Positions 1 to 64,000 of a DNA stretch of 64,000 nt are shown in pieces (the stretch's first letter is position 1; each line of letters begins with the position of its first letter). Origin of the DNA: Natronococcus amylolyticus DSM 10524 (GTDB lineage: Archaea > Halobacteriota > Halobacteria > Halobacteriales > Natrialbaceae); NCBI RefSeq assembly GCF_000337675.1, contig NZ_AOIB01000036.1, positions 1 through 64,000 on the forward strand, in the 5' to 3' direction. Both the position numbers and the translations under genes were made by a program. The notes below the pieces were generated by a model. It was not told where the DNA came from, did no database searches, and saw only the letters and a list, made by a program, of their open reading frames with translations.

Positions 1-24
1 CAACTGCCAGTTTTCCGCGCACAA

Positions 25-87
25 CGACCGTTACGGTCGGTTGACCAATCAAGCTCACGGCGCGTATCCCACGACTGAAGTCGTGGG
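25..87. repeat. Two short perfect hairpins at the window edge
   Basis: Two perfect inverted repeats lie close together. At 25-39 a 6-bp stem closes a TTA loop, and at 68-87 an 8-bp stem (CCCACGAC/GTCGTGGG) closes a TGAA loop. They resemble the hairpin chains around the TnpB element at 3165-4863 and its relic at 7254-7527. This could be the right end of another such element that lies mostly left of the window. No transposase is visible here. Confidence 0.45.
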
Positions 88-110
88 TTTTGCGCCTGCT
101 TCACACTATA

Positions 111-263
111 ATGAACGAAGCGATCCCCCCGCAGTGTCCCGAGTGCGGATCCACGAACCTCCAGCTCTCCCGCGTCGCGCCGGCCGAACACGATCACGGC
201 GACGCGTGGGTGACTCACGCGTCGTGTGGCGCCTGCGAGGAGTACGTCGAGTGGTTCAACTGA
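111..263 (+). CDS. Small zinc-ribbon protein (50 aa)
   Basis: A 50-codon frame begins with ATG at 111 and ends with TGA at 261-263. The protein has two CxxC pairs, CPEC at residues 9-12 and CGAC at 39-42, separated by an acidic, histidine-bearing stretch. This is the layout of a one-metal zinc ribbon. Codons show the strong C/G third-position preference of neighbouring genes, which supports real coding. Haloarchaea encode many such micro-zinc-finger proteins, mostly of unknown role. Start choice is by ATG position, since no upstream start keeps the frame open far. Specific function is not recognisable. Confidence 0.6.
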   Translation: MNEAIPPQCPECGSTNLQLSRVAPAEHDHGDAWVTHASCGACEEYVEWFN

Positions 264-344
264 GCTAGTCCGCTAGCCGGAGCCCCGGGACTCGTCAGTG
301 ACTGCGCTCGAGTACCCCCGGTAGCGTTCTGCTACACCACTCCT

Positions 345-773
345 CTAGTACACCGGAACGACCGACAGTTCCCGCTCGCGAAACGCCTCGAGCGGGTCCG
401 ACACTCGGCGCCAGGCGCCGGTCCCCGACTGCAGGTCGCCGTCAACGACGACGGTGTCGGCTTCGACCTCCGTAGCGTACTCGACGATCTCGTCGATCGG
501 GTGGCCGATCCGTCCGGCAGTCTCGTAGCGCTCGAGTGCGGGCGCGGCGAGTCGGTCGGCCTTGCGTTCGCAGATCGCCCGTATCGTGTCGATACCGGTC
601 GGAATCCGCAGTCGTTCGGCCAGCCAGAGCTCCGCGCTCGCGTACCACTCGAGGCCGAGCACGTAGAGGACGTGGACCGTCGCGCCGGAGTCGTCCGCCC
701 GGCGCGCGGCCTCGAAGAGCACGCGTTCGGGGGCGGTGGTACCGCTCACGACGGCGACGATTCCGTCGGTCAT
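345..773 (-). CDS. UspA-like universal stress protein
   Basis: The 142-aa protein has the one-domain alpha/beta layout of the UspA family. An N-terminal hydrophobic strand (VAVV) is followed by the ATPERVLFEAARRAD helix, a second strand (VHVLYVLG), and a late EADTVVVDGD strand. The last helix and strand end in SVVPVY. The usual ATP-binding pattern Gx2Gx9GS is not intact: the region reads VDGDLQSGTGAWRRVS. It may therefore belong to the non-ATP-binding subgroup. It lies 63 bp downstream of the GlcG-like gene on the same strand and may be cotranscribed. Family assignment is good; the physiological cue is unknown. Confidence 0.75.
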   Translation of the reverse strand: MTDGIVAVVSGTTAPERVLFEAARRADDSGATVHVLYVLGLEWYASAELWLAERLRIPTGIDTIRAICERKADRLAAPALERYETAGRIGHPIDEIVEYATEVEADTVVVDGDLQSGTGAWRRVSDPLEAFRERELSVVPVY

Positions 774-836
774 CGCTGCCCCGTAAGGCGCATCGCGGGG
801 ACGCTTCCATTACGTCGCAACGAGCGTCGGACCACG

Positions 837-1250
837 CTAGCTGCGTTCGAACGCGTCGACACCGGCTTCTGCGACGTCGACGTCTTCGTCCGCGCTCCCG
901 CCGGAGACGCCGACGCCGCCGACGACGGTCCCGTCGTCGTCCTCGAGGGGGAGCCCGCCGCCGAAGGTGACGATCCGACCGTCGTTCGTGGTCCCAAGCC
1001 CGTACAGCGACTCGCCCGGCTGTGACACCTCCTGGATGGTCTGTGTCTCCATCTCCATGGCTACCGACGAGTAGGCCTTGTTCCGCGCGATGTCGATGCT
1101 CGCCAGCAGCGCGCCGTCCATGCGATGGAACGCAACGGGGTTTCCGCCCTCGTCGGTCACCGCGACACACATTGGGATGTCGATCTCCGCCGCCCGCTGT
1201 TCGGCCGCGTCCACGATCTCTTTCGCCGTATCCAGCGTCAGTTTGCTCAT
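837..1250 (-). CDS. GlcG/HbpS (DUF336) family protein
   Basis: The 137-aa protein matches the GlcG/HbpS-like family in length and motifs. It has an N-terminal TLDTAKEIVDAAEQRAAE helix, the MCVAVTDEGGNPVAFHRMDGA segment in two family strands, ARNKAYSSVAM, and the C-terminal GGLPLEDDDGTVVGGVGVSG signature. Family members bind haem or small ligands or sit beside glycolate, propanediol and other small-molecule oxidation genes. No single enzymatic role is established. The ATG at 1248-1250 gives the typical family N terminus. It precedes the UspA-like gene on the same strand. The substrate or ligand cannot be inferred here. Confidence 0.8.
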   Translation of the reverse strand: MSKLTLDTAKEIVDAAEQRAAEIDIPMCVAVTDEGGNPVAFHRMDGALLASIDIARNKAYSSVAMEMETQTIQEVSQPGESLYGLGTTNDGRIVTFGGGLPLEDDDGTVVGGVGVSGGSADEDVDVAEAGVDAFERS

Positions 1251-1376
1251 TGGTGTCGACCCAGCTACGAACTCTTCGTCGGAGCCGATAAACCCGTGGG
1301 ACCGACCCTCATGCGGTAGTGGTCGACCGCATAGCTAAGACACGCAACGGAGTCGGACGCCAACCTCGAGAACCCG

Positions 1377-1499
1377 TCACTCGGCGTACTCGAGTTCGAT
1401 TCCCTCGTCGGTGAGGACGTCCCACCAGTACCGCCACGCGAGCAGGTACGTCGCGGACAGCCCAAAAACGACCGCGAGCATCGGTTCGAGCGGCGTCAT
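1377..1499 (-). CDS. Small membrane protein (40 aa)
   Basis: A 40-codon frame starts at ATG 1497-1499, preceded about 8 nt upstream by a purine-rich GAGGAG that looks like a ribosome-binding site. Residues 7-26 form one hydrophobic helix, followed by WRYWWDVLTDEG and an acidic tail. It is a single-pass microprotein. Upstream in-frame sequence extends far but is probably an antisense shadow. Function unknown. Confidence 0.4.
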   Translation of the reverse strand: MTPLEPMLAVVFGLSATYLLAWRYWWDVLTDEGIELEYAE

Positions 1500-1731
1500 C
1501 GGTCGACTCTCCTCGCCCGTTCGGTCGTCGGCTCCTGCAATGGCGTTCGAAGCGCGAATCGCGACTGGTGGTCGGCCATAGGTGCTAGCGGACGGCTGTC
1601 CGTCGGCTCGAGGGTTCTGCACCGTGCAGTGACAAGTAGCTTCGCGGTATGCCGTCGGGCGACTCGAGCCGATCTCGGCAACGTTACCGGCGATCAGAAT
1701 CCTTTCGGCCGAGCGCGCTCGAGACAGTGCC

Positions 1732-2928
1732 GTGCGCACCGACGACCAGGAACGTCCCGACGGTCGCCGCAGCTGGCTGGTGGCGATCGTCGGCGCGGTC
1801 GCGATGGTCTTTACCTTCGGCACGCCGCTGTCGTACGGCATCTTCCGCGAGCCATTTAGCGACGCTTTCGGTGTCTCGCCGCTCGCGCTGTCGGGCGTGT
1901 TCGCCGTCATGCTGTTTACCTTCTTCATCGGCTCCGGGCTCGTCGGCGTCTTCGGCACCCGCCTGGACTCTCGGCTCGTGCTGCTCGCCTGTTCGCTCGT
2001 GACGGGGCTGCTGGCGCCCGCGCTGTACCTCGTGGAGTCGATCGCCGGACTGGCGGTCGTCTTCGCGTTCCTCGGACTCGCGCTGGGGACGGCGTTCGTC
2101 CTGCTCGCGTCGGTCGTCCCGCGCTGGTTCGATCGCCGCCGCGGCGCCGCGACGGGGCTGATCTTCGTCGGCAACGGGCTCGGTCTGACCGTCCTCCCGC
2201 CGATCTGGCAGTTCGTCCTCGCGGAGCTCGGCGTCCGCCCGGGATTTCTCCTCGTGATGTCGGTGACCGCGGTCGCGTTCCTGCTGGCCGGACTGGTCTG
2301 TCGGCGCCCACGGTGGGCCGAGCAGTCGACCGCGACCGCGGGCGAACTCCTCGAGTGGCTCGCTCGGCTCGGCGGAACGCGAACGTTCCAGCTGCTGTTC
2401 GTCGGAATCGCGCTCTCGTTCGCGTGGTACCAGCTGCTCGCCGCCTACGCCGTCGATCTGTTCGCCCACCGTGGACTTACCGAGGCGGGCGCGTCGGCCG
2501 CGTTCGGACTGATCGGCGGCGTGAGCATCATCTCGCGGATCGGCAGCGGCTACCTCGCCGACGTCGTCGGCTCCCGGCGGGCCTTCCTCGCCTCGCTCAC
2601 CGCCGCGGCCGCCGGCATCGGCCTGCTGTTCGCCCCGGCCGACTCGATGCTCCCGATCGCAATCTTCCTGATCGGGCTCGGACTCGGCGGCTCCGCGACG
2701 CTGTACATCCCGCTGGTGATGACGATCTACTCTCCGGAGAAGGACACCGCCATCGTCGGCGTGTTCAACATCGCGATCGGCGTAACCGCGCTGGCGATGC
2801 CCCCGCTCGGCACCGCGAGCGTCGCCTACACCGGGAGTTTCACGATTGCAATCGCCCTCACCTTCGCCGCGGTTCTCGTTGGACTCTGGTCGACCGCCGC
2901 TGGCACCGCTCGGCCGTCACACGTCTGA
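1732..2928 (+). CDS. MFS transporter, monocarboxylate/OxlT-like
   Basis: The 398-aa protein has about 12 hydrophobic segments in two halves. Its N-terminal GTPLSYGIFREPFSDAFG region resembles the monocarboxylate and oxalate/formate antiporter branch of the major facilitator superfamily. A charged break around residues 195-215 (RRPRWAEQ) is the usual central cytoplasmic loop. The second half contains GLIGGVSIISRIGSGYLAD, equivalent to the MFS loop motif. Translation probably begins at GTG 1732, because no ATG precedes the first membrane helix. The gene stands alone. The substrate is likely an organic acid but cannot be told from sequence. Confidence 0.8.
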   Translation: MRTDDQERPDGRRSWLVAIVGAVAMVFTFGTPLSYGIFREPFSDAFGVSPLALSGVFAVMLFTFFIGSGLVGVFGTRLDSRLVLLACSLVTGLLAPALYLVESIAGLAVVFAFLGLALGTAFVLLASVVPRWFDRRRGAATGLIFVGNGLGLTVLPPIWQFVLAELGVRPGFLLVMSVTAVAFLLAGLVCRRPRWAEQSTATAGELLEWLARLGGTRTFQLLFVGIALSFAWYQLLAAYAVDLFAHRGLTEAGASAAFGLIGGVSIISRIGSGYLADVVGSRRAFLASLTAAAAGIGLLFAPADSMLPIAIFLIGLGLGGSATLYIPLVMTIYSPEKDTAIVGVFNIAIGVTALAMPPLGTASVAYTGSFTIAIALTFAAVLVGLWSTAAGTARPSHV

Positions 2929-3105
2929 CTCGAGTCGGAGAACGAACCGCCGAGTCGGTGGTAAGTCGCGGCCGAAAAGTATATTGACGAACTTGAGAAC
3001 GGACGAGGGAGTCGAATGCGACCGCGAGGGACGTCGGACTCACCCGAACGAGGAATCGTCGGAACTGTCAATAATATAATTACATTCTATGTCGTGTGAT
3101 AGCGC

Positions 3106-3164
3106 ATGGGTGAGGAGGAACGAAGAATGGCGGTCTGTACGAAGTGCGGATCGGCCTACCTTTA
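3106..3164 (+). pseudogene. 5' part of small zinc-ribbon gene split by the TnpB element
   Basis: ATG 3106 (or the in-frame ATG 3127) opens a frame ending ...AVCTKCGSAYL. A stop appears one codon after the proposed insertion point. Joining base 3164 to base 4864 continues the same frame through CRCGSNEFEVV to the stop at 4985-4987. From the second ATG this gives a 53-aa zinc ribbon with CTKC and CRC ligand pairs. The exact restoration of frame supports this as the disrupted host gene. Function of the intact protein is unknown. Confidence 0.6.
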
Positions 3165-3180
3165 AACAGCGAGAGAGTCC

Positions 3181-3246
3181 CGCCGTTTACGGCGTTGACG
3201 AGACGCTTTGCGTCTCGTTCGCACACCAGAACGCGGAGCGTTCTGG
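3181..3246. repeat. Left-end chain of three perfect hairpins
   Basis: Three perfect inverted repeats follow one another: 3181-3194 (5-bp stem, TTTA loop), 3198-3218 (9-bp stem, TTT loop) and 3226-3246 (9-bp stem, GGA loop). The middle one resembles the hairpin at 4749-4769 near the right end of the same element. IS200/IS605 transposases recognise subterminal hairpins, but one per end is usual. A chain of three is more than that model needs. Confidence 0.6.
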
Positions 3247-3288
3247 GGACGGGCGTGAATCGCGTCACTCGGCTACGCAAACCACCGG

Positions 3289-3432
3289 TTATTCCCTATC
3301 TGGAGTCTCCACGGCGTCGAGTCCAGCGTTCAAGAGTTGTTCGTATGCCTCGGTGAGCGTAATATCTCGTTCTTCGGCAAAGTCTTTCACACGACCATGC
3401 GTTGCGTGGGAGAGGTCTATGTTTGGACGCAT
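3289..3432 (-). CDS. Small ribbon-helix-helix-like protein divergent from tnpB (47 aa)
   Basis: An ATG at 3430-3432 opens a 47-codon frame ending in TAA at 3289-3291. The protein begins MRPNIDLSHATHGRVKDFAE, a short strand followed by a helix, then a second helix around TLTEAYEQLLNAGLDAVE. That strand-helix-helix layout is typical of CopG/MetJ-type DNA-binding microproteins. Its start lies 41 bp from the tnpB start on the opposite strand, so both probably share one regulatory region. It may repress tnpB or its own promoter. Assignment rests on secondary-structure pattern rather than a diagnostic motif. Confidence 0.6.
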   Translation of the reverse strand: MRPNIDLSHATHGRVKDFAEERDITLTEAYEQLLNAGLDAVETPDRE

Positions 3433-3473
3433 AAGACTTAATAGACGTAAGGACGTGTTGAGTGTTACGGCGA

Positions 3474-4772
3474 ATGAAGCGAACCAACGAGTTCGAAGTA
3501 GTTCCGAAGTCCGACGCAGACGAGGAGTTGCTTCGCCGACTCTTGGACGCTTCAGCCGCCCTCTGGAACGAGATCAATTACCAGCGCCGAACCAACTTCG
3601 AAGATCCAGACGGCGACGTTTGGGAGATCGACGAGTACCGCGGTCGGTACGGCGGTACGCTCGGTGCTTCGACAGTTCAACAGATCGAACGCAAGAACCG
3701 CGAAGCGTGGCGCTCGTTCTTTGCACTCCGAGAGAAGGGCGAAGCCAACAGCAAGCCCGGCTTCTGGGGCAACCAAGACGAGGGCCGCGATCTTCGGACG
3801 TACATCCGGAACACCTCGTACTCGGTCAAGTGGGGCGAATACTCCCGACTCGAAATTCTTGTCGGCCAAGACCTGAAAAAGGAGTACGGTCTTGGATATC
3901 GAGAACGACTCCGGCTCGAGGTCCGGGGTGAACCCAACTGGAACGAGTACGACAAGCAGGGTCGGTTGGAACTATATTACGACGACGTGAGCGAGACATT
4001 CAGGGCCTTTCAGCCAGTCACAATCAGCAATTCTCGACTGGCACAACCACTGGCGGACGAAACCGCCGCTCTGGATATTGGCGCAAACAACATCGTCGCC
4101 TGTACGACCACAACCGGCGAGCAGTATCTGTACGACGGACGTGACCTGTTCAAACGGTTCCGCGAAACCACGCAACGGATTGCCGAACTTCAGTCGAAAC
4201 TCGAGGACGGCCGGTACAGCTCGAAGCAAATCGAATCGCTGTACCGACGCCGGACGCGACGGCGCAACCATGCGATGGACGCGCTTGTACGCGACTTGAT
4301 CGAACGGCTGTACGACGAAGGTGTCTCGACGGTGTATGTTGGCGACCTCACGGACATCCTCGAAACGCACTGGTCGGTTCGGACGAACGCCAAGCTGCAC
4401 AACTTCTGGACCTTCCGGCGGTTCGTTGGGCGGCTCGCCGATACCGCCGAGGAGTTCGGCATCACCGTCGAAGTGCGAACGGAAGCGTGGACCTCTCAGA
4501 CGTGTCCGAACTGCGGTTCGACCGAGGACACGACGCGGCATCAGGACACGCTGACCTGTCACTGCGGCTTCGAGGGCCACGCGGACCTCGCGGCAAGTGA
4601 GACGTTCCTGAGACGGCACGAAACGGTAGCAAGGCCGATGGCACGGCCCGTGTGCCTCAAGTGGGACAGCCACGACTGGTTGGAGTCTCCACGCTCTCCC
4701 CGTCCCAACGAGGAGCACACGAACCCGCAAGTTGCCTCCGTGGTCGTTCGAGACGACTTTGTCGTCTCGTGA
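3474..4772 (+). CDS. tnpB: TnpB-family RNA-guided nuclease homologue
   Basis: The 432-aa protein has the IS605 OrfB layout: an N-terminal helical domain, then a RuvC-like domain with an inserted zinc ribbon. RuvC-I Asp201 lies in [10 protein letters not shown] and RuvC-III Asp371 in [12 protein letters not shown]. Zinc ligands are Cys344, Cys347, Cys362 and Cys364. The RuvC-II position, normally Glu in a V-x-x-E-D-L context, reads VYVGDL with Gly290. Glu337, just before the zinc ribbon (TEAWTSQ), might substitute. TnpB proteins cut DNA guided by an RNA made from the element's right end. Start is ATG 3474 rather than an in-frame GTG at 3462. The last residues are encoded by the right-end hairpins. 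Confidence 0.85.
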
Positions 4773-4863
4773 TGACGAGAGAGCTTGCTCTCTCGAACCA
4801 ACTCGGCGTAGCCGAGACTCCCAGCGCGAGGAAACCCCGGCGTTCACGCCGGGGAGGATGTCA
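4749..4863 (+). ncRNA. Candidate omega/reRNA region: four-hairpin right end of the TnpB element
   Basis: Four perfect hairpins follow in series: 4749-4769 (9-bp stem, TTT loop), 4776-4795 (9-bp stem, TT loop), 4802-4816 (6-bp stem, GTA loop) and 4835-4854 (8-bp stem, TTCA loop). The series ends at GAGGATGTCA (4854-4863), the proposed right boundary. In TnpB elements the guide RNA scaffold spans the end of tnpB and the right end, with the guide taken from flanking DNA just beyond. If so, the guide would start at 4864 in the disrupted zinc-ribbon gene. Transcription is not shown here. Confidence 0.5.
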
Positions 4864-4987
4864 TGCTGCCAGGATTGCAGCCGACGGAGCGGTACAGCCG
4901 ATTGGCTCGAGGGACGGCTGTCGCTGCGGATCGAACGAGTTCGAGGTGGTCGGAGAGTCGACCGACGTCGCCCGTCGAGAGGAGTAG
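4864..4987 (+). pseudogene. 3' part of the zinc-ribbon gene split by the TnpB element
   Basis: The frame AARIAADGAVQPIG...GCRCGSNEFEVVGE...ARREE ends with TAG at 4985-4987. It continues the fragment at 3106-3164 once the element is removed. CRC supplies the second metal-ligand pair missing from the left fragment. Alone it has no credible start codon. The gene is therefore inactivated unless the element excises. Confidence 0.6.
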
Positions 4988-5074
4988 GTCGACGGGCCGT
5001 CCGTGCCCGTACCGACGACAGTCAGGCGCCGGGCGAGCGGACGGTCGCACGCCGAGGGGGCAGCCCCGTCGTCC

Positions 5075-5398
5075 CTACTCGAGCAGTCGCTGAACCGTCT
5101 CGTCGTCGGCGAGTTCCTCGTCGGCCTCCTCGAGCAGGGCGACGACTCCGTCCGGCGCGTCCGCCTCTGCCCCCGGCGAGAGCGAGGTCTCGTATGACTC
5201 GCCGTTGGGCTCGATAACGATGCGCTCGACGTCGGTCTCGAGGCGGTAGTACTTCGTCGTCTCCGGAAGCTGCTCGCGCCGGCTGGGCTCGTCCCTGATA
5301 CAGCGGATCCACGTGCCGTTCTTCCGCTCCAGCACCACGATTTCGTCGAACGGAACGCTCCGTCCATCCCGCAGGTCGACGGTGAATGTCCCCACCAT
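5075..5398 (-). CDS. Hypothetical protein, acidic C terminus (107 aa)
   Basis: The 107-aa frame starts at ATG 5396-5398 and shows normal haloarchaeal codon use. The N-terminal 65 residues are predicted beta-rich (FTVDLRDGRSVPFDEIVVLE, YYRLETDVERIVIE). The last 25 residues are acidic and helical (LLEEADEELADDETVQRLLE). No known domain or metal-binding motif is recognised. It faces the HTH gene at 5666 across a 267-bp divergent spacer with AT-rich promoter-like sequence around 5440-5480. Function unknown. Confidence 0.5.
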   Translation of the reverse strand: MVGTFTVDLRDGRSVPFDEIVVLERKNGTWIRCIRDEPSRREQLPETTKYYRLETDVERIVIEPNGESYETSLSPGAEADAPDGVVALLEEADEELADDETVQRLLE

Positions 5399-5665
5399 GT
5401 TTCTGTAATGGAACTTCTAGGGTTTTGTTCTATTGGCTACTTTCGTAGGTCGAGAGATTTTACTAATGATTATATGGTAGCAGAAAATCCGTGCCGACGC
5501 CCGGCTCCGAGCGTTTGCGTGGTCACCACTGCGGCCCCGGCGCTCGGTCGGCTCTGAAGCCTACTTTTGCAACCGACCTCGAGAGCTGCGAGGTGCTACT
5601 GCGAGCGTTCCCAACGTGATTTGACCGAGCCGTTTTTGCACCCGATCCCGGAACTCTTCTCAGAG

Positions 5666-6022
5666 ATGAACCGGACGGAGGCACTCGCGGTGCTCGCCAG
5701 CGCCGACCGCCAGCTTGTCCTGCACGAACTGGTCGAACGGAACCAAACGGTGACACTCGAGGGTCTCTCACGGAGCGTGGCCGCCCGCCGACACCAGATC
5801 CCGCCCGAAGACCTCGACGGTCGGGAGATCGAACGCGCCCGATATCGACTCCGACACACGCACCTGCCGAAACTCGCCGAGGAGGGAATCATCGATTCGA
5901 ACTGGGAGGAGTCGGTCTCACTGGCGGACGGGGAGCGCACGGACCGCGTGTTCGGGCTCTCCGAGGAACTCGAGTGCTGGCCGCCGGACGACTCCCTGGG
6001 ATACCCCTATCGGAGCCGGTAG
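5666..6022 (+). CDS. Haloarchaeal HTH-domain protein (118 aa)
   Basis: Starting at ATG 5666, the protein begins MNRTEALAVLASADRQLVLHELV, the usual first helix of small haloarchaeal winged-helix proteins. A helix-turn-helix-like stretch (VTLEGLSRSVAAR) follows, then RARYRLRHTHLPKLAEEGIID, a typical recognition and wing segment. The C terminus is tryptophan- and proline-containing (CWPPDDSLGYPYRSR). Most such proteins are predicted DNA-binding regulators. An upstream in-frame start (5567) was rejected because the extension lacks conserved-looking sequence. The target is unknown; no neighbouring gene suggests one. Confidence 0.65.
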   Translation: MNRTEALAVLASADRQLVLHELVERNQTVTLEGLSRSVAARRHQIPPEDLDGREIERARYRLRHTHLPKLAEEGIIDSNWEESVSLADGERTDRVFGLSEELECWPPDDSLGYPYRSR

Positions 6023-6354
6023 GTGCCGCCGAATCCGCGTCGTGGGGCGTTTCGACCCGTCGACGACGTCCGCGTTCGAAACACATCGGGCTGGGCCTCG
6101 AGCTTCCGTGATCGCGAGTCTCGAGGGAGGTCTGACGTCAGCGTGCGGGACAGGTTCTCAGACGGCTATTCGTCCAGGTAGTCGCTACCACGCACGATCG
6201 GCAAGCGAGGTGCCGTTGGTCGCCCACTGAATCCAGGCTGTTCACAGTCACACAAATCGGCCGAATAGTGGGTTAATACTACTAGCAACTCTAGCATATT
6301 GGCACCATATGTCCAGTAATGCTATGTACTGATGTATGCTAACGCTAGTCAGTT
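6023..6354. other. Gene-free spacer upstream of the CBS gene
   Basis: I see no convincing gene in this 332-bp stretch. The first two thirds are GC-rich and match antisense-type frames only. The last 100 bp are AT-rich (TTAATACTACTAG and neighbouring TA-rich words) and probably hold the promoter of the CBS gene at 6355. Confidence 0.4.
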
Positions 6355-6804
6355 ATGATCGAGATGACAGTCAACAGCCTCGGGGTGCAGGCCCCGCCGA
6401 CCGTGTCGCCCGATCAGGCTGCGGCGGAGGCGGCACAGCACCTTCGCCGTCCTGCGGTTCCGGCTCTTGTAGTCTGTCTCGACGATGTCGTCACCGGCAT
6501 CGTCACCGAATCAGATATCGTCGCGATGGTCGCGGAAACGGCCGAGCAGCCGACCGTCGGCGAGATCATGTCGACACCGGTGACGACGATCGAACCGACG
6601 GCGACGCTGAAAGCGGCGACGGAGACGATGCAGGCCGCGGGCGTCAGACACCTTCCCGTCGTCAGCGACGGGAGCTACTGCGGACTGCTGTCGGCAGACT
6701 CCCTCTCACCGTACCTCTCACGCGGAAAGCTCGAGATCGAGTGGCACGGCGAATCGCTACGCCTCGAACCGCCGGGCGGCCAGGGACCCCAAACGAACGG
6801 GTAG
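6355..6804 (+). CDS. CBS-domain pair protein
   Basis: The 149-aa protein contains two tandem CBS motifs forming one Bateman module. The first covers about residues 12-62 (VSPDQAAAEAAQHL ... GIVTESDIVAMVA), the second about 68-120 (VGEIMSTPVTTIEPTATLKAATETM ... VRHLPVVSDGSYCGLLSADSL). Bateman modules bind adenine nucleotides and modulate partner proteins. No enzyme domain is fused, so this is a stand-alone regulator. The C-terminal 30 residues are proline- and glycine-rich and look unstructured. No neighbour indicates the partner. Confidence 0.8.
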   Translation: MIEMTVNSLGVQAPPTVSPDQAAAEAAQHLRRPAVPALVVCLDDVVTGIVTESDIVAMVAETAEQPTVGEIMSTPVTTIEPTATLKAATETMQAAGVRHLPVVSDGSYCGLLSADSLSPYLSRGKLEIEWHGESLRLEPPGGQGPQTNG

Positions 6805-6830
6805 CACGCCCATCTCGCCGTCGGACGGTC

Positions 6831-7253
6831 TCAGAACCCCTGTGCGGAGCCGTCGCCGCGAGGGTCGGCGCCGCCCTCGAGGTATCCCGTCTCGGGATCG
6901 ATGCGGATCGCCTGGGCGTGTCCCATATTATCGTCCCAGTCGTCGAGTACCGTCGTCGGCTGGCCGCGTTCGGCGAGTTCTTCGACGACGTCGTCGTCGA
7001 TGCGCCCTTCGAGCGAGAGATCGCGGGCGTCGGTTCCCCAGGTGGGACCCATCAACCAGCGCGGCGTCTCGATCGCCTGCTGGACGTCGTAGTCGAAGTC
7101 GACCAATCGTGTGACCATCGCGGCCTGGGTCTGTGGCTGGCCCTCGCCACCCATCGTACCGTAGCACAGATACGGTTCGTCGTTCTTGCAGCGCATTGCC
7201 GGGATCAGGGTGTGGAACGTGCGCTTGCCCGGCTCGAGGCAGTTCGGCTGACG
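6831..7253 (-). pseudogene. C-terminal fragment of gamma-glutamyltransferase
   Basis: About 140 codons read PNCLEPGKRTFHTLIPAM... YGTMGGEGQPQTQAAMV... PRWLMG... YLEGGADPRGDGSAQGF. This matches the C-terminal part of the small subunit of gamma-glutamyltranspeptidases. The active-site threonine region, the large subunit and the start codon are missing. Homology fades near 7253, where the insertion relic begins, and on the other side of that relic lies tctA, not the rest of the gene. A deletion accompanied or followed the insertion. The fragment cannot make an active enzyme. Confidence 0.85.
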
Positions 7254-7527
7254 CGAACCGTGCTCCCTCGCTGGTTGAATAACCAGCCGTCGTCATCGGG
7301 CTGCGCCCGATTGCTCGTGGGACGTTGTCCCACGCTGTTGACGCCCGCAGATTGCGGGGAGGAAGGCCCCATTGACAGGGCTGTACGCGCTGCAAAGCAC
7401 GTCCGTGGTCACAACTGGGCGGCGACCGTTGACGGGTCACGCGAAAGCGTACTTGAACCTCGAGGAAACGCGCAACCTGAATATCCCCTTCGGGGAATCC
7501 TCGCCCTTTAGGGCGGAGAGGATGTCA
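7254..7527 (+). mobile_element. Decayed IS1341-type right-end relic (hairpin chain)
   Basis: No intact transposase remains. Six perfect hairpins occur at 7270-7287, 7295-7311, 7316-7334, 7344-7358, 7484-7496 and 7502-7515. The segment shares CGAGGAAAC (7461-7469) and the terminal GAGGATGTCA (7518-7527) with the right end of the complete element at 4827-4863. Both ends also share hairpin-loop style. The relic lies between the gamma-glutamyltransferase stub and tctA, and its terminal TCA is the tctA stop codon in reverse. The left boundary is approximate. Confidence 0.65.
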
Positions 7528-9003
7528 ATTGTTTTCCCGGTACTGAAGCGCGATCGGCGCGACGAGGGACACGACTGCGAGTAACAGGATCACCATCGCG
7601 ATCGGGCTCGTGTAGATGATGTCCCAGCTTCCGTTCGAGATCTCGAGCGATCGACGAAGGTTTTCCTCGGCGATCGGTCCCAGGATCATTCCGAGAACGA
7701 TCGGTGCGAGGGGGTAGCCGTCCATCCGTAGAATAAATCCGAGGACGCCGGCGGCGACCATCACCCACATGTCGAGGAGGTTCCCGCGAAGCGCGAACGC
7801 GCCGACGACACAGAGGACGAAGATGCTCGGCCAGAGGTACTTCGCGGGGAAGTTGATGACACGCACCCAGACGTGTGCGCCGAGCAGGCCGAGGACGAGG
7901 ATCACAACGTACACCAGGAAGAAGCCGATGAAGATCGAGAAGACGAGCCCCGGTTCGTTATCGAACAGTCCGGGGCCCGGTTGAATCCCGTGGACGAGCA
8001 GGGCGCCGATCAGGATCGCGGTGACCGAGTCCCCGGGGATACCGAGGGTCAGCGTCGGAACGAGCGCACCCGCCGTACTCGAGTTGTTTCCGGATTCAGC
8101 CGCGGCGACGCCCTTGATGTTCCCGTTCCCGAACTCCGGCGTGGCATTTTTCGCCCAGCGTTTGGCCTCGTTGTACGTGACGAACGACGCGATGTCGCCG
8201 CCGGCACCCGGTATCGAGCCGACTATCGAGCCCACGACGCTCGAGCCGATCGTGACGTTCCGTATGTTCTTTAGGTCGGCGAGCGAGGGTGTGATGCCGC
8301 TGAGATCCTGCTGGATATCGATCGAACCGATCCCCTCTCGGTACCGATTGAGTCCCTCGGCCAGCCCGAACAGGCCAATCATCACTGCGATGAATTCGAT
8401 TCCGGCGCTCAGCTCGGGAAATCCGAACGTGAACCGAGGCTGACCCAGCGTCGGATCGAGTCCCACCGTCGCGATCAGCATGCCGAGCAGTCCCGACAGC
8501 ATCCCCTTCGTGATCGAATCGCCGCTAATACTCGCGATGATCGTAAGGCCAAAAAACGCGATCGCGAAGTACTCGGGCGAGCCGATGTTGAGCGCGACGT
8601 TGGCGATCTGTGGGGAGAGAAGGGTAACGAGAACAACGCTCACGGCCCCGCCGACGAACGAGGCGATCGTGGCGATACCGATCGCCTTTCCCGCCTGTCC
8701 CTGTTCGGAGAGCGGAAACCCGTCGAAGATCGTCGCGGCGGCGCTCGGCGTCCCGGGTGTCCGAATGAGGATCGCGGGAATCGAGCCTGCATACAGTGCA
8801 CCCCCGTAGATGCCAAGCAGGAGCATCATTCCCTCGGTGGGGTTCATCCCGAACGTAAAGGAAACGAGAACGGCAACCGTCATCGTCGCCGTCATCCCCG
8901 GGATCGATCCCATGACGATGCCGACGACGACGCCGAAGACGATCAGCGCGAGCGCGAGCGGTTGGAAAACGAGGGACAGTCCTTCGAGCAATCCGGCGAG
9001 CAT
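7525..9003 (-). CDS. tctA: Tripartite tricarboxylate transporter, large membrane subunit TctA
   Basis: The 492-aa protein has about 12 hydrophobic segments and the TctA family signatures GSIPGMTATMTVAVL near the N terminus and GSIPGAGGDIASFVTYNEAKR near residue 255. ESGNNSSTAGALVPTLTLGIPGD follows. With TctB and the binding protein TctC it forms a secondary, ion-driven carboxylate importer. It overlaps in operon spacing with tctB (1 bp apart). The stop codon at 7525-7527 coincides with the end of the adjacent insertion relic, so the native C terminus may have been a few residues different. The substrate (citrate, glutamate, other carboxylate) is not readable. Confidence 0.92.
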   Translation of the reverse strand: MLAGLLEGLSLVFQPLALALIVFGVVVGIVMGSIPGMTATMTVAVLVSFTFGMNPTEGMMLLLGIYGGALYAGSIPAILIRTPGTPSAAATIFDGFPLSEQGQAGKAIGIATIASFVGGAVSVVLVTLLSPQIANVALNIGSPEYFAIAFFGLTIIASISGDSITKGMLSGLLGMLIATVGLDPTLGQPRFTFGFPELSAGIEFIAVMIGLFGLAEGLNRYREGIGSIDIQQDLSGITPSLADLKNIRNVTIGSSVVGSIVGSIPGAGGDIASFVTYNEAKRWAKNATPEFGNGNIKGVAAAESGNNSSTAGALVPTLTLGIPGDSVTAILIGALLVHGIQPGPGLFDNEPGLVFSIFIGFFLVYVVILVLGLLGAHVWVRVINFPAKYLWPSIFVLCVVGAFALRGNLLDMWVMVAAGVLGFILRMDGYPLAPIVLGMILGPIAEENLRRSLEISNGSWDIIYTSPIAMVILLLAVVSLVAPIALQYRENN

Positions 9004-9004
9004 G

Positions 9005-9520
9005 TTAGCCGACCACCCCGGAAACCAGCCCGGCGTGGATCAATCCGGGAAGCGCGGCTTCGACTGGAATGAACGGGCTCTCCGGCAGCGGAATCCGGAG
9101 AAGCACCGCGAAGACGTAGTACAGTACCAACGTCAGTCCGAGGGCGGCAACTCCGATGCGGATCGGCGAACGCGCTCCGGAGTAGAGCATTCCCACGATC
9201 AGAAACAGCACCGTCCCGGTGACGAAACCGAACCACGGGAGCGAAAGCACGTAGATCGTGACGAGGGCGACGACCGCGACGACGCGCCGTGTTTGCTGTC
9301 TCGATACGTCACGAACCTGGTGCCCCTCGTCGTAGAAGCTACGGCCGAGTTGCAGACAGGCGAAGACGGCGATGAGCACGGCGATTACCCTCGGGTAGAA
9401 CGCCGCTCCGGTCTCTCCGGTGCCGGTAGGCAGGTCCGTGGAGACGACGAAGATCCCGACCGCCAACAGTAGCCAGAGAATCGATCCGAGTTTGTCAGTG
9501 TGTGGTACGTGTAATCCCAT
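9005..9520 (-). CDS. tctB: Tripartite tricarboxylate transporter, small membrane subunit TctB
   Basis: The 171-aa protein has four predicted membrane helices, matching the TctB family in length and topology. The first helix is LGSILWLLLAVGIFVV, and the last two flank VAALGLTLVLYYVFAVLL. TctB is the small membrane partner of TctA and has no independent transport role. Its stop lies next to the tctA start and its start lies 51 bp below tctC, so the three genes form one minus-strand operon. Start at ATG 9518-9520. Confidence 0.88.
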   Translation of the reverse strand: MGLHVPHTDKLGSILWLLLAVGIFVVSTDLPTGTGETGAAFYPRVIAVLIAVFACLQLGRSFYDEGHQVRDVSRQQTRRVVAVVALVTIYVLSLPWFGFVTGTVLFLIVGMLYSGARSPIRIGVAALGLTLVLYYVFAVLLRIPLPESPFIPVEAALPGLIHAGLVSGVVG

Positions 9521-9571
9521 TCTGATCCTACAGTATCGCTAAATAACCGTGGTTCGTCCTCGAGCGACCGG

Positions 9572-10582
9572 TTACTCGCCTTCGATTCCCAGCTCGTCGA
9601 TGAGCTCGCCGAATCGGTCGTACTCCTCGTCCATGAACTGCCCGAATTCCTCCGCGTCGCGGTGCTCGAGCTGGAAATTGTTGTTCTCCATGAATTCCTC
9701 GAACTCTTCGGAGTCGTAAATATCATCGAAGGCGTCCTCGAGGGTCTCGACGATCTCCTCGTCCATGCCCTCGGGGCCGCCGATGCCCCGCCAGGCACCG
9801 ACCGTAACGTCGTACCCTTCCTCCGACAGGGTCGGGACGTCGTCGAAAGCCGGATGGCGCTCGTCCCCGAAGAACGCGAGCATCTCGAGTTCGCCGTCCT
9901 GAACCTGCGAGGAGACCTCGGCGGCGCTCGAGGTCGTCGCCTCGACCTCGCCGCCGAGGACCGCCTCCGTCGCGGGTGCGGCGCCCTCGTAGCCGATGTG
10001 GTCGAGTTCGATGTCGGCGGCCTGCTCGAACTCCGCCGCCGCGAGGTGCCAGATCGCACCCGTTCCCGAGTTCGAGACACTGATCTCACCGGGGTTCTCT
10101 TCGGCGTACTCGATGAACTCCTCCAAGGTGTCGTAGGGTGCGTCCTCGTGGACCGTAAGCGCCGCCGGATCGAAGTTGTACTGCAGTATCGGCGTCATGT
10201 CCTCGTTGGTTACGTCTCCGATATCCAGGTGGGAGACGGTACAGATCTCGACCGTGAGAATCCCGAGCGTGTAGCCGTCGGCGGAGGCGGAGGCGATCTC
10301 ACTGAATCCGACGCTGCCCGATCCACCGGTCGAGTTCGTCACGAACGACGACGTATCTAGCTGCTCCTCGAGTTGCTCGGACAGCTGTCGCGCCGTCAGG
10401 TCGGTACCACCACCCTCGTCGAACGGACAGATAATTTCAATGTCGTCCGATGGAAAGTCCGCCGCCCCCGAATCGGCTCCGTTGTCGTCCGGCGTCAGCG
10501 CGTCGGTGCACCCCGCTACTCCGACTGTCGTGCCGACGGCAGCCGTCGCCAAAAATTCCCGTCGTCCGCTATCTTTCATCAT
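9572..10582 (-). CDS. tctC: Tripartite tricarboxylate transporter binding lipoprotein TctC (Bug family)
   Basis: Starting at ATG 10580-10582, the 336-aa protein opens with a twin-arginine signal (SGRREFLATAAVG) and a lipobox ending VAGC. That predicts folding in the cytoplasm, Tat export and a lipid anchor on the outer face. The mature domain begins with the family strand IEIICPFDEGGGTDLTAR and continues with the Bug/TctC pattern NSTGGSGSVGFSEIASASADGYTLG. It delivers a carboxylate to TctAB. An upstream start 81 bp earlier was rejected because it would bury the signal peptide. TATA-like AGTATAAT lies about 35-40 bp upstream (near 10620). Confidence 0.92.
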   Translation of the reverse strand: MMKDSGRREFLATAAVGTTVGVAGCTDALTPDDNGADSGAADFPSDDIEIICPFDEGGGTDLTARQLSEQLEEQLDTSSFVTNSTGGSGSVGFSEIASASADGYTLGILTVEICTVSHLDIGDVTNEDMTPILQYNFDPAALTVHEDAPYDTLEEFIEYAEENPGEISVSNSGTGAIWHLAAAEFEQAADIELDHIGYEGAAPATEAVLGGEVEATTSSAAEVSSQVQDGELEMLAFFGDERHPAFDDVPTLSEEGYDVTVGAWRGIGGPEGMDEEIVETLEDAFDDIYDSEEFEEFMENNNFQLEHRDAEEFGQFMDEEYDRFGELIDELGIEGE

Positions 10583-10845
10583 CTTCCGTAAACGCGTCTC
10601 GTCTATGATTACATTATACTTTTGTCTTCCTGCGAACACCATATTAGTTGAATAAGTCCACAATCGAACGGCGCGGATATTATTGACCGTTACCCGAGAT
10701 GTTACTGTAATCGGACTGGAAAAAGCTTGGCCTTTGGTAGACCATTACCTGTAGTACTGGGAACGTTTCACTCGAGTCGACAGCGTCGCCTCCGAGTCGC
10801 TCGAGACTACATCGATGCCGGCGGCGGTCCCTGGCCAGCCCGGAC

Positions 10846-12018
10846 TCAGTAGCCCAGCTCGAGCGCCCAGTTCGCCGCGAGCGCGGTAAACGTTAGCCCA
10901 AACAGGCCGGCGAGGACGAGAAAGGAAACGCCCCAGCCGAACAGGTCCGCGAGCAGGCCGACGCCGACCGAACCGGCGGAGCCGACGACGGTGTAGACCG
11001 TACGCACGAGCCCGAAGCCCGCGCCGCGTTCGGTGTCGCCGAACTGGTCGAGAAAGCGCGGATCGAGCGCGGCGAAGAAACTCGAGCCGAGGCCCGTCAG
11101 CAACACGGCGATCCCGACCGTGACGAGCCCCGGGCCGACGACCATCCCGAGGACGCCGACGGTCCCCGCGAGCATCGCGATGCCGATCGCGAGGTCGCGT
11201 CCGTACCGGTCGGAGAACTCGCCGAGGATCGACTGGCCGACGGTCCGAACGACGAAAAACGCCGAGAAGGCGACGCCGGCCAGCGTCGCGGAGTAGGCGT
11301 GGTAGTCGATCAGGAAGGTCGGAAGGAAGGTGAGCAGCCCCTGGACGATGAAGGTGCCGAGCATGGCGATGCCGAGCGTGAAGGCGATCGCCGGCCGCGT
11401 CACCAGCTCGCGAAGCGCCGCGAGCTCGAACCGGTCGCGCATCGGCTGGTCGGGCCGTCGCGGCTCGGTCGAGTGCACTCGGAGGGCGAAGAGGGCGAAC
11501 ACGGGGAGGCCGACGAGCAGCGCGAGCGCGACGGCCGGGCGCCAGCCGTACCGTGTGCCGACCCAGGCCGCCGCGACGGGGGCGACCAGCCCCGCGAGCG
11601 GGCCGCCGATCGAGTGGATGCCGACCGCGCGGCCGAGTTCGTCGTACGTCCGTGACAGCAGCGTCGTCGCGACGGCGTAATGCAGCCCTGCGACCAGTCC
11701 GAGGATCACGGCGAACAGGACGAACGCCGGAAACGCGGGCGCGAACGCGAGCAGGAGGCTGGCCAGCGCCGTGCCACCGACGGCGACGAGGATCACCGGC
11801 TTCTCGCCGTACCGATCGCCGAGGACGCCGCTGGGAAACTGCGAGAGCCCGTAGGCGAGCCACATCCCGGAGAGCGCGAACCCGATCTGGGTGTTCGTGA
11901 CGTCGAAGTCCGCGGCGATAAACGGGATTACCGGGCTGATCGCCATCCGTGCGAAGTACGTCACGAAGAAGGCGAGCAGACAGAGCGCGAGGACCGTCGT
12001 TCGATACCGCCAGCGCAT
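10846..12018 (-). CDS. MFS transporter
   Basis: From ATG 12016-12018 the protein has 390 residues and about 12 hydrophobic segments. The loop 2-3 motif reads GVLGDRYGEKPVI, close to the classic MFS motif A. The first helix is preceded by MRWRYRT and followed by MAISPVIPFIAADFDVT, a pattern seen in anion/sugar-phosphate-type and nitrate-type carriers. The second half contains GQSILGEFSDRYGRD, a second motif A. A longer GTG-initiated form is possible. The gene is monocistronic and its substrate unknown. Confidence 0.8.
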   Translation of the reverse strand: MRWRYRTTVLALCLLAFFVTYFARMAISPVIPFIAADFDVTNTQIGFALSGMWLAYGLSQFPSGVLGDRYGEKPVILVAVGGTALASLLLAFAPAFPAFVLFAVILGLVAGLHYAVATTLLSRTYDELGRAVGIHSIGGPLAGLVAPVAAAWVGTRYGWRPAVALALLVGLPVFALFALRVHSTEPRRPDQPMRDRFELAALRELVTRPAIAFTLGIAMLGTFIVQGLLTFLPTFLIDYHAYSATLAGVAFSAFFVVRTVGQSILGEFSDRYGRDLAIGIAMLAGTVGVLGMVVGPGLVTVGIAVLLTGLGSSFFAALDPRFLDQFGDTERGAGFGLVRTVYTVVGSAGSVGVGLLADLFGWGVSFLVLAGLFGLTFTALAANWALELGY

Positions 12019-12326
12019 GATGGAAACGTCCACCACTTCGCCGGAGCACACGCATAAGCCCGCTGAATTCCGGCCGGCTCGAGACAACGCCGAGTTACCG
12101 GAGCCGGTCGTTTCGACGCCGGGCTTCCGGTAGTCCCGTGCTGATCGAGAGGTCGGTCGCGACGGCGCTCGAGGAGACGCCTCTCGGCGTCGCTCCCGAC
12201 GCGTCGAGCCGGAAATCGGTCGGTACTCGTCGGCTGTCGTTCGTCCGAGTCCGTGTACTCACCGGTTACTGAAGCGCGAGACCGTCGAATCCGATCTTTC
12301 GACCGGGTCCCCGCCGGTCCGTACCA
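12019..12326. other. Divergent spacer between MFS gene and membrane-protein gene
   Basis: This 308-bp stretch separates two divergent genes. I see no small gene with convincing codon use. It should carry both promoters. No strong inverted repeat was found. Confidence 0.35.
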
Positions 12327-12770
12327 ATGGCTCCCGCAATCGTCCACTTTCTGGTCGGCGCAGCGCTCGTCCTCCTGCTCGTCACGCCGCTGGCGCTCCG
12401 GTACCGACTGCCGACGTGGCTGCCGCTGTGGCTCGTCGCGGTCGGCGGGCTCTGGGGACTGTTCCCCGATATCCACCACATCGCGCCGGTGTACGAGACC
12501 GAACTCTACGCGTTCCACAACTCCCAGTGGGCCGACCTGTTCGCGTTCCACTACACGCTCGATCGGCCGGCAGTCCGCGCTCGATACAACGGGAGCATCT
12601 TCTGGTCGATCGTGCTCTTCCTCGCCGCCAGCGCGACGTTCACGGCCGCGGCTGCGGCGAACGCGCGGACCGCCGTCGACGAGACGCCCGCACCCCACCT
12701 CGTGGCGCTGGCGACGGCGACGATTCCCGCGCTGCTGGTCGGCGTCGCGGCGGTGGGCGGGCCGTTCTAG
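12327..12770 (+). CDS. Four-helix membrane protein, hypothetical
   Basis: The 147-aa protein starts at ATG 12327 and has four predicted membrane segments: about residues 4-24, 31-50, 87-107 and 122-143. Between the second and third lies a histidine- and aromatic-rich loop (FPDIHHIAPVYETELYAFHNSQWADLFAFHYTLD). The FPDIHH context and helix arrangement recall membrane-bound YdjM-type putative hydrolases, but too few motifs are present for a firm claim. It converges with the serine hydrolase gene, 38 bp apart. Function unknown. Confidence 0.6.
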   Translation: MAPAIVHFLVGAALVLLLVTPLALRYRLPTWLPLWLVAVGGLWGLFPDIHHIAPVYETELYAFHNSQWADLFAFHYTLDRPAVRARYNGSIFWSIVLFLAASATFTAAAAANARTAVDETPAPHLVALATATIPALLVGVAAVGGPF

Positions 12771-12808
12771 ACGGCTCCGCGCTCGAGGGACGATCCCCCG
12801 CTCGGCCG

Positions 12809-14800
12809 TCAGAACGTCGCCGCGGTCAGCAGGTTCCAGTACCACAGCTGCCAGGCGAAGACGAGCAGGGCGACCGTCAGCGCGGTCAGGTACGCCAGCC
12901 CGAGCGGCGTCGTCGAACTCGCCTCGAGATCCCGCGCCGTGGCCACCCGGTACCACTCGAGGCCGACCAACGCCAGCGCGACCAGGGCCGCGAGCGGAAC
13001 CCCGAGCAAGAACGCGAGGGTGAGCCGCAGCCACGGCGTATAGCCGTACACGAACTGATTCGGGTCGCCCACCCCGTTCGCGAGCAGGCCGACGACGAAC
13101 GCGACGAGGAGCCCTGTACCGGCGAGGATCGCCAGTCGCGGGCGGGTGAGGTGAGTCCGCATCCGTCCCCACCCCCGGCTCCGATAGGCAGTGATCGGCC
13201 AGACCAGAAGCGTCGAGAGCACCGCGCCGAGGGCGACGACCGCAAGACCGAGCTGGGCCGTCGTCGTCTCGTACCACGACACCTGTTCGTACGGAGCCGC
13301 GGGTGCATCCGTGTAGAGGGTCCCGTCCTCGATGGCCAGCCTCGAGGTCAACATCGCGTCGTCCTCGTCGGGGTCGGGCGCGAAGACGCCGCGCTCGAGC
13401 TCGACCCAGCGCGTCTCGCCGCCGAGCAGGGGCGATCCCAGCTCGAGGTACCCCTCGTCGGTCACGGAGACGTGGTGGGCGTCGGCGAGCCCGACGATCT
13501 TCTCGGGGGTCGTCTGAAACCCGGTGCTCCGGTACTCGCCCTCGTACGCGTCCGCGCGGTCGGCGGTGGCCGGATCGGGCTCGAGGGTCGCCTCGCCCGC
13601 CTCGCTGTCGAAGCGCTGCTCGATGAACCCGTCGAGGACGTCGGCCAGGCCGGCACCGGAGCCGGCCGTGTTGAAGCTCACGTAGAGCGCGACGTCGTGG
13701 TCGGGAAACAGGACGAACAGCGTGTTGAAGTACTCGGTGCCGCCGGTGTGCCAGGCGAGGGCCTCACCGCCGCGCTCGCCGAGCATGTAGCCGTAGCCGA
13801 CGCCGCCGACGTCGGGGTGGTTCGTCGCTCGCGGCTCGAGCATCGCCTCGGCCGACTCGGGCTCGAGGACCCGGTCGTCCTCGAACACGCCGTCCTGTAG
13901 CGCCGCGATCGCGAAGTTCCCCATATCGGTCGCGGTGGCGCTCATCGAGCCCGCGGGCGGAACGCCGATGATGACGGGGTCGTCCGTCTCGAACCCGTCC
14001 TCGGTCGGAACGTGGCCTTGCGAGACCGGCTCTCGGTCGTCGGGAACGGGCTGCTCGATCGTCGCCCCCTCCATCGCCAGCGGCTCGAAGATTTCTCGTT
14101 CGACGTACTCCTCGAACGGCTCGCCGACGGCCTCCTGGACGACCAGCGCCGCGAGCCCGGTGCCGTGGTTGGAGTAGGCGACCGTCTCCCCCGGCGGTCT
14201 GACGTGGGCGGGCAGCTCCCGCTCGAGTTTCGGCTCCCAGTTGTCGGCCTCGTCGTAGTCGTCGACGAACAGCCCCTGGAGGCGATCCTCGTACCCTGGC
14301 GTGTGGGTTCCGAGGTGCTCGAGGGTCACTTCGTCCTCGCCCTCGACGGAGTAGTTCTCGAGGTAGGTGCCGACAGGTTCGTCGAGCTCGAGGTCGCCGT
14401 TCTCGACGCCCTGCATCACCGCGGTCCAAACGGTCAGCTTGCCGACCGAGCCGACCATGAACGACGTCTCGTTCGGGTCGACCGGGGTTCCGGCCGCGGC
14501 GTCGGCGTTGCCGTACCCCTCGGCGTGGACGAGTTCGTCGCCCTCGACGACCGCAGCAGACGCGCCCGCGACGTCGTGTTCGGCCATCACGCTCCCGATC
14601 AGTCGATCGACCTCGGTACCGACGATCTGATCGTCCGCGGCCGACCCGGCAGTGTCGTCAGTCAAGGGGTGAGCCGCGTCGTCGAGTTCATCCGCCGCGG
14701 CGCCGCCCGAGTGAGCCATCGCTGTTCCGACGATCGGACCGACGAGCCCGCTTACCAGAAGCACGCAGACGATTCCCGTCACTGTCGCCCCTCGAGCCAT
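12809..14800 (-). CDS. Membrane-anchored beta-lactamase-family serine hydrolase
   Basis: From ATG 14798-14800 the protein has 663 residues. An N-terminal Sec-type signal (TVTGIVCVLLVSGLVGPIVG) precedes an extracellular class-C beta-lactamase/DD-peptidase-like domain, roughly residues 65-400. Catalytic motifs are SVGK (SxxK), YSN (YxN) and HTGG. After a beta-rich spacer (about 410-500), four to five membrane helices end the protein. Members of this family hydrolyse peptides or esters, and archaea lack murein, so the target is probably another peptide or ester. A longer in-frame N terminus was rejected because it lacks a signal. It may be cotranscribed with the upstream zinc-finger gene 46 bp away. 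Confidence 0.82.
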   Translation of the reverse strand: MARGATVTGIVCVLLVSGLVGPIVGTAMAHSGGAAADELDDAAHPLTDDTAGSAADDQIVGTEVDRLIGSVMAEHDVAGASAAVVEGDELVHAEGYGNADAAAGTPVDPNETSFMVGSVGKLTVWTAVMQGVENGDLELDEPVGTYLENYSVEGEDEVTLEHLGTHTPGYEDRLQGLFVDDYDEADNWEPKLERELPAHVRPPGETVAYSNHGTGLAALVVQEAVGEPFEEYVEREIFEPLAMEGATIEQPVPDDREPVSQGHVPTEDGFETDDPVIIGVPPAGSMSATATDMGNFAIAALQDGVFEDDRVLEPESAEAMLEPRATNHPDVGGVGYGYMLGERGGEALAWHTGGTEYFNTLFVLFPDHDVALYVSFNTAGSGAGLADVLDGFIEQRFDSEAGEATLEPDPATADRADAYEGEYRSTGFQTTPEKIVGLADAHHVSVTDEGYLELGSPLLGGETRWVELERGVFAPDPDEDDAMLTSRLAIEDGTLYTDAPAAPYEQVSWYETTTAQLGLAVVALGAVLSTLLVWPITAYRSRGWGRMRTHLTRPRLAILAGTGLLVAFVVGLLANGVGDPNQFVYGYTPWLRLTLAFLLGVPLAALVALALVGLEWYRVATARDLEASSTTPLGLAYLTALTVALLVFAWQLWYWNLLTAATF

Positions 14801-14846
14801 GGCATACGAACGCAAGCCCGCAAGAAAACCGTACGGGTCGCTGACG

Positions 14847-15008
14847 CTAGATCTCGACGGCGCCGAGCCACCGATCCTCGCCGTGGACCGGGCAGAACGA
14901 CTCGTGGTTCCGCCGGCAGTTCGGGTCCATACACCAGCCGCACTCGCAGACACGCTGCAGGGACCGATCCGGGATGGTCCGCCTGCAGAGGGTACATCGT
15001 ACACGCAT
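14847..15008 (-). CDS. Small cysteine-rich zinc-finger protein (53 aa)
   Basis: From ATG 15006-15008 the protein has 53 residues with a dense cysteine/histidine set: CTLC, CECGWCMDPNC, H, and CPVH. This can bind two zinc ions, as in treble-clef or FYVE-like small fingers. The frame stays open to 15257 upstream, but that extension overlaps the promoter of the formate dehydrogenase gene and is less haloarchaeal in composition, so the short form is preferred. It precedes the serine hydrolase gene on the same strand. Role unknown. Confidence 0.5.
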   Translation of the reverse strand: MRVRCTLCRRTIPDRSLQRVCECGWCMDPNCRRNHESFCPVHGEDRWLGAVEI

Positions 15009-15260
15009 GGTTCGAGGTATGCTATTGAATACCATATTTGTGTCCACGTTCAGCGAGCGTTTCATCTCGCCGTTCCGAAGTAGGCTCTCGACGCCGACAG
15101 CGAGGAAAAGCGTCAGCCGCGACAGCGTCCGTTCGCCGACGAGTGTGCGGTAGCGAGCGAACTGCGTTTTGCCGGTGAGTATAAACGCAGCAAAAATAAC
15201 TATCAAAAGAATGTACGGGTACCGGCCATATTTATTACTGATCTCCCTGTTTGTCATTGT

Positions 15261-18230
15261 ATGTCACGATCGACGCTCGATCTCGATCGTCGGGGGTTCC
15301 TCAAGGCCGGTGCTGCCGGGACGCTCGCGACGGCGGTCGGGGGGCGAACGCTCCTCGAGCGGGGGGAGGCACAGGACGACGACACTGTCGATCCCGACGC
15401 GGCTGACGAGCTGGTCAAGACGGTCTGTACGCACTGCTCGGTCGGCTGCGGCGTACAGATGGCCGTCGAGGACGACGCGCTCGTCGGCCAGGAGACGTGG
15501 GACGACAACCCGATCAACCGGGGCGGGCTCTGCTCGAAGGGGGCGTCGCTCGCGCAGTCGGTCAACTCCGACAAACGGCTGAAGGAGCCGCTGAAACTCG
15601 AGGACGGCGAGTGGACCCAGATGGAGTGGGGCGCGATCCTCGAGGAGATCACCGGCCGACTGGACGACATCCGCGAGGAGACCGGCCCCCACGCCACGAT
15701 GTGGGTCGGGTCGGCCAAACACACGAACGAGTGTGCGTACCTGATCCGGAAGCTGGCCGCGTTCTACGGGACGAACAACATCGACCACCAGGCGCGGATC
15801 TGTCACTCGACGACGGTGACCGGGATCGCCAACACCTGGGGCGTCGGCGCGATGACCAACAACAACAACGACATGCGCAACGTCGACGTTAACCTCATCA
15901 TCGGGCACAACCCGCTCGAGAGCCACCCCGTCGCCTGGCAGCACTTCCAGGAGGCCCAGCGCCGAGGTGGCAGACACATCGTCGCCGAGCCGCGGTACAC
16001 GAAGACGGCCGCCGCCGCCGACGACTACTACCACTTCCGGTCGGGCACCGACGTCGCGTTCATCTACGGGCTGATCCACCACATCGTCGAGAACGATCTC
16101 CACGACGAGGCGTTCATCGAGAGCCGCGTGATGGTACCGACCTGGGAGGAGTTCCGCGACGATGTCCTTCCCGAGTACGACCTCGAGACGGTTTCGGATA
16201 TCACCGGGACGTCCGAGGACGACCTCGCCGAACTCGCCGAGACGCTCGCCGACGCCGACGTGAGCTGCGTCGAGTGGGCGATGGGTGGAACCCAGCACAA
16301 CAACGCGACGGGCAACGTTCGGGCCTACGCGATGCTGAACCTGACGCTCGGCCACGCCGCCCAGTCCGGCGGCGGCACGCCCATCTATCGGGGCCACGAC
16401 AACGTTCAGGGCGCGACCGACCTCGGCGTCGACTCCGGGAACACGCCGGGCTACTACGGGCTCGACGAGGGCGCCTGGGAGCACTGGACGAGCGTCTGGA
16501 CCGAAACCGAGAGCACCTCCGGCGAGATCAGCTACGACGAACTGGTCGATCGGTTCCACTCGACCGAGCTGATGGAAAAGAACGGCTTTACTGTCGCCCG
16601 CTGGTTCGAGGGCGTCCTCGACGACGAGTGGGAGATCTACCAGCCCGATCCGCTCCGGGCGGCGGTCTTCTGGGGGCACGGCCTCGGCTCGCTCAGCGAG
16701 TACAAGCGGGTTCGGGAGGCGGTCAACGAACTCGAGTTCATCGTCAACGTCGACGTCTACCCCAACCAGGTCGCCGAGCTCGCCGACAGCGACACCGACG
16801 TCTACATGCTGCCGGCGGCGACCAACATGGAGGAAGCCGGCAGCGCCACCAACACCGGCCGGCAGCTCCAGTGGCGAAACCAGGCGATTACCCCGCGGCA
16901 CAACTCCCGGACGGACTGGGAGCTGCTGTGTGACTTCGCCGAGCATCTCGGCTTCGGCGAGCACTTCGACTACGACGAGCCCGAGGAGATCCTGCGGGAG
17001 ATCAACCTGGGTACGCGCTCGATTGGCTACGTCGGCCAGACGCCCGAACGGCTCAAGCTCCACCAGGAGCACGCGGAGCTGTTCAGCGTCGAGGATCTCC
17101 GGGCCGACCTCGAGGAGGACCACGAGCTGTACGACGAACTCGACGGCGACTACTACGGCCTGCCGTGGCCGTCCTGGCACGAGGACCACCCCGGGACGCC
17201 GATCCTCTACGACGCGTCGCTCCACCCCGCGGAAGGCGGCATGGACTTCCGTGCGAACTGGTGGGACGCGGCGGTCGACGAGGACGATCCCGAGGTCGAG
17301 CCCGAGGACCAACTCCGGGAGCCGTTCGAGCCGGAGTGGTGGGACGGCGAACTCGAGGGGGTCCCGCAGTACCCGCTGTTCTCGACCGTGCTGCCCGACC
17401 CCGAGACCCCGGCCGCGGCGACGCTCCCGGTGGAGTACGCCGAGGACGAGTCCCAGTCGGTCGCCGACACCGCCGAGGCGCTTGCCGACGAGGGGTACGA
17501 CGTCGACCTCGAGCGGTACGCGGCGTTCGACAACCCACAGCCCGACGCCCCGTGGGGTCGCGGCCGAGCCCGGATGAAAGCCTGGAACCTCGAGGACCAG
17601 ATTCCGGTTCACCGCGAGCCCGCGGTCACGCCGCGCGCGGATCTCGTCGAGGACTACCCGTGTAACGAGCGCGTCGAGGACCACTGGCGCGTCGAGCTCG
17701 ACAACGAACGGGTCCAGCAGGACAACATCGACGCCCACGAGGAGTACGATCTGGTCCTCACGTCGGGCCGGCAGGTCGAACACCAGGGCGCCGCCGCACA
17801 GACCCGCAGCACGCTCGGCACGGCATCGCGGTCGCCGATGATGTACCTGGAGCTCCATCCCGACGTCGGCGGCGACCTCGGCGTCGACGACGGCGAGTGG
17901 ATCGTCGTCGAGACGCCCCACGCCGAGATGGTCGTTCAGGCCAACGTCACCGAGCGGGTCGCCCCTGATCACGCGTTCGCCCCCTACCACTGGAGCGGCA
18001 TCCTCGAGGGGGAGAGTATGCTGGAGACGGTCCCCGAGGGGCTGGGACCGCTGGTGATCGGCGAGTCGATCAACGCCGGGACGGCGCCGGCCTACGACCG
18101 CGAGACCCAGATGCAGGAGACGAAGGTGACGTTATGTCGCGTCCGGGTGGCTGACGACGGCGAGATCCCGGAGCTGTCGGATCGGCAGCTTCAGTGGCAA
18201 GAACAGCGCATGAGCCGCCACAAGCGATAG
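15261..18230 (+). CDS. Formate dehydrogenase catalytic subunit, molybdopterin (Tat-exported)
   Basis: The 989-aa protein starts with a twin-arginine signal (DRRGFLKAGAAG). Cys56, Cys59, Cys63 and Cys91 bind a [4Fe-4S] cluster. The active-site motif QARICHSTTVTGIANTWG places Cys181-His182 where FdnG-type enzymes have selenocysteine-histidine, so this is a cysteine variant. GAMTNNNNDMRNVD and the C-terminal molybdopterin dinucleotide-binding domain (QVEHQGAAAQTRS ... HWSGILEGE) complete the fold. It oxidises formate to CO2 on the outer face. The iron-sulfur and NrfD-type subunits follow directly. TATA-like CATATTTATTA lies about 30 bp upstream. Formate from PurU (39190-40167) is a plausible substrate source. 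Confidence 0.88.
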   Translation: MSRSTLDLDRRGFLKAGAAGTLATAVGGRTLLERGEAQDDDTVDPDAADELVKTVCTHCSVGCGVQMAVEDDALVGQETWDDNPINRGGLCSKGASLAQSVNSDKRLKEPLKLEDGEWTQMEWGAILEEITGRLDDIREETGPHATMWVGSAKHTNECAYLIRKLAAFYGTNNIDHQARICHSTTVTGIANTWGVGAMTNNNNDMRNVDVNLIIGHNPLESHPVAWQHFQEAQRRGGRHIVAEPRYTKTAAAADDYYHFRSGTDVAFIYGLIHHIVENDLHDEAFIESRVMVPTWEEFRDDVLPEYDLETVSDITGTSEDDLAELAETLADADVSCVEWAMGGTQHNNATGNVRAYAMLNLTLGHAAQSGGGTPIYRGHDNVQGATDLGVDSGNTPGYYGLDEGAWEHWTSVWTETESTSGEISYDELVDRFHSTELMEKNGFTVARWFEGVLDDEWEIYQPDPLRAAVFWGHGLGSLSEYKRVREAVNELEFIVNVDVYPNQVAELADSDTDVYMLPAATNMEEAGSATNTGRQLQWRNQAITPRHNSRTDWELLCDFAEHLGFGEHFDYDEPEEILREINLGTRSIGYVGQTPERLKLHQEHAELFSVEDLRADLEEDHELYDELDGDYYGLPWPSWHEDHPGTPILYDASLHPAEGGMDFRANWWDAAVDEDDPEVEPEDQLREPFEPEWWDGELEGVPQYPLFSTVLPDPETPAAATLPVEYAEDESQSVADTAEALADEGYDVDLERYAAFDNPQPDAPWGRGRARMKAWNLEDQIPVHREPAVTPRADLVEDYPCNERVEDHWRVELDNERVQQDNIDAHEEYDLVLTSGRQVEHQGAAAQTRSTLGTASRSPMMYLELHPDVGGDLGVDDGEWIVVETPHAEMVVQANVTERVAPDHAFAPYHWSGILEGESMLETVPEGLGPLVIGESINAGTAPAYDRETQMQETKVTLCRVRVADDGEIPELSDRQLQWQEQRMSRHKR

Positions 18231-18239
18231 GTGAAACCG

Positions 18240-18842
18240 ATGAGCACACACCAATCAGACGGAGGAACGGCCCGGGTAATCCCGAACTGGGAGTCCTGTA
18301 TCGACTGCGGCGCCTGCGAGGTCGCGTGTCAGCGAACGTGGGACCTGCCGCCCGAAAGCGACCGGATTCAGGTCGTCGCGCTCGCCCACGGCACGGAGGA
18401 CGAGACGAACAAGCCGATGCAGTGTTACAACTGCGCCGAAGCGCCCTGCGTCGAGGTCTGCCCGACCGACGCGCTTCGGTTTCGAGACAACGGCACCGTC
18501 CGGGTGGACGCGGGGATGTGCATCGGCTGTCACTACTGCGGCGTCGGCTGTCCGTTCGGCGCCCCCCAGTACCCCGACGCCGAGGTCCCCGAGGCCGAGG
18601 AAGCGTCGCCGCTGGGCGCCCGCGGGAACGGCCTGATGGACAAGTGCACGACCTGTGAGCCACGCCAGGAGCAGGGCCTCGAGCCAGCCTGCTCCTCGGA
18701 GTGTCCGACTGACGCGTTGCTGTTCGGCACGCCCGACGAACTCTCGGAAAAACTCGAGGAAGACCACGTCTCGACGCCGTTCTCCGACGAGGCTGCACGG
18801 ATCGTCTTCGGAGACGACGCGGACGAAATCATGGGGGAGTGA
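18240..18842 (+). CDS. Formate dehydrogenase iron-sulfur subunit (four [4Fe-4S])
   Basis: The 200-aa protein starts at ATG 18240, preceded by a GGTGA ribosome-binding site. An in-frame GTG at 18231 is less likely. Four cysteine groups match DmsB/FdnH-type electron-transfer subunits: CIDCGACEVAC, CYNCAEAPCVEVCP, CIGCHYCGVGCPFG, and CTTC with CSSECPTD. It should relay electrons from the molybdopterin subunit to the membrane subunit. No C-terminal membrane helix is present, unlike FdnH, so it is held by the NrfD-type partner. It follows the catalytic gene by 9 bp. Confidence 0.88.
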   Translation: MSTHQSDGGTARVIPNWESCIDCGACEVACQRTWDLPPESDRIQVVALAHGTEDETNKPMQCYNCAEAPCVEVCPTDALRFRDNGTVRVDAGMCIGCHYCGVGCPFGAPQYPDAEVPEAEEASPLGARGNGLMDKCTTCEPRQEQGLEPACSSECPTDALLFGTPDELSEKLEEDHVSTPFSDEAARIVFGDDADEIMGE

Positions 18843-18848
18843 TACACG

Positions 18849-19985
18849 ATGGCAACAGAAATCGCGTTCGAACTTCCGTACACGGAGTGGAACTGGCGAA
18901 TCGGCGTCTACATCGCCATGATCGGGATCGCCGGCGGGGCGTACCTGACCGGCTACGTCGCGGACCTCCTCTCGGCGAGGAGCAACGCGAGCGAGCACGG
19001 TCGGATCGCCAAGTACGGCTACCTCGTCGGACTGCTCGGACTAGCGATCGGCCCGCCGGTCCTGCTGTCGCACCTCGCGACGCCGTTCCGGGCGATGCTG
19101 ATCCCGCTGACGATGACGAACCTCGGCTCGTGGATGGCCATCGGGGCGTACATGCTGCTCGGGTTCGGCCTGGGCTCGTTCCTGATGTTCGTCTGGGTCG
19201 CGTTCGGGGCGAGCCGACCGCACTCACCGACCGTCGCCGAGGGGAGCGAGGGAACGCTCGCGGCCGACGGCGGACGGGACGTCGCCTCCGACGGCGGAGC
19301 CGAGGACGGACCCGCCAGGGCTGCAACGGGGGGGACGACCGGCGGGATCCGGGGCATCCTCGAGCGTCTCGGACTCGTAGACCGGCTCGACTCGCTCGCC
19401 GACTACACCCGCCCCTCGGAGCCGATCCGCCTCGCGCTCGGGGGCGTCTTTGCGATCTTCGCCGCCGGCGTCCTCGTCTACTCGGCGATGGCGTACGGCT
19501 CCGGGGCGACCGAACGGGTCGCGCTGTGGGACAAGACGTTCCTGGTTCCGGTCCAGATTTTCGGCGGGCTCGGCGCGGGGCTGGCCGTCTCCGTCGGGCT
19601 GACGGCGGTCGCCGACCGGTCCGTCAGCCCGACGATCCAGAACTACGCGCTCGGCGCCGCCGGACTGCTGGCGGCGACGCTGGCGGCGGTGCTCGCGACC
19701 GTCTTCCTGCTACCGGAGCAGGTTCCCGCGGCCGAGCCGGCGGTACAGAACCTGCTGACCACTCACGCGACGCTGTTCGTCGGCGTCGTCGTGATCGCCG
19801 GGCTGATCGTGCCGATCCTGCTGTCGGTCGGAACGGTCGTCGGCCAGCGTCGCGACGCGGTCTCGGCGACCGCTGCGGCGACGTCCTACGCCATCGCCGG
19901 GCTGCTGGTGATCGCCGGTAAGGTCGCCCTCGCGCTGGCGTACCTGCTCGCAGCCGAGTTCACGCCGATTCCGCTCCCGGTCTGA
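18849..19985 (+). CDS. NrfD/PsrC-type membrane subunit of formate dehydrogenase
   Basis: The 378-aa protein has eight to nine predicted membrane helices and begins with the NrfD-like TEWNWRIGVYIAMIGIAGGAYLTGY. A hydrophilic loop around residues 125-175 is glycine/aspartate-rich. NrfD-family proteins lack haem and pass electrons to quinone, so electrons from formate would enter the menaquinone pool here. Classical formate dehydrogenase N uses a cytochrome b instead. The gene begins 6 bp after the iron-sulfur gene and closes the operon. Confidence 0.85.
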   Translation: MATEIAFELPYTEWNWRIGVYIAMIGIAGGAYLTGYVADLLSARSNASEHGRIAKYGYLVGLLGLAIGPPVLLSHLATPFRAMLIPLTMTNLGSWMAIGAYMLLGFGLGSFLMFVWVAFGASRPHSPTVAEGSEGTLAADGGRDVASDGGAEDGPARAATGGTTGGIRGILERLGLVDRLDSLADYTRPSEPIRLALGGVFAIFAAGVLVYSAMAYGSGATERVALWDKTFLVPVQIFGGLGAGLAVSVGLTAVADRSVSPTIQNYALGAAGLLAATLAAVLATVFLLPEQVPAAEPAVQNLLTTHATLFVGVVVIAGLIVPILLSVGTVVGQRRDAVSATAAATSYAIAGLLVIAGKVALALAYLLAAEFTPIPLPV

Positions 19986-20079
19986 CCTCCATCCGCTACC
20001 TCGGCTGTGGGTGCGAGCGTGGATGGAGTTCCGGCTGTAACCCGAACGGATAGGCAACCCGACACCGTAGCCCCCGGTG

Positions 20080-20856
20080 ATGACGTCTCCTCGAGATGAC
20101 TGGGACGCGACCGCCTACGACGACGACCACTCGTTCGTCTACGAGTACGGCAGGGACCTGCTCGAGCTCCTCGAGCCGACCGCCGGCGAGCGTGTACTCG
20201 ACCTCGGCTGTGGAACGGGGGAGCTGACGGCGGCGGTGAGCGACGCGGGCGCGACCGCCGTCGGGATCGACAGCTCCGCCAAGATGATTGCGACCGCCCG
20301 CGAGACCCACCCCGATTGTTCGTTCGTTCGCGCCGACGCGACGACGTTCGCTTCCGACGAGCCGTTCGACGCCGTGCTCTCGAACGCGGCCTTACACTGG
20401 ATCGACGACCAGGATGCCGTCCTCGAGACCGTGCAGAACGCGCTTCGGCCGGGCGGCCGGTTCGTCGCGGAGCTAGGCGGGACGGGTAACGTCCGAGCGA
20501 TCGTCGACGCGCTCGAGGCCGAACTCGCTGACCGCGGATACGACGCCGACCACCCCTGGTACTTCCCGTCGATCGGCGAGTACGCGCCCCGGCTCGAGGC
20601 CCACGGGTTCGAGGTGCGCTCGGCGGAACTGTTCGACCGACCGACGGAACTCGAGAACGGTGCGGACGGCCTCGCGAACTGGATCGGGATGTTCGGCGAC
20701 GAATTCTTCGAGGGGGTTCCCGACGCCGAGCGTGACGCAATCGTCGAGGGGGTCGAGGACCGACTTCGTCCGACGCTGTTCCGCGACGGCTCGTGGGTTG
20801 CCGACTACCGTCGGCTTCGCTTCGTCGCGGTTGCGGACGCCCTCTCAGGAGAATAG
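20080..20856 (+). CDS. Class I SAM-dependent methyltransferase
   Basis: The 258-aa protein carries SAM-binding motif I as VLDLGCGTGELT (around residues 39-50), motif II acidic VGIDSS, and FDAVLSNAALHWIDD around residue 100. That last motif is typical of the trans-aconitate 2-methyltransferase/UbiE-like subgroup. The C-terminal half (GFEVRSAELFDRPTELENGADGLANWIGMF) also fits that subgroup. ATG 20080 is preferred over an adjacent GTG at 20077. The gene stands alone. The methyl acceptor is unknown. Confidence 0.82.
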   Translation: MTSPRDDWDATAYDDDHSFVYEYGRDLLELLEPTAGERVLDLGCGTGELTAAVSDAGATAVGIDSSAKMIATARETHPDCSFVRADATTFASDEPFDAVLSNAALHWIDDQDAVLETVQNALRPGGRFVAELGGTGNVRAIVDALEAELADRGYDADHPWYFPSIGEYAPRLEAHGFEVRSAELFDRPTELENGADGLANWIGMFGDEFFEGVPDAERDAIVEGVEDRLRPTLFRDGSWVADYRRLRFVAVADALSGE

Positions 20857-20914
20857 TGGTGGTGTGCAGAAGAGGCTACTTTGTTAAATAGTCACCTATT
20901 GCAGCTGTTCGGAA

Positions 20915-21100
20915 TTAGGTACCTACCGAGGAGACGAGCAGATACCCGACGTAGACGAGGAGCGCGAGCACGGCCAGCGAGACGATCGTGCTCACGATCC
21001 ACGTCACGAGCCCGAACACGAGCGCGATAAGCTCGAGCACGAGCCAGAGGACGACGATGCCGGCGACGGCGAGGCCGACGATCCGCAGTGGACGTGTCAT
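20915..21100 (-). CDS. Small membrane protein (61 aa)
   Basis: From ATG 21098-21100 the protein has 61 residues with two hydrophobic helices, about 7-29 and 33-57, and almost no polar loop. Codon use matches the neighbourhood. Similar two-helix microproteins are frequent and uncharacterised in haloarchaea. A longer frame starting at 21181 was rejected because its extension is basic and lacks homology-like features. Confidence 0.5.
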   Translation of the reverse strand: MTRPLRIVGLAVAGIVVLWLVLELIALVFGLVTWIVSTIVSLAVLALLVYVGYLLVSSVGT

Positions 21101-21682
21101 ACCCGAAAATACCGCATGAGCCGATATGAGTGTTTTCGCCGATCGACGAACCACGCGGGCCAGACCCATCGGCTTGCGCAACCGACGAAAGCGAACTTGG
21201 CCCGGTCCCGAGACGAGTCGACAGCCCGTTCCAATCGTGCTGTGCGTTTCTAGTACATTGTTGGAAATAGGTAGAACTGCTCGTGCTGAGCTCAGGGTAA
21301 CACTACCGATCAGCTCAGTAGTTACCTATTACACCTCTTCCTCGGAGCGGGTTCTCGAGAACAGGCGGCGTGCGACAGGGAGAGGTTTTGACGAGGCCCG
21401 TTCCGGATCGGAGCGGACGAGAGAGAAACCGAACGTATACCCTTCTATTCCGAGCAGCAGTCTAGCATCGTTTCTAATAACTTGAAGAAATTACCTGATT
21501 ACGGATAGTTTTCGAATCGATCGGTGAACCCGAAATGTCAGTTTGTCAATCACTCCACTCACCCAGGCGGACGGAGCTTGTCGATTGCACACGGCGGCCG
21601 TCCCGGTCGCGTGGAACACAATCGAGCCCTCGTCCGGGTGACGAACCGCTACGTTCAAGCCCGCGATCGAGAAAGCATTCAT
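21101..21682. other. Gene-poor spacer upstream of KDPG aldolase
   Basis: In these 582 bp I find no convincing gene. Part is AT-rich (around 21245-21345 and 21420-21500). The words ACCTATTGCAG (near 20890) and ACCTATTACAC (near 21325) look alike but are isolated. It probably holds the promoter of the aldolase gene near 21640-21680. Confidence 0.35.
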
Positions 21683-22336
21683 ATGCCCCAATCGAACGCC
21701 GTCGAACGACAAATCGGCGACAGCGGCGTCGTCGCGGTGCTCCGCGGGATCGACGAGGATCGGATCACCCCCGTCGCTCGAGCGATCCACGACGCCGGAG
21801 TCGGCGCGATCGAAGTGACCGCCGACGGAACTCGCGTTCGCGAGAAGGTCGCGGCCGTCGACCGCGAACTGCGCGACACCGACGCCGTCGTCGGTGCGGG
21901 GACCGTCCGCGACGCCGCGACGGCGGCGTCGGTCGTCGACGCGGGGGCGACGTTCGTCCTCGCGCCCGACTGCAACCCCGACGTGATCCGAGCGTGCAAC
22001 CGTCACGGCGTCGTCTCGATCCCCGGCGTCACGACGCCGACGGAGGCCGTAACGGCGATCGAGGCCGGTGCCGACATCCTGAAACTGTTTCCGGCAGCGA
22101 CCGTCGGTCCAGACCACGTCGGCGCGCTGCAGGGTCCGCTCAGAGACGTTCGCGTCGTGCCGACCGGAGGTGTCTCCGTCGACAACGTCGCGTCGTTTTT
22201 CGACGCGGGAGCGTTCGCCGTCGGCGTCGGCAGCGCGATCGTCGACGACGACGCGATCGCGGACGGCGACATGGCTCGGGTCCGGGAGACCGCCACCGAG
22301 TTCGTCGCCGCGGTCGAGTCTGCTCGGTCCGGGTAG
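21683..22336 (+). CDS. 2-keto-3-deoxy-6-phosphogluconate (KDPG) aldolase, bacterial type
   Basis: From ATG 21683 the protein has 217 residues, the usual length for class I KDPG/KHG aldolases. VVAVLRGIDEDR starts the barrel, Glu44 lies in GAIEVT, and GAGTVRDA follows. Lys134 in DILKLFPA is the Schiff-base lysine. PTGGVSVDN and AVGVGSAI bind phosphate. It cleaves KDPG to pyruvate and glyceraldehyde 3-phosphate in the semi-phosphorylative Entner-Doudoroff route used by haloarchaea. No kinase or dehydratase gene is adjacent. A role with 4-hydroxy-2-oxoglutarate is possible. Confidence 0.87.
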   Translation: MPQSNAVERQIGDSGVVAVLRGIDEDRITPVARAIHDAGVGAIEVTADGTRVREKVAAVDRELRDTDAVVGAGTVRDAATAASVVDAGATFVLAPDCNPDVIRACNRHGVVSIPGVTTPTEAVTAIEAGADILKLFPAATVGPDHVGALQGPLRDVRVVPTGGVSVDNVASFFDAGAFAVGVGSAIVDDDAIADGDMARVRETATEFVAAVESARSG

Positions 22337-22654
22337 GGACGCCGCTACTCGAGCGCCCTCGCTGTTCCCTCGAGCGACCTCATGCGGGCTCGAGCGAGCC
22401 GTCGAGCGATTCTCGGACCGTCGGACGACAGCCCGGCCGCCCGCCGAGGAGTGATTCTATACACCCATATGACTGTAAACAGCCGGCTGAGCGGTACACC
22501 GGAAAACACGACCTGTTCGACCACCCACATATAATGGGACGATGTTAGGAAGCGAACGACGCCTCGAGTCGTCGCCCGCCGACCGGTTCCCGACGGGTCC
22601 CCCGTTCGCGTTCGTAATATCAAACGCTTTGTCGTCGTACTCGAGACCTCCCGT
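22337..22654. other. Spacer between KDPG aldolase and MFS gene
   Basis: No gene is apparent in these 318 bp. AT-rich words at 22455-22480 (TTCTATACACCCATATG) and at 22610-22630 (GTAATATCAAACG) are promoter candidates. The second lies about 30 bp before the MFS start. Confidence 0.35.
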
Positions 22655-23956
22655 ATGGACTACTGGTCGTCGCCGAGGAACCGTCGCTGGCTGCTATGGG
22701 GGATTCTGGCCGTCTCCTTCCTGCTGGTCAACGTCTACCGGCTCTCGACGGCCGTACTCGCCGACGACCTGATGGCGGCGTTTCGGACGACCGGCGGGCA
22801 GCTCGGCACGCTCCACGCCGTCTTCTTCCTCGTCTACGCCCTGATGCAGCTGCCGACGGGCATCCTCGTCGACCGGATCGGTATCCGTCGAACGGCGGCG
22901 ATCGGCGCGGTGACCATGAACGCCGGCGCGCTCTGGTTCGCGCTCGCAGAGGGGTACCCGTCTGCGCTGGGCGGTCGGCTGGTGATCGGACTCGGCGGCA
23001 GCGTGATCTTCGTCTGCATGCTGCGGTTCTGTGCCAGCTGGTACCGCGTCGACGAGTTCGGCACGATGAACGGCCTGAGCTTCGCCGTCGGCGGCGTCGG
23101 CGGCGTGCTCGCGACGACGCCCCTGGCCGTGCTGGTGGACGCGACCGGCTGGCGAACCTCGCTGTCGATGCTCGCGGCCGTCGGACTGGTCGCTGCCGTC
23201 GTGACGGCGCTCGTCGTCCGAGACTCGCCGGAACGTGCGGGGTTCGAACCGATCGAGGGGGTTCCCGAGCAGTCCCGGCTCACGCTGGGAGAGGTCCGGA
23301 CCCACGGCGCCACCGTCCTGCGCGATCGGTGGACGTGGGTCGTCAGCGTCCTGCTGTTCTGTACGGGCGGGGTGAATCTCACGCTGTTCGGCCTCTGGGG
23401 GATCCCCTACGTCGTCCAGGTGTACGACACCTCGGTGACCGTGGCGTCGCTGTGTACGCTGCTCGGCGGCGTCGGGAGCGCCGTCGGCCCGCCCGCGTTC
23501 GGCTGGCTCTCCGACCGCCTCGAGCGCCGAACCGAGTTCATCGTCGGCGGCGGGCTCCTCTACACCGGTGCGCTCGCGCTGCTCGCGATCGTCGGCGACC
23601 CCCCGCTCGTGGTCGTCGGAGCCGTCTTCTTCGTGGCCGGCGCGCTGCTGGGGACGTTCGTCCTCACCTACCCCCTGATCAAGGAGCGCCACTCGAGCCG
23701 GGCAAGCGGGATCTCGCTGGGCGCGATCAACGGAGCCTCGTTCTTCGGCGCCGCCGTCTTTCCGACGGCGATGGGGTGGGTGCTCGACGCCTACTGGACC
23801 GGGGAGTTCGTCGGCGGCGTCCGCGTCTACACGGTGACGGGGTACCGGGTCGCCTTCGGGATCGCCGCCGTCGCGGGGCTCGTGACGATTGCCTGTGCGA
23901 TCTGGCTTCACCGTCGAGCTAACGCCGTCAACGCCGTCGACGCCATCGACGCGTGA
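22655..23956 (+). CDS. MFS transporter
   Basis: The 433-aa protein has 12 hydrophobic segments with a central loop near residues 185-215. Motif A reads PTGILVDRIGIRRTA in the first half and FGWLSDRLERRTE in the second. The N-terminal DLMAAFRTTGGQLGTLHAVFFLVYALMQLPTG context resembles the hexuronate/phthalate-type branch. It ends 21 bp from the convergent stop of the Rieske-type gene and follows the KDPG aldolase gene. A sugar-acid substrate is conceivable but not shown. Confidence 0.8.
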   Translation: MDYWSSPRNRRWLLWGILAVSFLLVNVYRLSTAVLADDLMAAFRTTGGQLGTLHAVFFLVYALMQLPTGILVDRIGIRRTAAIGAVTMNAGALWFALAEGYPSALGGRLVIGLGGSVIFVCMLRFCASWYRVDEFGTMNGLSFAVGGVGGVLATTPLAVLVDATGWRTSLSMLAAVGLVAAVVTALVVRDSPERAGFEPIEGVPEQSRLTLGEVRTHGATVLRDRWTWVVSVLLFCTGGVNLTLFGLWGIPYVVQVYDTSVTVASLCTLLGGVGSAVGPPAFGWLSDRLERRTEFIVGGGLLYTGALALLAIVGDPPLVVVGAVFFVAGALLGTFVLTYPLIKERHSSRASGISLGAINGASFFGAAVFPTAMGWVLDAYWTGEFVGGVRVYTVTGYRVAFGIAAVAGLVTIACAIWLHRRANAVNAVDAIDA

Positions 23957-23977
23957 GTGGGGTCAGCCGCTCGAGAA

Positions 23978-24988
23978 TCAGGCGTCGTACGCTTCCTGAG
24001 CGAGTCGATGGAGCTTGTGAACGGTGTGTTCGTTCGGTCCGAGCTGGGCCTGCGCGAGCGCGCCGGTCCGCAGCCCTGCCCACTGGCGTTCGACGAGTTC
24101 GAAGTCCTCTTCCTGGAGCTGACGGCTCGTGCGGACGAACTCTCGTTCCTCCTCCGAGATGTCGCCGTCACGGAAGTAGTAGTCCGCAATGAGCCGGAAG
24201 CGGCCGGTGTCGATCGGATCGATGATGTAGGTGCCGTAGCCGTCGGCGGTGCCGTACATGTTGACCGTGAAGTTCGGCCAGAAGTAGTGGAACTGGGCCT
24301 CGCGCTCGTCGTGAATGCGGAGTTCGTCCTCGATGTCCTCGTCGTGGGTGTAGTGGAGCACCCAGTGGTAGTCGTTGACCTCGAGTTCGGAGTCGGTGAG
24401 CTCGATCCCCTTGATCCAGTCCTGGTGGTTGGCCTGGCAGTGGTCGCACTCGGAGTAGTTACCCGCGAACACCTTCCAGTTGCACTCGACCTCCGAGACG
24501 ACCCGGCAGCCGTGCTCGTACTCCTCGAGGGGCAGCGACTCGAGTCGCTCCTTCAGCACACCGGCCTGTTCGGAGAGCGACATCGGCTCGTCGCTCAGGT
24601 TGACGAAGTAAAGCGGTCCGATGCTGTCGACGCGGACCGACTCGGCGTGCTCGAAGTCGGCGAGGTCGACGCGGCCGGGATCGGTCATCGACGTCTCGTC
24701 GACCACCGGCGAGCCGGTTCGCGCCGAGAAGTTCTCGAAGACCTCGACGTCGCCGTCCGTTCCGCGGACGACGACGAGGTCGCGACCGCCGACGTTCCGG
24801 GTGAAGAACTGTCCCGGCTCGGCGATGCAGCTGGCGTGGCCGGCGTACACCCAGTACCGCCCGAAGACCTTGTCCTTCTCCATCTCGAAGGTCTCGGGCT
24901 CGGTGAAGTACTTCGCCGGCAGCGCGTTCGACTTCTCCGTGATATCCGGGCTGACTGGCTTTGTCCGAGCGTGCTCCCACTGTGTCAT
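23978..24988 (-). CDS. Rieske-oxygenase alpha-subunit homologue A: iron site intact, Rieske site lost
   Basis: From ATG 24986-24988 the protein has 336 residues. The C-terminal domain keeps the mononuclear-iron site: NYSECDHCQANH gives Glu180 (bridging acid), His183 and His188, and Asp295 lies in LQEEDFELVE. The N-terminal Rieske fold remains (GQFFTRNVGGRDLVVVRG), but the first cluster motif reads SAR (Ser88, Arg90) instead of CxH. About 41 residues holding the second motif (CxxH) are missing relative to homologue B. The framework is closest to betaine/carnitine-type monooxygenases such as GbcA. It probably demethylates a betaine using electrons from a partner's cluster. The frame is intact, with no sign of pseudogene decay. 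Confidence 0.82.
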   Translation of the reverse strand: MTQWEHARTKPVSPDITEKSNALPAKYFTEPETFEMEKDKVFGRYWVYAGHASCIAEPGQFFTRNVGGRDLVVVRGTDGDVEVFENFSARTGSPVVDETSMTDPGRVDLADFEHAESVRVDSIGPLYFVNLSDEPMSLSEQAGVLKERLESLPLEEYEHGCRVVSEVECNWKVFAGNYSECDHCQANHQDWIKGIELTDSELEVNDYHWVLHYTHDEDIEDELRIHDEREAQFHYFWPNFTVNMYGTADGYGTYIIDPIDTGRFRLIADYYFRDGDISEEEREFVRTSRQLQEEDFELVERQWAGLRTGALAQAQLGPNEHTVHKLHRLAQEAYDA

Positions 24989-25322
24989 ATACTCACTATG
25001 ATGATAGAGTTCATGAAAGAAGTTAACTAGGTATATTGCGCCCATTTATATGACGGGTGGTTCTCGACAGCGCTGGTCGCGTTCCCGCTTGGCCTGGAGT
25101 CGCCCGGCGTCGCCTTCGTCCGTCGAGCGAGCATTGCCGACGGTGTCGTGACTCAGGTTCGAAATCCACCGACTGACCGCCGTTCCCGGCGGTACTGGGA
25201 GCCAGTCGTGGCCGCGTCAAGAAGAGGTCGTTCGGGCGGTCGTCTTCGCAGTGTAGGACGGTCGTTCGTCGACAGTAGGAGGGGCCGGAAGCCGATACAC
25301 CGCCGACCGGGGGTTTCCTCGA
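24989..25322. other. Promoter region of Rieske homologue A
   Basis: No gene is seen in these 334 bp. On the minus strand, TATA-like words occur at 25031-25037 (AATATAC) and 25045-25051 (ATATAAA), 43-63 bp before the start codon of homologue A. The rest is GC-rich with no clear structure. Confidence 0.45.
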
Positions 25323-25706
25323 TCAGAACGCACGTAGGTGGTCGTCTTGTGGTTCGTACAGTCCGCCGCCCATTCGGATCTCGTGGATCTTTTCGAGCGT
25401 CTCGCCGATCGACAGTCCCTGCTCGCTCATCGCCGCTGCGACGGCGCCGATCGGAACCCCGTTCTCGTACTCCGCCTCGAGCTGGGTCACGACGTCTTTG
25501 AGCGTGTAGACCTCCTTGAGGTCGTCCTCTGTCACCGCGTCCACGAGGTCGGGTCCGATTCGGGTGAACTCCACGTCGTGGCCCGTGACACTCGAGTGGC
25601 GGCGGTAGAACTCGACGATCTCGTTCGGGTCCTCGCTGTGCAGATCGACGTCGCAGTCGGGACAGCTCGCGGCATACGTTGAGTGTTGTTGTTGTTGTGT
25701 GCTCAT
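25323..25706 (-). CDS. Zinc-binding plus winged-helix small protein in the Rieske B operon
   Basis: From ATG 25704-25706 the protein has 127 residues. CPDCDVDLHSEDPNEIVEFYRRH supplies CxxC and two histidines, a zinc-finger-like start. Residues 75-127 (GVPIGAVAAAMSEQGLSIGETLEKIHEIRMGGGLYEPQDDHLRAF) resemble the C-terminal winged helix of archaeal MCM and related haloarchaeal HTH proteins. It starts 7 bp after the stop of Rieske homologue B, so the two are cotranscribed. It may act as a small regulator or assembly factor for that pair. Its exact role is not known. Confidence 0.6.
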   Translation of the reverse strand: MSTQQQQHSTYAASCPDCDVDLHSEDPNEIVEFYRRHSSVTGHDVEFTRIGPDLVDAVTEDDLKEVYTLKDVVTQLEAEYENGVPIGAVAAAMSEQGLSIGETLEKIHEIRMGGGLYEPQDDHLRAF

Positions 25707-25713
25707 GGATCGA

Positions 25714-26793
25714 TCACGAGTTGGACTCCTGTGCGAGCCCGTGGAGGTCGTGGACGGTGTGTTCGTTCGGTCCGAGCGTCCGCTCGAGGGTGCTGGCTCC
25801 GTCCGCGTCGCGGCGGCGTTCGGCCAGTTCGATCGCTTCGGCCCGACGCTGGCGGCTCGTGCGGACGAACTCTCGTTCCGCTTCGGTGCCATCGCCGTCC
25901 CGAGCGTAGTAGTCTACGATCAGCTGACAGCGGCCGGCGTCGACCGGGTCGATAATACACGTCGCGTACCCGTCGTCGCCGTCCACCTCGATCGTGACGT
26001 TCGGCCAGCAGTAGTGAATCTGCGCTCTCCCATCGTCGTCGGTCGAACTGAGCGACCAGCAGTGGTCGTCGGTCTCGAGGTCGGTCTCCGCGGACTCGAC
26101 GCCCGGAAGCCGATCCTGACGGTCGACCGCGTCCAGGAGGCTGCCGGCGACCGTCTTCCAGTTGCACTCGACCTCCTCGACGACCCGACGCTCGTGGTCG
26201 GCCGCCTCGAGGGACAGCGACTCGAGCCGATCCGCCATCGGACCGACCTGCTCGGACAGCGCCGGCGGGTCGTCGCTCAGGTTCACGAACAGCAGCGGGC
26301 CGACGCTGTCAATGTGAACGTCGTTCAGGCCGTTGGTCTCGCAGTCGAACTCCTGGACGTCCTCGTTCTCGAGGTCGGGGTTCAGGCTCGCGTCCTCGAA
26401 GCTCTTCGGTGTGCTCCGGAGCTCGCCGTCGAGGTCGTACGTCCAGAGATGGTACGGACACTGGATCCGGTTCCCACCGCCGGGATCGGTCATCGGCGTA
26501 TCCTCGACCATCTTGGAGCCGCGATGGGCACAGACGTTGTCGAACGCCTTGCTCTCGCCGTCGTGACCGCGGACGACGATCAGCTGCCGGTCGCCGACGG
26601 TTCGGGTGAAGAACTGTCCCGGTTCGGCGATGCTGTTGGCGTGGCCGGCGTAGATCCAGTCTCTGCCGAAGACCGTCTCCTTCTCCGTCTCGAAGGGATC
26701 GGGGTCGGCGAGCTGATTGGCCGACGAGGTGCTCGACTCGTCCGTAACGTTCTCACTCACCGCGGCGGCTTGTGAGTCGTCCCACTGTGTCAT
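25714..26793 (-). CDS. Rieske-oxygenase alpha-subunit homologue B: Rieske site intact, iron site lost
   Basis: From ATG 26791-26793 the protein has 359 residues. Cys88-His90 (CAH) and Cys112-His115 (CPYH) give a complete Rieske [2Fe-2S] site. In the catalytic domain the region matching NYSECDHCQANH of homologue A reads SLLDAVDRQDRL, so both histidines are gone. The aspartate position reads RRAEAIELAE, Ala for Asp, and about 18 residues are missing overall. Outside these sites A and B align closely, both beginning MTQW and sharing GQFFTR, FVNLSD, VECNWK, FVRTSRQ and LGPNEHTVH. It is thus an electron-carrying partner rather than an oxygenase alone. TATA-like GTATATC lies 19-25 bp upstream. Confidence 0.82.
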   Translation of the reverse strand: MTQWDDSQAAAVSENVTDESSTSSANQLADPDPFETEKETVFGRDWIYAGHANSIAEPGQFFTRTVGDRQLIVVRGHDGESKAFDNVCAHRGSKMVEDTPMTDPGGGNRIQCPYHLWTYDLDGELRSTPKSFEDASLNPDLENEDVQEFDCETNGLNDVHIDSVGPLLFVNLSDDPPALSEQVGPMADRLESLSLEAADHERRVVEEVECNWKTVAGSLLDAVDRQDRLPGVESAETDLETDDHCWSLSSTDDDGRAQIHYCWPNVTIEVDGDDGYATCIIDPVDAGRCQLIVDYYARDGDGTEAEREFVRTSRQRRAEAIELAERRRDADGASTLERTLGPNEHTVHDLHGLAQESNS

Positions 26794-27007
26794 ATGGCAC
26801 CACCAACACAGGATATACTGAAAGTCGTTCACCCGTGCTATTGAACACCAATATATACCCCCATGAAGGTGACGCCTCGAACCGACCCGGTTCTCAAAGG
26901 AGTCGAAACCGGCTCGTAGCGCACGAGCCGAGAGAGAACGGTGATGTGAGGACGGGAGAGAAGAACTCGGTCGACGGTTGCGGACCGGTGTCGATCGGCG
27001 AGCGACG

Positions 27008-28219
27008 CTACGGGACGGCCGACTGCCGATCGCCGGAGTGGGCATCCCCGGCGCGTCGCTCGGATCGGTGCTGGTCGCTGCCGCGGATCCGCTCGGCGAT
27101 CTCCTCCCGAGACGGCCCCTCCTCCGGCGTTCTCGAGGCGTAGACGCGTCTGACCACGAGATCGATCAGATCGAGTTCCTCGAGCAGCTCCCGGGTCCGG
27201 TCGCGCTCGAGGTCGAGCGCTCGAGAGACGTCGTACAGCGTCATCGCCGACTCGACCGCGTCGATCAGTCCCTCGACCTCGACGTCGTCCGGAAGACCGA
27301 TCCCGTCCGCGACGAGGGGCCGCTCTGGGATGTCCTCGACCGGGTCCGCGGTCCCGTCGGGACGAGCAGGAGCCGGCTCCGCGTCGCTCGCGGTAGCGTC
27401 CGATCCCTCGGCAGCGGACTGGTCGTCCGGCTCGTCGACCGGTTCCGTTCGCTCTTCGGTCTCCTCGGCGTCGGCCACGTCGTAGGAGACGGGGTCGTGG
27501 ACGCCGGCGTCGATCATGTACCGACGGACGGTCTCGGCTGCGACGTCCATCTCGAGGACGTCGGCCATCGCCGCGAACGTCTCGAACGACTCGTACAGAC
27601 ACTGCAGGTACTCGGCGTCGTCGTACGGCGGTAGCTCCTCGTTGCGCGCGTCCTCGAGGGCCCGTGAGAGTTCGGAGTCGATCGCGGACTCGGCTTCGGC
27701 TTCGCTCCCGAGTCGAGCGCCCGTCGATACCGGGCCGACTCCCTCCTCGTCGAGGGGGTCACCCGTCTCGAGCGAGCCGTCGGTTTCGGTCGGTTCCGTC
27801 CCGGCGTCCGATTCGGCCGCTGAACCCGCCGGCGGCTCGGCTCGAGCCGACGTCGCCTCCTCCTCGAAGCCGATCGCGAACGTCACGACGACGTCGCCGT
27901 CGGCGGTCACGCGGGCGTCGTCCCTCGTCACGACGACGCCGTCCGGCGCGTACTCCGCTATCGCGGGCAGCGCCGAGCGGGAGAACTCGAGGGAGAGCCC
28001 CCCGTCGTCGTCCAGGCGTGCCGTTTCGGGCGTCGTGCTGGTGTCCGATTCGGCCGCCGTCCCGTTACACAGCGGGGCGACGACGTCGACCGAGACGCTC
28101 GGAGCGGTCGCGTCCGCCCGCCCCGAGATCGTCGCGTCGACCTGCCGGATCACGCCGCCGTCCGCCTCGTACCGGTCTACTATTTGCGAGAGTGTATCAA
28201 CCGAGTCACCGATCCTCAT
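27008..28219 (-). CDS. Probable HTH regulator of the betaine/C1 cluster (403 aa)
   Basis: From ATG 28217-28219 the protein has 403 residues. Residues 1-115 are mixed alpha/beta (MRIGDSVDTLSQIVDRY ... DDARVTADGDVVVTFAIGF). Residues 120-205 form a low-complexity acidic linker. A first HTH-like stretch is FETFAAMADVLEMDVAAETVRRYMIDAGVHDP. After a second acidic linker comes another, MTLYDVSRALDLERDRTRELLEELDLIDLVVRRVYA. Two HTH-like units and a variable linker suggest a transcription regulator or DNA-bound sensor. It sits upstream of the Rieske B gene and divergent from the first dehydrogenase gene, the expected place for a pathway regulator. I do not recognise a named family. Confidence 0.55.
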   Translation of the reverse strand: MRIGDSVDTLSQIVDRYEADGGVIRQVDATISGRADATAPSVSVDVVAPLCNGTAAESDTSTTPETARLDDDGGLSLEFSRSALPAIAEYAPDGVVVTRDDARVTADGDVVVTFAIGFEEEATSARAEPPAGSAAESDAGTEPTETDGSLETGDPLDEEGVGPVSTGARLGSEAEAESAIDSELSRALEDARNEELPPYDDAEYLQCLYESFETFAAMADVLEMDVAAETVRRYMIDAGVHDPVSYDVADAEETEERTEPVDEPDDQSAAEGSDATASDAEPAPARPDGTADPVEDIPERPLVADGIGLPDDVEVEGLIDAVESAMTLYDVSRALDLERDRTRELLEELDLIDLVVRRVYASRTPEEGPSREEIAERIRGSDQHRSERRAGDAHSGDRQSAVP

Positions 28220-28536
28220 GATATGCTTACGATTGGACTCGGGTCGGGGTAATACTGAGTGGGGAATACTCCGTCCCTTCATATAGCTCGAGGCTGAGTT
28301 CCGGGAAGCGGACGTGAGGACCGAGAATCCGCGAGCGAGCGAACTGGATCCGACGGGCCGTTCGGTCGGGCCCTCGGTCGTCTTCGACGGAACGACGACG
28401 GCCGACGACGGCATCGCGCGGTCGTCGGGACTGCCGGGTCGTCCGAAACACTATCTCTCAGTTTTCGTATCGTTCGTTGGACGATCCGGGACGGCGACAG
28501 CTATATTTGACCCCCACCAGCATATCGAGGTGAGTA
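28220..28536. promoter_or_regulatory. Divergent promoter region of the betaine/C1 cluster
   Basis: These 317 bp separate the putative regulator (minus) from the first dehydrogenase (plus). TATA-like CTATATTT at 28501-28508 lies about 30 bp before ATG 28537, and a good ribosome-binding site (GAGGTGAG) sits 3-10 bp before it. TTCATATAGC near 28278 may serve the minus strand. An imperfect inverted repeat (GGGTCGTCC / GGACGATCC, near 28437 and 28479) flanks an AT-rich centre and could be an operator. Confidence 0.45.
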
Positions 28537-31104
28537 ATGAATACACACGACAGTCTGCCGGCCGAGGCCGACACCGTCGTCGTCGGGGCCGGAATCGTCG
28601 GCTGCAGCACGGCCTACCACCTGACCGAGTTCGGGCGTGAGGACGTCGTCGTCGTCGACCAGGGGCCACTCCCGACCACGGGCGGCTCCTCGAGCCACGC
28701 GCCGGGGATCATGTTCCAGACCGCCGAGGACAAGGTGTTGACCAAGTTCGCGAACTACAGCCGCAAGCTCTACTCGCAACTCGAGGACGAGGACGGGAAC
28801 CAGCTCTACAGCGAGACGGGCGGGATCGAAGTCGCCCGGAGCGACGAGCGGATGGACTTCCTCCAGCGCCGGGTCGAGTACGGCACCGCGTGGGGCGTTC
28901 CGGACCCCCAGCTCCTCTCGCCCGAGGAGGTCGAGGAGAAGCTGCCGCTGGTCGACAGCGACGTCATCCAGGGCGGCTACTACTCGCCGACCGACGGCCA
29001 GGTGTCGGGTGTCAAGGCCTGCGCCGCGCTGGCGAGGGCGTCGATGGATCGGGGCGCGAGGTTCGTCCCCCACACCCGGACCGAGGACGTCGCGGTCGAG
29101 GACGGCGAGGTGCAGGCCGTCGTCACCGAACACGGCGAGATCGAGTGTAACGAGGTCGTGATCGCGACGAACATCTGGGCGCGCCAGCTTGGCGAACAGC
29201 TCGGAGTCCACCTGCCCGTGACGCCGGTCGAACACCAGTACACGATCACCGAGTCCCTCGAGGAGCTGTCGGACGACCAGGACGTCACCCAGGACCCGGT
29301 CTACGAGAACTACCGCGAAGTCTCCGGCGAGAAGGCAGACCGCCTGCTCGCGAACCCCGACCGACCGATCCTCCGGGACCAGGACAACGCCCTGTACTTC
29401 CGGACCCACGGCGACGCCTACGGGATCGGCTCGTACAACCACGAACCGCTCGTCCCCGACCCACAGGAGCTCGGCGGTAACGAGGAGGGCGGCGAGCAGG
29501 GCTCGATCCACGAGTTCTCCGACTACCACCTGAACAACGCGACCCACCCCGATCGGCCGGACAAGGCACCCCGCCAGGCCAGCGACGAGCTGTTGCCCGC
29601 GACCGCGGGGAAAGAACTCGAGCACAAGTACAACGGGATGTTCGCGGAGTCGCCCAACGGCCTCCCCGTGATGGGGCCCGTCCAGGAGTACGACGGGCTC
29701 TGGACCGCCGCGGCTATCTGGGTCACCCACGCCGGCGGCGCGGGGCGAGCGCTGGCCGAGTGGATGGAGACCGGCGCGCCGAAGCTCTCCGACGGACGGA
29801 TCGACCTCTCGCACTGTAACGTCAACCGGTTCCAGCCCCACGAGGGCAGCTGGGACTTCGCCCGCGACATCGGCGGCGAGGAGTACCGGATCGTCTACAA
29901 CATCGTCCACCCCAAGTGGACCTGGACGGACTACCAGCGCGACATCCGCCGCAGCTCGGTCTACCACAAACTGCAGGAGCTCGACGCCGAGCTGTGGGCC
30001 GAGGCCGGCTGGGAGGAGGCCCAGTGGTTCGATTCGAACGCCGACTTGCTTGCACGCTACGGCGAGGACGTTCCCGAGCGGGACGGCTGGGAGGCGAAGT
30101 ACTGGTCGCCGATCGAGGGCGCCGAGTCCCTGCACGTCCGCAACGAGGTCGGCATCCACGATATGACCTCGTTCAACAAGATGGAGGTCAGCGGGCAGGG
30201 CGCCGGCGAGTTCGTCCAGTACCTCTGTACCAACGACATGGACATCGACGTCGGGCAGGTGCGCTACACCCTCATGTGCAACGAGGAGGGTGGCGTGCGG
30301 GCCGACATCACCGTCACCCGGACCGACGACGATCGCTACCTCGTGCTCACCACGGGCCGGGAGGTCGGGCAGAACCACGTCGCCTGGGTCAAGAAACACG
30401 CCCCCGAGGACGTCACGGTCCGGGAGGTCACCTCCGAACTCACCTCGTTCGTCCTCACGGGGCCGAACGCCCGCGACGTGCTGAGCGAGGTAACCCGAGC
30501 CGATCTCTCGGACGACGCCTTCCCGTACTTCACCTCCCAGGAGATGTTCGTCAAGAACGTCCCGGTGCGGGCGCTGCGAGTCTCCTACGCCGGGGAACTC
30601 GGCTGGGAGCTGTACACGCCAAGCGAGTACGGCGGACGGCTCTGGGAGCACCTCTGGGAGGCCGGCCAGGACCACGACCTCCGGCCGTACGGCAACGGCG
30701 CGCTCGACTCCCTGCGCATCGAGAAGGGGTTCCGGCTGTGGGGGGAGGACCTCCACACCGAGCACAACCCCTACGAGGCGGGGCTCAGCTTCGCCGTCGA
30801 CCTCGAGACGGAGTTCATCGGGAAGGAGGCCGTCGTCGAGGCCGCCGAGGGCGAGCGGATCGATCACAAGGTAGCCTGTCTGACCCTCGATGACGAGGAC
30901 GCGGTCGTCTTCAAGAACCGGCCCGTCCTCGACGGCGACGAATCGTTGGGGTACGTTCACAGCGCCGAGTACGGCTACACGGTCGGCGCCTGCGTCGCCT
31001 ACGCCTACCTCCCGCCGGAGTACGCCGAGCCCGGCACTGAAGTCGAGATTCTCCACGAGGGCGAACGCTACGCGGCGACGGTTCAGGACGGACCGCTGCT
31101 GTAG
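28537..31104 (+). CDS. Dimethylglycine/sarcosine dehydrogenase-type flavoprotein, paralogue 1
   Basis: The 855-aa protein has the four-part DMGDH/SARDH layout. An FAD-binding DAO domain occupies residues 1-370 (VVVGAGIVGCSTAYHL). A linker follows (about 375-430), then GcvT-like folate domains (about 430-760 and 765-850; MEVSGQGAGEFVQYL, YAGELGWELYTPSEY). His54 in SSSHAPG matches the histidine that carries covalent FAD. Such enzymes oxidise an N-methyl group and pass it to tetrahydrofolate as methylene-THF. Haloarchaea use folate C1 carriers, so this fits. Whether it prefers dimethylglycine or sarcosine cannot be told. The ribosome-binding site is strong and the TATA box clear. Confidence 0.85.
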   Translation: MNTHDSLPAEADTVVVGAGIVGCSTAYHLTEFGREDVVVVDQGPLPTTGGSSSHAPGIMFQTAEDKVLTKFANYSRKLYSQLEDEDGNQLYSETGGIEVARSDERMDFLQRRVEYGTAWGVPDPQLLSPEEVEEKLPLVDSDVIQGGYYSPTDGQVSGVKACAALARASMDRGARFVPHTRTEDVAVEDGEVQAVVTEHGEIECNEVVIATNIWARQLGEQLGVHLPVTPVEHQYTITESLEELSDDQDVTQDPVYENYREVSGEKADRLLANPDRPILRDQDNALYFRTHGDAYGIGSYNHEPLVPDPQELGGNEEGGEQGSIHEFSDYHLNNATHPDRPDKAPRQASDELLPATAGKELEHKYNGMFAESPNGLPVMGPVQEYDGLWTAAAIWVTHAGGAGRALAEWMETGAPKLSDGRIDLSHCNVNRFQPHEGSWDFARDIGGEEYRIVYNIVHPKWTWTDYQRDIRRSSVYHKLQELDAELWAEAGWEEAQWFDSNADLLARYGEDVPERDGWEAKYWSPIEGAESLHVRNEVGIHDMTSFNKMEVSGQGAGEFVQYLCTNDMDIDVGQVRYTLMCNEEGGVRADITVTRTDDDRYLVLTTGREVGQNHVAWVKKHAPEDVTVREVTSELTSFVLTGPNARDVLSEVTRADLSDDAFPYFTSQEMFVKNVPVRALRVSYAGELGWELYTPSEYGGRLWEHLWEAGQDHDLRPYGNGALDSLRIEKGFRLWGEDLHTEHNPYEAGLSFAVDLETEFIGKEAVVEAAEGERIDHKVACLTLDDEDAVVFKNRPVLDGDESLGYVHSAEYGYTVGACVAYAYLPPEYAEPGTEVEILHEGERYAATVQDGPLL

Positions 31105-31399
31105 TTCGACCTCGAGCGGTTTTTCGACTCGCTATCGACGCGTAGTGACGTCTCCTGGCTCTCGAGTGGTCAGTTCGACACGGTACGAGGTCCGAAACGG
31201 CCCGGAACCGCACTCCTTCGGACCGATGCTATGGGAGTGGAGGCGTGGAAGAACGACACGCCTCCCTTCGTATGGCAGCGACACCCCTCAACAGGTGTCA
31301 CCTCGACGTTGACATCCGATCTCAAAGTAGGTGCAGGTGGAATACTGGTGGTGTTTATGCCGCGCGAGAGTTCGGGAATCGCGGTCAAGAAGCCGTCTC

Positions 31400-31677
31400 G
31401 GCGATGAAACGCCGAACATTGCCCTCGGGATCGTGATCGCGGCCGCCGGCTACCCCCAACTGATCGACGGCTCGATGATCGGCGACAAGCGGTCGTGATC
31501 GACGTCGGCGTCAACCGCGTCGATGCAGATACGAAGAAGGGGTACGGACTCGTCGGGGACGTCGAGTTCGAGAGCGCGAAGGCGAGAGCAGACGCCATAC
31601 CCCCCGTTCCCGGCGGCGTCGGCCCAGTGACGATTGCCATGCACCTCTACAACACGGTGAAGGCCGCGAGTATCTAG
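31400..31677 (+). pseudogene. Broken folD (methylene-THF dehydrogenase/cyclohydrolase) fragment
   Basis: Only the last third of FolD is recognisable. [22 protein letters not shown] runs in one frame and stops at 31496-31498. It then continues one frame over as [19 protein letters not shown]...[24 protein letters not shown] to 31677. One missing G near 31490 explains the shift. The N-terminal two thirds, including the catalytic lysine, are absent upstream. The fragment sits between the two dehydrogenase paralogues, which suggests the ancestral cluster carried its own folD. It is inactive. Confidence 0.8.
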
Positions 31678-31896
31678 ATGGACGTTCCGGTTTCGCTGCC
31701 GTAGTCACGGTCGTCGAACGGCGTCCTCGAGCGACTAACCTTGGGACGCAATACGTGTCTGGATGATGACTGTTTGTGGACTGTCGATCAACACTGTCCC
31801 TTCGTCGCCGGAGTGGGCCCGCAGTACCCGGATTGAAGACCGCGTCCGCCCTCTCACCGATGCACTTATGATACCCACTGTACCACGGTGTGGTAT

Positions 31897-34446
31897 ATGA
31901 GCACAGACAGCCCGCCCTCGAGTGCCGGGACGGTGATCATCGGTGCCGGGGCGGTCGGGTGCAGCGTGGCTTATCACCTGACCGAACTCGGTGCCGACGA
32001 CGTCGTCGTCCTCGACAAGGGACCGCTGCCGGTGACCGGCGGCTCCTCGACCCACGCGCCGGGGATCATGTTCCAGACCTCGCCGTCGAAGCTCCAGACG
32101 AAGACGGCCCACTACACGACTCGACTGCTGAAGGAAGCCGGCGTCTACAACGAGACCGGCGGAATCGAGCTCGCTCGCTCGGAGGAACGGATGGATTTCC
32201 TCCAGCGCCGGGTCGAGTGGGCGAAATCGTACGGGCTCCCCGAGCCGGAGCTGCTCGAGCCCGCGGAAGTCACCGACTACCTGCCGCTGGTCGACGAGGA
32301 GGAGATCCTCGGCGGCTACTACTCGCCGACCGACGGCCAGGTCGCCGGCACCGACGCGCTCCAGTGGTACCTCGAGACGACGCCGGCGTCGTTCCACGGC
32401 CACACCGAGGTGACCGATATCGAGGTCGACGGCGGGGAGGTGCAGGCGGTCGTCACCGACCGCGGGCGCATCGAGTGTGACCGCTGCGTGCTGGCAACGA
32501 ACAACTGGGCCTACCAGACCGGACAGCTCGCTGGCGTCGACCTGCCGATCGCCCCGGTCGAACACCAGTACGTCGTCACCGAACCGCTCGAGGAGCTGCG
32601 AGGCAACGAACGGGCCGACGACGCCGTCACCGGGCTCGAGATCCCGGGCGATCGAAAGATCACCGAGTCGATGGCCCAGCCGCCGGACCGCCCGGTCGGC
32701 CGGGATCAAGACAACTCGTTATACTTCCGAACCCACGGCGAGGGGTACGGGCTCGGCTCGTACAACCACGAGCAGCTCGTGGTCGACCCCGACGAGATGG
32801 GGTCGAACTCCGAGGAGAGCCAGGCCTCCGTCCACAGCTTCACGGAGAAACACTGGAGGAAGGCGACTCACCCGGATCGGGAGAAGTCGCCGAAGCAGGC
32901 GTTCGACGAGCTGCTTCCTGCGACCGAAGGCAGAGAGTTCGACGCTACCGAGAACGGAATCTTCGTCTACACGCCGGACGGGATGCCCGTACTGGGCGAG
33001 ACCGCGGCGGTCGACGGGCTCTGGACCGGGCTCGCGATCTGGTGGACCCACTCGGGCGGCTACGGCAAGATCCTCGCGGAGTGGATGGAAACGGGCGTCC
33101 CCCGACTCCCCTCCGGCCCCGTCGACACGAGCGGAATCCACGTCGAGCGGTTCGAGCCTCACGCAGGAAACAAGCAGTACTTCATGGACCGTGGCGGGAT
33201 GCGCTACCAGCAGGTCTACAGCATCGTCGAGCCCCGCTGGCAGCCCGCCGACCGCCGCGGGCTCCGGACGAGTCCGTTCTACCACCGTCAGCAGGAACTG
33301 GGTGCGGAGTTCTACCAGAGCGGCGGCTGGGAGACCCCGCAGTGGTACGAATCCAACGCCGACCTCCTCTCGACGTACGAGGACCGCATCCCCGACCAGG
33401 ACGGCTGGCAGGGGGTCAACCGCTCCCCGATCGAGGGCGCCGAACATCTCCACACCCGCGAGAAGGTGTCGATGTTCGATATGACGACGTTCAGTTCGAT
33501 CGTGGTCGAGGGCAGCGACGCCGGCGCGTTCCTCCAGCGGGTCTGTAGCAACGATATGGACCTCTCGATCGGCCAGGTTCGCTACACCACGATGTTGAAC
33601 GAAGGCGGGACCGTCCTCGCGGACCTCACCGTCGCTCGCCTCGACGACGAGGAGTACGTGGTGACCACCGGTGGGGGGAACTCGCCGGGGATCCACGGCT
33701 CCTGGCTCGAGCGCCACGCCCCCGAGTCGGTGTCGGTCACGGTCGAGGAGTCCGCGAGGAGTACGATCGGCCTCTGGGGGCCGAACGCGCGACTGCTCCT
33801 CCAGCGGGCGACCGACGCGGATCTCTCGAACGACGAGTTCTCCTACTTCAGCGGAAAGCGGATCTACGTCGGCGACGTCCCCGTCATCGCCCTGCGGCTC
33901 TCCTACGTCGGCGAACTCGGCTGGGAGCTGTGGGCGCCGACGGAGTACGCGGGGAAGCTGTGGGACACCCTCTGGGAAGCCGGCCAGGATCTGGGCGTCC
34001 GACCGATGGGCGCCGGGGCCGTCGAGTCGATGCGCCTCGAGAAGGGGTTCCGGCTGTGGGGGACGGACGTCGATACCGACGTCAACCCCTACGAGGCCGG
34101 GCTCCCGTTCGCGGTCGATCTCGACACCGACTTCATCGGGAAGGAGGCGCTCGTCGAGGCCAAAGACGAGGGGATCGACAACCGGGTCGCCTGCCTCACC
34201 CTCGACGACTCGAGCGACGTGATGCTGAGCGGCCGTCCGGTCTCGAAAGACGGCGCCACTCTCGGGTACGTCCAGGCCGGCGACTACGGCTACAGCATCG
34301 GCGAGTCGATCGCGTACACCTACCTGCCGAGCGAGTACGCCGAGACGGGCACGTCGGTCCGAATCGAGTGCGAGGGGCAGAGCTACGACGCGACGGTTCG
34401 GGACGAGCCGCTGTTCGACCCCGGCCGCGATAAAATAATCCGATAG
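31897..34446 (+). CDS. Dimethylglycine/sarcosine dehydrogenase-type flavoprotein, paralogue 2
   Basis: From ATG 31897 the protein has 849 residues and the same domain order as paralogue 1: FAD/DAO domain (VIIGAGAVGCSVAYHL), linker, and two GcvT-like folate domains. His53 in SSTHAPG is the covalent-flavin position. The two are clearly homologous throughout but divergent enough to have separate substrates. One plausible split is dimethylglycine for one and sarcosine for the other. ATG 31897 is favoured over GTG 31888. TATA-like ACTTATGA lies about 25-33 bp upstream, so the mRNA may be nearly leaderless. The dehydratase gene follows by 17 bp. Confidence 0.85.
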   Translation: MSTDSPPSSAGTVIIGAGAVGCSVAYHLTELGADDVVVLDKGPLPVTGGSSTHAPGIMFQTSPSKLQTKTAHYTTRLLKEAGVYNETGGIELARSEERMDFLQRRVEWAKSYGLPEPELLEPAEVTDYLPLVDEEEILGGYYSPTDGQVAGTDALQWYLETTPASFHGHTEVTDIEVDGGEVQAVVTDRGRIECDRCVLATNNWAYQTGQLAGVDLPIAPVEHQYVVTEPLEELRGNERADDAVTGLEIPGDRKITESMAQPPDRPVGRDQDNSLYFRTHGEGYGLGSYNHEQLVVDPDEMGSNSEESQASVHSFTEKHWRKATHPDREKSPKQAFDELLPATEGREFDATENGIFVYTPDGMPVLGETAAVDGLWTGLAIWWTHSGGYGKILAEWMETGVPRLPSGPVDTSGIHVERFEPHAGNKQYFMDRGGMRYQQVYSIVEPRWQPADRRGLRTSPFYHRQQELGAEFYQSGGWETPQWYESNADLLSTYEDRIPDQDGWQGVNRSPIEGAEHLHTREKVSMFDMTTFSSIVVEGSDAGAFLQRVCSNDMDLSIGQVRYTTMLNEGGTVLADLTVARLDDEEYVVTTGGGNSPGIHGSWLERHAPESVSVTVEESARSTIGLWGPNARLLLQRATDADLSNDEFSYFSGKRIYVGDVPVIALRLSYVGELGWELWAPTEYAGKLWDTLWEAGQDLGVRPMGAGAVESMRLEKGFRLWGTDVDTDVNPYEAGLPFAVDLDTDFIGKEALVEAKDEGIDNRVACLTLDDSSDVMLSGRPVSKDGATLGYVQAGDYGYSIGESIAYTYLPSEYAETGTSVRIECEGQSYDATVRDEPLFDPGRDKIIR

Positions 34447-34463
34447 GCCGTCGAGAGCAGACC

Positions 34464-35711
34464 ATGAACGAATCACGAAAACGCGAACCCGAAATCCAGT
34501 ACGAGGACATCGAGCGAGCACGCGAGCGACTGACCGACGAGACGGTCGTCAAGCGCACGCCGATCGAGCGCTCCACGTCCCTCGAGGAGCTGGTCGACGC
34601 GGAGGTCTACCTGAAGATGGAACACCTCCAGTGGACCGGCTCGTTCAAGACCCGCGGGGCGTACAACCGGATCAGCCAGGCCGTCGCCGACGGCGCCGAC
34701 GAGTTCGTCGCCGCAAGCGCCGGCAACCACGCCCAGGGCGTCGCGCTGGCTGCGACCAGGTGTGGCGCCGACTCGACGATCGTTATGCCGAGACATGCCC
34801 CCCAGGCGAAGATCGACGCCACCCGGAGCTACGGCGCGACGGTCGAACTCGTCGGCCAGGACTTCCAGGAGGCGATGGCCCACGCGAAGGAGTACGCCAG
34901 CGAGGACGACGAGGTCGAGTTCGTCCACGCCTACGACGATCCCGCGATCGTCGCGGGACAGGGAACTCTGGGAATCGAGATGTACGAGGACCTCCCCGAG
35001 GTCGACACCGTCGTCGTCCCGATCGGCGGCGGCGGGTTGATAAGCGGGATCTCCACGGCGCTCGACCACCTCTCACCCGAGACGCGAGTCGTCGGCGTCC
35101 AGGCGACAGGCGCCGAGACCGTCCACGAGAGCCTCGACAAGGGCGTCCCGGTGACGCTCGACGACGTCGATACGATCGCCGACGGGATCGCCACCGGTGG
35201 GATCTCCGAACTGACGCTGGGGCTCATCGAGGAACACGTCGACGAGGTCGTCACCGTCACCGACTCCCAGATCGCCCGCGCGATCTTGCTGTTGCTCGAG
35301 CGAGCGAAGCAGGTCGTCGAGGGCGCGGCCGCGGCGTCGGTCGCGGCGCTGCTGAGCGACGATCTGGATGTCACGGGCGAGACCGTCATGCCGCTGCTGT
35401 GTGGCGGCAATCTCGACATGACGATGCTGCAGACGGTGTTGATCCACGCGCTCACCGGCCGAGGCCAGATCCTGCGCCTGCGCGTGAAGATCGACGACAT
35501 GCCGGGGAAGATGAACGAGCTCTCGGGGATCATCGCCCACCACGGAGCGAACATTCAGACCGTCCGCCACGACCGCGCGGTCGAATCGCTGAACGTCGGC
35601 GAGGCCTACCTCGTCTTCCAGATCGAGACGAGCGGGATCGAACACGCCGCCGCGATCATCGACAGCATCGAAGCGGAGGGGTACGACGTCGAAGACGTCA
35701 ACCGCGAATAA
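34464..35711 (+). CDS. Threonine/serine ammonia-lyase with C-terminal ACT domain
   Basis: The 415-aa PLP enzyme has Lys62 in GSFKTRGAYN as the Schiff-base lysine. SAGNHAQGVAL is the serine/threonine dehydratase substrate loop, and PIGGGGLISGIS binds PLP phosphate. Residues 335-412 form one ACT domain (LRLRVKIDDMPGKMNELSGII). It converts threonine to 2-oxobutyrate or serine to pyruvate, both with ammonia release. Here it is 17 bp behind a sarcosine/dimethylglycine dehydrogenase and near glyA. Serine-to-pyruvate is therefore the likely in-pathway reaction. Biosynthetic IlvA activity remains possible. Confidence 0.87.
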   Translation: MNESRKREPEIQYEDIERARERLTDETVVKRTPIERSTSLEELVDAEVYLKMEHLQWTGSFKTRGAYNRISQAVADGADEFVAASAGNHAQGVALAATRCGADSTIVMPRHAPQAKIDATRSYGATVELVGQDFQEAMAHAKEYASEDDEVEFVHAYDDPAIVAGQGTLGIEMYEDLPEVDTVVVPIGGGGLISGISTALDHLSPETRVVGVQATGAETVHESLDKGVPVTLDDVDTIADGIATGGISELTLGLIEEHVDEVVTVTDSQIARAILLLLERAKQVVEGAAAASVAALLSDDLDVTGETVMPLLCGGNLDMTMLQTVLIHALTGRGQILRLRVKIDDMPGKMNELSGIIAHHGANIQTVRHDRAVESLNVGEAYLVFQIETSGIEHAAAIIDSIEAEGYDVEDVNRE

Positions 35712-35910
35712 GCGGAGACGCCCTCGCACCGAACACGATTTGCGAACGCTACGGGCGACGATAGCAGACGCCCGTCGAACCAACACGAACGTGAGATACT
35801 AACACGCATGATACGCCAGCGTACCGAGCGAACGGGACGACGCATCGAACGACGAACCGAGCGAGCGGGCCGAGACCCGGATCGACCCGGAGACAGAAGG
35901 GTGAGAGCGC

Positions 35911-37551
35911 GTGGCCGGCTCTGAGTCGACCGGGCCGCTGGCGCGATTCGCCGAGGAACTCGACGTCGCCGTCTTCACCGTCGGCTTCGTCATCGCGGCC
36001 GTGTCGGTACTGGCGTTCGTGATTCGGCCCGAGGCCGCGTCGAGCCTGATGGCCGACGCGAACGACGTTCTGTGGACCGCCGCCGGCTGGTGGTACCTGG
36101 TCGCGATGTTTATCCTCGTCGCGTTCGTCGGCTTCCTCATCTTCGGGCCGTGGGGAAACATCAAACTCGGCGACGACGACGAACGGCCGGAGTTTGCCTT
36201 CCCGGCGTACTTCGCGATGCTGTACTCCGCCGGAATCGCTGCCGGAATCGTATTCTGGGGGCCCGCCGAGGCCATTTTCCACTACGACGCGGTATCGCCG
36301 TTCGTCGACGCCGAGTCCCAGTCCTCCGGCGCCGCGGTCAGCGCGATCCAGTACACCTTCTTCCACTGGGGCGTCTCCGCGTGGACCGCCTACGTCGTCA
36401 TGGCGCTGCCGATCGCGTACTTCGCGTATCGGTACGACGCGCCGCTTCGGATCTCGACGGTGATCGCACCGTGGGTCGGCCTCGAGAATCTCGACAGCCC
36501 GCTCGCGAAGTCGATCGACATCCTCGCGGTGTTCGCCACGATCGGCGGCGTCGCGACGACGCTCGGGCTGGTCGGAAGCCAGTTCCTCGTCGGCATCGAG
36601 TGGACCACCGGTGCCAGCGTCGGCGACGCGGGTACCGTGGTGGTGATAACCGGCCTCACGGTCGCGTTCACGATCTCCGTCGCGCTCGGGGTTCGAAAGG
36701 GGATCCGACGGCTCTCCTACTTCAATATGGGGCTGTTCGCGCTCGTGACCGTCGCGACGTTCCTGCTCGGACCCACGACCCAGATCATGTCGATGGGGAC
36801 CCAGGCGCTCGGCGCCTACATCAACCAGTTCATCACGATGAGCTTCTACACTGGATCCGGCGCCACGGGAGGTGCGGGCGTCGCGGAGTGGGTCGGCGAC
36901 TGGACGATCTTCTACTGGGCCTGGTGGTTCTCCTGGACGCCGTTCGTCGGCCTCTTCATCGCGCGGATCTCACGGGGCCGAACGGTCCGGCAGGTCGCCG
37001 TTACGGGCGTGATCGCCTCGACCGGAATCACGGTTCCCTGGTTCGCAACGATGGGCGGAACGGCGATCTTCCTCCAGGGAAACGATCGGGCCGACATCCT
37101 CGCTGTCGTCAGTGAACTCGGCGAGGCGGGGTCGGGCTACCCGCTGTTCGAGGCGCTCCCGCTGGGCGGCGTGTTGACCGTCCTCTTTCTGGTGCTCGTG
37201 ACGACGTTCCTGATCACGTCGGCCGACTCCTCGACGCTCGCACTCGGCATGCTGACCACCGGCGGCGTCGAGGAGCCCTCGACGATCAACCGCGTCATCT
37301 GGGGCTTTCTCATCGGGGCGCTGGCCTCCCTGCTGATGGTTACCGGTGGCGTCGACGCGCTTCAGCAGGCCGCGATCATCACCGGCGGCCCGTTCTCGAT
37401 CATCGCTCTGCTCGCCGTGATCTCGATGATGTCCGCGTTCGGAGCTCGCAGACCGCTGTTCCTCCGCGAGGAGGACGACGTCTCGCTCGGCTCGACCGAC
37501 CTCGAGGGAACCCGCACGGAACCCGAGACCGCGGATCCGTCCGACGACTGA
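35911..37551 (+). CDS. BCCT-family (betaine/carnitine/choline) transporter
   Basis: The 546-aa protein has 12 membrane helices and the BCCT signature YWAWWFSWTPFVGLFIARISRGRTVR. The WWxSW aromatic box binds the quaternary ammonium in this family. GIVFWGPAEAI and FFHWGVSAWTAY are further family motifs. It imports glycine betaine or a related trimethylammonium compound by ion symport. The C-terminal tail (about 40 residues) is acidic and short. Translation probably begins at GTG 35911, since the next ATG lies inside the first helix region. Its position between catabolic genes argues for uptake of a nutrient as well as an osmolyte. Confidence 0.9.
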   Translation: MAGSESTGPLARFAEELDVAVFTVGFVIAAVSVLAFVIRPEAASSLMADANDVLWTAAGWWYLVAMFILVAFVGFLIFGPWGNIKLGDDDERPEFAFPAYFAMLYSAGIAAGIVFWGPAEAIFHYDAVSPFVDAESQSSGAAVSAIQYTFFHWGVSAWTAYVVMALPIAYFAYRYDAPLRISTVIAPWVGLENLDSPLAKSIDILAVFATIGGVATTLGLVGSQFLVGIEWTTGASVGDAGTVVVITGLTVAFTISVALGVRKGIRRLSYFNMGLFALVTVATFLLGPTTQIMSMGTQALGAYINQFITMSFYTGSGATGGAGVAEWVGDWTIFYWAWWFSWTPFVGLFIARISRGRTVRQVAVTGVIASTGITVPWFATMGGTAIFLQGNDRADILAVVSELGEAGSGYPLFEALPLGGVLTVLFLVLVTTFLITSADSSTLALGMLTTGGVEEPSTINRVIWGFLIGALASLLMVTGGVDALQQAAIITGGPFSIIALLAVISMMSAFGARRPLFLREEDDVSLGSTDLEGTRTEPETADPSDD

Positions 37552-37775
37552 GCGGGCGTCGCGCCGCTCGTCCCGTTCGCTCGGCTTCCTCCCGACCGCA
37601 AGAACTCGAACGGCGAGTACGGCGAGTGCTCTCGAGAGTCCCTTCCTGAGCGAAAAGGCCGATGCGATACCGCCAACGTGTCGTCGATCCCACCGCCGAG
37701 ATGTGCTCGAGTTTGTCTTGCCATCGACGGTCTGGCTCCGAACGGTGTTTCGTCGAGAGAAAACGGGCCGTTGTG

Positions 37776-39026
37776 CTACTCGTAGATCGGGTATGCCGTA
37801 CAGAGTTCGTCGACCTGTGAGGCCACACGATCGGTGACACCCTCGTCGTCAGGCGCGTCGAGTACGTCGACGATACAGTCGGCGACGGTCTCCATCTCCG
37901 CCTCCTCGAGCCCGCGCGTGGTGAGCGCCGGCGTGCCGACGCGGATCCCGCTCGTGACCATCGGCGATCGGGTCTCGCCGGGAACGGTGTTCTTGTTGAC
38001 GATGATGCCGGCGTCGCTCAGCAGCGACTCGGCTTGCTTGCCCGTGAGGTCGGGATGGGAGTCCCGGAGGTCGACCAGCAGGAGGTGTTTGTCGGTGCCG
38101 TCGCTGACCAGCGAGAGTCCTCGCTCGACGAAGACATCGGCGAGTCGCTTCGCGTTCGCGACGACCTGTTCGGCGTACTCGTCGAACGCGTCGGTTCGAG
38201 CTTCCGCGAAGCCGACGGCCTTGCCGGCGACGTTGTGCATCAGCGGGCCGCCCTGCGCGCCGGGGAACACCGCCGAGTCGATGTCGTCGGCGAACTCCTC
38301 GTCGCACATGACGATCCCGCCCCGCCCCGCGCGGATCGTCTTGTGCGTGCTCCCGGTGACGAATTCGGCGTGTTCGACGGGCGAGGCGTGGACGCCGGCC
38401 GCGACGAGCCCGGTTACGTGAGCGATGTCCGCCAGGTGGAGCGCGTCGACGGCGTCGGCGATCTCCGCGATTCGCTCGTACTCGAACTCGCGGGGGTACG
38501 CCGAAGAACCGCTGACGATCAGCTCCGGATCGGTCTCGCGAGCCTGCCGCTCGAGGTCGTCGTAGTCGATGTAGCCGGTGTCGGGATCGACCTCGTACTG
38601 GTCGACGTCGTAGAGCTGTCCGGAGAAGTTGACGCTGTGGCCGTGGCTCAGATGGCCGCCGTGAGACAGCGACAGCGAGAGGATGCTGTCGGCGGGCTCG
38701 AGGACGGCAAAGTAGACGCTCATGTTCGCCTGGGTCCCGCTGTGGGGCTGGACGTTGACGTGGTCCGCGCCGAAGAGCGCTTTCGCCGACTCGATCGCGT
38801 CCTCCTCGACCGTGTCGACGTGCTGGCAGCCGCCGTAGTACCGGCCGCCGGGGTAGCCCTCGGCGTACTTGTTCGTCAGCGCGCTGCCCTGGGCCTCGAG
38901 GACGGCCTCCGAGACGTGGTTTTCCGAGGCGATCATGCCGAGCGTCGACTCCTGTCGATCGCGTTCGCGGTCGATGGCCGTCGCTACGCTCGGTGAGATG
39001 CTGTCGAGTGGCTGGTCGAACGCCAT
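37776..39026 (-). CDS. glyA: Serine hydroxymethyltransferase
   Basis: The 416-aa protein has the SHMT motifs NKYAEGYPGGRYYGG, NVQPHSGTQAN and HLADIAHVTGLVAAG. TGSTHKTIRAGRGG carries PLP-lysine Lys229. It interconverts glycine plus methylene-THF with serine plus THF. Beside dimethylglycine/sarcosine dehydrogenases it can combine their two products, glycine and methylene-THF, into serine. The gene is convergent with the BCCT gene. It starts at ATG 39024-39026. Confidence 0.95.
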   Translation of the reverse strand: MAFDQPLDSISPSVATAIDRERDRQESTLGMIASENHVSEAVLEAQGSALTNKYAEGYPGGRYYGGCQHVDTVEEDAIESAKALFGADHVNVQPHSGTQANMSVYFAVLEPADSILSLSLSHGGHLSHGHSVNFSGQLYDVDQYEVDPDTGYIDYDDLERQARETDPELIVSGSSAYPREFEYERIAEIADAVDALHLADIAHVTGLVAAGVHASPVEHAEFVTGSTHKTIRAGRGGIVMCDEEFADDIDSAVFPGAQGGPLMHNVAGKAVGFAEARTDAFDEYAEQVVANAKRLADVFVERGLSLVSDGTDKHLLLVDLRDSHPDLTGKQAESLLSDAGIIVNKNTVPGETRSPMVTSGIRVGTPALTTRGLEEAEMETVADCIVDVLDAPDDEGVTDRVASQVDELCTAYPIYE

Positions 39027-39189
39027 ACTACGAGTAGCGAGAACCCGGAGTAAGTATCTTGCGAGCGTGAGTGTTCAAACACAATACGTAAGATGAATGA
39101 TCGTGCGTGGTACGACCGAGGACGAAAGTGGACGACTCTCGGGCGAGGTCGACGGACGTAGGTCGCGGAGCGAAAGAACGAAATCGACG

Positions 39190-40167
39190 TCAGTCGTCGG
39201 CAACGGCCGTCCCCTCGCGGTCGTCGGCGACGAGCGACTCGCGCTCGTCGACCGGGGCCTCGGGGTTGGCCCGATCCAGCGCTGCGGGTGCGCCGAGCTG
39301 AGTCGCATCCCGGTCCGGTTTCTCGACCATGGCCCGGCCGTCACCGATGACGAGTTCGTCCTCGAGGTGGAGCTCGATCGCCTCGAGCAGGGCCTCGGCC
39401 TCGAGGGGCTGGCCGCGCGCCTTGAGGTCGGCCTCGGCCGCGTCGGCGGGAACGTTGAACGCGCGCTGGGTGATGATCGGTCCCTGATCGAGATCTGTGG
39501 TCACGTAGTGGGCGGTGACGCCGGCGACCCGGACCCCCTTCTCCAGGGCCTGGCGGTAGGCCGCAGCGCCGGGGAACGCCGGCAGGAGGCTCGGGTGGAC
39601 GTTGATAATGCGATCCTCGTACCGGAAGACGACCTCCGGGGAGAGGATCTGGATGTACCTGGCCAGCGCGACGAGGTCGGTGTCGTACTCCGCGAGCAGC
39701 TCCAGGAGCTCGTCCTCGTCGGGCGAGCCGCTCTCGTCGCCGACGTCGTGGAACGGGACGTCGTACTCCGCGGCGAGGGGACGCAGATCATCGTGGTTTC
39801 CGATGACGACGCCGATATCCGCATCGAGTTCGCCCTCGTCCCAGGCCTCGAGTAACGCCTCCAGACAGTGGCTCTCCTTCGTGACCAGGACGGCGATCGA
39901 CTGGTCGTCGCAACTCGAGGGGAAGCGTACCCGAACGTCGGCGTCGAACTCGTCGCCGAGTGCCTGCAGCTCCGATCGCAGGACCGACTGCGAGACGGTC
40001 ATTCCATCGGTGTCGACCCGGGCGTTCACCCGGAAGGTGCCGTCGCGGACGGCCTGATCTAGCTCGAGCAGTTCGACGTTACGATCGTAAAGCGCGGTGG
40101 TCAGCTCCGCGAGTACTCCCGACTCGTCCGTCCCGATAAGGGTGATCTCGGTGCTCTCGCGGGTCAT
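39190..40167 (-). CDS. purU: Formyltetrahydrofolate deformylase
   Basis: From ATG 40165-40167 the protein has 325 residues. An N-terminal ACT-like domain (EITLIGTDESGVLAELTTAL) is followed by a formyltransferase-fold hydrolase domain. The catalytic triad is visible: Asn189 and His191 in INVHPSLLPAFPG, and Asp227 in TTDLDQGPII. It hydrolyses 10-formyl-THF to formate and THF and so vents surplus C1 units. The last 45 residues are an acidic extension beyond the usual length of about 280 residues. Upstream in-frame sequence was rejected as non-homologous. Formate made here could feed the dehydrogenase at 15261-19985. Confidence 0.92.
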   Translation of the reverse strand: MTRESTEITLIGTDESGVLAELTTALYDRNVELLELDQAVRDGTFRVNARVDTDGMTVSQSVLRSELQALGDEFDADVRVRFPSSCDDQSIAVLVTKESHCLEALLEAWDEGELDADIGVVIGNHDDLRPLAAEYDVPFHDVGDESGSPDEDELLELLAEYDTDLVALARYIQILSPEVVFRYEDRIINVHPSLLPAFPGAAAYRQALEKGVRVAGVTAHYVTTDLDQGPIITQRAFNVPADAAEADLKARGQPLEAEALLEAIELHLEDELVIGDGRAMVEKPDRDATQLGAPAALDRANPEAPVDERESLVADDREGTAVADD

Positions 40168-40696
40168 CGCTGCCGATTCCCTCCGTCGTCGGCGTTTACT
40201 CGCTGCTGGCGCTGCTGGCGCTGCAGTCGCTCCTCGCCTCGAGGGGCCTGCCTGTAGTGTGACATCTACTGACGTAGTTCCGGTTCGCCGATAATGAACG
40301 TTGGCTCTCCTGAAATCACCGAGAGAGGATGTGCTTCGGAACGCTCGTCGTTTTCGGTATCTGATAGCTTGTGAACCGACGGAGGTCACCGAACAGGACC
40401 GACACGGGTTTGGTATCGACCGCAGTCGCCTCCTTCACTCTCGAGAACAGTACTGAACCCGACGCTAAACTTCTGGATGTTTATTAAACTGGATAGAGCC
40501 AGGAGGCCAAGTGACCTATTCTGCAGGGAAGATACCACAATAGTAGTTAAGTTTTACAACACCTGAGGTCGGCCACGAGGAACGATCGGCTCCGAGCCAA
40601 CCGCGTTCGCACACCGAACGCTGTGGATCCGCCAGCGGGCTCGAGGCGGACCCAGCCACCCAGTACGCATATAGTCGCCGTCGTCGAACGCTGTCC
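40168..40696. other. Gene-free stretch after purU
   Basis: Nothing convincing is coded in these 529 bp. An AT-rich core at 40470-40560 (ATGTTTATTAAAC, ATAGTAGTTAAG) could hold promoters. No hairpin chain was found. Confidence 0.35.
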
Positions 40697-40897
40697 ATGG
40701 ATACGGACCGGTTACTCGAACTCGTTCCCCACTACGTTGCGATGCTACTGCTGGTGTTTCTCGTGCTCGGTATCGTGCGAACGCTCGTCGGCGACGTTGG
40801 CTTCTGGGTCGATCTCGCGATCATCTTCGTCCTCGTCTTTCTGTATCGGCCCGCCGTTCAAGCCCTCGGTATTGCTCCCAGCGCGTGGGAGGAGTGA
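40697..40897 (+). CDS. Small membrane protein (66 aa)
   Basis: The 66-aa protein starts at ATG 40697 and has two hydrophobic segments: VAMLLLVFLVLGIVRTLVG, and FWVDLAIIFVLVFLYRPAV. It ends in a short acidic tail. TATA-like ACGCATATAG lies about 25-30 bp upstream, consistent with a leaderless mRNA. Similar two-helix proteins are common in haloarchaea and uncharacterised. Confidence 0.6.
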   Translation: MDTDRLLELVPHYVAMLLLVFLVLGIVRTLVGDVGFWVDLAIIFVLVFLYRPAVQALGIAPSAWEE

Positions 40898-41721
40898 GAC
40901 AGCTCGAGGGGACGGAAATTCGTCTGCGCCCGTCCTCCGGTTTCCGGGCGACACGGACAAAACGGTGAAGCCTCGGGGTCGTTCGAGAGAGCTTCGCTCT
41001 CCCGTGACTGAGCGGAGCGAAGCTAAGCGGGAACGAAGTTCCCGCGAGGCCAGCGGAACGTACGTCCCGCCAGACTCCGCGAGGTCCGCGAGACCTCCGG
41101 TCTCGCTTGATGACGAGAATCTACGATTCCCGAACCACTTGGCCCCCGAGGTACTCCACCTGCCGAGACGGTACCGGATACGAAACGGACGTCGGAAGCG
41201 ACTGTCCCCTAACGTGCCGCTCGGATCGCGCCGGTCGCAGCATCGTTATCGACCGACATCCGTCGTGTGTACTCGTTCTCGGATTCGATAGACGGTAATC
41301 GTATCGAGCACCGGATGAAGTACCACGCTAAGAAACGAGCCGACGGCAGCGGCCAGTCAGGGAGCGTAGAAGCGGACGGACGAGAGTCCGGTACCGTGGA
41401 AGAACCGCCGACAGAGATCTCCGTCTCGAGACGGTTCGATACGGCCGCCGCGATCAGCGCACCCGAAACCGCCACTGCGAAGCCGCAATCACCTCGAGCC
41501 GGGGTACCTTGGGATTGATCCACGAGGATCGGCGCAGAACTTCGGAGGATGGATTTTGACAAATCACCAAAATAGTGATGTTTCTATATTCGGACATACG
41601 TGATTGGTAGGGAATGAAACCGATTAACACCAGTTCTGAATCAAAGACAATCAGAATGTGATGTAGGTGAGTGAATGGAAGTGGAGGAAACTTATTAGTG
41701 ATAGAGTTATAACTATTACAT
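40898..41721. other. 824-bp gene-poor stretch with hairpin chain and low-confidence frames
   Basis: The left part holds the hairpin chain at 40987-41106. From about 41209 to 41562 a minus-strand frame (117 codons, one hydrophobic stretch GFAVAVSGALIAAAVS) and a plus-strand frame 41267-41518 overlap. Neither has a recognisable domain, and I do not call either a gene. From 41560 rightward the sequence turns AT-rich, marking the left border of the island at 41.5-47.4 kb. TATA-like TTATAACTATTA near 41706 precedes the gene at 41722. Confidence 0.45.
40987..41106. repeat. Stand-alone chain of three perfect hairpins
   Basis: Perfect hairpins occur at 40987-41001 (6-bp stem, TTC loop), 41027-41045 (8-bp stem, GAA loop) and 41088-41106 (8-bp stem, TCC loop). 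Style and spacing match the chains at the ends of the TnpB element and in its relic, including a GAGAGC/GCTCTC stem close to the one at 4776-4795. No tnpB or GAGGATGTCA terminus is present. It may be a relic or a non-autonomous derivative. Confidence 0.55.
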
Positions 41722-41940
41722 ATGAGTCAGAACAAATCTGACGGTGGGAAATTCGTTGCTTCAATTCACCGCTCAATACTTGGTGCGCTACTTGCAATAG
41801 CCGGAATTGTAGGTCTCGCTGGGGTAATGGAAGCGGTTACCGGAGGGCATCTGTTGTTTGGTGTTGTTGGAATCGTAGTTGCTGGAATCGCAGTCTATTG
41901 GATATATTACCTGTTTATGGAAGGTTTGCAAGAACGGTAA
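41722..41940 (+). CDS. Small two-helix membrane protein (72 aa), island
   Basis: The 72-aa protein has a polar start (MSQNKSDGGKFVASIHRS) and two hydrophobic helices, about residues 19-36 and 44-65. Codon use is AT-richer than in genes to the left, as in the rest of this island. A TATA-like element lies close upstream. It precedes a similar small membrane protein at 42006. Function unknown. Confidence 0.55.
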   Translation: MSQNKSDGGKFVASIHRSILGALLAIAGIVGLAGVMEAVTGGHLLFGVVGIVVAGIAVYWIYYLFMEGLQER

Positions 41941-42005
41941 GACAGATTGCTATCTACAGATGCGAACTGGACAATATTTATCAATTCTCAAACTGACACT
42001 ATTGT

Positions 42006-42182
42006 ATGGGAAGTTCGGGCGAGTCAGATCGACGCATTATCTTTTTCAGCGTAGCTATGGCCATCGCTGGAGGTGCCATGCTAGTGAGGATTCTACAGGG
42101 TGATGGTGATGTTTGGGCAACAATCAGTGTGATTGGGGCATTTGTAGTGGTGGCAATAGGGGTATATCAGTTTGCGTATTAA
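42006..42182 (+). CDS. Small two-helix membrane protein (58 aa), island
   Basis: From ATG 42006 a 58-codon frame reads MGSSGESDRRIIFFSVAMAI, then a first helix, a short GDGDVW turn and a second helix (TISVIGAFVVVAIGVY), ending in TAA at 42180-42182. Size and topology parallel the protein at 41722-41940, suggesting a related pair. Codon use fits the island. Function unknown. Confidence 0.5.
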   Translation: MGSSGESDRRIIFFSVAMAIAGGAMLVRILQGDGDVWATISVIGAFVVVAIGVYQFAY

Positions 42183-42280
42183 TATCTATGAGATTGAACA
42201 GTACGTCCTTGTTTCCTACATAACAGATTTCGCTTTGCTAATCATGGAAACCGACACTGCCGACGCTGATCAGTACCTTA

Positions 42281-43015
42281 TCACAGCTTCTTGTATGTAA
42301 GATCTTTTGAAGACACATATTCACGAATCAGTTCACCAAGTTCCCAAGTGCGATGTACGTCTGCTAAATTATGCTGAAGTATCGGAAGGAATTCTTCGCG
42401 TTTGTAGTGCTCAACAGCACTCCCAGAGTCCTCGAACGGATCATACGGCTCGCCCTGATACCAAATGTGATCCACACTTTCGGAAGTAGTCTCTATCGGA
42501 ACCTGATCAACTTCATTGAACAAGATTTCATGCGATCCGACGAGCGTATTTACATCTGAGCCATTACCGTAGGCGGTGTGTTGCGTGTTGAGACGTTTTT
42601 TGACTGGTTCAAACACATCTGCGAATTGGAGGTTGTTGAATACCCAGTTGAGATCGTTCTTGATACATCGAGTGCGTAGAAATGGAAGGTCAAAGCCACC
42701 AGACCATGAGTCCGCATTGTACGCAATGATCCGATTGTAGTCTCTATCGAACTTCTCAAAGATGATTTTCTGTAATGCTTTCAGAAGATGCCGTTCATTT
42801 TCTACTACGGTCACTGAAATGGGAACGCCTCCGCTTACACTTTCAAGTCGTTGTTCGCTTTCCTGAGACGACAGTGTACTTCCATCAGTATTGATTACGA
42901 GTTCTGCTCGTCCTGTCGGGAACCAAAACCCGGAGACCGTGATCTGGTCTGACCACCCGAACCCTGTTGTTTCGATGTCCCATGCGACGTGTGTCCGATC
43001 TATTTCTTGAATCAT
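42281..43015 (-). CDS. DEDD-type 3'-5' exonuclease-like protein (RNase H fold)
   Basis: From ATG 43013-43015 the protein has 244 residues. Exo I appears as Asp13-x-Glu15 in AWDIETTGFG. Exo II appears as NADSWSGGFDLPFL with Asp108. Exo III is HNLAD with Asp219 near the C terminus. These are the four acidic ligands of the DnaQ/PolB-proofreading superfamily. There is no polymerase domain. Similar stand-alone nucleases occur on haloarchaeal plasmids and proviruses. It lies two genes from the Orc1/Cdc6 gene in the same AT-rich island, so a role in replication or repair of a mobile replicon is plausible. Confidence 0.7.
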   Translation of the reverse strand: MIQEIDRTHVAWDIETTGFGWSDQITVSGFWFPTGRAELVINTDGSTLSSQESEQRLESVSGGVPISVTVVENERHLLKALQKIIFEKFDRDYNRIIAYNADSWSGGFDLPFLRTRCIKNDLNWVFNNLQFADVFEPVKKRLNTQHTAYGNGSDVNTLVGSHEILFNEVDQVPIETTSESVDHIWYQGEPYDPFEDSGSAVEHYKREEFLPILQHNLADVHRTWELGELIREYVSSKDLTYKKL

Positions 43016-43152
43016 CACAACTGTATCATCAGGAAGAGATAACAAAACAGACGGGGCGAAATTTCCGGAAGATCAAGCATGTACCTACAGTATCTCATCA
43101 CCAATATTCAGTGCAAAGCTGAAATCTGTCGAAAAGGAGATGGGTTAAAGAT

Positions 43153-43383
43153 CTATTTGAAATGTTCTTTAATTTGATCGTAGTATCCCAAAACCGTCAA
43201 ACACCCCAGTATAATACTCCCCGTGCTAACTAGTGTTCCTACGATTGGTCTTCGAAGTCTCCGTGATCCCATGGGTTCCAATGACAAAGGGTTACCGTGG
43301 ACGAAGATAAGATACAACAGGAGTACCACCCCTATGAGAATCATATAGACACCATAGGTTTTGTCCCCTTCCAAACTAACCAT
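43153..43383 (-). CDS. Small membrane protein (76 aa), island
   Basis: The 76-aa protein starts at ATG 43381-43383 and has two hydrophobic helices, VYMILIGVVLLLYLIFV and VGTLVSTGSIILGCLTVLG. A basic loop (GSRRLRRP) separates them. An AT-rich stretch rich in TTTAAA lies just upstream. No recognised family. It lies between the exonuclease-like and Orc1/Cdc6 genes on the same strand. Confidence 0.5.
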   Translation of the reverse strand: MVSLEGDKTYGVYMILIGVVLLLYLIFVHGNPLSLEPMGSRRLRRPIVGTLVSTGSIILGCLTVLGYYDQIKEHFK

Positions 43384-43521
43384 ATTTAATATATGAATTC
43401 AACATTTAAAAGTATGAGGTTTTAAACAGGACTGTTGCTCTATGTGATATATTCGTATGTTTTCTTCTTCAGCAATTATCTATGTCCGACAGCAAGGACA
43501 CACATTTTCAGTTATCACTGG

Positions 43522-44526
43522 TTAGGAAGAGGTATTATACGTTCGTCCTCGGTTTTCGCCGTTAGCAACAACAAGGTTGTAGTGCTGCATCTTCTTCAGA
43601 TAGTACCGCATCATTCGTCTTGTCTTCGGCTCATCAGCCCGATCCCGATAGGATTCATACAGTCGACCAGCCGAAATCTCTCCCTCCTCGGTCAGAATAT
43701 CATAGAGTATCCGTTGATCCTCTGTAAGTTTCTCTACGTTTTTCTGCTTGATTTCCGTTTTCGCTTCCGGTACTGCTTCATCAATATACTCGTCCGAAAT
43801 AGCCCGCTCATTGTCTTGTGAAGCCAGTCGTGCAGCTCTCCGAAGCACTCCTATTGCAACGCGAGAATCGCCTTTAGACGCGACAGCAATGCGCTCTAAC
43901 TGATCACGAGTGACTGTATCTGGTTCCAACCCCCAGTGCACTCTGTCTTCAAGTATGGATACGATCTCACCGCTCCGGTACGGTTTGTAATGGATGCGTG
44001 TTATTGTCTGTAAACGGCTTTTGAGACGGGTATCCAACCGAGAGAACAGATCTGCCTCTTGATTCGCTATGAGAACCATTTCGATGTTTGGTGTGCGGTA
44101 TATGTTGTAGAGTACGTCGGTGGTTTCGAGTTGATCTGCTTCGTCAAGAACGACTATGTAGGGTGGGCCGTCGTAGTTGTGTAGTCGGTCACGGAGTTTG
44201 TCGGTGGGTGTGGATTGGCGGTGGATGTCGAGTGTTTGGTCAATGCCTTCGAGGATGCGGTAGAGGGTTTGGAACTGGGTGTGGTCTTTCCAGCAGTTGA
44301 CGTATTGTGTGTTGAGGTCGATTACGTTTTCGTGGAGTTGGTTGAGGATGTATTGTGTAGTGCAGGTTTTTCCGACGCCTGGGGGTCCATGTAGGAGGGT
44401 GGTTTCTCCTGGTTCGCCGTTAGTGAGTGGTTTGAGGGCGGCGGAGAGTGTGGTGAGTTCGTTATCGCGGTGAACGAGGTCTTTGGGTACGAATTCGGTT
44501 TGGAGGACTCGTGCGTCTGTTATCAT
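43522..44526 (-). CDS. Orc1/Cdc6-family AAA+ ATPase, short form
   Basis: The 334-aa protein has Walker A GPPGVGKT (residues 47-54), Walker B IVVLDEAD (124-131), sensor-1-like VLIANQEADLFSRLDTRLKSR, and a C-terminal winged helix from about residue 265 (LTEDQRILYDILTEEGEISAGRLYESY). Orc1/Cdc6 proteins bind archaeal origins and load MCM. It is shorter than main chromosomal copies (about 400 aa) and resembles accessory copies on plasmids and integrated elements. The coding strand is markedly A/C-rich in the first 145 codons and balanced afterwards, which suggests a mosaic gene. No convincing origin repeats were found beside it. Confidence 0.85.
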   Translation of the reverse strand: MITDARVLQTEFVPKDLVHRDNELTTLSAALKPLTNGEPGETTLLHGPPGVGKTCTTQYILNQLHENVIDLNTQYVNCWKDHTQFQTLYRILEGIDQTLDIHRQSTPTDKLRDRLHNYDGPPYIVVLDEADQLETTDVLYNIYRTPNIEMVLIANQEADLFSRLDTRLKSRLQTITRIHYKPYRSGEIVSILEDRVHWGLEPDTVTRDQLERIAVASKGDSRVAIGVLRRAARLASQDNERAISDEYIDEAVPEAKTEIKQKNVEKLTEDQRILYDILTEEGEISAGRLYESYRDRADEPKTRRMMRYYLKKMQHYNLVVANGENRGRTYNTSS

Positions 44527-44681
44527 AACGCATACTTCAACAGCATCCTAAATAAGTGGAAGTGGTGAATTTCCGCTTTTCCGATTCAGTTATTAGTACT
44601 CCGTAGTCCGGTTTCTTCATTGAGAAAGTTATCTGAAACTCGCTTTACGTAGAGAGAATCCGTAGAACGATACGATAGGGA

Positions 44682-44777
44682 TCAGATTAATCCGAGCCCA
44701 TTGACGATAATGAACAGAGAAATAACAATCCCGAGTATCCCTGCTATACGGCCCAGTTGAGCTTTAGTCAGGTTCAT
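44682..44777 (-). CDS. Possible 31-aa membrane microprotein
   Basis: From ATG 44775-44777 a 31-codon frame encodes MNLTKAQLGRIAGILGIVIS followed by LFIIVNGLGLI and TGA at 44682-44684. It is a single hydrophobic helix with a short polar start. TATAAAT abuts the start codon. It could be a genuine microprotein or chance, as the stretch is AT-rich. Confidence 0.3.
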   Translation of the reverse strand: MNLTKAQLGRIAGILGIVISLFIIVNGLGLI

Positions 44778-44906
44778 ATTTATACTGTCGTTCGGCAGAC
44801 ATATAAATCTACTCGGTTTGGAGCCGTTCAGTGCGCACTCTATACGTAACGTGCGACCAATTTGGATTCACATTCCAGACGATATACTACCAACTACTAC
44901 CAGCAG

Positions 44907-45386
44907 TCATTCATCCTTGTCTACTCTTCCTTGTTCTTCCTTTGCAGGGTCCGTAGTGGTGTACAGCGTAGGTGCAATCGGAATAAATTCATCATCCGCA
45001 TATTCTTTGTCCATTTCTTCATAACCATCTACAATAGTGTCTAACACATTGTCACGCGCATCATCGAATCCTTTACGCGCATCTCTTAATTCGTAATGAT
45101 AGTGAACTAAGCCAATATGCTCCATATTCATCAATAAATACCTTCCCCTGTTCGTCAAAATATACGCATGTGATTTTCCCTTCTCTCCATCAACTACTTC
45201 AGTGTCAACTAGTGACAAATATTCTGCCCGTTTCAACCTTTTAGTTAATGTTCCTTGACTAATGTCGAGTGCATCATCTAATTCGTTGAAACGAGACCCA
45301 TTATATCCCATCTCACACACCATTCGTATTGACCCTTTTTTCCACAGAAACCCTCTAACATCTCCTGACATTAATCTCTGATTCAT
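44907..45386 (-). CDS. Winged-helix transcriptional regulator (HxlR/MarR-like)
   Basis: The 159-aa protein has a clear winged helix. Residues 1-80 read KKGSIRMVCEMGYNGSRFNELDDALDISQGTLTKRLKRAEYLSLVDTEVV, with the wing KSHAYILTNRGRYLLMNM. The TLTKRL recognition helix and the LTNRGRYLL wing are typical of HxlR/MarR-like regulators. The C-terminal part is helical and acidic and may dimerise. It is divergent from the transposase gene with a 145-bp spacer and AT-rich codon use. It may control island genes. Confidence 0.7.
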   Translation of the reverse strand: MNQRLMSGDVRGFLWKKGSIRMVCEMGYNGSRFNELDDALDISQGTLTKRLKRAEYLSLVDTEVVDGEKGKSHAYILTNRGRYLLMNMEHIGLVHYHYELRDARKGFDDARDNVLDTIVDGYEEMDKEYADDEFIPIAPTLYTTTDPAKEEQGRVDKDE

Positions 45387-45531
45387 ATTGCAACATATTA
45401 AATTCTACAGTACACTCTAATTTAGCGCACGCTCTCACCTTTTTGATTAAATACACCCATCAACTACCCCGATTACCGGAAATCGGAAACTCCGCACTTA
45501 AATCTTAGTTTAAAACCAGAGGACATCTACC

Positions 45532-47226
45532 ATGAAACCATCAAACCACGATTCTCATCTTAACGACCTAATCGAGCAGACAGAAGAGCGCTGCCAAGTC
45601 CGCGACCATATTTCGAAAGTAATTGCTGATCTCGAATTTTCAGACGAAATGTTCACAGACCAGCATAATGGATCTGCTTTCTACGATTTTGAGGGAATGG
45701 TACGCATATTCCTTTACAAAGAAGTTCGCGGCCTCAGCCAACGAGAAACTGCACGACACTTGGAGCAATGGCCACACATACTGATGAAATTCGGGCTGGA
45801 CCGTTCTCCAAGACAAGCAACACTGTCACACACGCGCAAAAAACGTTTTTCACGCACGGACTGGCTATTCCTGCGTGATGCTGCATCTCAAATCCAGAAA
45901 ATCGCGGAAGAACACGGTCTGATTCATGCTCCAAACGACTCTCCACCAATTTCACCGGACGAAATTCAGGACGGTGGGCTAACTGAGAAAGAAATTCGAC
46001 GGGCCACGCAACTCGCCCGGAAACACGTATTCAAACCGTTCAGCACAGGACGTGCTGAGAACGCAAAATACGACGATAACATTTTCTGGGAGATGCAGGC
46101 CTACTTGTCGATGGTTAGATGTGGGACTGCACAAGGCGGTCGGCGCTTTGCTCGGATGAGCAAACGAAGCGAGACACCACATGGCGACACACACGAAAGA
46201 ACAATAAAGAAAATTGGTGCTCCTAATCCCCAAACCAGTCTCAAAGAATGGAGTGATGGATCAGACACGGTGAATTGGAAACGGATTCGGAAACAGTTAC
46301 TTGATCCGTTCGATGACGCTATTGAACATCTCTTAGAGGAATCCACACTCAAAAACGATATTCGGGAACCAGTTAACGTCGCCATTGACATTACACCATG
46401 GCAGTTCTATCCCTCTCCATGGAAGGACAGAGACCGGGATCTTCCGAAGGAAGACTATCCAGAAATGGTTGCAGGGTTGAAGGAGAGAGGTGTTCGTGGA
46501 TATGAGTTTGCGACGTTAACTGTAGTAGGAGCAAACACCCCGATTATTCTTGCTGTTGAACCAGTTAAACGTCACTCTGCATGGGAAAATGATGGCGTTG
46601 GATCAACACCAGTAGCGGATGTAGTAGAGCGGCTTCTGAATAAGGCGCAGCAGTATGTTGAGATCAACAAGGTGATGGCAGATCGGGAGTTTGACACCCA
46701 TCTTGTTCGAGATACAATTCATTGGAAAGGAATGACCTACTTGATTCCGAAGCGGTTCAGTGCCTCGAAGGATTCCGAGAACGCTGAAAAAGTCGAGCAA
46801 CATCCTTACGCAGATGTGGCAGTCGAACAAGATGTTCCGCTTTCAGTTGATGGCAGAACACATGAAGTGAATTTCATGTATGTCCCGTCAAAATCGGGTG
46901 AGGGTTCTGCACTGTTCACAACAAATGCAGATGTAACTCCGGATCGGGCACAAGGTTTGGTGGCTCAGTACCGGGACCGATGGATGATTGAGAACGAGTA
47001 CAAGTCGATCAAAGCGGATTTCCTGCCGGTCACCTGCTCGAAAGACTACCGCATGCGGATGTTCTATTTTATTGCGGCTACTCTGATGTACAATCTGTGG
47101 CGGTTAACGAATCTTGTTCTTCGGGACTTGGTGGATGCGGATCTTGGTGAGTCTCCACCAATAACAGCCGGAGAATTTGTGGAGTTGATGGCAGTTTTTG
47201 TTGAGCCGCAGAAAGAATACGGGTAA
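45532..47226 (+). CDS. DDE transposase, IS family not assigned (564 aa)
   Basis: The 564-aa protein shows the DDE/RNase H transposase pattern: Asp286 in NVAIDITPWQ, Asp384 in KVMADREFD, and Glu487 in YRDRWMIENEYKSIK. The last corresponds to the YREK motif of IS4-like enzymes. The N-terminal half contains a helical DNA-binding region (RGLSQRETARHLEQW). The frame is intact. I found no convincing terminal inverted repeats in the 150 bp on either side, so the element's ends are not defined. Codon use is AT-richer than in the neighbouring core genes. Confidence 0.8.
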   Translation: MKPSNHDSHLNDLIEQTEERCQVRDHISKVIADLEFSDEMFTDQHNGSAFYDFEGMVRIFLYKEVRGLSQRETARHLEQWPHILMKFGLDRSPRQATLSHTRKKRFSRTDWLFLRDAASQIQKIAEEHGLIHAPNDSPPISPDEIQDGGLTEKEIRRATQLARKHVFKPFSTGRAENAKYDDNIFWEMQAYLSMVRCGTAQGGRRFARMSKRSETPHGDTHERTIKKIGAPNPQTSLKEWSDGSDTVNWKRIRKQLLDPFDDAIEHLLEESTLKNDIREPVNVAIDITPWQFYPSPWKDRDRDLPKEDYPEMVAGLKERGVRGYEFATLTVVGANTPIILAVEPVKRHSAWENDGVGSTPVADVVERLLNKAQQYVEINKVMADREFDTHLVRDTIHWKGMTYLIPKRFSASKDSENAEKVEQHPYADVAVEQDVPLSVDGRTHEVNFMYVPSKSGEGSALFTTNADVTPDRAQGLVAQYRDRWMIENEYKSIKADFLPVTCSKDYRMRMFYFIAATLMYNLWRLTNLVLRDLVDADLGESPPITAGEFVELMAVFVEPQKEYG

Positions 47227-47486
47227 CTGATTGTTGTTATCGCGTTCATTTTTTGAGTAGTTGCATCGCTCGTTAGCACTTCTTATTTTCGTCAACAACC
47301 AACTGTATTTTATATTAGTAAATAATTTTAAATTCGTATCTTCTCTGACCTGATTTCTCAGATAAACAGAATTGGTTGGCGGACTGGTTTTCGTTTGTCA
47401 ACCGGGTAAACTCCGAAGTTGTGATCGGCGTTTCGCCGCCGTTTTTGTATCGCGATATGCCGTTTACCACTCGATTTCTCGGAAGC

Positions 47487-48071
47487 TTAGTCCATCGATC
47501 CAGTGTCGATGATCCGATCGAGGAGTTCGTCCTCCGAGAGCTCCTCCGCTTCGTAGGCTTCGAGCCACTCGGATTCGATGTAGAAGTCGGCGAGGCTCGT
47601 GCCACCGTGCTCGACGTCCCACTCGACGGTCGAGACGGTGCCGGTAAACTCGTCGACGTCGTCGATAGCCCCGACGAACGCCCGACCGGCGTCCTCGAGG
47701 TCGTCCTCGAGGGCCTCCTGGTCGAGGGAGTGTGCCTCCATCCGAACGGTAACCGTCTCGTCGTCACGGGTCACCTCCTTGAGCGAAATCTCGTCACTGT
47801 CGATGGTAAACGAGTCGTCCTCGAAACCGGGAATCCGGTCCTCGACTGGGTCGTCGTTTTCGTCCTCGTCGTCTTCATCGTCTTCGCCGTCCTCCTCGGA
47901 AAGTTCGTCGGTCGGTGTGTCGTCGGCGTCGTCGGAATCGTCCTCGAGTGTGTCGTCCATCTCGTCGGCGTCGTTCGGTTCGTCCGACTCCTCTCCGTCC
48001 GCGCTTCCACACCCTGCTATCGTCGTCGTGAGTGCGGCGCCGGCTCCGAGAAGGATTTTCCGTCGGTTCAT
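47487..48071 (-). CDS. Tat-exported lipoprotein with acidic linker, hypothetical
   Basis: The 194-aa protein begins MNRRKILLGAGAALTTTIAGC, a short twin-arginine-type signal with a lipobox, so it should be lipid-anchored outside the cell. Residues 22-78 are almost entirely Asp, Glu, Ser and Thr, a spacer typical of haloarchaeal lipoproteins. The remaining 115 residues form a small alpha/beta domain (DEISLKEVTRDDETVTVRMEAHS ... EWDVEHGG ... SEDELLDRIIDTGSMD). No family is recognised. The gene marks return to core composition right of the island. Confidence 0.65.
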   Translation of the reverse strand: MNRRKILLGAGAALTTTIAGCGSADGEESDEPNDADEMDDTLEDDSDDADDTPTDELSEEDGEDDEDDEDENDDPVEDRIPGFEDDSFTIDSDEISLKEVTRDDETVTVRMEAHSLDQEALEDDLEDAGRAFVGAIDDVDEFTGTVSTVEWDVEHGGTSLADFYIESEWLEAYEAEELSEDELLDRIIDTGSMD

Positions 48072-48429
48072 GGTGTCCCCTTCGTTCGAGAACGTGGTTA
48101 GTAATAGTCACATAACCGAGAAACGGGACGTTGTGGATGCCGAAACTGTCCGTGACCTACCGGCTCAGGTCGCGTTCGTTGTGGCAAACTTCGATGGGAG
48201 AGCGATAGCCGTCGGTTAGTTATCCGTTCCGCTGTCCGCGACCGGATCCCAAAAATTCTGGATCGCTTGCCGTCCCGTCAGCCGGCGACGATCGACCGTT
48301 AGATCTGTCATAAACCGTCTGATAGGTAGCAACGAACTACTATTAGTCGAATATCCTGAACTAGTCGTATACTAACCTTACACCGTCTCACAAGCTTTAA
48401 TACGGCGTCTGAGGGAGAGAATATGTTGA
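48072..48429. other. Promoter region at the left of the polysaccharide cluster
   Basis: No gene is seen in these 358 bp. The last 130 bp are AT-rich, and GCTTTAATACGG at 48395-48406, about 25-35 bp before ATG 48430, is the best TATA candidate for the cluster. The divergent lipoprotein gene should use a promoter around 48090-48120. Confidence 0.4.
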
Positions 48430-49902
48430 ATGTTACTACGCTGGGGATATCGCGGTGCCGCAGCCACAGGGACGCTGCTGCTCGCACTCGCGGCGGGGTT
48501 CGTCGCGGGTATCCTCACCGGTGTGCCGACGACGCTCGGGGAGAGCCTTCTCGCCGCGGCACTCGTCGGTGGGGTCGTCAGCGTCGCGTTGACCCCGCTG
48601 TACGTCTCCCGACCACGCTCGGTAACGACGGTGCTTTCGGAGAGTTGGCGACAGATCGGTATCGCCTGCCTCGTTCTTATCTCCCTCGCGGTCACTGGCG
48701 TCCCTATCGCCCCCGCAGTTTCGACGACGCTCGTCTCTGGTACCATCCTCGCACTCGCGCTTCCTGCCTGGTACGCACACTGTCGTCGTCGTGACCGCCC
48801 CGAACGCGTCCTGATCGTCGGCGACGAGCCCACGCTGATCAAATCCTCGGTCCTCTCGCTTCCCGTTTCGCCCCTCGGCTTCCTATCACCGGTACTGACC
48901 GAGCAGTCGATCGAGATGTCGTATCCCGGTAGCTCGGTACCGGACCGACATTCCGACGACGAACAGGTTCTTAGAACCGACGGCGGCCTCCGGACGGATG
49001 CCCAGCTCAACCGACTCGAGCTGATCGCCGGAACCAAGCGCCTCGGCGGGCTCTCGCGACTCGAGCGAGTCGTCCGGGAGCGCGACGTCGACACCGTCGT
49101 GCTCGCGTTCGCTCACGGCGACCGCGAGGAGTGTTTCGGCGTCCTGCGGACGTGCCGGGAACAGGGCGTCGACGCGCTCGTCCATGACTCGCTCGCCGAC
49201 CGTGTTCTCGAGGACGAACCCGTCGGCGACGCGTTGGTGCGCGTCGACCTCCAGCCGTGGCCGTGGTACGGACGGCTAACGAAGCGAGCGTTCGATCTGA
49301 CCTTCGCAACGGTGGGACTGCTCGTACTGGCGCCGATAATTCTGCTCGTCGCGGTGGCGGTCAAACTCGACTCTCCCGGTCCCGTCCTCTACAACCAGGT
49401 CCGAACGTCGACGCTGGGGCGGACGTTTACCCTCTCGAAGTTCCGGAGTATGGTCACCGACGCCGAAAGCGACGGTGCCGAGCTGAGCGACGAGGACGCC
49501 GGCGGCGTCGATCCCCGCGTCACCGGGGTCGGTCGAGTCCTCCGGAAGACTCACCTCGACGAGATCCCACAGCTGTTTTCAATTCTCAGCGGCGAGATGA
49601 GCGTCGTCGGTCCGCGACCCGAGCGCCCCGAGATCGACCGGGAGATCGAAGCCGACGGCATCGACTGGTCGAGGCGCTGGTTCGTCAAACCGGGGCTCAC
49701 CGGTATCGCACAGATCAACGATGTGACGGGGTTCGAACCCGCGAAGAAACTCGAGTACGACCTCGAGTACGTACGACGACGGTCGCTGTGGCTGGACCTC
49801 AGGCTCGTCGCCGTCCAGATCTGGTCGGTCACGGTGGACGTCGTCGACCTGTTGTCTGAACGCTTAACTAAGGACGGCGACGAAGAGTCGAGTAGCAGCT
49901 GA
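48430..49902 (+). CDS. Polyprenyl-phosphate sugar phosphotransferase (priming enzyme)
   Basis: The 490-aa protein has four or five N-terminal membrane helices (residues 8-115) and a central region with an NAD-binding-like middle domain. Its C-terminal bacterial sugar transferase domain begins at KRAFDLTFATVGLLVLAPIILLVAVAVKLDSPGPVLYNQ. Family motifs KFRSMV, RKTHLDEIPQLFSILSGEMSVVGPRPERP and KPGLTGIAQIN follow. Such WbaP/WcaJ-type enzymes load the first sugar phosphate on a polyprenyl (dolichyl) phosphate carrier. It opens the cluster, and its stop overlaps the start of the epimerase gene by one base (TGATG). Confidence 0.88.
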   Translation: MLLRWGYRGAAATGTLLLALAAGFVAGILTGVPTTLGESLLAAALVGGVVSVALTPLYVSRPRSVTTVLSESWRQIGIACLVLISLAVTGVPIAPAVSTTLVSGTILALALPAWYAHCRRRDRPERVLIVGDEPTLIKSSVLSLPVSPLGFLSPVLTEQSIEMSYPGSSVPDRHSDDEQVLRTDGGLRTDAQLNRLELIAGTKRLGGLSRLERVVRERDVDTVVLAFAHGDREECFGVLRTCREQGVDALVHDSLADRVLEDEPVGDALVRVDLQPWPWYGRLTKRAFDLTFATVGLLVLAPIILLVAVAVKLDSPGPVLYNQVRTSTLGRTFTLSKFRSMVTDAESDGAELSDEDAGGVDPRVTGVGRVLRKTHLDEIPQLFSILSGEMSVVGPRPERPEIDREIEADGIDWSRRWFVKPGLTGIAQINDVTGFEPAKKLEYDLEYVRRRSLWLDLRLVAVQIWSVTVDVVDLLSERLTKDGDEESSSS

Positions 49903-50834
49903 TGTCAGGTCAACGACCGGAGCCGCCGACGGGAGAGACGATTCTGGTAACAGGTGGAGCGGGGTTTATTGGTAGTCATCTCGTCGACGCGCTCGCCGAC
50001 GAGAACGACGTTCGCGTGCTCGATAGCCTCTCGAGTGGTCGCCGTGACCGCGTTCCGGAGGGCGTGACCCTCGTCGAGGGCGACCTTCGGGACGAGGACG
50101 CCGTCGCGCGAGCGACGGACGGGATCGATCTCGTCTTCCACGAGGCAGCCCTCGTCAGCGTCGAGCGGTCGGTCGACGATCCCGTGGAGAGCCACGCGGT
50201 CAACGTCGACGGGACGCTGACGCTGCTCGAGCGGGCCCGCGCCGAGGACGCCCGGGTCGTACTGGCCTCGAGCGCGGCGATCTACGGCCACCCCGAGTAC
50301 ACGCCGATCGACGAGGACCACCCGGCAGAACCGAGTTCGCCGTACGGGTTGGAGAAGGCGACCGTCGACGAGTACGCCCGGCTCTACCACGAGCTGTACG
50401 GTCTGCCGACGGTGTCGCTTCGGTACTTCAACGTTTACGGCCCGAGACAGGTCGGCGGCGACTACAGCGCCGTTATCAGCATCTTTCTCGAGCAGGCCCG
50501 GGCCGACGAACCCATTACGATCGACGGCGACGGCGCCCAGACGCGGGACTTCGTCCACATCTCGGACGTCGTGCAGGCGAACCTGCTCGCGGCGACGACC
50601 GACGCCGTCGGCGAGTCGTTCAACGTCGGTACCGGGTCGTCGGTGACGATCCGGGAACTCGCCGAGACGATCCGCGAGGTCGTCGGCTCGGACTCGGAGA
50701 TCGTTCACGGGGAGCCCCGACCCGGCGACATCGAACACAGTCAGGCAGCGATTTCGAAGATCCGAACCGAACTCGGCTACGAACCGACGGTAGGCCTCGA
50801 GGAGGGGCTCTCGCGGCTCGTGGAGAACGACTGA
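49902..50834 (+). CDS. NAD-dependent nucleotide-sugar epimerase (GalE-like)
   Basis: The 310-aa protein is an extended short-chain dehydrogenase. The Rossmann motif GGAGFIG lies at residues 18-24, Tyr148 and Lys152 are in SPYGLEK, and NVYGPRQ and the C-terminal GEPRPGDIEHSQAAISKI are sugar-nucleotide epimerase signatures. It likely interconverts UDP-glucose/galactose or N-acetyl forms. It is translationally coupled to the priming enzyme. The glycosyltransferase follows by 12 bp. Confidence 0.87.
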   Translation: MSGQRPEPPTGETILVTGGAGFIGSHLVDALADENDVRVLDSLSSGRRDRVPEGVTLVEGDLRDEDAVARATDGIDLVFHEAALVSVERSVDDPVESHAVNVDGTLTLLERARAEDARVVLASSAAIYGHPEYTPIDEDHPAEPSSPYGLEKATVDEYARLYHELYGLPTVSLRYFNVYGPRQVGGDYSAVISIFLEQARADEPITIDGDGAQTRDFVHISDVVQANLLAATTDAVGESFNVGTGSSVTIRELAETIREVVGSDSEIVHGEPRPGDIEHSQAAISKIRTELGYEPTVGLEEGLSRLVEND

Positions 50835-50846
50835 GTGGATTCAGGA

Positions 50847-51977
50847 ATGTCGCTCGAACTACCCGACGCGGATCGACCGATGCGAATCCTTCGAGTGGCA
50901 CAGAAGAGCTATCCCGACGTCAACGGCGGCGGCGCCTACCACGTCCACGCGATGAGCCGGGATCAGGCCGCGATGGGCCACGACGTTACGGTCCTGACGG
51001 TGCGACGCGACCCCGAACTCCCCCACCTCGAGAAGCGAGACGGCTACACCGTCGTTCGATACGATCCGACGGTCAGCCCGCTGGGCAACGACCTCTCGGT
51101 CGGCGTCGCACGGTACCTGCACGACGCCCGCGGGTTCGACGTCGTCCACGCCCACTCACACCTGTACTTCTCGACGAACCTGGCGGCGCTGAAGCGTCGG
51201 CTCGGGGGGACGCCGCTGGCGATCACGAACCACGGGCTGTACTCCCAGACGGCGCCCGAACGGGTGTTCGAGTGGTATCTGAAGACTGTCGGCCGGTGGA
51301 CGTTCGACCAGGCCGACGTCGCGTTCTGTTACACCGACGTCGGCGAGCGCCAGCTCCGCGAGTTCGGCGTCCAAACGCCGATCGAAGTCGTCCCGAACGG
51401 GATTGACACCGAGCGATTTCGGCCTGAGGGTCCCGAAAGCGACCTGCTCGAGTCGTCGGGACCGATCGTGTTGTTCGTTGGTCGACTGGTCGAGGGAAAG
51501 CGACCGCAGGACGCCCTGGCGGCCGTCGAACGCATGCGTGAGACGTACCCCGACGTGACGCTGTACTTCTGCGGCGAGGGGCCGCTCCGCGAACGCCTCG
51601 AGGAGCGAGCCGCCGACCGGCTGGGCGACGGCGTCGAGTTTCTGGGCCACCTCCCCTACGAGGAGATGCCCCGCGTCTACCGGTCGGCGGACGTGCTCGT
51701 CCTCCCGAGTCGGACGGAGGGCGTCCCCAGAACCGTCCTCGAGGCGATGGCCTCGAACGTTCGCGTCGTCTGTTCGGACCTCGAGCAGGTCGCTGCGGTC
51801 GTCGGCGACGGCGGGAGCGTCGCTCCCGTCGGCGACGTCGAGGCGTTCGCCGACGGGATCGAAACGCAGCTCTCGCGCTCGAGTGCCCGGAGCGACGGTG
51901 GTCCCGGACCGGAGTACGACTGGCGGTCGACCGTCGAGCGGACCACGAGCGTGCTCCGGGAAGTCAGCCGCCGGTGA
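50847..51977 (+). CDS. Family 4 glycosyltransferase
   Basis: From ATG 50847 the protein has 376 residues. The N-terminal domain MRILRVAQKSYPDVNGGGAYHVHAM and the C-terminal domain GPIVLFVGRLVEGKRPQDALAA ... SADVLVLPSRTEGVPRTVLEAMA give the two Rossmann-like halves of GT-B, GT4. The EGxPxxxLEAMA segment binds the nucleotide sugar. It adds one sugar to the lipid-linked glycan. A GTG at 50835 would add four residues. It belongs to the operon with the two preceding genes. Confidence 0.85.
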   Translation: MSLELPDADRPMRILRVAQKSYPDVNGGGAYHVHAMSRDQAAMGHDVTVLTVRRDPELPHLEKRDGYTVVRYDPTVSPLGNDLSVGVARYLHDARGFDVVHAHSHLYFSTNLAALKRRLGGTPLAITNHGLYSQTAPERVFEWYLKTVGRWTFDQADVAFCYTDVGERQLREFGVQTPIEVVPNGIDTERFRPEGPESDLLESSGPIVLFVGRLVEGKRPQDALAAVERMRETYPDVTLYFCGEGPLRERLEERAADRLGDGVEFLGHLPYEEMPRVYRSADVLVLPSRTEGVPRTVLEAMASNVRVVCSDLEQVAAVVGDGGSVAPVGDVEAFADGIETQLSRSSARSDGGPGPEYDWRSTVERTTSVLREVSRR

Positions 51978-52091
51978 TTCCCCACCCTACTCGCTCACCG
52001 CTGACGCGGTTCGCTCCTCGAAGCTAAGAGCGACGAGTACCGTACGCGAGCGAACAACTAAGAGCGCATACGCTTTTCGAGGTAGTAAGGC

Positions 52092-53306
52092 GTGCATAGA
52101 AACCGGCTCGGAAGTGTTCGGGACGTCGCGTACGAACTTTGGAGTGACGGCCGCGGCTGGATTCTGGTCGGCGTCGCCAGCGGCTGGTTTCTATCCCTGG
52201 GCGTCCGATTGATCTTTCCCGCACTCCTCCCGTCTATTCGGGAGACGTTCGACGTCAACCTGGCGGTTCTCGGGTTGCTCGTCACGGTGCTCTGGACGGC
52301 CTACGCACTCGGACAGTTCCCCGGAGGGATCGTCGGTGACCTGTTAGGCGAGGGGAACGCGCTGGTCATCAGCACCGTCTGCTCGGGAATCGCGATCGCC
52401 GCCGTCGCCGGCGCGACGACGCCGGTGATGCTGTTCGTCGCCACCGCGGTCTTCGGGTTCTCGACCGCGCTATTCGGCCCCGCGCGGTTCACGATTCTCT
52501 CGGCTATCTACGAGCGGCGGGACGGCACCGCCATCGGCCTGACGCTCTCGGCCGGCGAGGCTGGTAACGCCGCCCTCCCCGTCGTCGCCGGCGTCCTCGC
52601 GGGGGTGCTGTCCTGGCGGGTAGGTTTTGGTATCACTGTTCCGCTGTTTTTCCTCGTTGCGGTGCTGATCTTCTGGGCGATCCCCGGCCGGGTCTCGACG
52701 GCAACGGACGGCTACTCGCTGACGGTGGCGACGTTCCGGGAGGTGATCGACGGGATCGCGGATCGACTGATCCTGCTGATTACGAGCGTCCACCTCGTGC
52801 TCTTTTTCGTTTACCAGGGGTTCACCGGGTTCTACCCGATCTACCTCGTCGAAATGAAGGGGCTATCGCCGACCGCCGCCGCGGCGTTTTTCGGCTGGTT
52901 CTTCGTCGTCGGCATCGCCGTCCAACCGGCCGCCGGAGCCGGCGGCGATCGGTTCGGCTACCGGCCCATGCTACTGATCGTCGCCGGCGTTTCGACGGTC
53001 GTGTTGCTCGCGCTTCCGTTCGCCGAGACGCTCGGCTCGCTCCTCCTGGTCACGACGGTCGCCAGCGTGCTCCTCGGGGCGACACCGCTCACTCAAACGT
53101 ACCTCGTCAACGAACTTCCCTCGAGCGTCAAAGGGACTGGCCTCGGTCTCCTCCGAACGGGGTACATCGCGCTCGGGGCAACGGGACCCCTGATCATCGG
53201 GACGTTCGCGGAGTGGGGGTACTTCGACGGCGCCTTCCTCGGACTCGGGGCCATCGCCGGCGCTAGCCTTCTGCTGGCGCTACTCCTGCCGACTGCCGGC
53301 TCGTAA
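52092..53306 (+). CDS. MFS transporter in the polysaccharide cluster
   Basis: The 404-aa protein has about 12 hydrophobic segments. Motif A in loop 2-3 reads FPGGIVGDLLGEG. LGVRLIFPALLPSIRETFDVN resembles helix 1 of sugar-phosphate and drug-type carriers. The likely start is GTG 52092. It follows the glycosyltransferase gene after 114 bp and precedes a minus-strand block. Its substrate and any link to glycan export are unknown. Confidence 0.75.
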   Translation: MHRNRLGSVRDVAYELWSDGRGWILVGVASGWFLSLGVRLIFPALLPSIRETFDVNLAVLGLLVTVLWTAYALGQFPGGIVGDLLGEGNALVISTVCSGIAIAAVAGATTPVMLFVATAVFGFSTALFGPARFTILSAIYERRDGTAIGLTLSAGEAGNAALPVVAGVLAGVLSWRVGFGITVPLFFLVAVLIFWAIPGRVSTATDGYSLTVATFREVIDGIADRLILLITSVHLVLFFVYQGFTGFYPIYLVEMKGLSPTAAAAFFGWFFVVGIAVQPAAGAGGDRFGYRPMLLIVAGVSTVVLLALPFAETLGSLLLVTTVASVLLGATPLTQTYLVNELPSSVKGTGLGLLRTGYIALGATGPLIIGTFAEWGYFDGAFLGLGAIAGASLLLALLLPTAGS

Positions 53307-53542
53307 CCGCCGTTCCGAACGACCGATAGATTCAGCGGTATCCAATCGTATCCATCCAGATCAAACGAATCTAAAATCGACCGGGAGAAACGAATCCGGT
53401 CGCCGTGATCAGTACATACTCTGTCGCCAGTACGCCTCTCTGGACAGCTATCAGAAGAATTGATTGCCGCTCCTTTGCTCACTCGAGCCGGACGTAACAC
53501 GAGTTTCACGCAGTGTGCGGAAAGTCGACCCACCACCGGCTG

Positions 53543-54277
53543 CTAACCGTGGTGTCGTTCGCCCTCGAGGCGCTCGAGAACCGTCGCGACGGCGTCCTCG
53601 AGGTCTGCCTGCGACTCGTTGTCGACGCGGAGCAGGTCGACCGACGGTTCGTCGGCGACGGCGTCCGCGAGCGAGCGTTCGATTCGATCCTTCCGTTCGA
53701 ACGCCTCGCTGACGCCGTGACCGTCGCCAGCGGGACTGACCCGTGTGTCGCCGTCCGCGCGACTCGCGAGCCGTTCGCGGACCGTCTCGGGCGCGACGTC
53801 GACGACCACGACCACCGATGGACCCGCCCGCGAGAGCGCGTCGACGGCCAGTTCGCACAGCGGGGTCGTTCGATCCCGTTCGGCGCCGAGTCCGACCGAC
53901 CAGGCGGCCTGTACCAGCCCCTGGTCGAGCACCTGCAGCTCTCCGGACTTTCGGGACTCGAGCACGCCGGTCACGTACAGCCAGTTGAACGTCGTCTTCA
54001 CCAGCGCTCGAGGGGAGGGCTGACCGCTTTCGGCGATCGCTCGAGCGGCCGCGAGCGCTTGTCGGGGCCGCCGGCACGTTCCGGTGGCGGCGTACCCGCT
54101 CTTGGCGAGATACCGTCGCGCGCTCGAGACTCCGTGGGCGAGTTCGTACGTCGGTTCCGAGACCGGTCGTCCCGTCGCCGCCAGCCGCTCGGTCAGTCGG
54201 CGGGCGATCGTCGACTTTCCCGCTCCGGGAACGCCGAAGAACTCCACCGTCGCCGTGCCGTCTGCGGACCCCGTCAC
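53543..54277 (-). CDS. P-loop kinase-like protein in the polysaccharide cluster
   Basis: A 244-aa frame from GTG 54275-54277 has a P-loop GVPGAGKS at residues 15-22 and the strand VEFFG before it. A long helical middle (RRPRQALAAARAIAESGQ) is followed by a Walker-B-like SVVVVVDVAPETVRERLASR and an acidic C terminus (NESQADLEDAVATVLERLEGE). The layout is that of small-molecule P-loop kinases (thymidylate/adenylate-kinase-like). The partial gene at 63760-64000 has a similar end. A kinase acting on a sugar or lipid intermediate is one guess. The gene starts 46 bp after the glycosyltransferase stop. Confidence 0.65.
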   Translation of the reverse strand: MTGSADGTATVEFFGVPGAGKSTIARRLTERLAATGRPVSEPTYELAHGVSSARRYLAKSGYAATGTCRRPRQALAAARAIAESGQPSPRALVKTTFNWLYVTGVLESRKSGELQVLDQGLVQAAWSVGLGAERDRTTPLCELAVDALSRAGPSVVVVVDVAPETVRERLASRADGDTRVSPAGDGHGVSEAFERKDRIERSLADAVADEPSVDLLRVDNESQADLEDAVATVLERLEGERHHG

Positions 54278-54323
54278 GGTCGGATCGTCCGACGTTCGGG
54301 CAAAAGCGGTTCCGGTTCGATCC

Positions 54324-55421
54324 CTACGACGACTCGAGCAGCTCCCGGTACAGCTTGGCGTAGGCGTCGGCGGTCCGCTCGAGGGGGAACTCGGTTCGCG
54401 CGCGGTCGGACGCCCGCTCGGCGAACTCCCGGCGCAGCTCGTCGTCCCCGAGCAGCCGTCGCAGGCGGTCGGCGAACGCGGCGGGCTCCGTCGGGGTCGC
54501 GTAGGCGCCCGCCTCGCCGACGACCTCGTGCAGGACGGGAACGTCGCTGACGACGACCGGAAGCCGACAGGCCATCGCTTCGACGAGGGCGACGCAAAAG
54601 CCCTCCGACAGCGACGGCTGGACGTAGAGGTCGCTCGCGGCGAGAATCCGGTACACCTCCTCGCGGTCGACGAAGCCCGTGAACTCGACGCGCGCTCGGA
54701 CGCCGAGCGAGTCGGCGACCGACTCGAGGTCCTCGCGCAGGGGACCGTCACCGACGATCGTCAGCCGACTCTCGGGGTAGTCGTCGGCGAGCGACGCGAA
54801 CGCCCGGAGCAGCGTCGACTGGTTCTTCGTCTCGCTCAGCCGGCCGACCGACGTGATTCGCGGCCCCTCGCCCTCCCGAGAGTCGCGGGGCTCCTCGAGC
54901 ACGCGGTCGATCCGATCGACGTCGATCCCGTTGTAGATCACCGAGCACTGCTCGTCGTCCAGTCCGAGCCGTTCGAACCAGTACAGGGACTCGAGGGTCC
55001 GCCTCGAGTTTGCAACGACCCGGTCGGCCCGCGGGAGCGTCGCGGCGTTGACCAGCACTTGCGGGAGCGAGTAGTGACGCTCGTGGTCGGCGTGTTCGGT
55101 GTCGACGATTCGCGTCCCGCGGGGGGCGAGCAGCCGGGCCAGCGAGCCGACGAAGTTGTGGTGGGTGTGGAGGACGTCGTAGGACCTCGTCCGCAGGACC
55201 CAGCGAAGGTGGGCTATTGCGGTCGGATCGAGACGCGAACTCGCGTTCAGCGGCACGAACTCGACGGCCGACTCCGGCGCCATCGCCGTCTCCTCGACGG
55301 CGGCGTCGTAGTAGGAAACGATCGTCACCTCGATCCCGTCGATCGCCGCCAGCGCCTCGCAGAGTTCGTAGGAGAAGGTCGTCGGCTTGACGTGCGTGAG
55401 GACGGCGAGGACGCGAACCAT
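54324..55421 (-). CDS. Family 4 glycosyltransferase
   Basis: The 365-aa protein shows GT-B, GT4 features: an N-terminal MVRVLAVLTHVKPTTFSYELCEAL domain with YDVLHTHHNFVG, then RITSVGRLSETKNQSTLLRAFA and AASDLYVQPSLSEGFCVALVEAMA. EGFxxxLVEAMA is the donor-binding segment. It starts at ATG 55419-55421. It is transcribed with the GT2 gene above it (50 bp spacing) and the kinase-like gene below it. Confidence 0.86.
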   Translation of the reverse strand: MVRVLAVLTHVKPTTFSYELCEALAAIDGIEVTIVSYYDAAVEETAMAPESAVEFVPLNASSRLDPTAIAHLRWVLRTRSYDVLHTHHNFVGSLARLLAPRGTRIVDTEHADHERHYSLPQVLVNAATLPRADRVVANSRRTLESLYWFERLGLDDEQCSVIYNGIDVDRIDRVLEEPRDSREGEGPRITSVGRLSETKNQSTLLRAFASLADDYPESRLTIVGDGPLREDLESVADSLGVRARVEFTGFVDREEVYRILAASDLYVQPSLSEGFCVALVEAMACRLPVVVSDVPVLHEVVGEAGAYATPTEPAAFADRLRRLLGDDELRREFAERASDRARTEFPLERTADAYAKLYRELLESS

Positions 55422-55471
55422 TGCTCGAGGGATTTCCGATCGGACGGGTAAAGGCTTCGGTGCGGACGGCG

Positions 55472-56428
55472 CTACGCGGACCCGGACCGGACGGCTTCCC
55501 CGTACTCGAACCCGCTGGAGTCGCGCCTCGAGCGCAGGTACCGCGTCGCGGCGATCGCCGATCGAACGACCGCGGGGTGGGTGTAGGAAAGCGCCAGCAG
55601 CGCCGCCCTACGTTTCGTCGGCTCCGCGTAGAGGGCGGCCTTGAGGGCGCTACGGGCGCTTCGGAGTTCGTCGTGATCCAGGTACGCCCGCCCCGCTCGC
55701 TCGGCGACCGCCGCCGTCGCCGGCTCCCAGTAGCCACGCTCGCGGATCAGCGACTCGTGTTTCTCGAGCACGGCTCGGTAGTCGCGGGTCACGGCTTCGG
55801 GCGAACTGGACATGCTCTCGTGGGACGTCCGAAAGCAGAGGTGGTCGTCGACGGCGCCGACGTGCCAGCGCTGGCAGAGGCGAATGTAGAGGTCCCAGTC
55901 CTGTTTCGTCGGCAGGTTCTCGTCGAACCCGTCGGCCTCCTCGAGTGCGGCCCGTCGGGCGAGCACGCGGGAGGGCGAGCCGAGCAGGTTCTTTCGCAGC
56001 ATAGCGTCGGAGAGGTCGCCGCTGGGTGCGTCACGTTCGACGTGGATAACCTCCCCGTCGGGGGTTACCGACACGGAGAGGCAGGTGACGAGGCCGACCC
56101 GGTCGTCCGATTCGAGGCGTCGGACCTGCCGTTCGATCTTCGTCTCGTGCCACCGGTCGTCGTCGTCGAGGAAGGCGACGCACTCACCCGAGGCGCGCTC
56201 GATCCCCGTGTTCCGCGCCGCGGAGAGCCCCCGGTTCTCCTCGTGTTCGATCCCGACCACCCGCTCCGGGTACTCGTCGACGACGGCCCCGAGGTAGTCG
56301 GTCTCGGAGCCGTCGTCGACAACGATCACCTCGAGATCGTCGTACGTCTGGGCCAGTGCAGTTTCGACGGCGCCCTCGAGGAAGGCGGGACGTTCGTAGG
56401 TCGGGATCACTACACTGACGGTCGCCAT
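55472..56428 (-). CDS. Family 2 glycosyltransferase
   Basis: From ATG 56426-56428 the protein has 318 residues. It begins MATVSVVIPTYERPAFLEGA, with VIVVDDGSETD and FLDDDDRW as the acidic metal and nucleotide motifs of GT-A, GT2. TKQDWDLYIRLCQRW supplies the later acidic ED-like site. The C-terminal 90 residues are helical, without membrane segments. It heads a three-gene minus-strand block (GT2, GT4, kinase-like) and is divergent from 56580. An extended N terminus was rejected because the conserved strand starts at residue 2. Confidence 0.87.
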   Translation of the reverse strand: MATVSVVIPTYERPAFLEGAVETALAQTYDDLEVIVVDDGSETDYLGAVVDEYPERVVGIEHEENRGLSAARNTGIERASGECVAFLDDDDRWHETKIERQVRRLESDDRVGLVTCLSVSVTPDGEVIHVERDAPSGDLSDAMLRKNLLGSPSRVLARRAALEEADGFDENLPTKQDWDLYIRLCQRWHVGAVDDHLCFRTSHESMSSSPEAVTRDYRAVLEKHESLIRERGYWEPATAAVAERAGRAYLDHDELRSARSALKAALYAEPTKRRAALLALSYTHPAVVRSAIAATRYLRSRRDSSGFEYGEAVRSGSA

Positions 56429-56579
56429 ACCGGTGAAATTTCCCTCGGCGCCTTCAGCGTGTCGCTTCCGCGAGAGGTTGCAAGCGTTCGCGAGACGGGG
56501 TCGACTGCGACCACCGAGAGCTATACGGCTGGGGTCGCTACTCGAGCCGTAACCGCCGCGTGCCGACGCGGTCCGACCC

Positions 56580-57251
56580 ATGATCGACAGGAACCTGCTC
56601 CGGCTGAAGCTGCGAGACGCCCTCCCGCGATCGATCACGGGGCCGACCGTTCCGCCGTTCGTGATCTGTCGGGTCGATCCCCGCGAGATCCGGACGTACC
56701 TCGAGTACACCGTGTTGCGAAAGTACCGCTCGGCGGGCCGGATCGAGCCCGGGGAGTGGGACCTGCAGGCGAAGCCGCTGTCCGAGAGTCCGAAGTACCG
56801 GCTGCTTCGGGGGTACTACGAGGGGAGCGTCCGCAAGGGCGACCTCACTCCCGAGCGACTGCGCGAGGCCGGCTACCCCGAGCGCGAGGCCCGCTCCTAC
56901 GCAGCGTCCGGGTACGGGGCCTACCTGGACGAGCTGTTCGCGTCGATCCGGGAACGGGGGATCGAACTCGAGTACGACACCGCCCAGGCGGAGCGAACCG
57001 CCGACCGGTACGATCAGGTAGCTGTCAACGTCGGCCGTGAGGGGGCGCTGATCTTCAACTCCTGTGGGTTCCACCGGCTGGTGGCGTCACAGCTGGTCGG
57101 GCTCGAGGAGATACCGGTCCGGATCAACGCCGTCCACGACCGCTGGTGGCGGGCTCACCGCGACACGGCGAACCCGTTCGACGAACACCCGAAGCTAACC
57201 TACGTCGGTCGAATCCCGATCCGGTGGCGGGACGTGCTGGCGCGAGCCTGA
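56580..57251 (+). CDS. ParB-like domain protein in the polysaccharide cluster
   Basis: The 223-aa protein has a basic N terminus (MIDRNLLRLKLRDALPRS), a middle with VDPREIRTYLEYTVLRKY, and a C-terminal stretch VAVNVGREGALIFNSCGFHRLVASQLVGLEEIPVRINAVHDRWW. That last part resembles the ParB/sulfiredoxin-like fold (GRDGxLxxxxGxHRLxxAxxLGxxxIPVxxxxRH). Proteins of this type occur inside surface-glycan clusters and are uncharacterised. A nucleotide-dependent transferase or kinase role is possible given the CTP/ATP chemistry of the fold. It converges with the flippase gene, 16 bp apart. Confidence 0.6.
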   Translation: MIDRNLLRLKLRDALPRSITGPTVPPFVICRVDPREIRTYLEYTVLRKYRSAGRIEPGEWDLQAKPLSESPKYRLLRGYYEGSVRKGDLTPERLREAGYPEREARSYAASGYGAYLDELFASIRERGIELEYDTAQAERTADRYDQVAVNVGREGALIFNSCGFHRLVASQLVGLEEIPVRINAVHDRWWRAHRDTANPFDEHPKLTYVGRIPIRWRDVLARA

Positions 57252-57267
57252 CACCTACTCGAGGCGG

Positions 57268-58731
57268 TCAGAACGGCGCCGCCGAACGGAGCTGCTGGCG
57301 CTCGAGCAGGCCGATCGAGACCGTCGCCCCGAGCCAGACGGCCGTCCCGAGGGCGACGACCGCCGCGAGCGAGACGACGCCGTCGACCATGGGCGAAAGC
57401 GGTAGAACGACGAGGGACATGACCGCCGTGACGGCCCCGACCTTGGCACAGCGACGACCGATCGCCCGCCAGTCGAGGTCGAGCTCGAGGTGGATGAGGT
57501 AGACGTTCACCGTGACGTAGGCCGCGTACGTGCCCGCCGTCGAGATCGCCGCACCGGCGATCCCGATCGTCGGAATGAGCGCGAGGTTCAACAGGAGGTT
57601 CGCGACCGCCGCCGCCCCCTTCGCGTACGCGCGGTGTTTCGCCCGGCCGAGGTAGTCGAGCCCGCCGCTGGTGACGTAGGAGACCGCCTGCGCGACGAGG
57701 TAGATCGTCAGGAGCTGCAGGACGATCGCACCCCCGGCGTACTCGGGGCCGAAGACGAGCGCGAGCGTCGGCTCGGCGACGATCGCCAGCCCGGCCGCCG
57801 CGGGAACGTAGAACACGAGGGTGGCCGTCAGCGCCTCGCCGTAGAGCCGCGAGGCGGTCTCGAGGTTTCCCCGTTGGAGCTGTTCGCTGTAGCGCGGCGA
57901 GATCGCGAAGCCGAGCGAGTTCGCGGGCGACTTGACGAACGTCAGGAGCTGCTTGGCGACGACGTAGTAACTGACCGCGAGCGGCGTCAGGAACGCCCCG
58001 ATGAGGACGACGTCGACGCGCTTGATGATCGTGCTTCCGTTCTCGGTCAGCGTGATCGGGAGCGCGTACTCGGCGATCCGGCGGCGGAGTCCCGTCTCGA
58101 GTTCGCCCCGCTCCGCGCGCGAATAGAGCCGGTAGATAACCGCCGCGAACAGCGCGGCGCCGAGCAGCGAGCTGACGACGTAGCCGACGAGCGCACCGAC
58201 CGCGCCGAGACCGGCGAGTACGAGCCCGATCGCGACGATAGGACGGACGACCGCCTCGACGAGCGTGATGTATGCGGCCCACTCGATCTCCTTGAACCCC
58301 TGACAGAGGTTTCGCCCGGAGTTGACGAGCCCGTGGCCCGCGACGTACAGCGCGCCGACCAGCAACAGCTCCTCGAGCCCGGGTTCGCCTAAAAGCGCCG
58401 CGAGCGGTTCGCGGGCGACGATCAGGGCGACGGTTACGGTCCCGAGGGTGACCGCGAGCGCGAGCGCGACGGTCTCGACGATGTGGGGAATCTGGCCGGC
58501 ATCGCGCTCCTCGTACTCGGTGAGGTAGCGGGCGGCGGACTTGCCGAGTCCGAGCCGACCGATCACCGTCACGATTGCGAAGACGGAGATCGCGAGGTAC
58601 AACAGCCCGTACTCGTTGGGCTCCAGCAGCCGGGCGAGGACGACGACCAGGAGGCCGCTCGAGAGGTTCCGGACGACCTGCGAGGCGAAGTCGGCCTTGA
58701 GCCCGGACACGATCTTCGCTGCGAGCGCCAT
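57268..58731 (-). CDS. Polysaccharide flippase (MOP/PST type)
   Basis: The 487-aa protein has 12-14 membrane helices. It begins with the MOP-family N terminus MALAAKIVSGLKADFASQVVRNLSSGLLVVVLARLLEPNEYGLLYLAISVF. ITLTENGSTIIKRVDVVLIGAFLTPLAVSYYVVAKQL is the mid-protein family signature. It should flip lipid-linked oligosaccharide across the membrane. It is 33 bp downstream of the ligase-like gene on the same strand. Confidence 0.87.
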   Translation of the reverse strand: MALAAKIVSGLKADFASQVVRNLSSGLLVVVLARLLEPNEYGLLYLAISVFAIVTVIGRLGLGKSAARYLTEYEERDAGQIPHIVETVALALAVTLGTVTVALIVAREPLAALLGEPGLEELLLVGALYVAGHGLVNSGRNLCQGFKEIEWAAYITLVEAVVRPIVAIGLVLAGLGAVGALVGYVVSSLLGAALFAAVIYRLYSRAERGELETGLRRRIAEYALPITLTENGSTIIKRVDVVLIGAFLTPLAVSYYVVAKQLLTFVKSPANSLGFAISPRYSEQLQRGNLETASRLYGEALTATLVFYVPAAAGLAIVAEPTLALVFGPEYAGGAIVLQLLTIYLVAQAVSYVTSGGLDYLGRAKHRAYAKGAAAVANLLLNLALIPTIGIAGAAISTAGTYAAYVTVNVYLIHLELDLDWRAIGRRCAKVGAVTAVMSLVVLPLSPMVDGVVSLAAVVALGTAVWLGATVSIGLLERQQLRSAAPF

Positions 58732-58764
58732 CTCGGCGTTCGTTCCGAGCAGGGCGGAATAAGG

Positions 58765-59973
58765 CTACTGATCGACGCCGCCGGAGTCGGGGGTCTTGCC
58801 GAACGTCCGGGAGAGCGGTATCGTCGTCTTCCCAGACGGGTCGACCAGCGCGAACCCGACGAACGTCGCGAGCATCAGCGACGGCGTGGACAGCCCGCCG
58901 AGCGTGAACGACTCGGTCAGCATCTGCAACGCGAGCAGCGTCAACGCGGCGAGGACGAACCCGTTCCACGACGGATCGTTCCGCGCCCGCACCTTCTGCA
59001 GGACCGAAGCGACCGCCCCGGCGAGTGCGAGGACGTACACGCCGCCCACGAGGTATCCCGCGTTCAACACGATCGCGACGAACGAGTTGTGGGTCGGGAC
59101 TCCGGCGTCGAATCCGGCGCCGATGAGGGGGCTCTCGGCGGCCTGCGAGAGGGCGATCCCCCAGAACACGAGGCGCTCGCTCCCGCCGCGTTCGATCACG
59201 AGCGCGAGGTAGGATGCGCCGAGATCGGTCAGGAGAAACGCCGACGCCGAGATCGCGCCGACGGCGGCGAACGCGAGCCCGGCTATCGGAGCGCGAACGA
59301 ACAGCAGGACGGCCGTTCCCGCCCCGAACGACAACAGCGCCATCGTCGCGTCGCTCAGGACGAGCCCCGTCAGCGTCACGAGCAACGCGGCGCCCCAGGG
59401 TCGGCGCCGCGACTCGAGGAGCGCCCACAGCGCGCCGAGGCTCGCGACCGCGGCCGCGAACCCGAAGGCGTTGGAGTTGCCGTACACCGACGCGACGCGA
59501 AGGCCCGGTCGGCCGAGGACGCTGTTGCCCGTCCACGGAAAGTTCGCCGCGGTGACCGTCTCGAGGCCGAGGAGGCCGATGCCGAGCAGGGTGAGCGCGG
59601 TGACGGCGCCGACGAGCCCGCCCACGAACTGCCTCGGGCGTGCGAGGAGCAGCGGGGGGCAGACGTACCACAGCGTAATGCAGACCACGGGTGTGAGCAG
59701 GATGTAGGGCACGAACGACGTCGATCCCGTGAGGCCAAACTGGACGACCAGCCCGACCCAGTAGAGGCCGAAGAGCGCGACGACCGGCCACTCGAGCGAG
59801 GCGCCGGTCAGCCGGCCGTCCTCGAGTCCGTACAGGGCGCCGAGCGCGAAAATCGACAGCAGGATACTCCCGGAGATGACGTAGCCGACGGCGGAATCGA
59901 CGAGCCACGTGGTCGGGGCGAGCCCCGCGACGCTGAGTGCAGCGCCGACGGACGCTGCGGCCGTCTTCGCCAT
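58765..59973 (-). CDS. O-antigen ligase/polymerase-family membrane protein 1
   Basis: The 402-aa protein has 10-11 membrane helices. The periplasm-like loop signature is present as VFWGIALSQAAESPLIGAGFDAGVPTHNSFVAIVLNAG. The GxGxxxxxxxHNxxxxxxxxxG pattern defines Wzy_C/WaaL proteins. It either polymerises repeat units or ligates glycan to a final acceptor. The C-terminal tail (30 residues) is hydrophilic. It starts at ATG 59971-59973, upstream of the flippase gene. Confidence 0.8.
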   Translation of the reverse strand: MAKTAAASVGAALSVAGLAPTTWLVDSAVGYVISGSILLSIFALGALYGLEDGRLTGASLEWPVVALFGLYWVGLVVQFGLTGSTSFVPYILLTPVVCITLWYVCPPLLLARPRQFVGGLVGAVTALTLLGIGLLGLETVTAANFPWTGNSVLGRPGLRVASVYGNSNAFGFAAAVASLGALWALLESRRRPWGAALLVTLTGLVLSDATMALLSFGAGTAVLLFVRAPIAGLAFAAVGAISASAFLLTDLGASYLALVIERGGSERLVFWGIALSQAAESPLIGAGFDAGVPTHNSFVAIVLNAGYLVGGVYVLALAGAVASVLQKVRARNDPSWNGFVLAALTLLALQMLTESFTLGGLSTPSLMLATFVGFALVDPSGKTTIPLSRTFGKTPDSGGVDQ

Positions 59974-60078
59974 GGCTCAGTAAGGGGAGGCCCGTTTCCT
60001 TTACCTTTTCTTCGGAAGCTTACAGCCGCTCGAGTAGAGCTGTAGGGTATACGGCACGGATCGCTCGGGCCGGTCGGA

Positions 60079-61065
60079 TTACGAGTCCAACACCAGCGGC
60101 TCGTACCAGTGCCGGTTCCGACGGTACCAGTCGATGAACCGCGAGACGCCCTCCCGGATCGACGTCGACGGCTCGTACCCCAGCAGCTCGCGGGCTTTCG
60201 AGACGTCGGCATGAGTGTGTTCGGCATCGCCCGTCCGTCGCTCGGCGTACTCGAGGCCGAGCGAGGGGTCGATCTCGTCGCGAACCAGCGCCGCCAGCGT
60301 CCGGACGTCGATAGTATCGGTGCTCCCGACGTTTACGATCTCGCCATCGGCCGAGTCGTCGGCCAGCAGCTGCCGGTTGACGCCGACGACGTCGTCGATA
60401 TACGTGAAATCCCGCGTCTGGGTGCCGTCGCCGTAGACGACCGGGGGCTTCCCGTTCAGACAGCGCGAGACGAAGTTCGAGATCGCCATGTTGGGACGCA
60501 TCCGCGGGCCGTAGACGGTGAAGTACCGCAGCGAAACTGTAGGGAGGCCGTACACCTCGTGGTAGACCCGGGCATACTGTTCGGCGGCCAGCTTCGAGAC
60601 GCCGTAGGGGCTGACCGGCGTCGTCGGGTGATCCTCGTCGTAAGGGAGGTACTCCGGTTTGCCGTACACCGAGGAGGAACTCGCGAGGACGACACGCTCG
60701 AGGTCGGTCTCGCGGGCCGCATCGAGGACGTCCAGCGTGCCGTCGACGTTGATCGAGTTCGGCTTGCGCGGATTGTCGACGCTCGTTCGAACGCCCGCCT
60801 GGGCCGCCTGGTGGTAGACGACGTCCGCGTCGCCGACCAGTTCGTCGACGAGGGTCGCATCTCGAACGTCGCCCTCGAGAAGGGCGTAGGCGCCGTCGCT
60901 TTCCGCCGCAGCCGCTCGGCCGAGTTCGACCGTTCGTTCCTTGATCCCGGTGTCGTAGTAGGGATCCAGGTTGTCGAGCACCGTCACGTCGTGTCCCGCT
61001 TTCGCGAACGACTCGGCGAGGTGCCCTCCGATGAATCCGGCGCCGCCGGTGACGAGAACGCGCAT
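60079..61065 (-). CDS. NAD-dependent nucleotide-sugar epimerase 2
   Basis: From ATG 61063-61065 the protein has 328 residues. It begins MRVLVTGGAGFIGG, with Tyr154 and Lys158 in SPYGVSK. FTVYGPRMRPNMAISNFVSRCLNGKPPVVYGDGTQTRDFTYIDDVV is the UDP-glucuronate/glucose 4-epimerase-type signature. It is homologous to the epimerase at 49902 but distinct (KPEYLPYDEDHPTTPVSPYG). It supplies another nucleotide sugar for the glycan. It is divergent from the second ligase-type gene. Confidence 0.87.
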   Translation of the reverse strand: MRVLVTGGAGFIGGHLAESFAKAGHDVTVLDNLDPYYDTGIKERTVELGRAAAAESDGAYALLEGDVRDATLVDELVGDADVVYHQAAQAGVRTSVDNPRKPNSINVDGTLDVLDAARETDLERVVLASSSSVYGKPEYLPYDEDHPTTPVSPYGVSKLAAEQYARVYHEVYGLPTVSLRYFTVYGPRMRPNMAISNFVSRCLNGKPPVVYGDGTQTRDFTYIDDVVGVNRQLLADDSADGEIVNVGSTDTIDVRTLAALVRDEIDPSLGLEYAERRTGDAEHTHADVSKARELLGYEPSTSIREGVSRFIDWYRRNRHWYEPLVLDS

Positions 61066-61294
61066 CGTTCGCCAACAGACCGCCGACTCCCAAAAACACA
61101 TCGGACTTTTTATGTGTGAGTGCGGATCTGCCGACCGGTTAGCCGGGTACGCCGATTCGTCGATCCTCGAGCGGAAGCGACGAGCGAACGGCGCGGTTCG
61201 CGGTCCGATGTTTGGCAGCCCCGTGCGGGGAACGAACCGCCGGGATATAGTTACTGGCTCAGTTATTTATTCGTCGCCGATAATTACTCGAGAC

Positions 61295-62716
61295 GTGAGT
61301 GCTGTCGAACGGGAGCCGGGGACGTTGTTCGCCCAGAGATGGGACCCCCAGCGCCTCGTGAACCTGTTCATTTACGGTCTGTTCGGCCTGCATCTGATTC
61401 TGGTGATTCTCGCGTACTCGACGGACGCCGTCGCGGCGTGGCAGCTGGCGGCCTTTGCCGTCCTGCTCGGAACAGTCTGTGGCTGTCGGCTCGTCGCGAA
61501 CGCCTACCAGGAGTTCGATCAGCTCCAGGCGGGGCTGCTCTCGGTGCTCGGCATCTCCTTCGTCGTCCTCGGCGTGATCTACCAAAGTTCCTCGCCCGGG
61601 TTCGGTCTGGGTCCGAGCCGTCCGCTCGCGATCGCGATCGTGTTCGTTCTCGCCGTCTCCTTCTTTCTCGTCGTCACCGACGCCAGACGGTACACGGCGG
61701 GCCAGTGGGCCGCCGTCGGCTGTTTTGCGGTTCTGACCGGGATCTACCTCGCCCACACGCTCGCGTACGATCCCTCGAGTTCGCAGTCGCGGTGGCCGCT
61801 GTGGGCCGCGGTCGTGATGGGAACGAGCCTCTTCGTCGTCCCGCGGCTCGTTCCAAAACGGATCTTCCTCTGGTTTCTCCCCCGGCTGGCGGCGGTCGCC
61901 GTGATACTCGGTCTCGGAACGTACGTCGTCGGCGAGTACAGCCTGTGGGCGTTCGAGGTTCGTCAGTGGTCGGGGACTCCGTCGGTGCCCCTGATCGAAA
62001 CCGAACGCTCGACGATCCAGTCGTTCTTCCCGAACCCCAACTCCCTCGGGCTGGTCTCGTTCGCCGGTCTCGTCGCTGCGGTCGTCGAACTCCACCGCTC
62101 GGTCGTCGCCCGTCGACCGCTGGGAGCCGCACTCGCGGTTGCGCTCGCCGGCCTCTGTGGGGCCGGCGTCTTCCTCTCGAACGCCCGGGCGGCGATGCTC
62201 GCCTCGGCGATCGTTCTCGTGATCTACGCCGCCTACGTCGCTGGCGGCCGCATCGCCGTCCCCGTCGCCGCCGTGGCGAGCACCGTCGGTGTCTTCGGAC
62301 TGCTCGCTGCAATGTACGCGGACGTGGTCGACATCTCCACGTCGGGTCGGTTCGAACTCTGGACCGCGAGTCTGCGGGCGATCCGGGACGGCCCCCTCCT
62401 GTTCGGCCACGGCAGCGGTCCCGCGAACCTCGTCATCGAACCCTATCTCGAGGGCGAGACGGCGCCGTTGCCACACAACTCCTACCTCGAGGTGATGATC
62501 CAGACCGGCTTCGTCGGTGCCCTCGCCTACGGCGGGCTGATCGCCGGCAGCGTCGCTCGCGGGCTGGCCGCCTACCGCGACGTCGACGTCGCGATGCTCG
62601 CGTTCGTCGTCGGCTGGGCGATCCACCTATTCTTCGAGTCCTACACCCTGTTCGAGTGGTCGATCGGCGGCGTGCTGGCGTCGATGGCGATCGGCTACCT
62701 GCTCTTTGGCGACTGA
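61295..62716 (+). CDS. O-antigen ligase/polymerase-family membrane protein 2
   Basis: From GTG 61295 the protein has 473 residues, about 12 membrane helices, and the Wzy_C signature GRFELWTASLRAIRDGPLLFGHGSGPANL followed by PHNSYLEVMIQTGFVGALAY. TTATTTATT about 25-33 bp before the GTG suggests a leaderless mRNA and favours this start over far upstream ones. With the protein at 58765 the cluster has two such enzymes, so one could be the polymerase and the other the ligase. FPNPNSLGLVSFAGL is a further family segment. Confidence 0.8.
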   Translation: MSAVEREPGTLFAQRWDPQRLVNLFIYGLFGLHLILVILAYSTDAVAAWQLAAFAVLLGTVCGCRLVANAYQEFDQLQAGLLSVLGISFVVLGVIYQSSSPGFGLGPSRPLAIAIVFVLAVSFFLVVTDARRYTAGQWAAVGCFAVLTGIYLAHTLAYDPSSSQSRWPLWAAVVMGTSLFVVPRLVPKRIFLWFLPRLAAVAVILGLGTYVVGEYSLWAFEVRQWSGTPSVPLIETERSTIQSFFPNPNSLGLVSFAGLVAAVVELHRSVVARRPLGAALAVALAGLCGAGVFLSNARAAMLASAIVLVIYAAYVAGGRIAVPVAAVASTVGVFGLLAAMYADVVDISTSGRFELWTASLRAIRDGPLLFGHGSGPANLVIEPYLEGETAPLPHNSYLEVMIQTGFVGALAYGGLIAGSVARGLAAYRDVDVAMLAFVVGWAIHLFFESYTLFEWSIGGVLASMAIGYLLFGD

Positions 62717-62783
62717 AGAGACCGGAGCCGAGCGCGCGGACGATTCCTCGAGCGCATCAGTGACCGAACGGTTCCGGAAGCTC

Positions 62784-63491
62784 TCAGGTCGAACCCGGGA
62801 CGAGACGGTCGTATACGCCGTACACCCGTCGTCGGATTGCCGGGTGTTCGACGAGCCACCAGCCGACCAGTCCGACGGCGGTCCCGGCGAGCGCGAGGAA
62901 CGCCCGATCGTTGACCCCGGTGGCGACCGCCGCCGCGAGCGCGATTCCGAGCGCCGCGAGGAACGCCCGCAGCGGTCGGTCAAGCGTGAGCCGGCCGACC
63001 GTGGCAAGGTAGACGGCGCCGAACACCACAGATGCGACGACATCGACGAGGTAGTGCACACCTAGTGCGAGCCGGGAGACGGCGACGAGGGCGACGATCG
63101 CTCCGGCGATACCGATTCGAACCGACCGCCGGCCGCGCGGGAGCCACAGCGCCAGCGCGCCCCAGAAGACCGTGGCGGCCATCGTGTGCCCGCTCGGAAA
63201 GCCGAACTCGCTGGGCTCGATCACGTGGTACTCCGCGGGTGGACGCGGAAGCGCGAACACCGACTCGAGCAGGACGACGAGCGAGAGGCCGCCGAAGATG
63301 GTCGCGATGAGAGAGACCGTTCGGTCGGAACACAGCGGCTCCTCCCGTCGGCCGCGCCGAATCGACGAGCCGACGTCGACGAGGTAAAACAGCACCAGTG
63401 CGGGGGCGACGAACAGGAGGTCCCCGAACAGCGTCGCCGCGACGAACGCCTCGAGGGACCACTCCGGAAGGATCGTTCGGAGTGCCTCCAT
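62784..63491 (-). CDS. PAP2-family membrane phosphatase
   Basis: From ATG 63489-63491 the protein has 235 residues and six membrane helices. PAP2 motifs: C1-like LPRPPAEY, C2 FGFPSGHTMAA and C3 SRLALGVHYLVDVV, with the two catalytic histidines. It likely dephosphorylates a polyprenyl/dolichyl pyrophosphate or a lipid phosphate, recycling the carrier of the glycan pathway. A GTG start seven codons earlier is possible. The gene converges with the ligase-type gene. Confidence 0.83.
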   Translation of the reverse strand: MEALRTILPEWSLEAFVAATLFGDLLFVAPALVLFYLVDVGSSIRRGRREEPLCSDRTVSLIATIFGGLSLVVLLESVFALPRPPAEYHVIEPSEFGFPSGHTMAATVFWGALALWLPRGRRSVRIGIAGAIVALVAVSRLALGVHYLVDVVASVVFGAVYLATVGRLTLDRPLRAFLAALGIALAAAVATGVNDRAFLALAGTAVGLVGWWLVEHPAIRRRVYGVYDRLVPGST

Positions 63492-63759
63492 CACGCCGAG
63501 GCTACGGCTCACGGCGACCCGCGGACGCCGCGATCGGTCGTCCGCTCACCCCTCGAGTCCGGGACGCGGAGACCGCCCCGCGTCGATACACAGCCCATCA
63601 TCGGTTCTCGGCGCGTGCGTTACAGCATACCTGCTAGCTCTAATTCAAAAGGCTATCGAGTCGTCGGACGCGGGGATCGGAGTCGCATCGAACGCCTCCC
63701 ACCCCCGAGCGCCGGCCCTCGAACTCGAGTCGGTGTCAGTATCGGTCGCGAGCGAGCGA

Positions 63760-64000
63760 TCAACCGCTCCCGTCGCTTCGCAGTGCCCGATCGACGGTTG
63801 CGACGGCGTCCTCGAGACGCCCTTCGTTCGGGACCCTGACGACGGTGATCGAGTCGTCGGCCTCGGCTGCCTCGACGACTTCCGAACAGGCTCGCTCGTG
63901 TCGCTCCTGTGCGTCGTCCATCCTTGCGACGCCGTGTCGCTCCGAGAGAGACTTCTCCCGGCTGCGCTGGCGCCGGAGGCAGACCGCCGTCGGCGCGGTG
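63760..64000 (-). CDS. P-loop kinase-like protein, C-terminal part (cut by window edge)
   Basis: The minus-strand frame enters at 64000 and ends with TGA at 63760-63762, giving about 80 C-terminal residues. It reads VCLRRQRSREKSLSERHGVARMDDAQERHERACSEV, then EADDSITVVRVPNEGRLEDAVATVDRAL. Position and wording match the end of the P-loop kinase-like protein at 53543-54277 (LEDAVATV shared). The P-loop would lie beyond the window. It is probably a thymidylate-kinase-like or related small-molecule kinase homologue. Confidence 0.5.
   Translation of the reverse strand, partial: TAPTAVCLRRQRSREKSLSERHGVARMDDAQERHERACSEVVEAAEADDSITVVRVPNEGRLEDAVATVDRALRSDGSG

Follow-up and report, generated by a model that had tools for sequence, protein, structure and literature searches.

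Complementary loss of Rieske and iron centres in two sister oxygenase proteins of Natronococcus

In the chlorophyllide a oxygenase of Micromonas pusilla (MpCAO), the Rieske motif reportedly sits in one chain and the motif for the mononuclear iron in the other, and both chains are needed. MpCAO (Kunugi 2013, cited in PMC9615114) consists of two polypeptide chains and is active in vitro; a heterodimer had previously been suggested and a trimer of dimers was proposed (PMC9615114). A different arrangement is found in NdmCDE, the 7-methylxanthine N7-demethylase of Pseudomonas putida CBB5, in which the catalytic subunit NdmC has no Rieske cluster (PMC4408171); the missing cluster comes from the reductase NdmD, to which a Rieske domain is fused, and the GST-like NdmE is required. 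The enzyme with the closest solved fold to the proteins described here, the carnitine monooxygenase CntA, is a head-to-tail trimer in which cluster and iron lie 44 Å apart within a subunit and 12.2 Å apart across subunits; its bridging E205 is essential and its Y203 binds the quaternary ammonium group (PMC7948474). A cysteine pair occurs in some group V enzymes (PMC10952381).

We found the two centres of such an enzyme distributed over sister proteins in a 64,000-nucleotide stretch of Natronococcus amylolyticus DSM 10524 (the window). Protein A (336 aa; 23978..24988, minus strand), a predicted Rieske-less catalytic subunit, retains the iron site N177/E180/H183/H188/D295; it has S88-A89-R90 where C-x-H is expected, and the CxxH half has gone with a 41-residue deletion. 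Protein B (359 aa; 25714..26793, minus strand), a predicted iron-less Rieske subunit, retains the ligands C88/H90/C112/H115; a 4-residue deletion and substitutions disrupt its ExxHxxxxH motif, with both iron histidines lost, and the iron-site aspartate is replaced by alanine in the window protein. Both reading frames are uninterrupted at these coordinates, as the original prediction had stated, and every residue that it named is correct. In Pfam searches, A matched only the catalytic family PF00848, and B matched the Rieske family PF00355 while falling below the PF00848 cut-off. Neither chain combines CxH...CxxH with the His/His/Asp site, as a one-chain Rieske oxygenase does; between them, the two chains hold both centres and a conserved bridging Glu.

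Judged by sequence, A and B correspond to MpCAO in forming a Rieske-only chain and an iron-only chain that are sister proteins, although MpCAO is a eukaryotic plastid enzyme that acts on chlorophyll and belongs to an independent lineage. The resemblance to NdmCDE is that a catalytic subunit would receive its missing cluster from another protein. By contrast with NdmD, the proposed donor B is a sister subunit of the oxygenase whose iron site is dead; it has no flavin or NAD domain. These precedents correct the remark, made when the pair was first noticed, that no described oxygenase with such a division was known. CntA chains (PDB 6Y8J, 6Y9D and 6ZGP) were the top match for structure models of both A (pLDDT 81) and B (pLDDT 70, confidence in its Rieske region being no better than moderate). 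Like CntA, A keeps the bridging Glu, the quaternary-ammonium Tyr (Y178, which aligns with CntA Y203) and a Cys-x-x-Cys pair (C181/C184). This pair and the Tyr, taken as marks of group V quaternary-ammonium enzymes, are present in 21 of 21 A sequences and absent from B. CntA differs from A and B in being a homotrimer whose subunits each contain both centres. We consider it highly probable that A and B together make up one quaternary-ammonium-class Rieske oxygenase, as two of its subunits, related to CntA, GbcA and stachydrine demethylase, in which the cluster of B would reduce the iron of A.

We searched for relatives in the genus, the family, about 390 genomes of the class, one named genome collection and a set of genomes selected from its loci, covering about 430 distinct haloarchaeal genomes. 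Close relatives that bear a name (Natronococcus sp. A-GB1, sp. A-GB7 and N. jeotgali) place the window in Natronococcus or very near it. The genes are of three kinds: two are full-length, F1 and F2, and the third comprises the half proteins A and B. F1 is present in many haloarchaea, usually without A. At least 22 genomes carry an A-type gene; they represent three or more families and also include Halegenticoccus, Halogranum and Haladaptatus, and the 41-residue loss is identical in all. In the 21 A sequences compared, the first Rieske Cys is invariably Ser, CPYH is deleted and the N/E/H/H/D iron site is intact (21/21 each). Their length is 336 aa in 20 cases, exactly 41 below the usual 377 of F2, the single exception coming from a genome whose assembly contains Ns and is locally duplicated. 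B-type proteins have all four Rieske ligands and have lost both iron histidines in 6/6 cases, with Asp still present at the third iron-ligand position in two of the six. Independent assemblies share the losses in A and B, and chance, sequencing error and frameshifts were therefore rejected as their cause.

Individual assemblies showed irregularities at these genes. In Natrinema versiforme, A (L096 3455-4576) and F2 (L097 4659-5903) have a common 30-residue C-terminal tandem duplication; the A copy of it contains Ns and the paralogues are near-identical, and it is probably an assembly artefact. Haloterrigena salina has a frameshifted A-type gene, a second frameshifted relative and a disturbed F2 gene (L100 3390-4500 and 14279-15406, L101 6812-8218), all through either sequencing error or true decay; this A-bearing genome, an old draft with frameshifts, was excluded from the trees. 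In genome G077, F2 genes (L093, L094, L104 and L105) are truncated at the ends of two contigs whose starts are near-identical; the assembly broke at repeated copies.

The companion of A is always a Rieske-bearing paralogue, which is an intact F2 in 16 of the 22 genomes and B in the remaining six, all of them Natronococcus. Across the roughly 430 haloarchaeal genomes there was no A without a companion and no B without A, in agreement with the expectation that neither would be found alone; the single F2 that lacked an accompanying A was that of Haloarcula amylovorans. None of the six B-bearing genomes encodes a full-length relative (0/6). In the window genome (99.8% complete), A is the only PF00848 protein above the cut-off, and no intact homologue is present to do the job of the pair; in the other five B genomes the only matches apart from A were B, with marginal scores, and a distant protein of 577 aa (G006). 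The tie between A and B was only partly as first proposed: B always occurs with A, but A has an intact F2 as its partner in 16 genomes, and because A persists there, a strict partnership with B is not required of it. One possible explanation for A beside F2 is a contribution to site number, reductase docking or regulation.

This coexistence also bears on whether A or B is a non-catalytic regulatory or structural subunit, with no passage of electrons from B to A. Pseudo-enzyme subunits are common once homo-oligomers duplicate, and in the 16 genomes with intact F2, A is not needed for a complete enzyme. In Natronococcus, however, the two centres never share a subunit and a complete paralogue is lacking, and selection preserves the metal sites beyond the fold alone, making this explanation very unlikely.

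We estimated omega under a codon model fitted by hand-written maximum-likelihood code; topologies were fixed, each partition was given its own branch lengths, and the same six genomes served for A and B. Omega was 0.031 (95% 0.021-0.044) in the catalytic part of A and 0.076 in its Rieske remnant, and 0.023 (0.012-0.042) in the Rieske part of B and 0.197 (0.151-0.251) in its catalytic part. The control values for the Rieske and catalytic parts were 0.050 and 0.020 for F2 and 0.047 and 0.041 for F1, although gene conversion may blur the F2 and A estimates outside Natronococcus. Equal omega was rejected between the two parts of B (likelihood-ratio test, 2dl 45.8) and between the catalytic parts of A and B (2dl 64.3), but not between the catalytic parts of A and F2 (2dl 2.5). 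Selection thus mirrors the split, with low omega in the catalytic part of A and the Rieske part of B and high omega in the catalytic part of B. The expectation that both genes would be under constraint was borne out for the catalytic part of A and the Rieske part of B; relaxation in the catalytic domain of B exceeds that of its relatives about six- to tenfold, yet this domain remains far from neutral (2dl about 160 against omega 1).

The relaxation in B also fits a protein that is losing its function, and B, perhaps together with A, could be a pseudogene decaying after duplication while the pathway is being lost in Natronococcus. The catalytic domain of B evolves fast and varies in length, and the whole family is missing from G001, a member of the same genus. 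However, the frames are open in six of six genomes, the Rieske ligands of B are kept in all six, and decay would not be expected to spare exactly the complementary half. The omega values of the preserved halves, together with a catalytic domain in B that evolves far below omega 1, led us to reject pseudogenes, and we regard decay as highly improbable. Complementary subunits find support in conservation, co-occurrence, the lack of another full oxygenase and reciprocal purifying selection, although B is not the only partner of A.

The history of the two halves differs. In a tree of N-terminal residues 1-103, the A sequences cluster beside F2 as a single clade (100/96), and the B sequences, also a single clade (99/94), group with F2. 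In a DNA tree of the catalytic half, each A instead pairs with the F2 of its own genome, so that the A label has to change at least 13 times, and B falls with the A of Natronococcus. Third-position identity over residues 206-290 is mostly 0.85-0.95 between A and F2 of one genome, compared with about 0.6-0.8 between orthologues, and the identity of same-genome A and F2 falls at the Rieske part. The conflict between the trees and the third-position identities indicate that, within each genome, A and F2 stay alike in their catalytic halves through gene conversion. It also explains why the whole-length tree gives weak support (76/79) for a single origin of A, which the N-terminal tree restores: the truncated Rieske part of A is separately inherited and has one origin. 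B has escaped this homogenisation, and its catalytic half is just ~43% alike to that of A. A and F2 are a clean case of domain-limited concerted evolution. The A and F2 genes at L091-L100, L122-L124, L146, L148 and L153 have homogenised catalytic halves and distinct Rieske parts.

A arose first, and B later in Natronococcus. We propose that a full-length ancestor, F2, would have been duplicated and that one copy, A, would have lost 41 residues of its Rieske domain; many haloarchaea would then have retained A alongside F2, with gene conversion homogenising its catalytic half to that of F2. B would have originated subsequently, when the F2 copy of Natronococcus lost its iron site, and the pair would thereby have become mutually dependent. 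We think it likely that the outcome is an obligate archaeal betaine demethylase heteromer, derived from a homotrimer by a two-step ratchet, with F alone, F with A, and B with A all alive today.

The surrounding genes point to the substrate. On the plus strand lie two fusions of an FAD oxidoreductase with GcvT, resembling dimethylglycine/sarcosine dehydrogenase (28537..31104 and 31888..34446), a threonine/serine ammonia-lyase (34464..35711; TIGR01127 above cut-off) and a BCCT-family transporter (35911..37551), for which the best match is a glycine betaine uptake model. They are followed on the minus strand by a serine hydroxymethyltransferase (37776..39026; above cut-off) and a PurU-like formyltetrahydrofolate deformylase (39190..40389). 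A formate dehydrogenase-like operon with molybdopterin, Fe-S and membrane subunits (15261..19985, plus strand) fits a role as C1 sink. The locus thus encodes a route from betaine to pyruvate and formate that is complete except for the first demethylation. Alternative enzymes for this step were rejected, as searches of the window genome for MttB-type and betaine/homocysteine S-methyltransferase-type families found neither. The best NCBIfam match of A, B and their full-length relatives is the GbcA model NF058607, and GbcA has the same kind of pathway neighbours. Unlike GbcA, these proteins score 75-145 bits against a cut-off of 670 bits (A 75.5, B 110.9, F2 144.7), too low for an equivalog assignment, and no adjacent GbcB-type reductase gene was seen. 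Because these scores fall far under the cut-off, betaine as the substrate rests on the context and three residues of A. The context, the CntA-like folds and these residues suggest that betaine or a close quaternary amine would be demethylated at the iron of A, and A and B are probably a glycine betaine demethylase.

Other genes accompany the pair. Between B and A, a gene of 126 aa with HVO_B0008 N- and C-terminal domains (25323..25703, minus strand) has counterparts downstream of almost all F or B genes found in haloarchaea; the C-terminal part of its product weakly resembles a winged helix, and the protein is possibly a regulator or assembly factor of the oxygenase. In most genomes with an A gene, a homologue (40-88% identity) of the long acidic ORF at 27008-28414 (minus strand; no Pfam match) lies upstream of B or F2. 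An MFS transporter gene (22655-23956, plus strand) is convergent with A and kept there in most Natronococcus genomes with A and B; none was seen near A in F2 genomes.

The further Rieske matches of the window genome comprise an FAD oxidoreductase that ends in a Rieske domain at its C terminus, a pair of small Rieske proteins and one match inside a long frame; a single BenC-like flavoprotein lies away from the locus. A could be a working oxygenase that draws electrons directly from another Rieske or ferredoxin protein, B being a separate carrier or relic; NdmC, which relies on an additional cluster in its reductase (PMC4408171), offers a precedent, and a free Rieske ferredoxin-like protein (L003) a candidate donor. 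However, relatives of L003 are absent from four other A-bearing genomes (G003, G007, G161 and G402), by which an independent Rieske ferredoxin was rejected as the general donor of A, whereas F2 or B is always present. B has also retained the fold of an oxygenase and is most constrained in its Rieske domain, which argues against a mere carrier. We therefore regard direct donation to A by such another protein as unlikely.

Residue losses, conservation, co-occurrence, the pattern of selection, gene conversion and the pathway context were all observed; in the preferred reading, in which A and B are subunits of one enzyme, co-assembly, electron path, substrate and obligate dependence are inferred. 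An external reductase or ferredoxin would reduce the [2Fe-2S] cluster of B; A and B would assemble head to tail in the usual ring; the electron would cross the B-to-A interface, past the bridging Glu180 of A, to its mononuclear iron, where O2 and the substrate would react. Such complementation is possible because, in the geometry of CntA, the cluster is nearer to the iron of the neighbouring subunit than to its own. The original prediction of a ring with alternating A and B cannot hold for a trimer: since the closest solved relative is a head-to-tail trimer, strict alternation, which would need an even-numbered ring, is impossible. By analogy with CntA, a mixed trimer (AB2 or A2B) would contain exactly one B-to-A interface, and thus a single working one. 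A trimer of dimers, as suggested for the two-chain MpCAO, may apply to A and B too.

The division itself was already known; A and B are new in the domain of life, the enzyme group, the type of donor and the survival of intermediates. Unlike MpCAO, they are archaeal and of the quaternary-ammonium class, with living intermediates (A with F2) and ongoing gene conversion. Searches of the openly licensed PMC literature returned nothing relevant on haloarchaeal betaine Rieske enzymes, and within it this would be the first archaeal Rieske oxygenase with its redox centres parted between sister subunits. The split provides a direct test of inter-subunit electron transfer in Rieske oxygenases, and the persistence of a Rieske-less A beside an intact F2 in several families is a question in its own right. 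Because intermediates survive, the origin of an obligate heteromer can be traced step by step, and, if our reading is true, the evolution of mutual subunit dependence would be replayable in one culturable clade.
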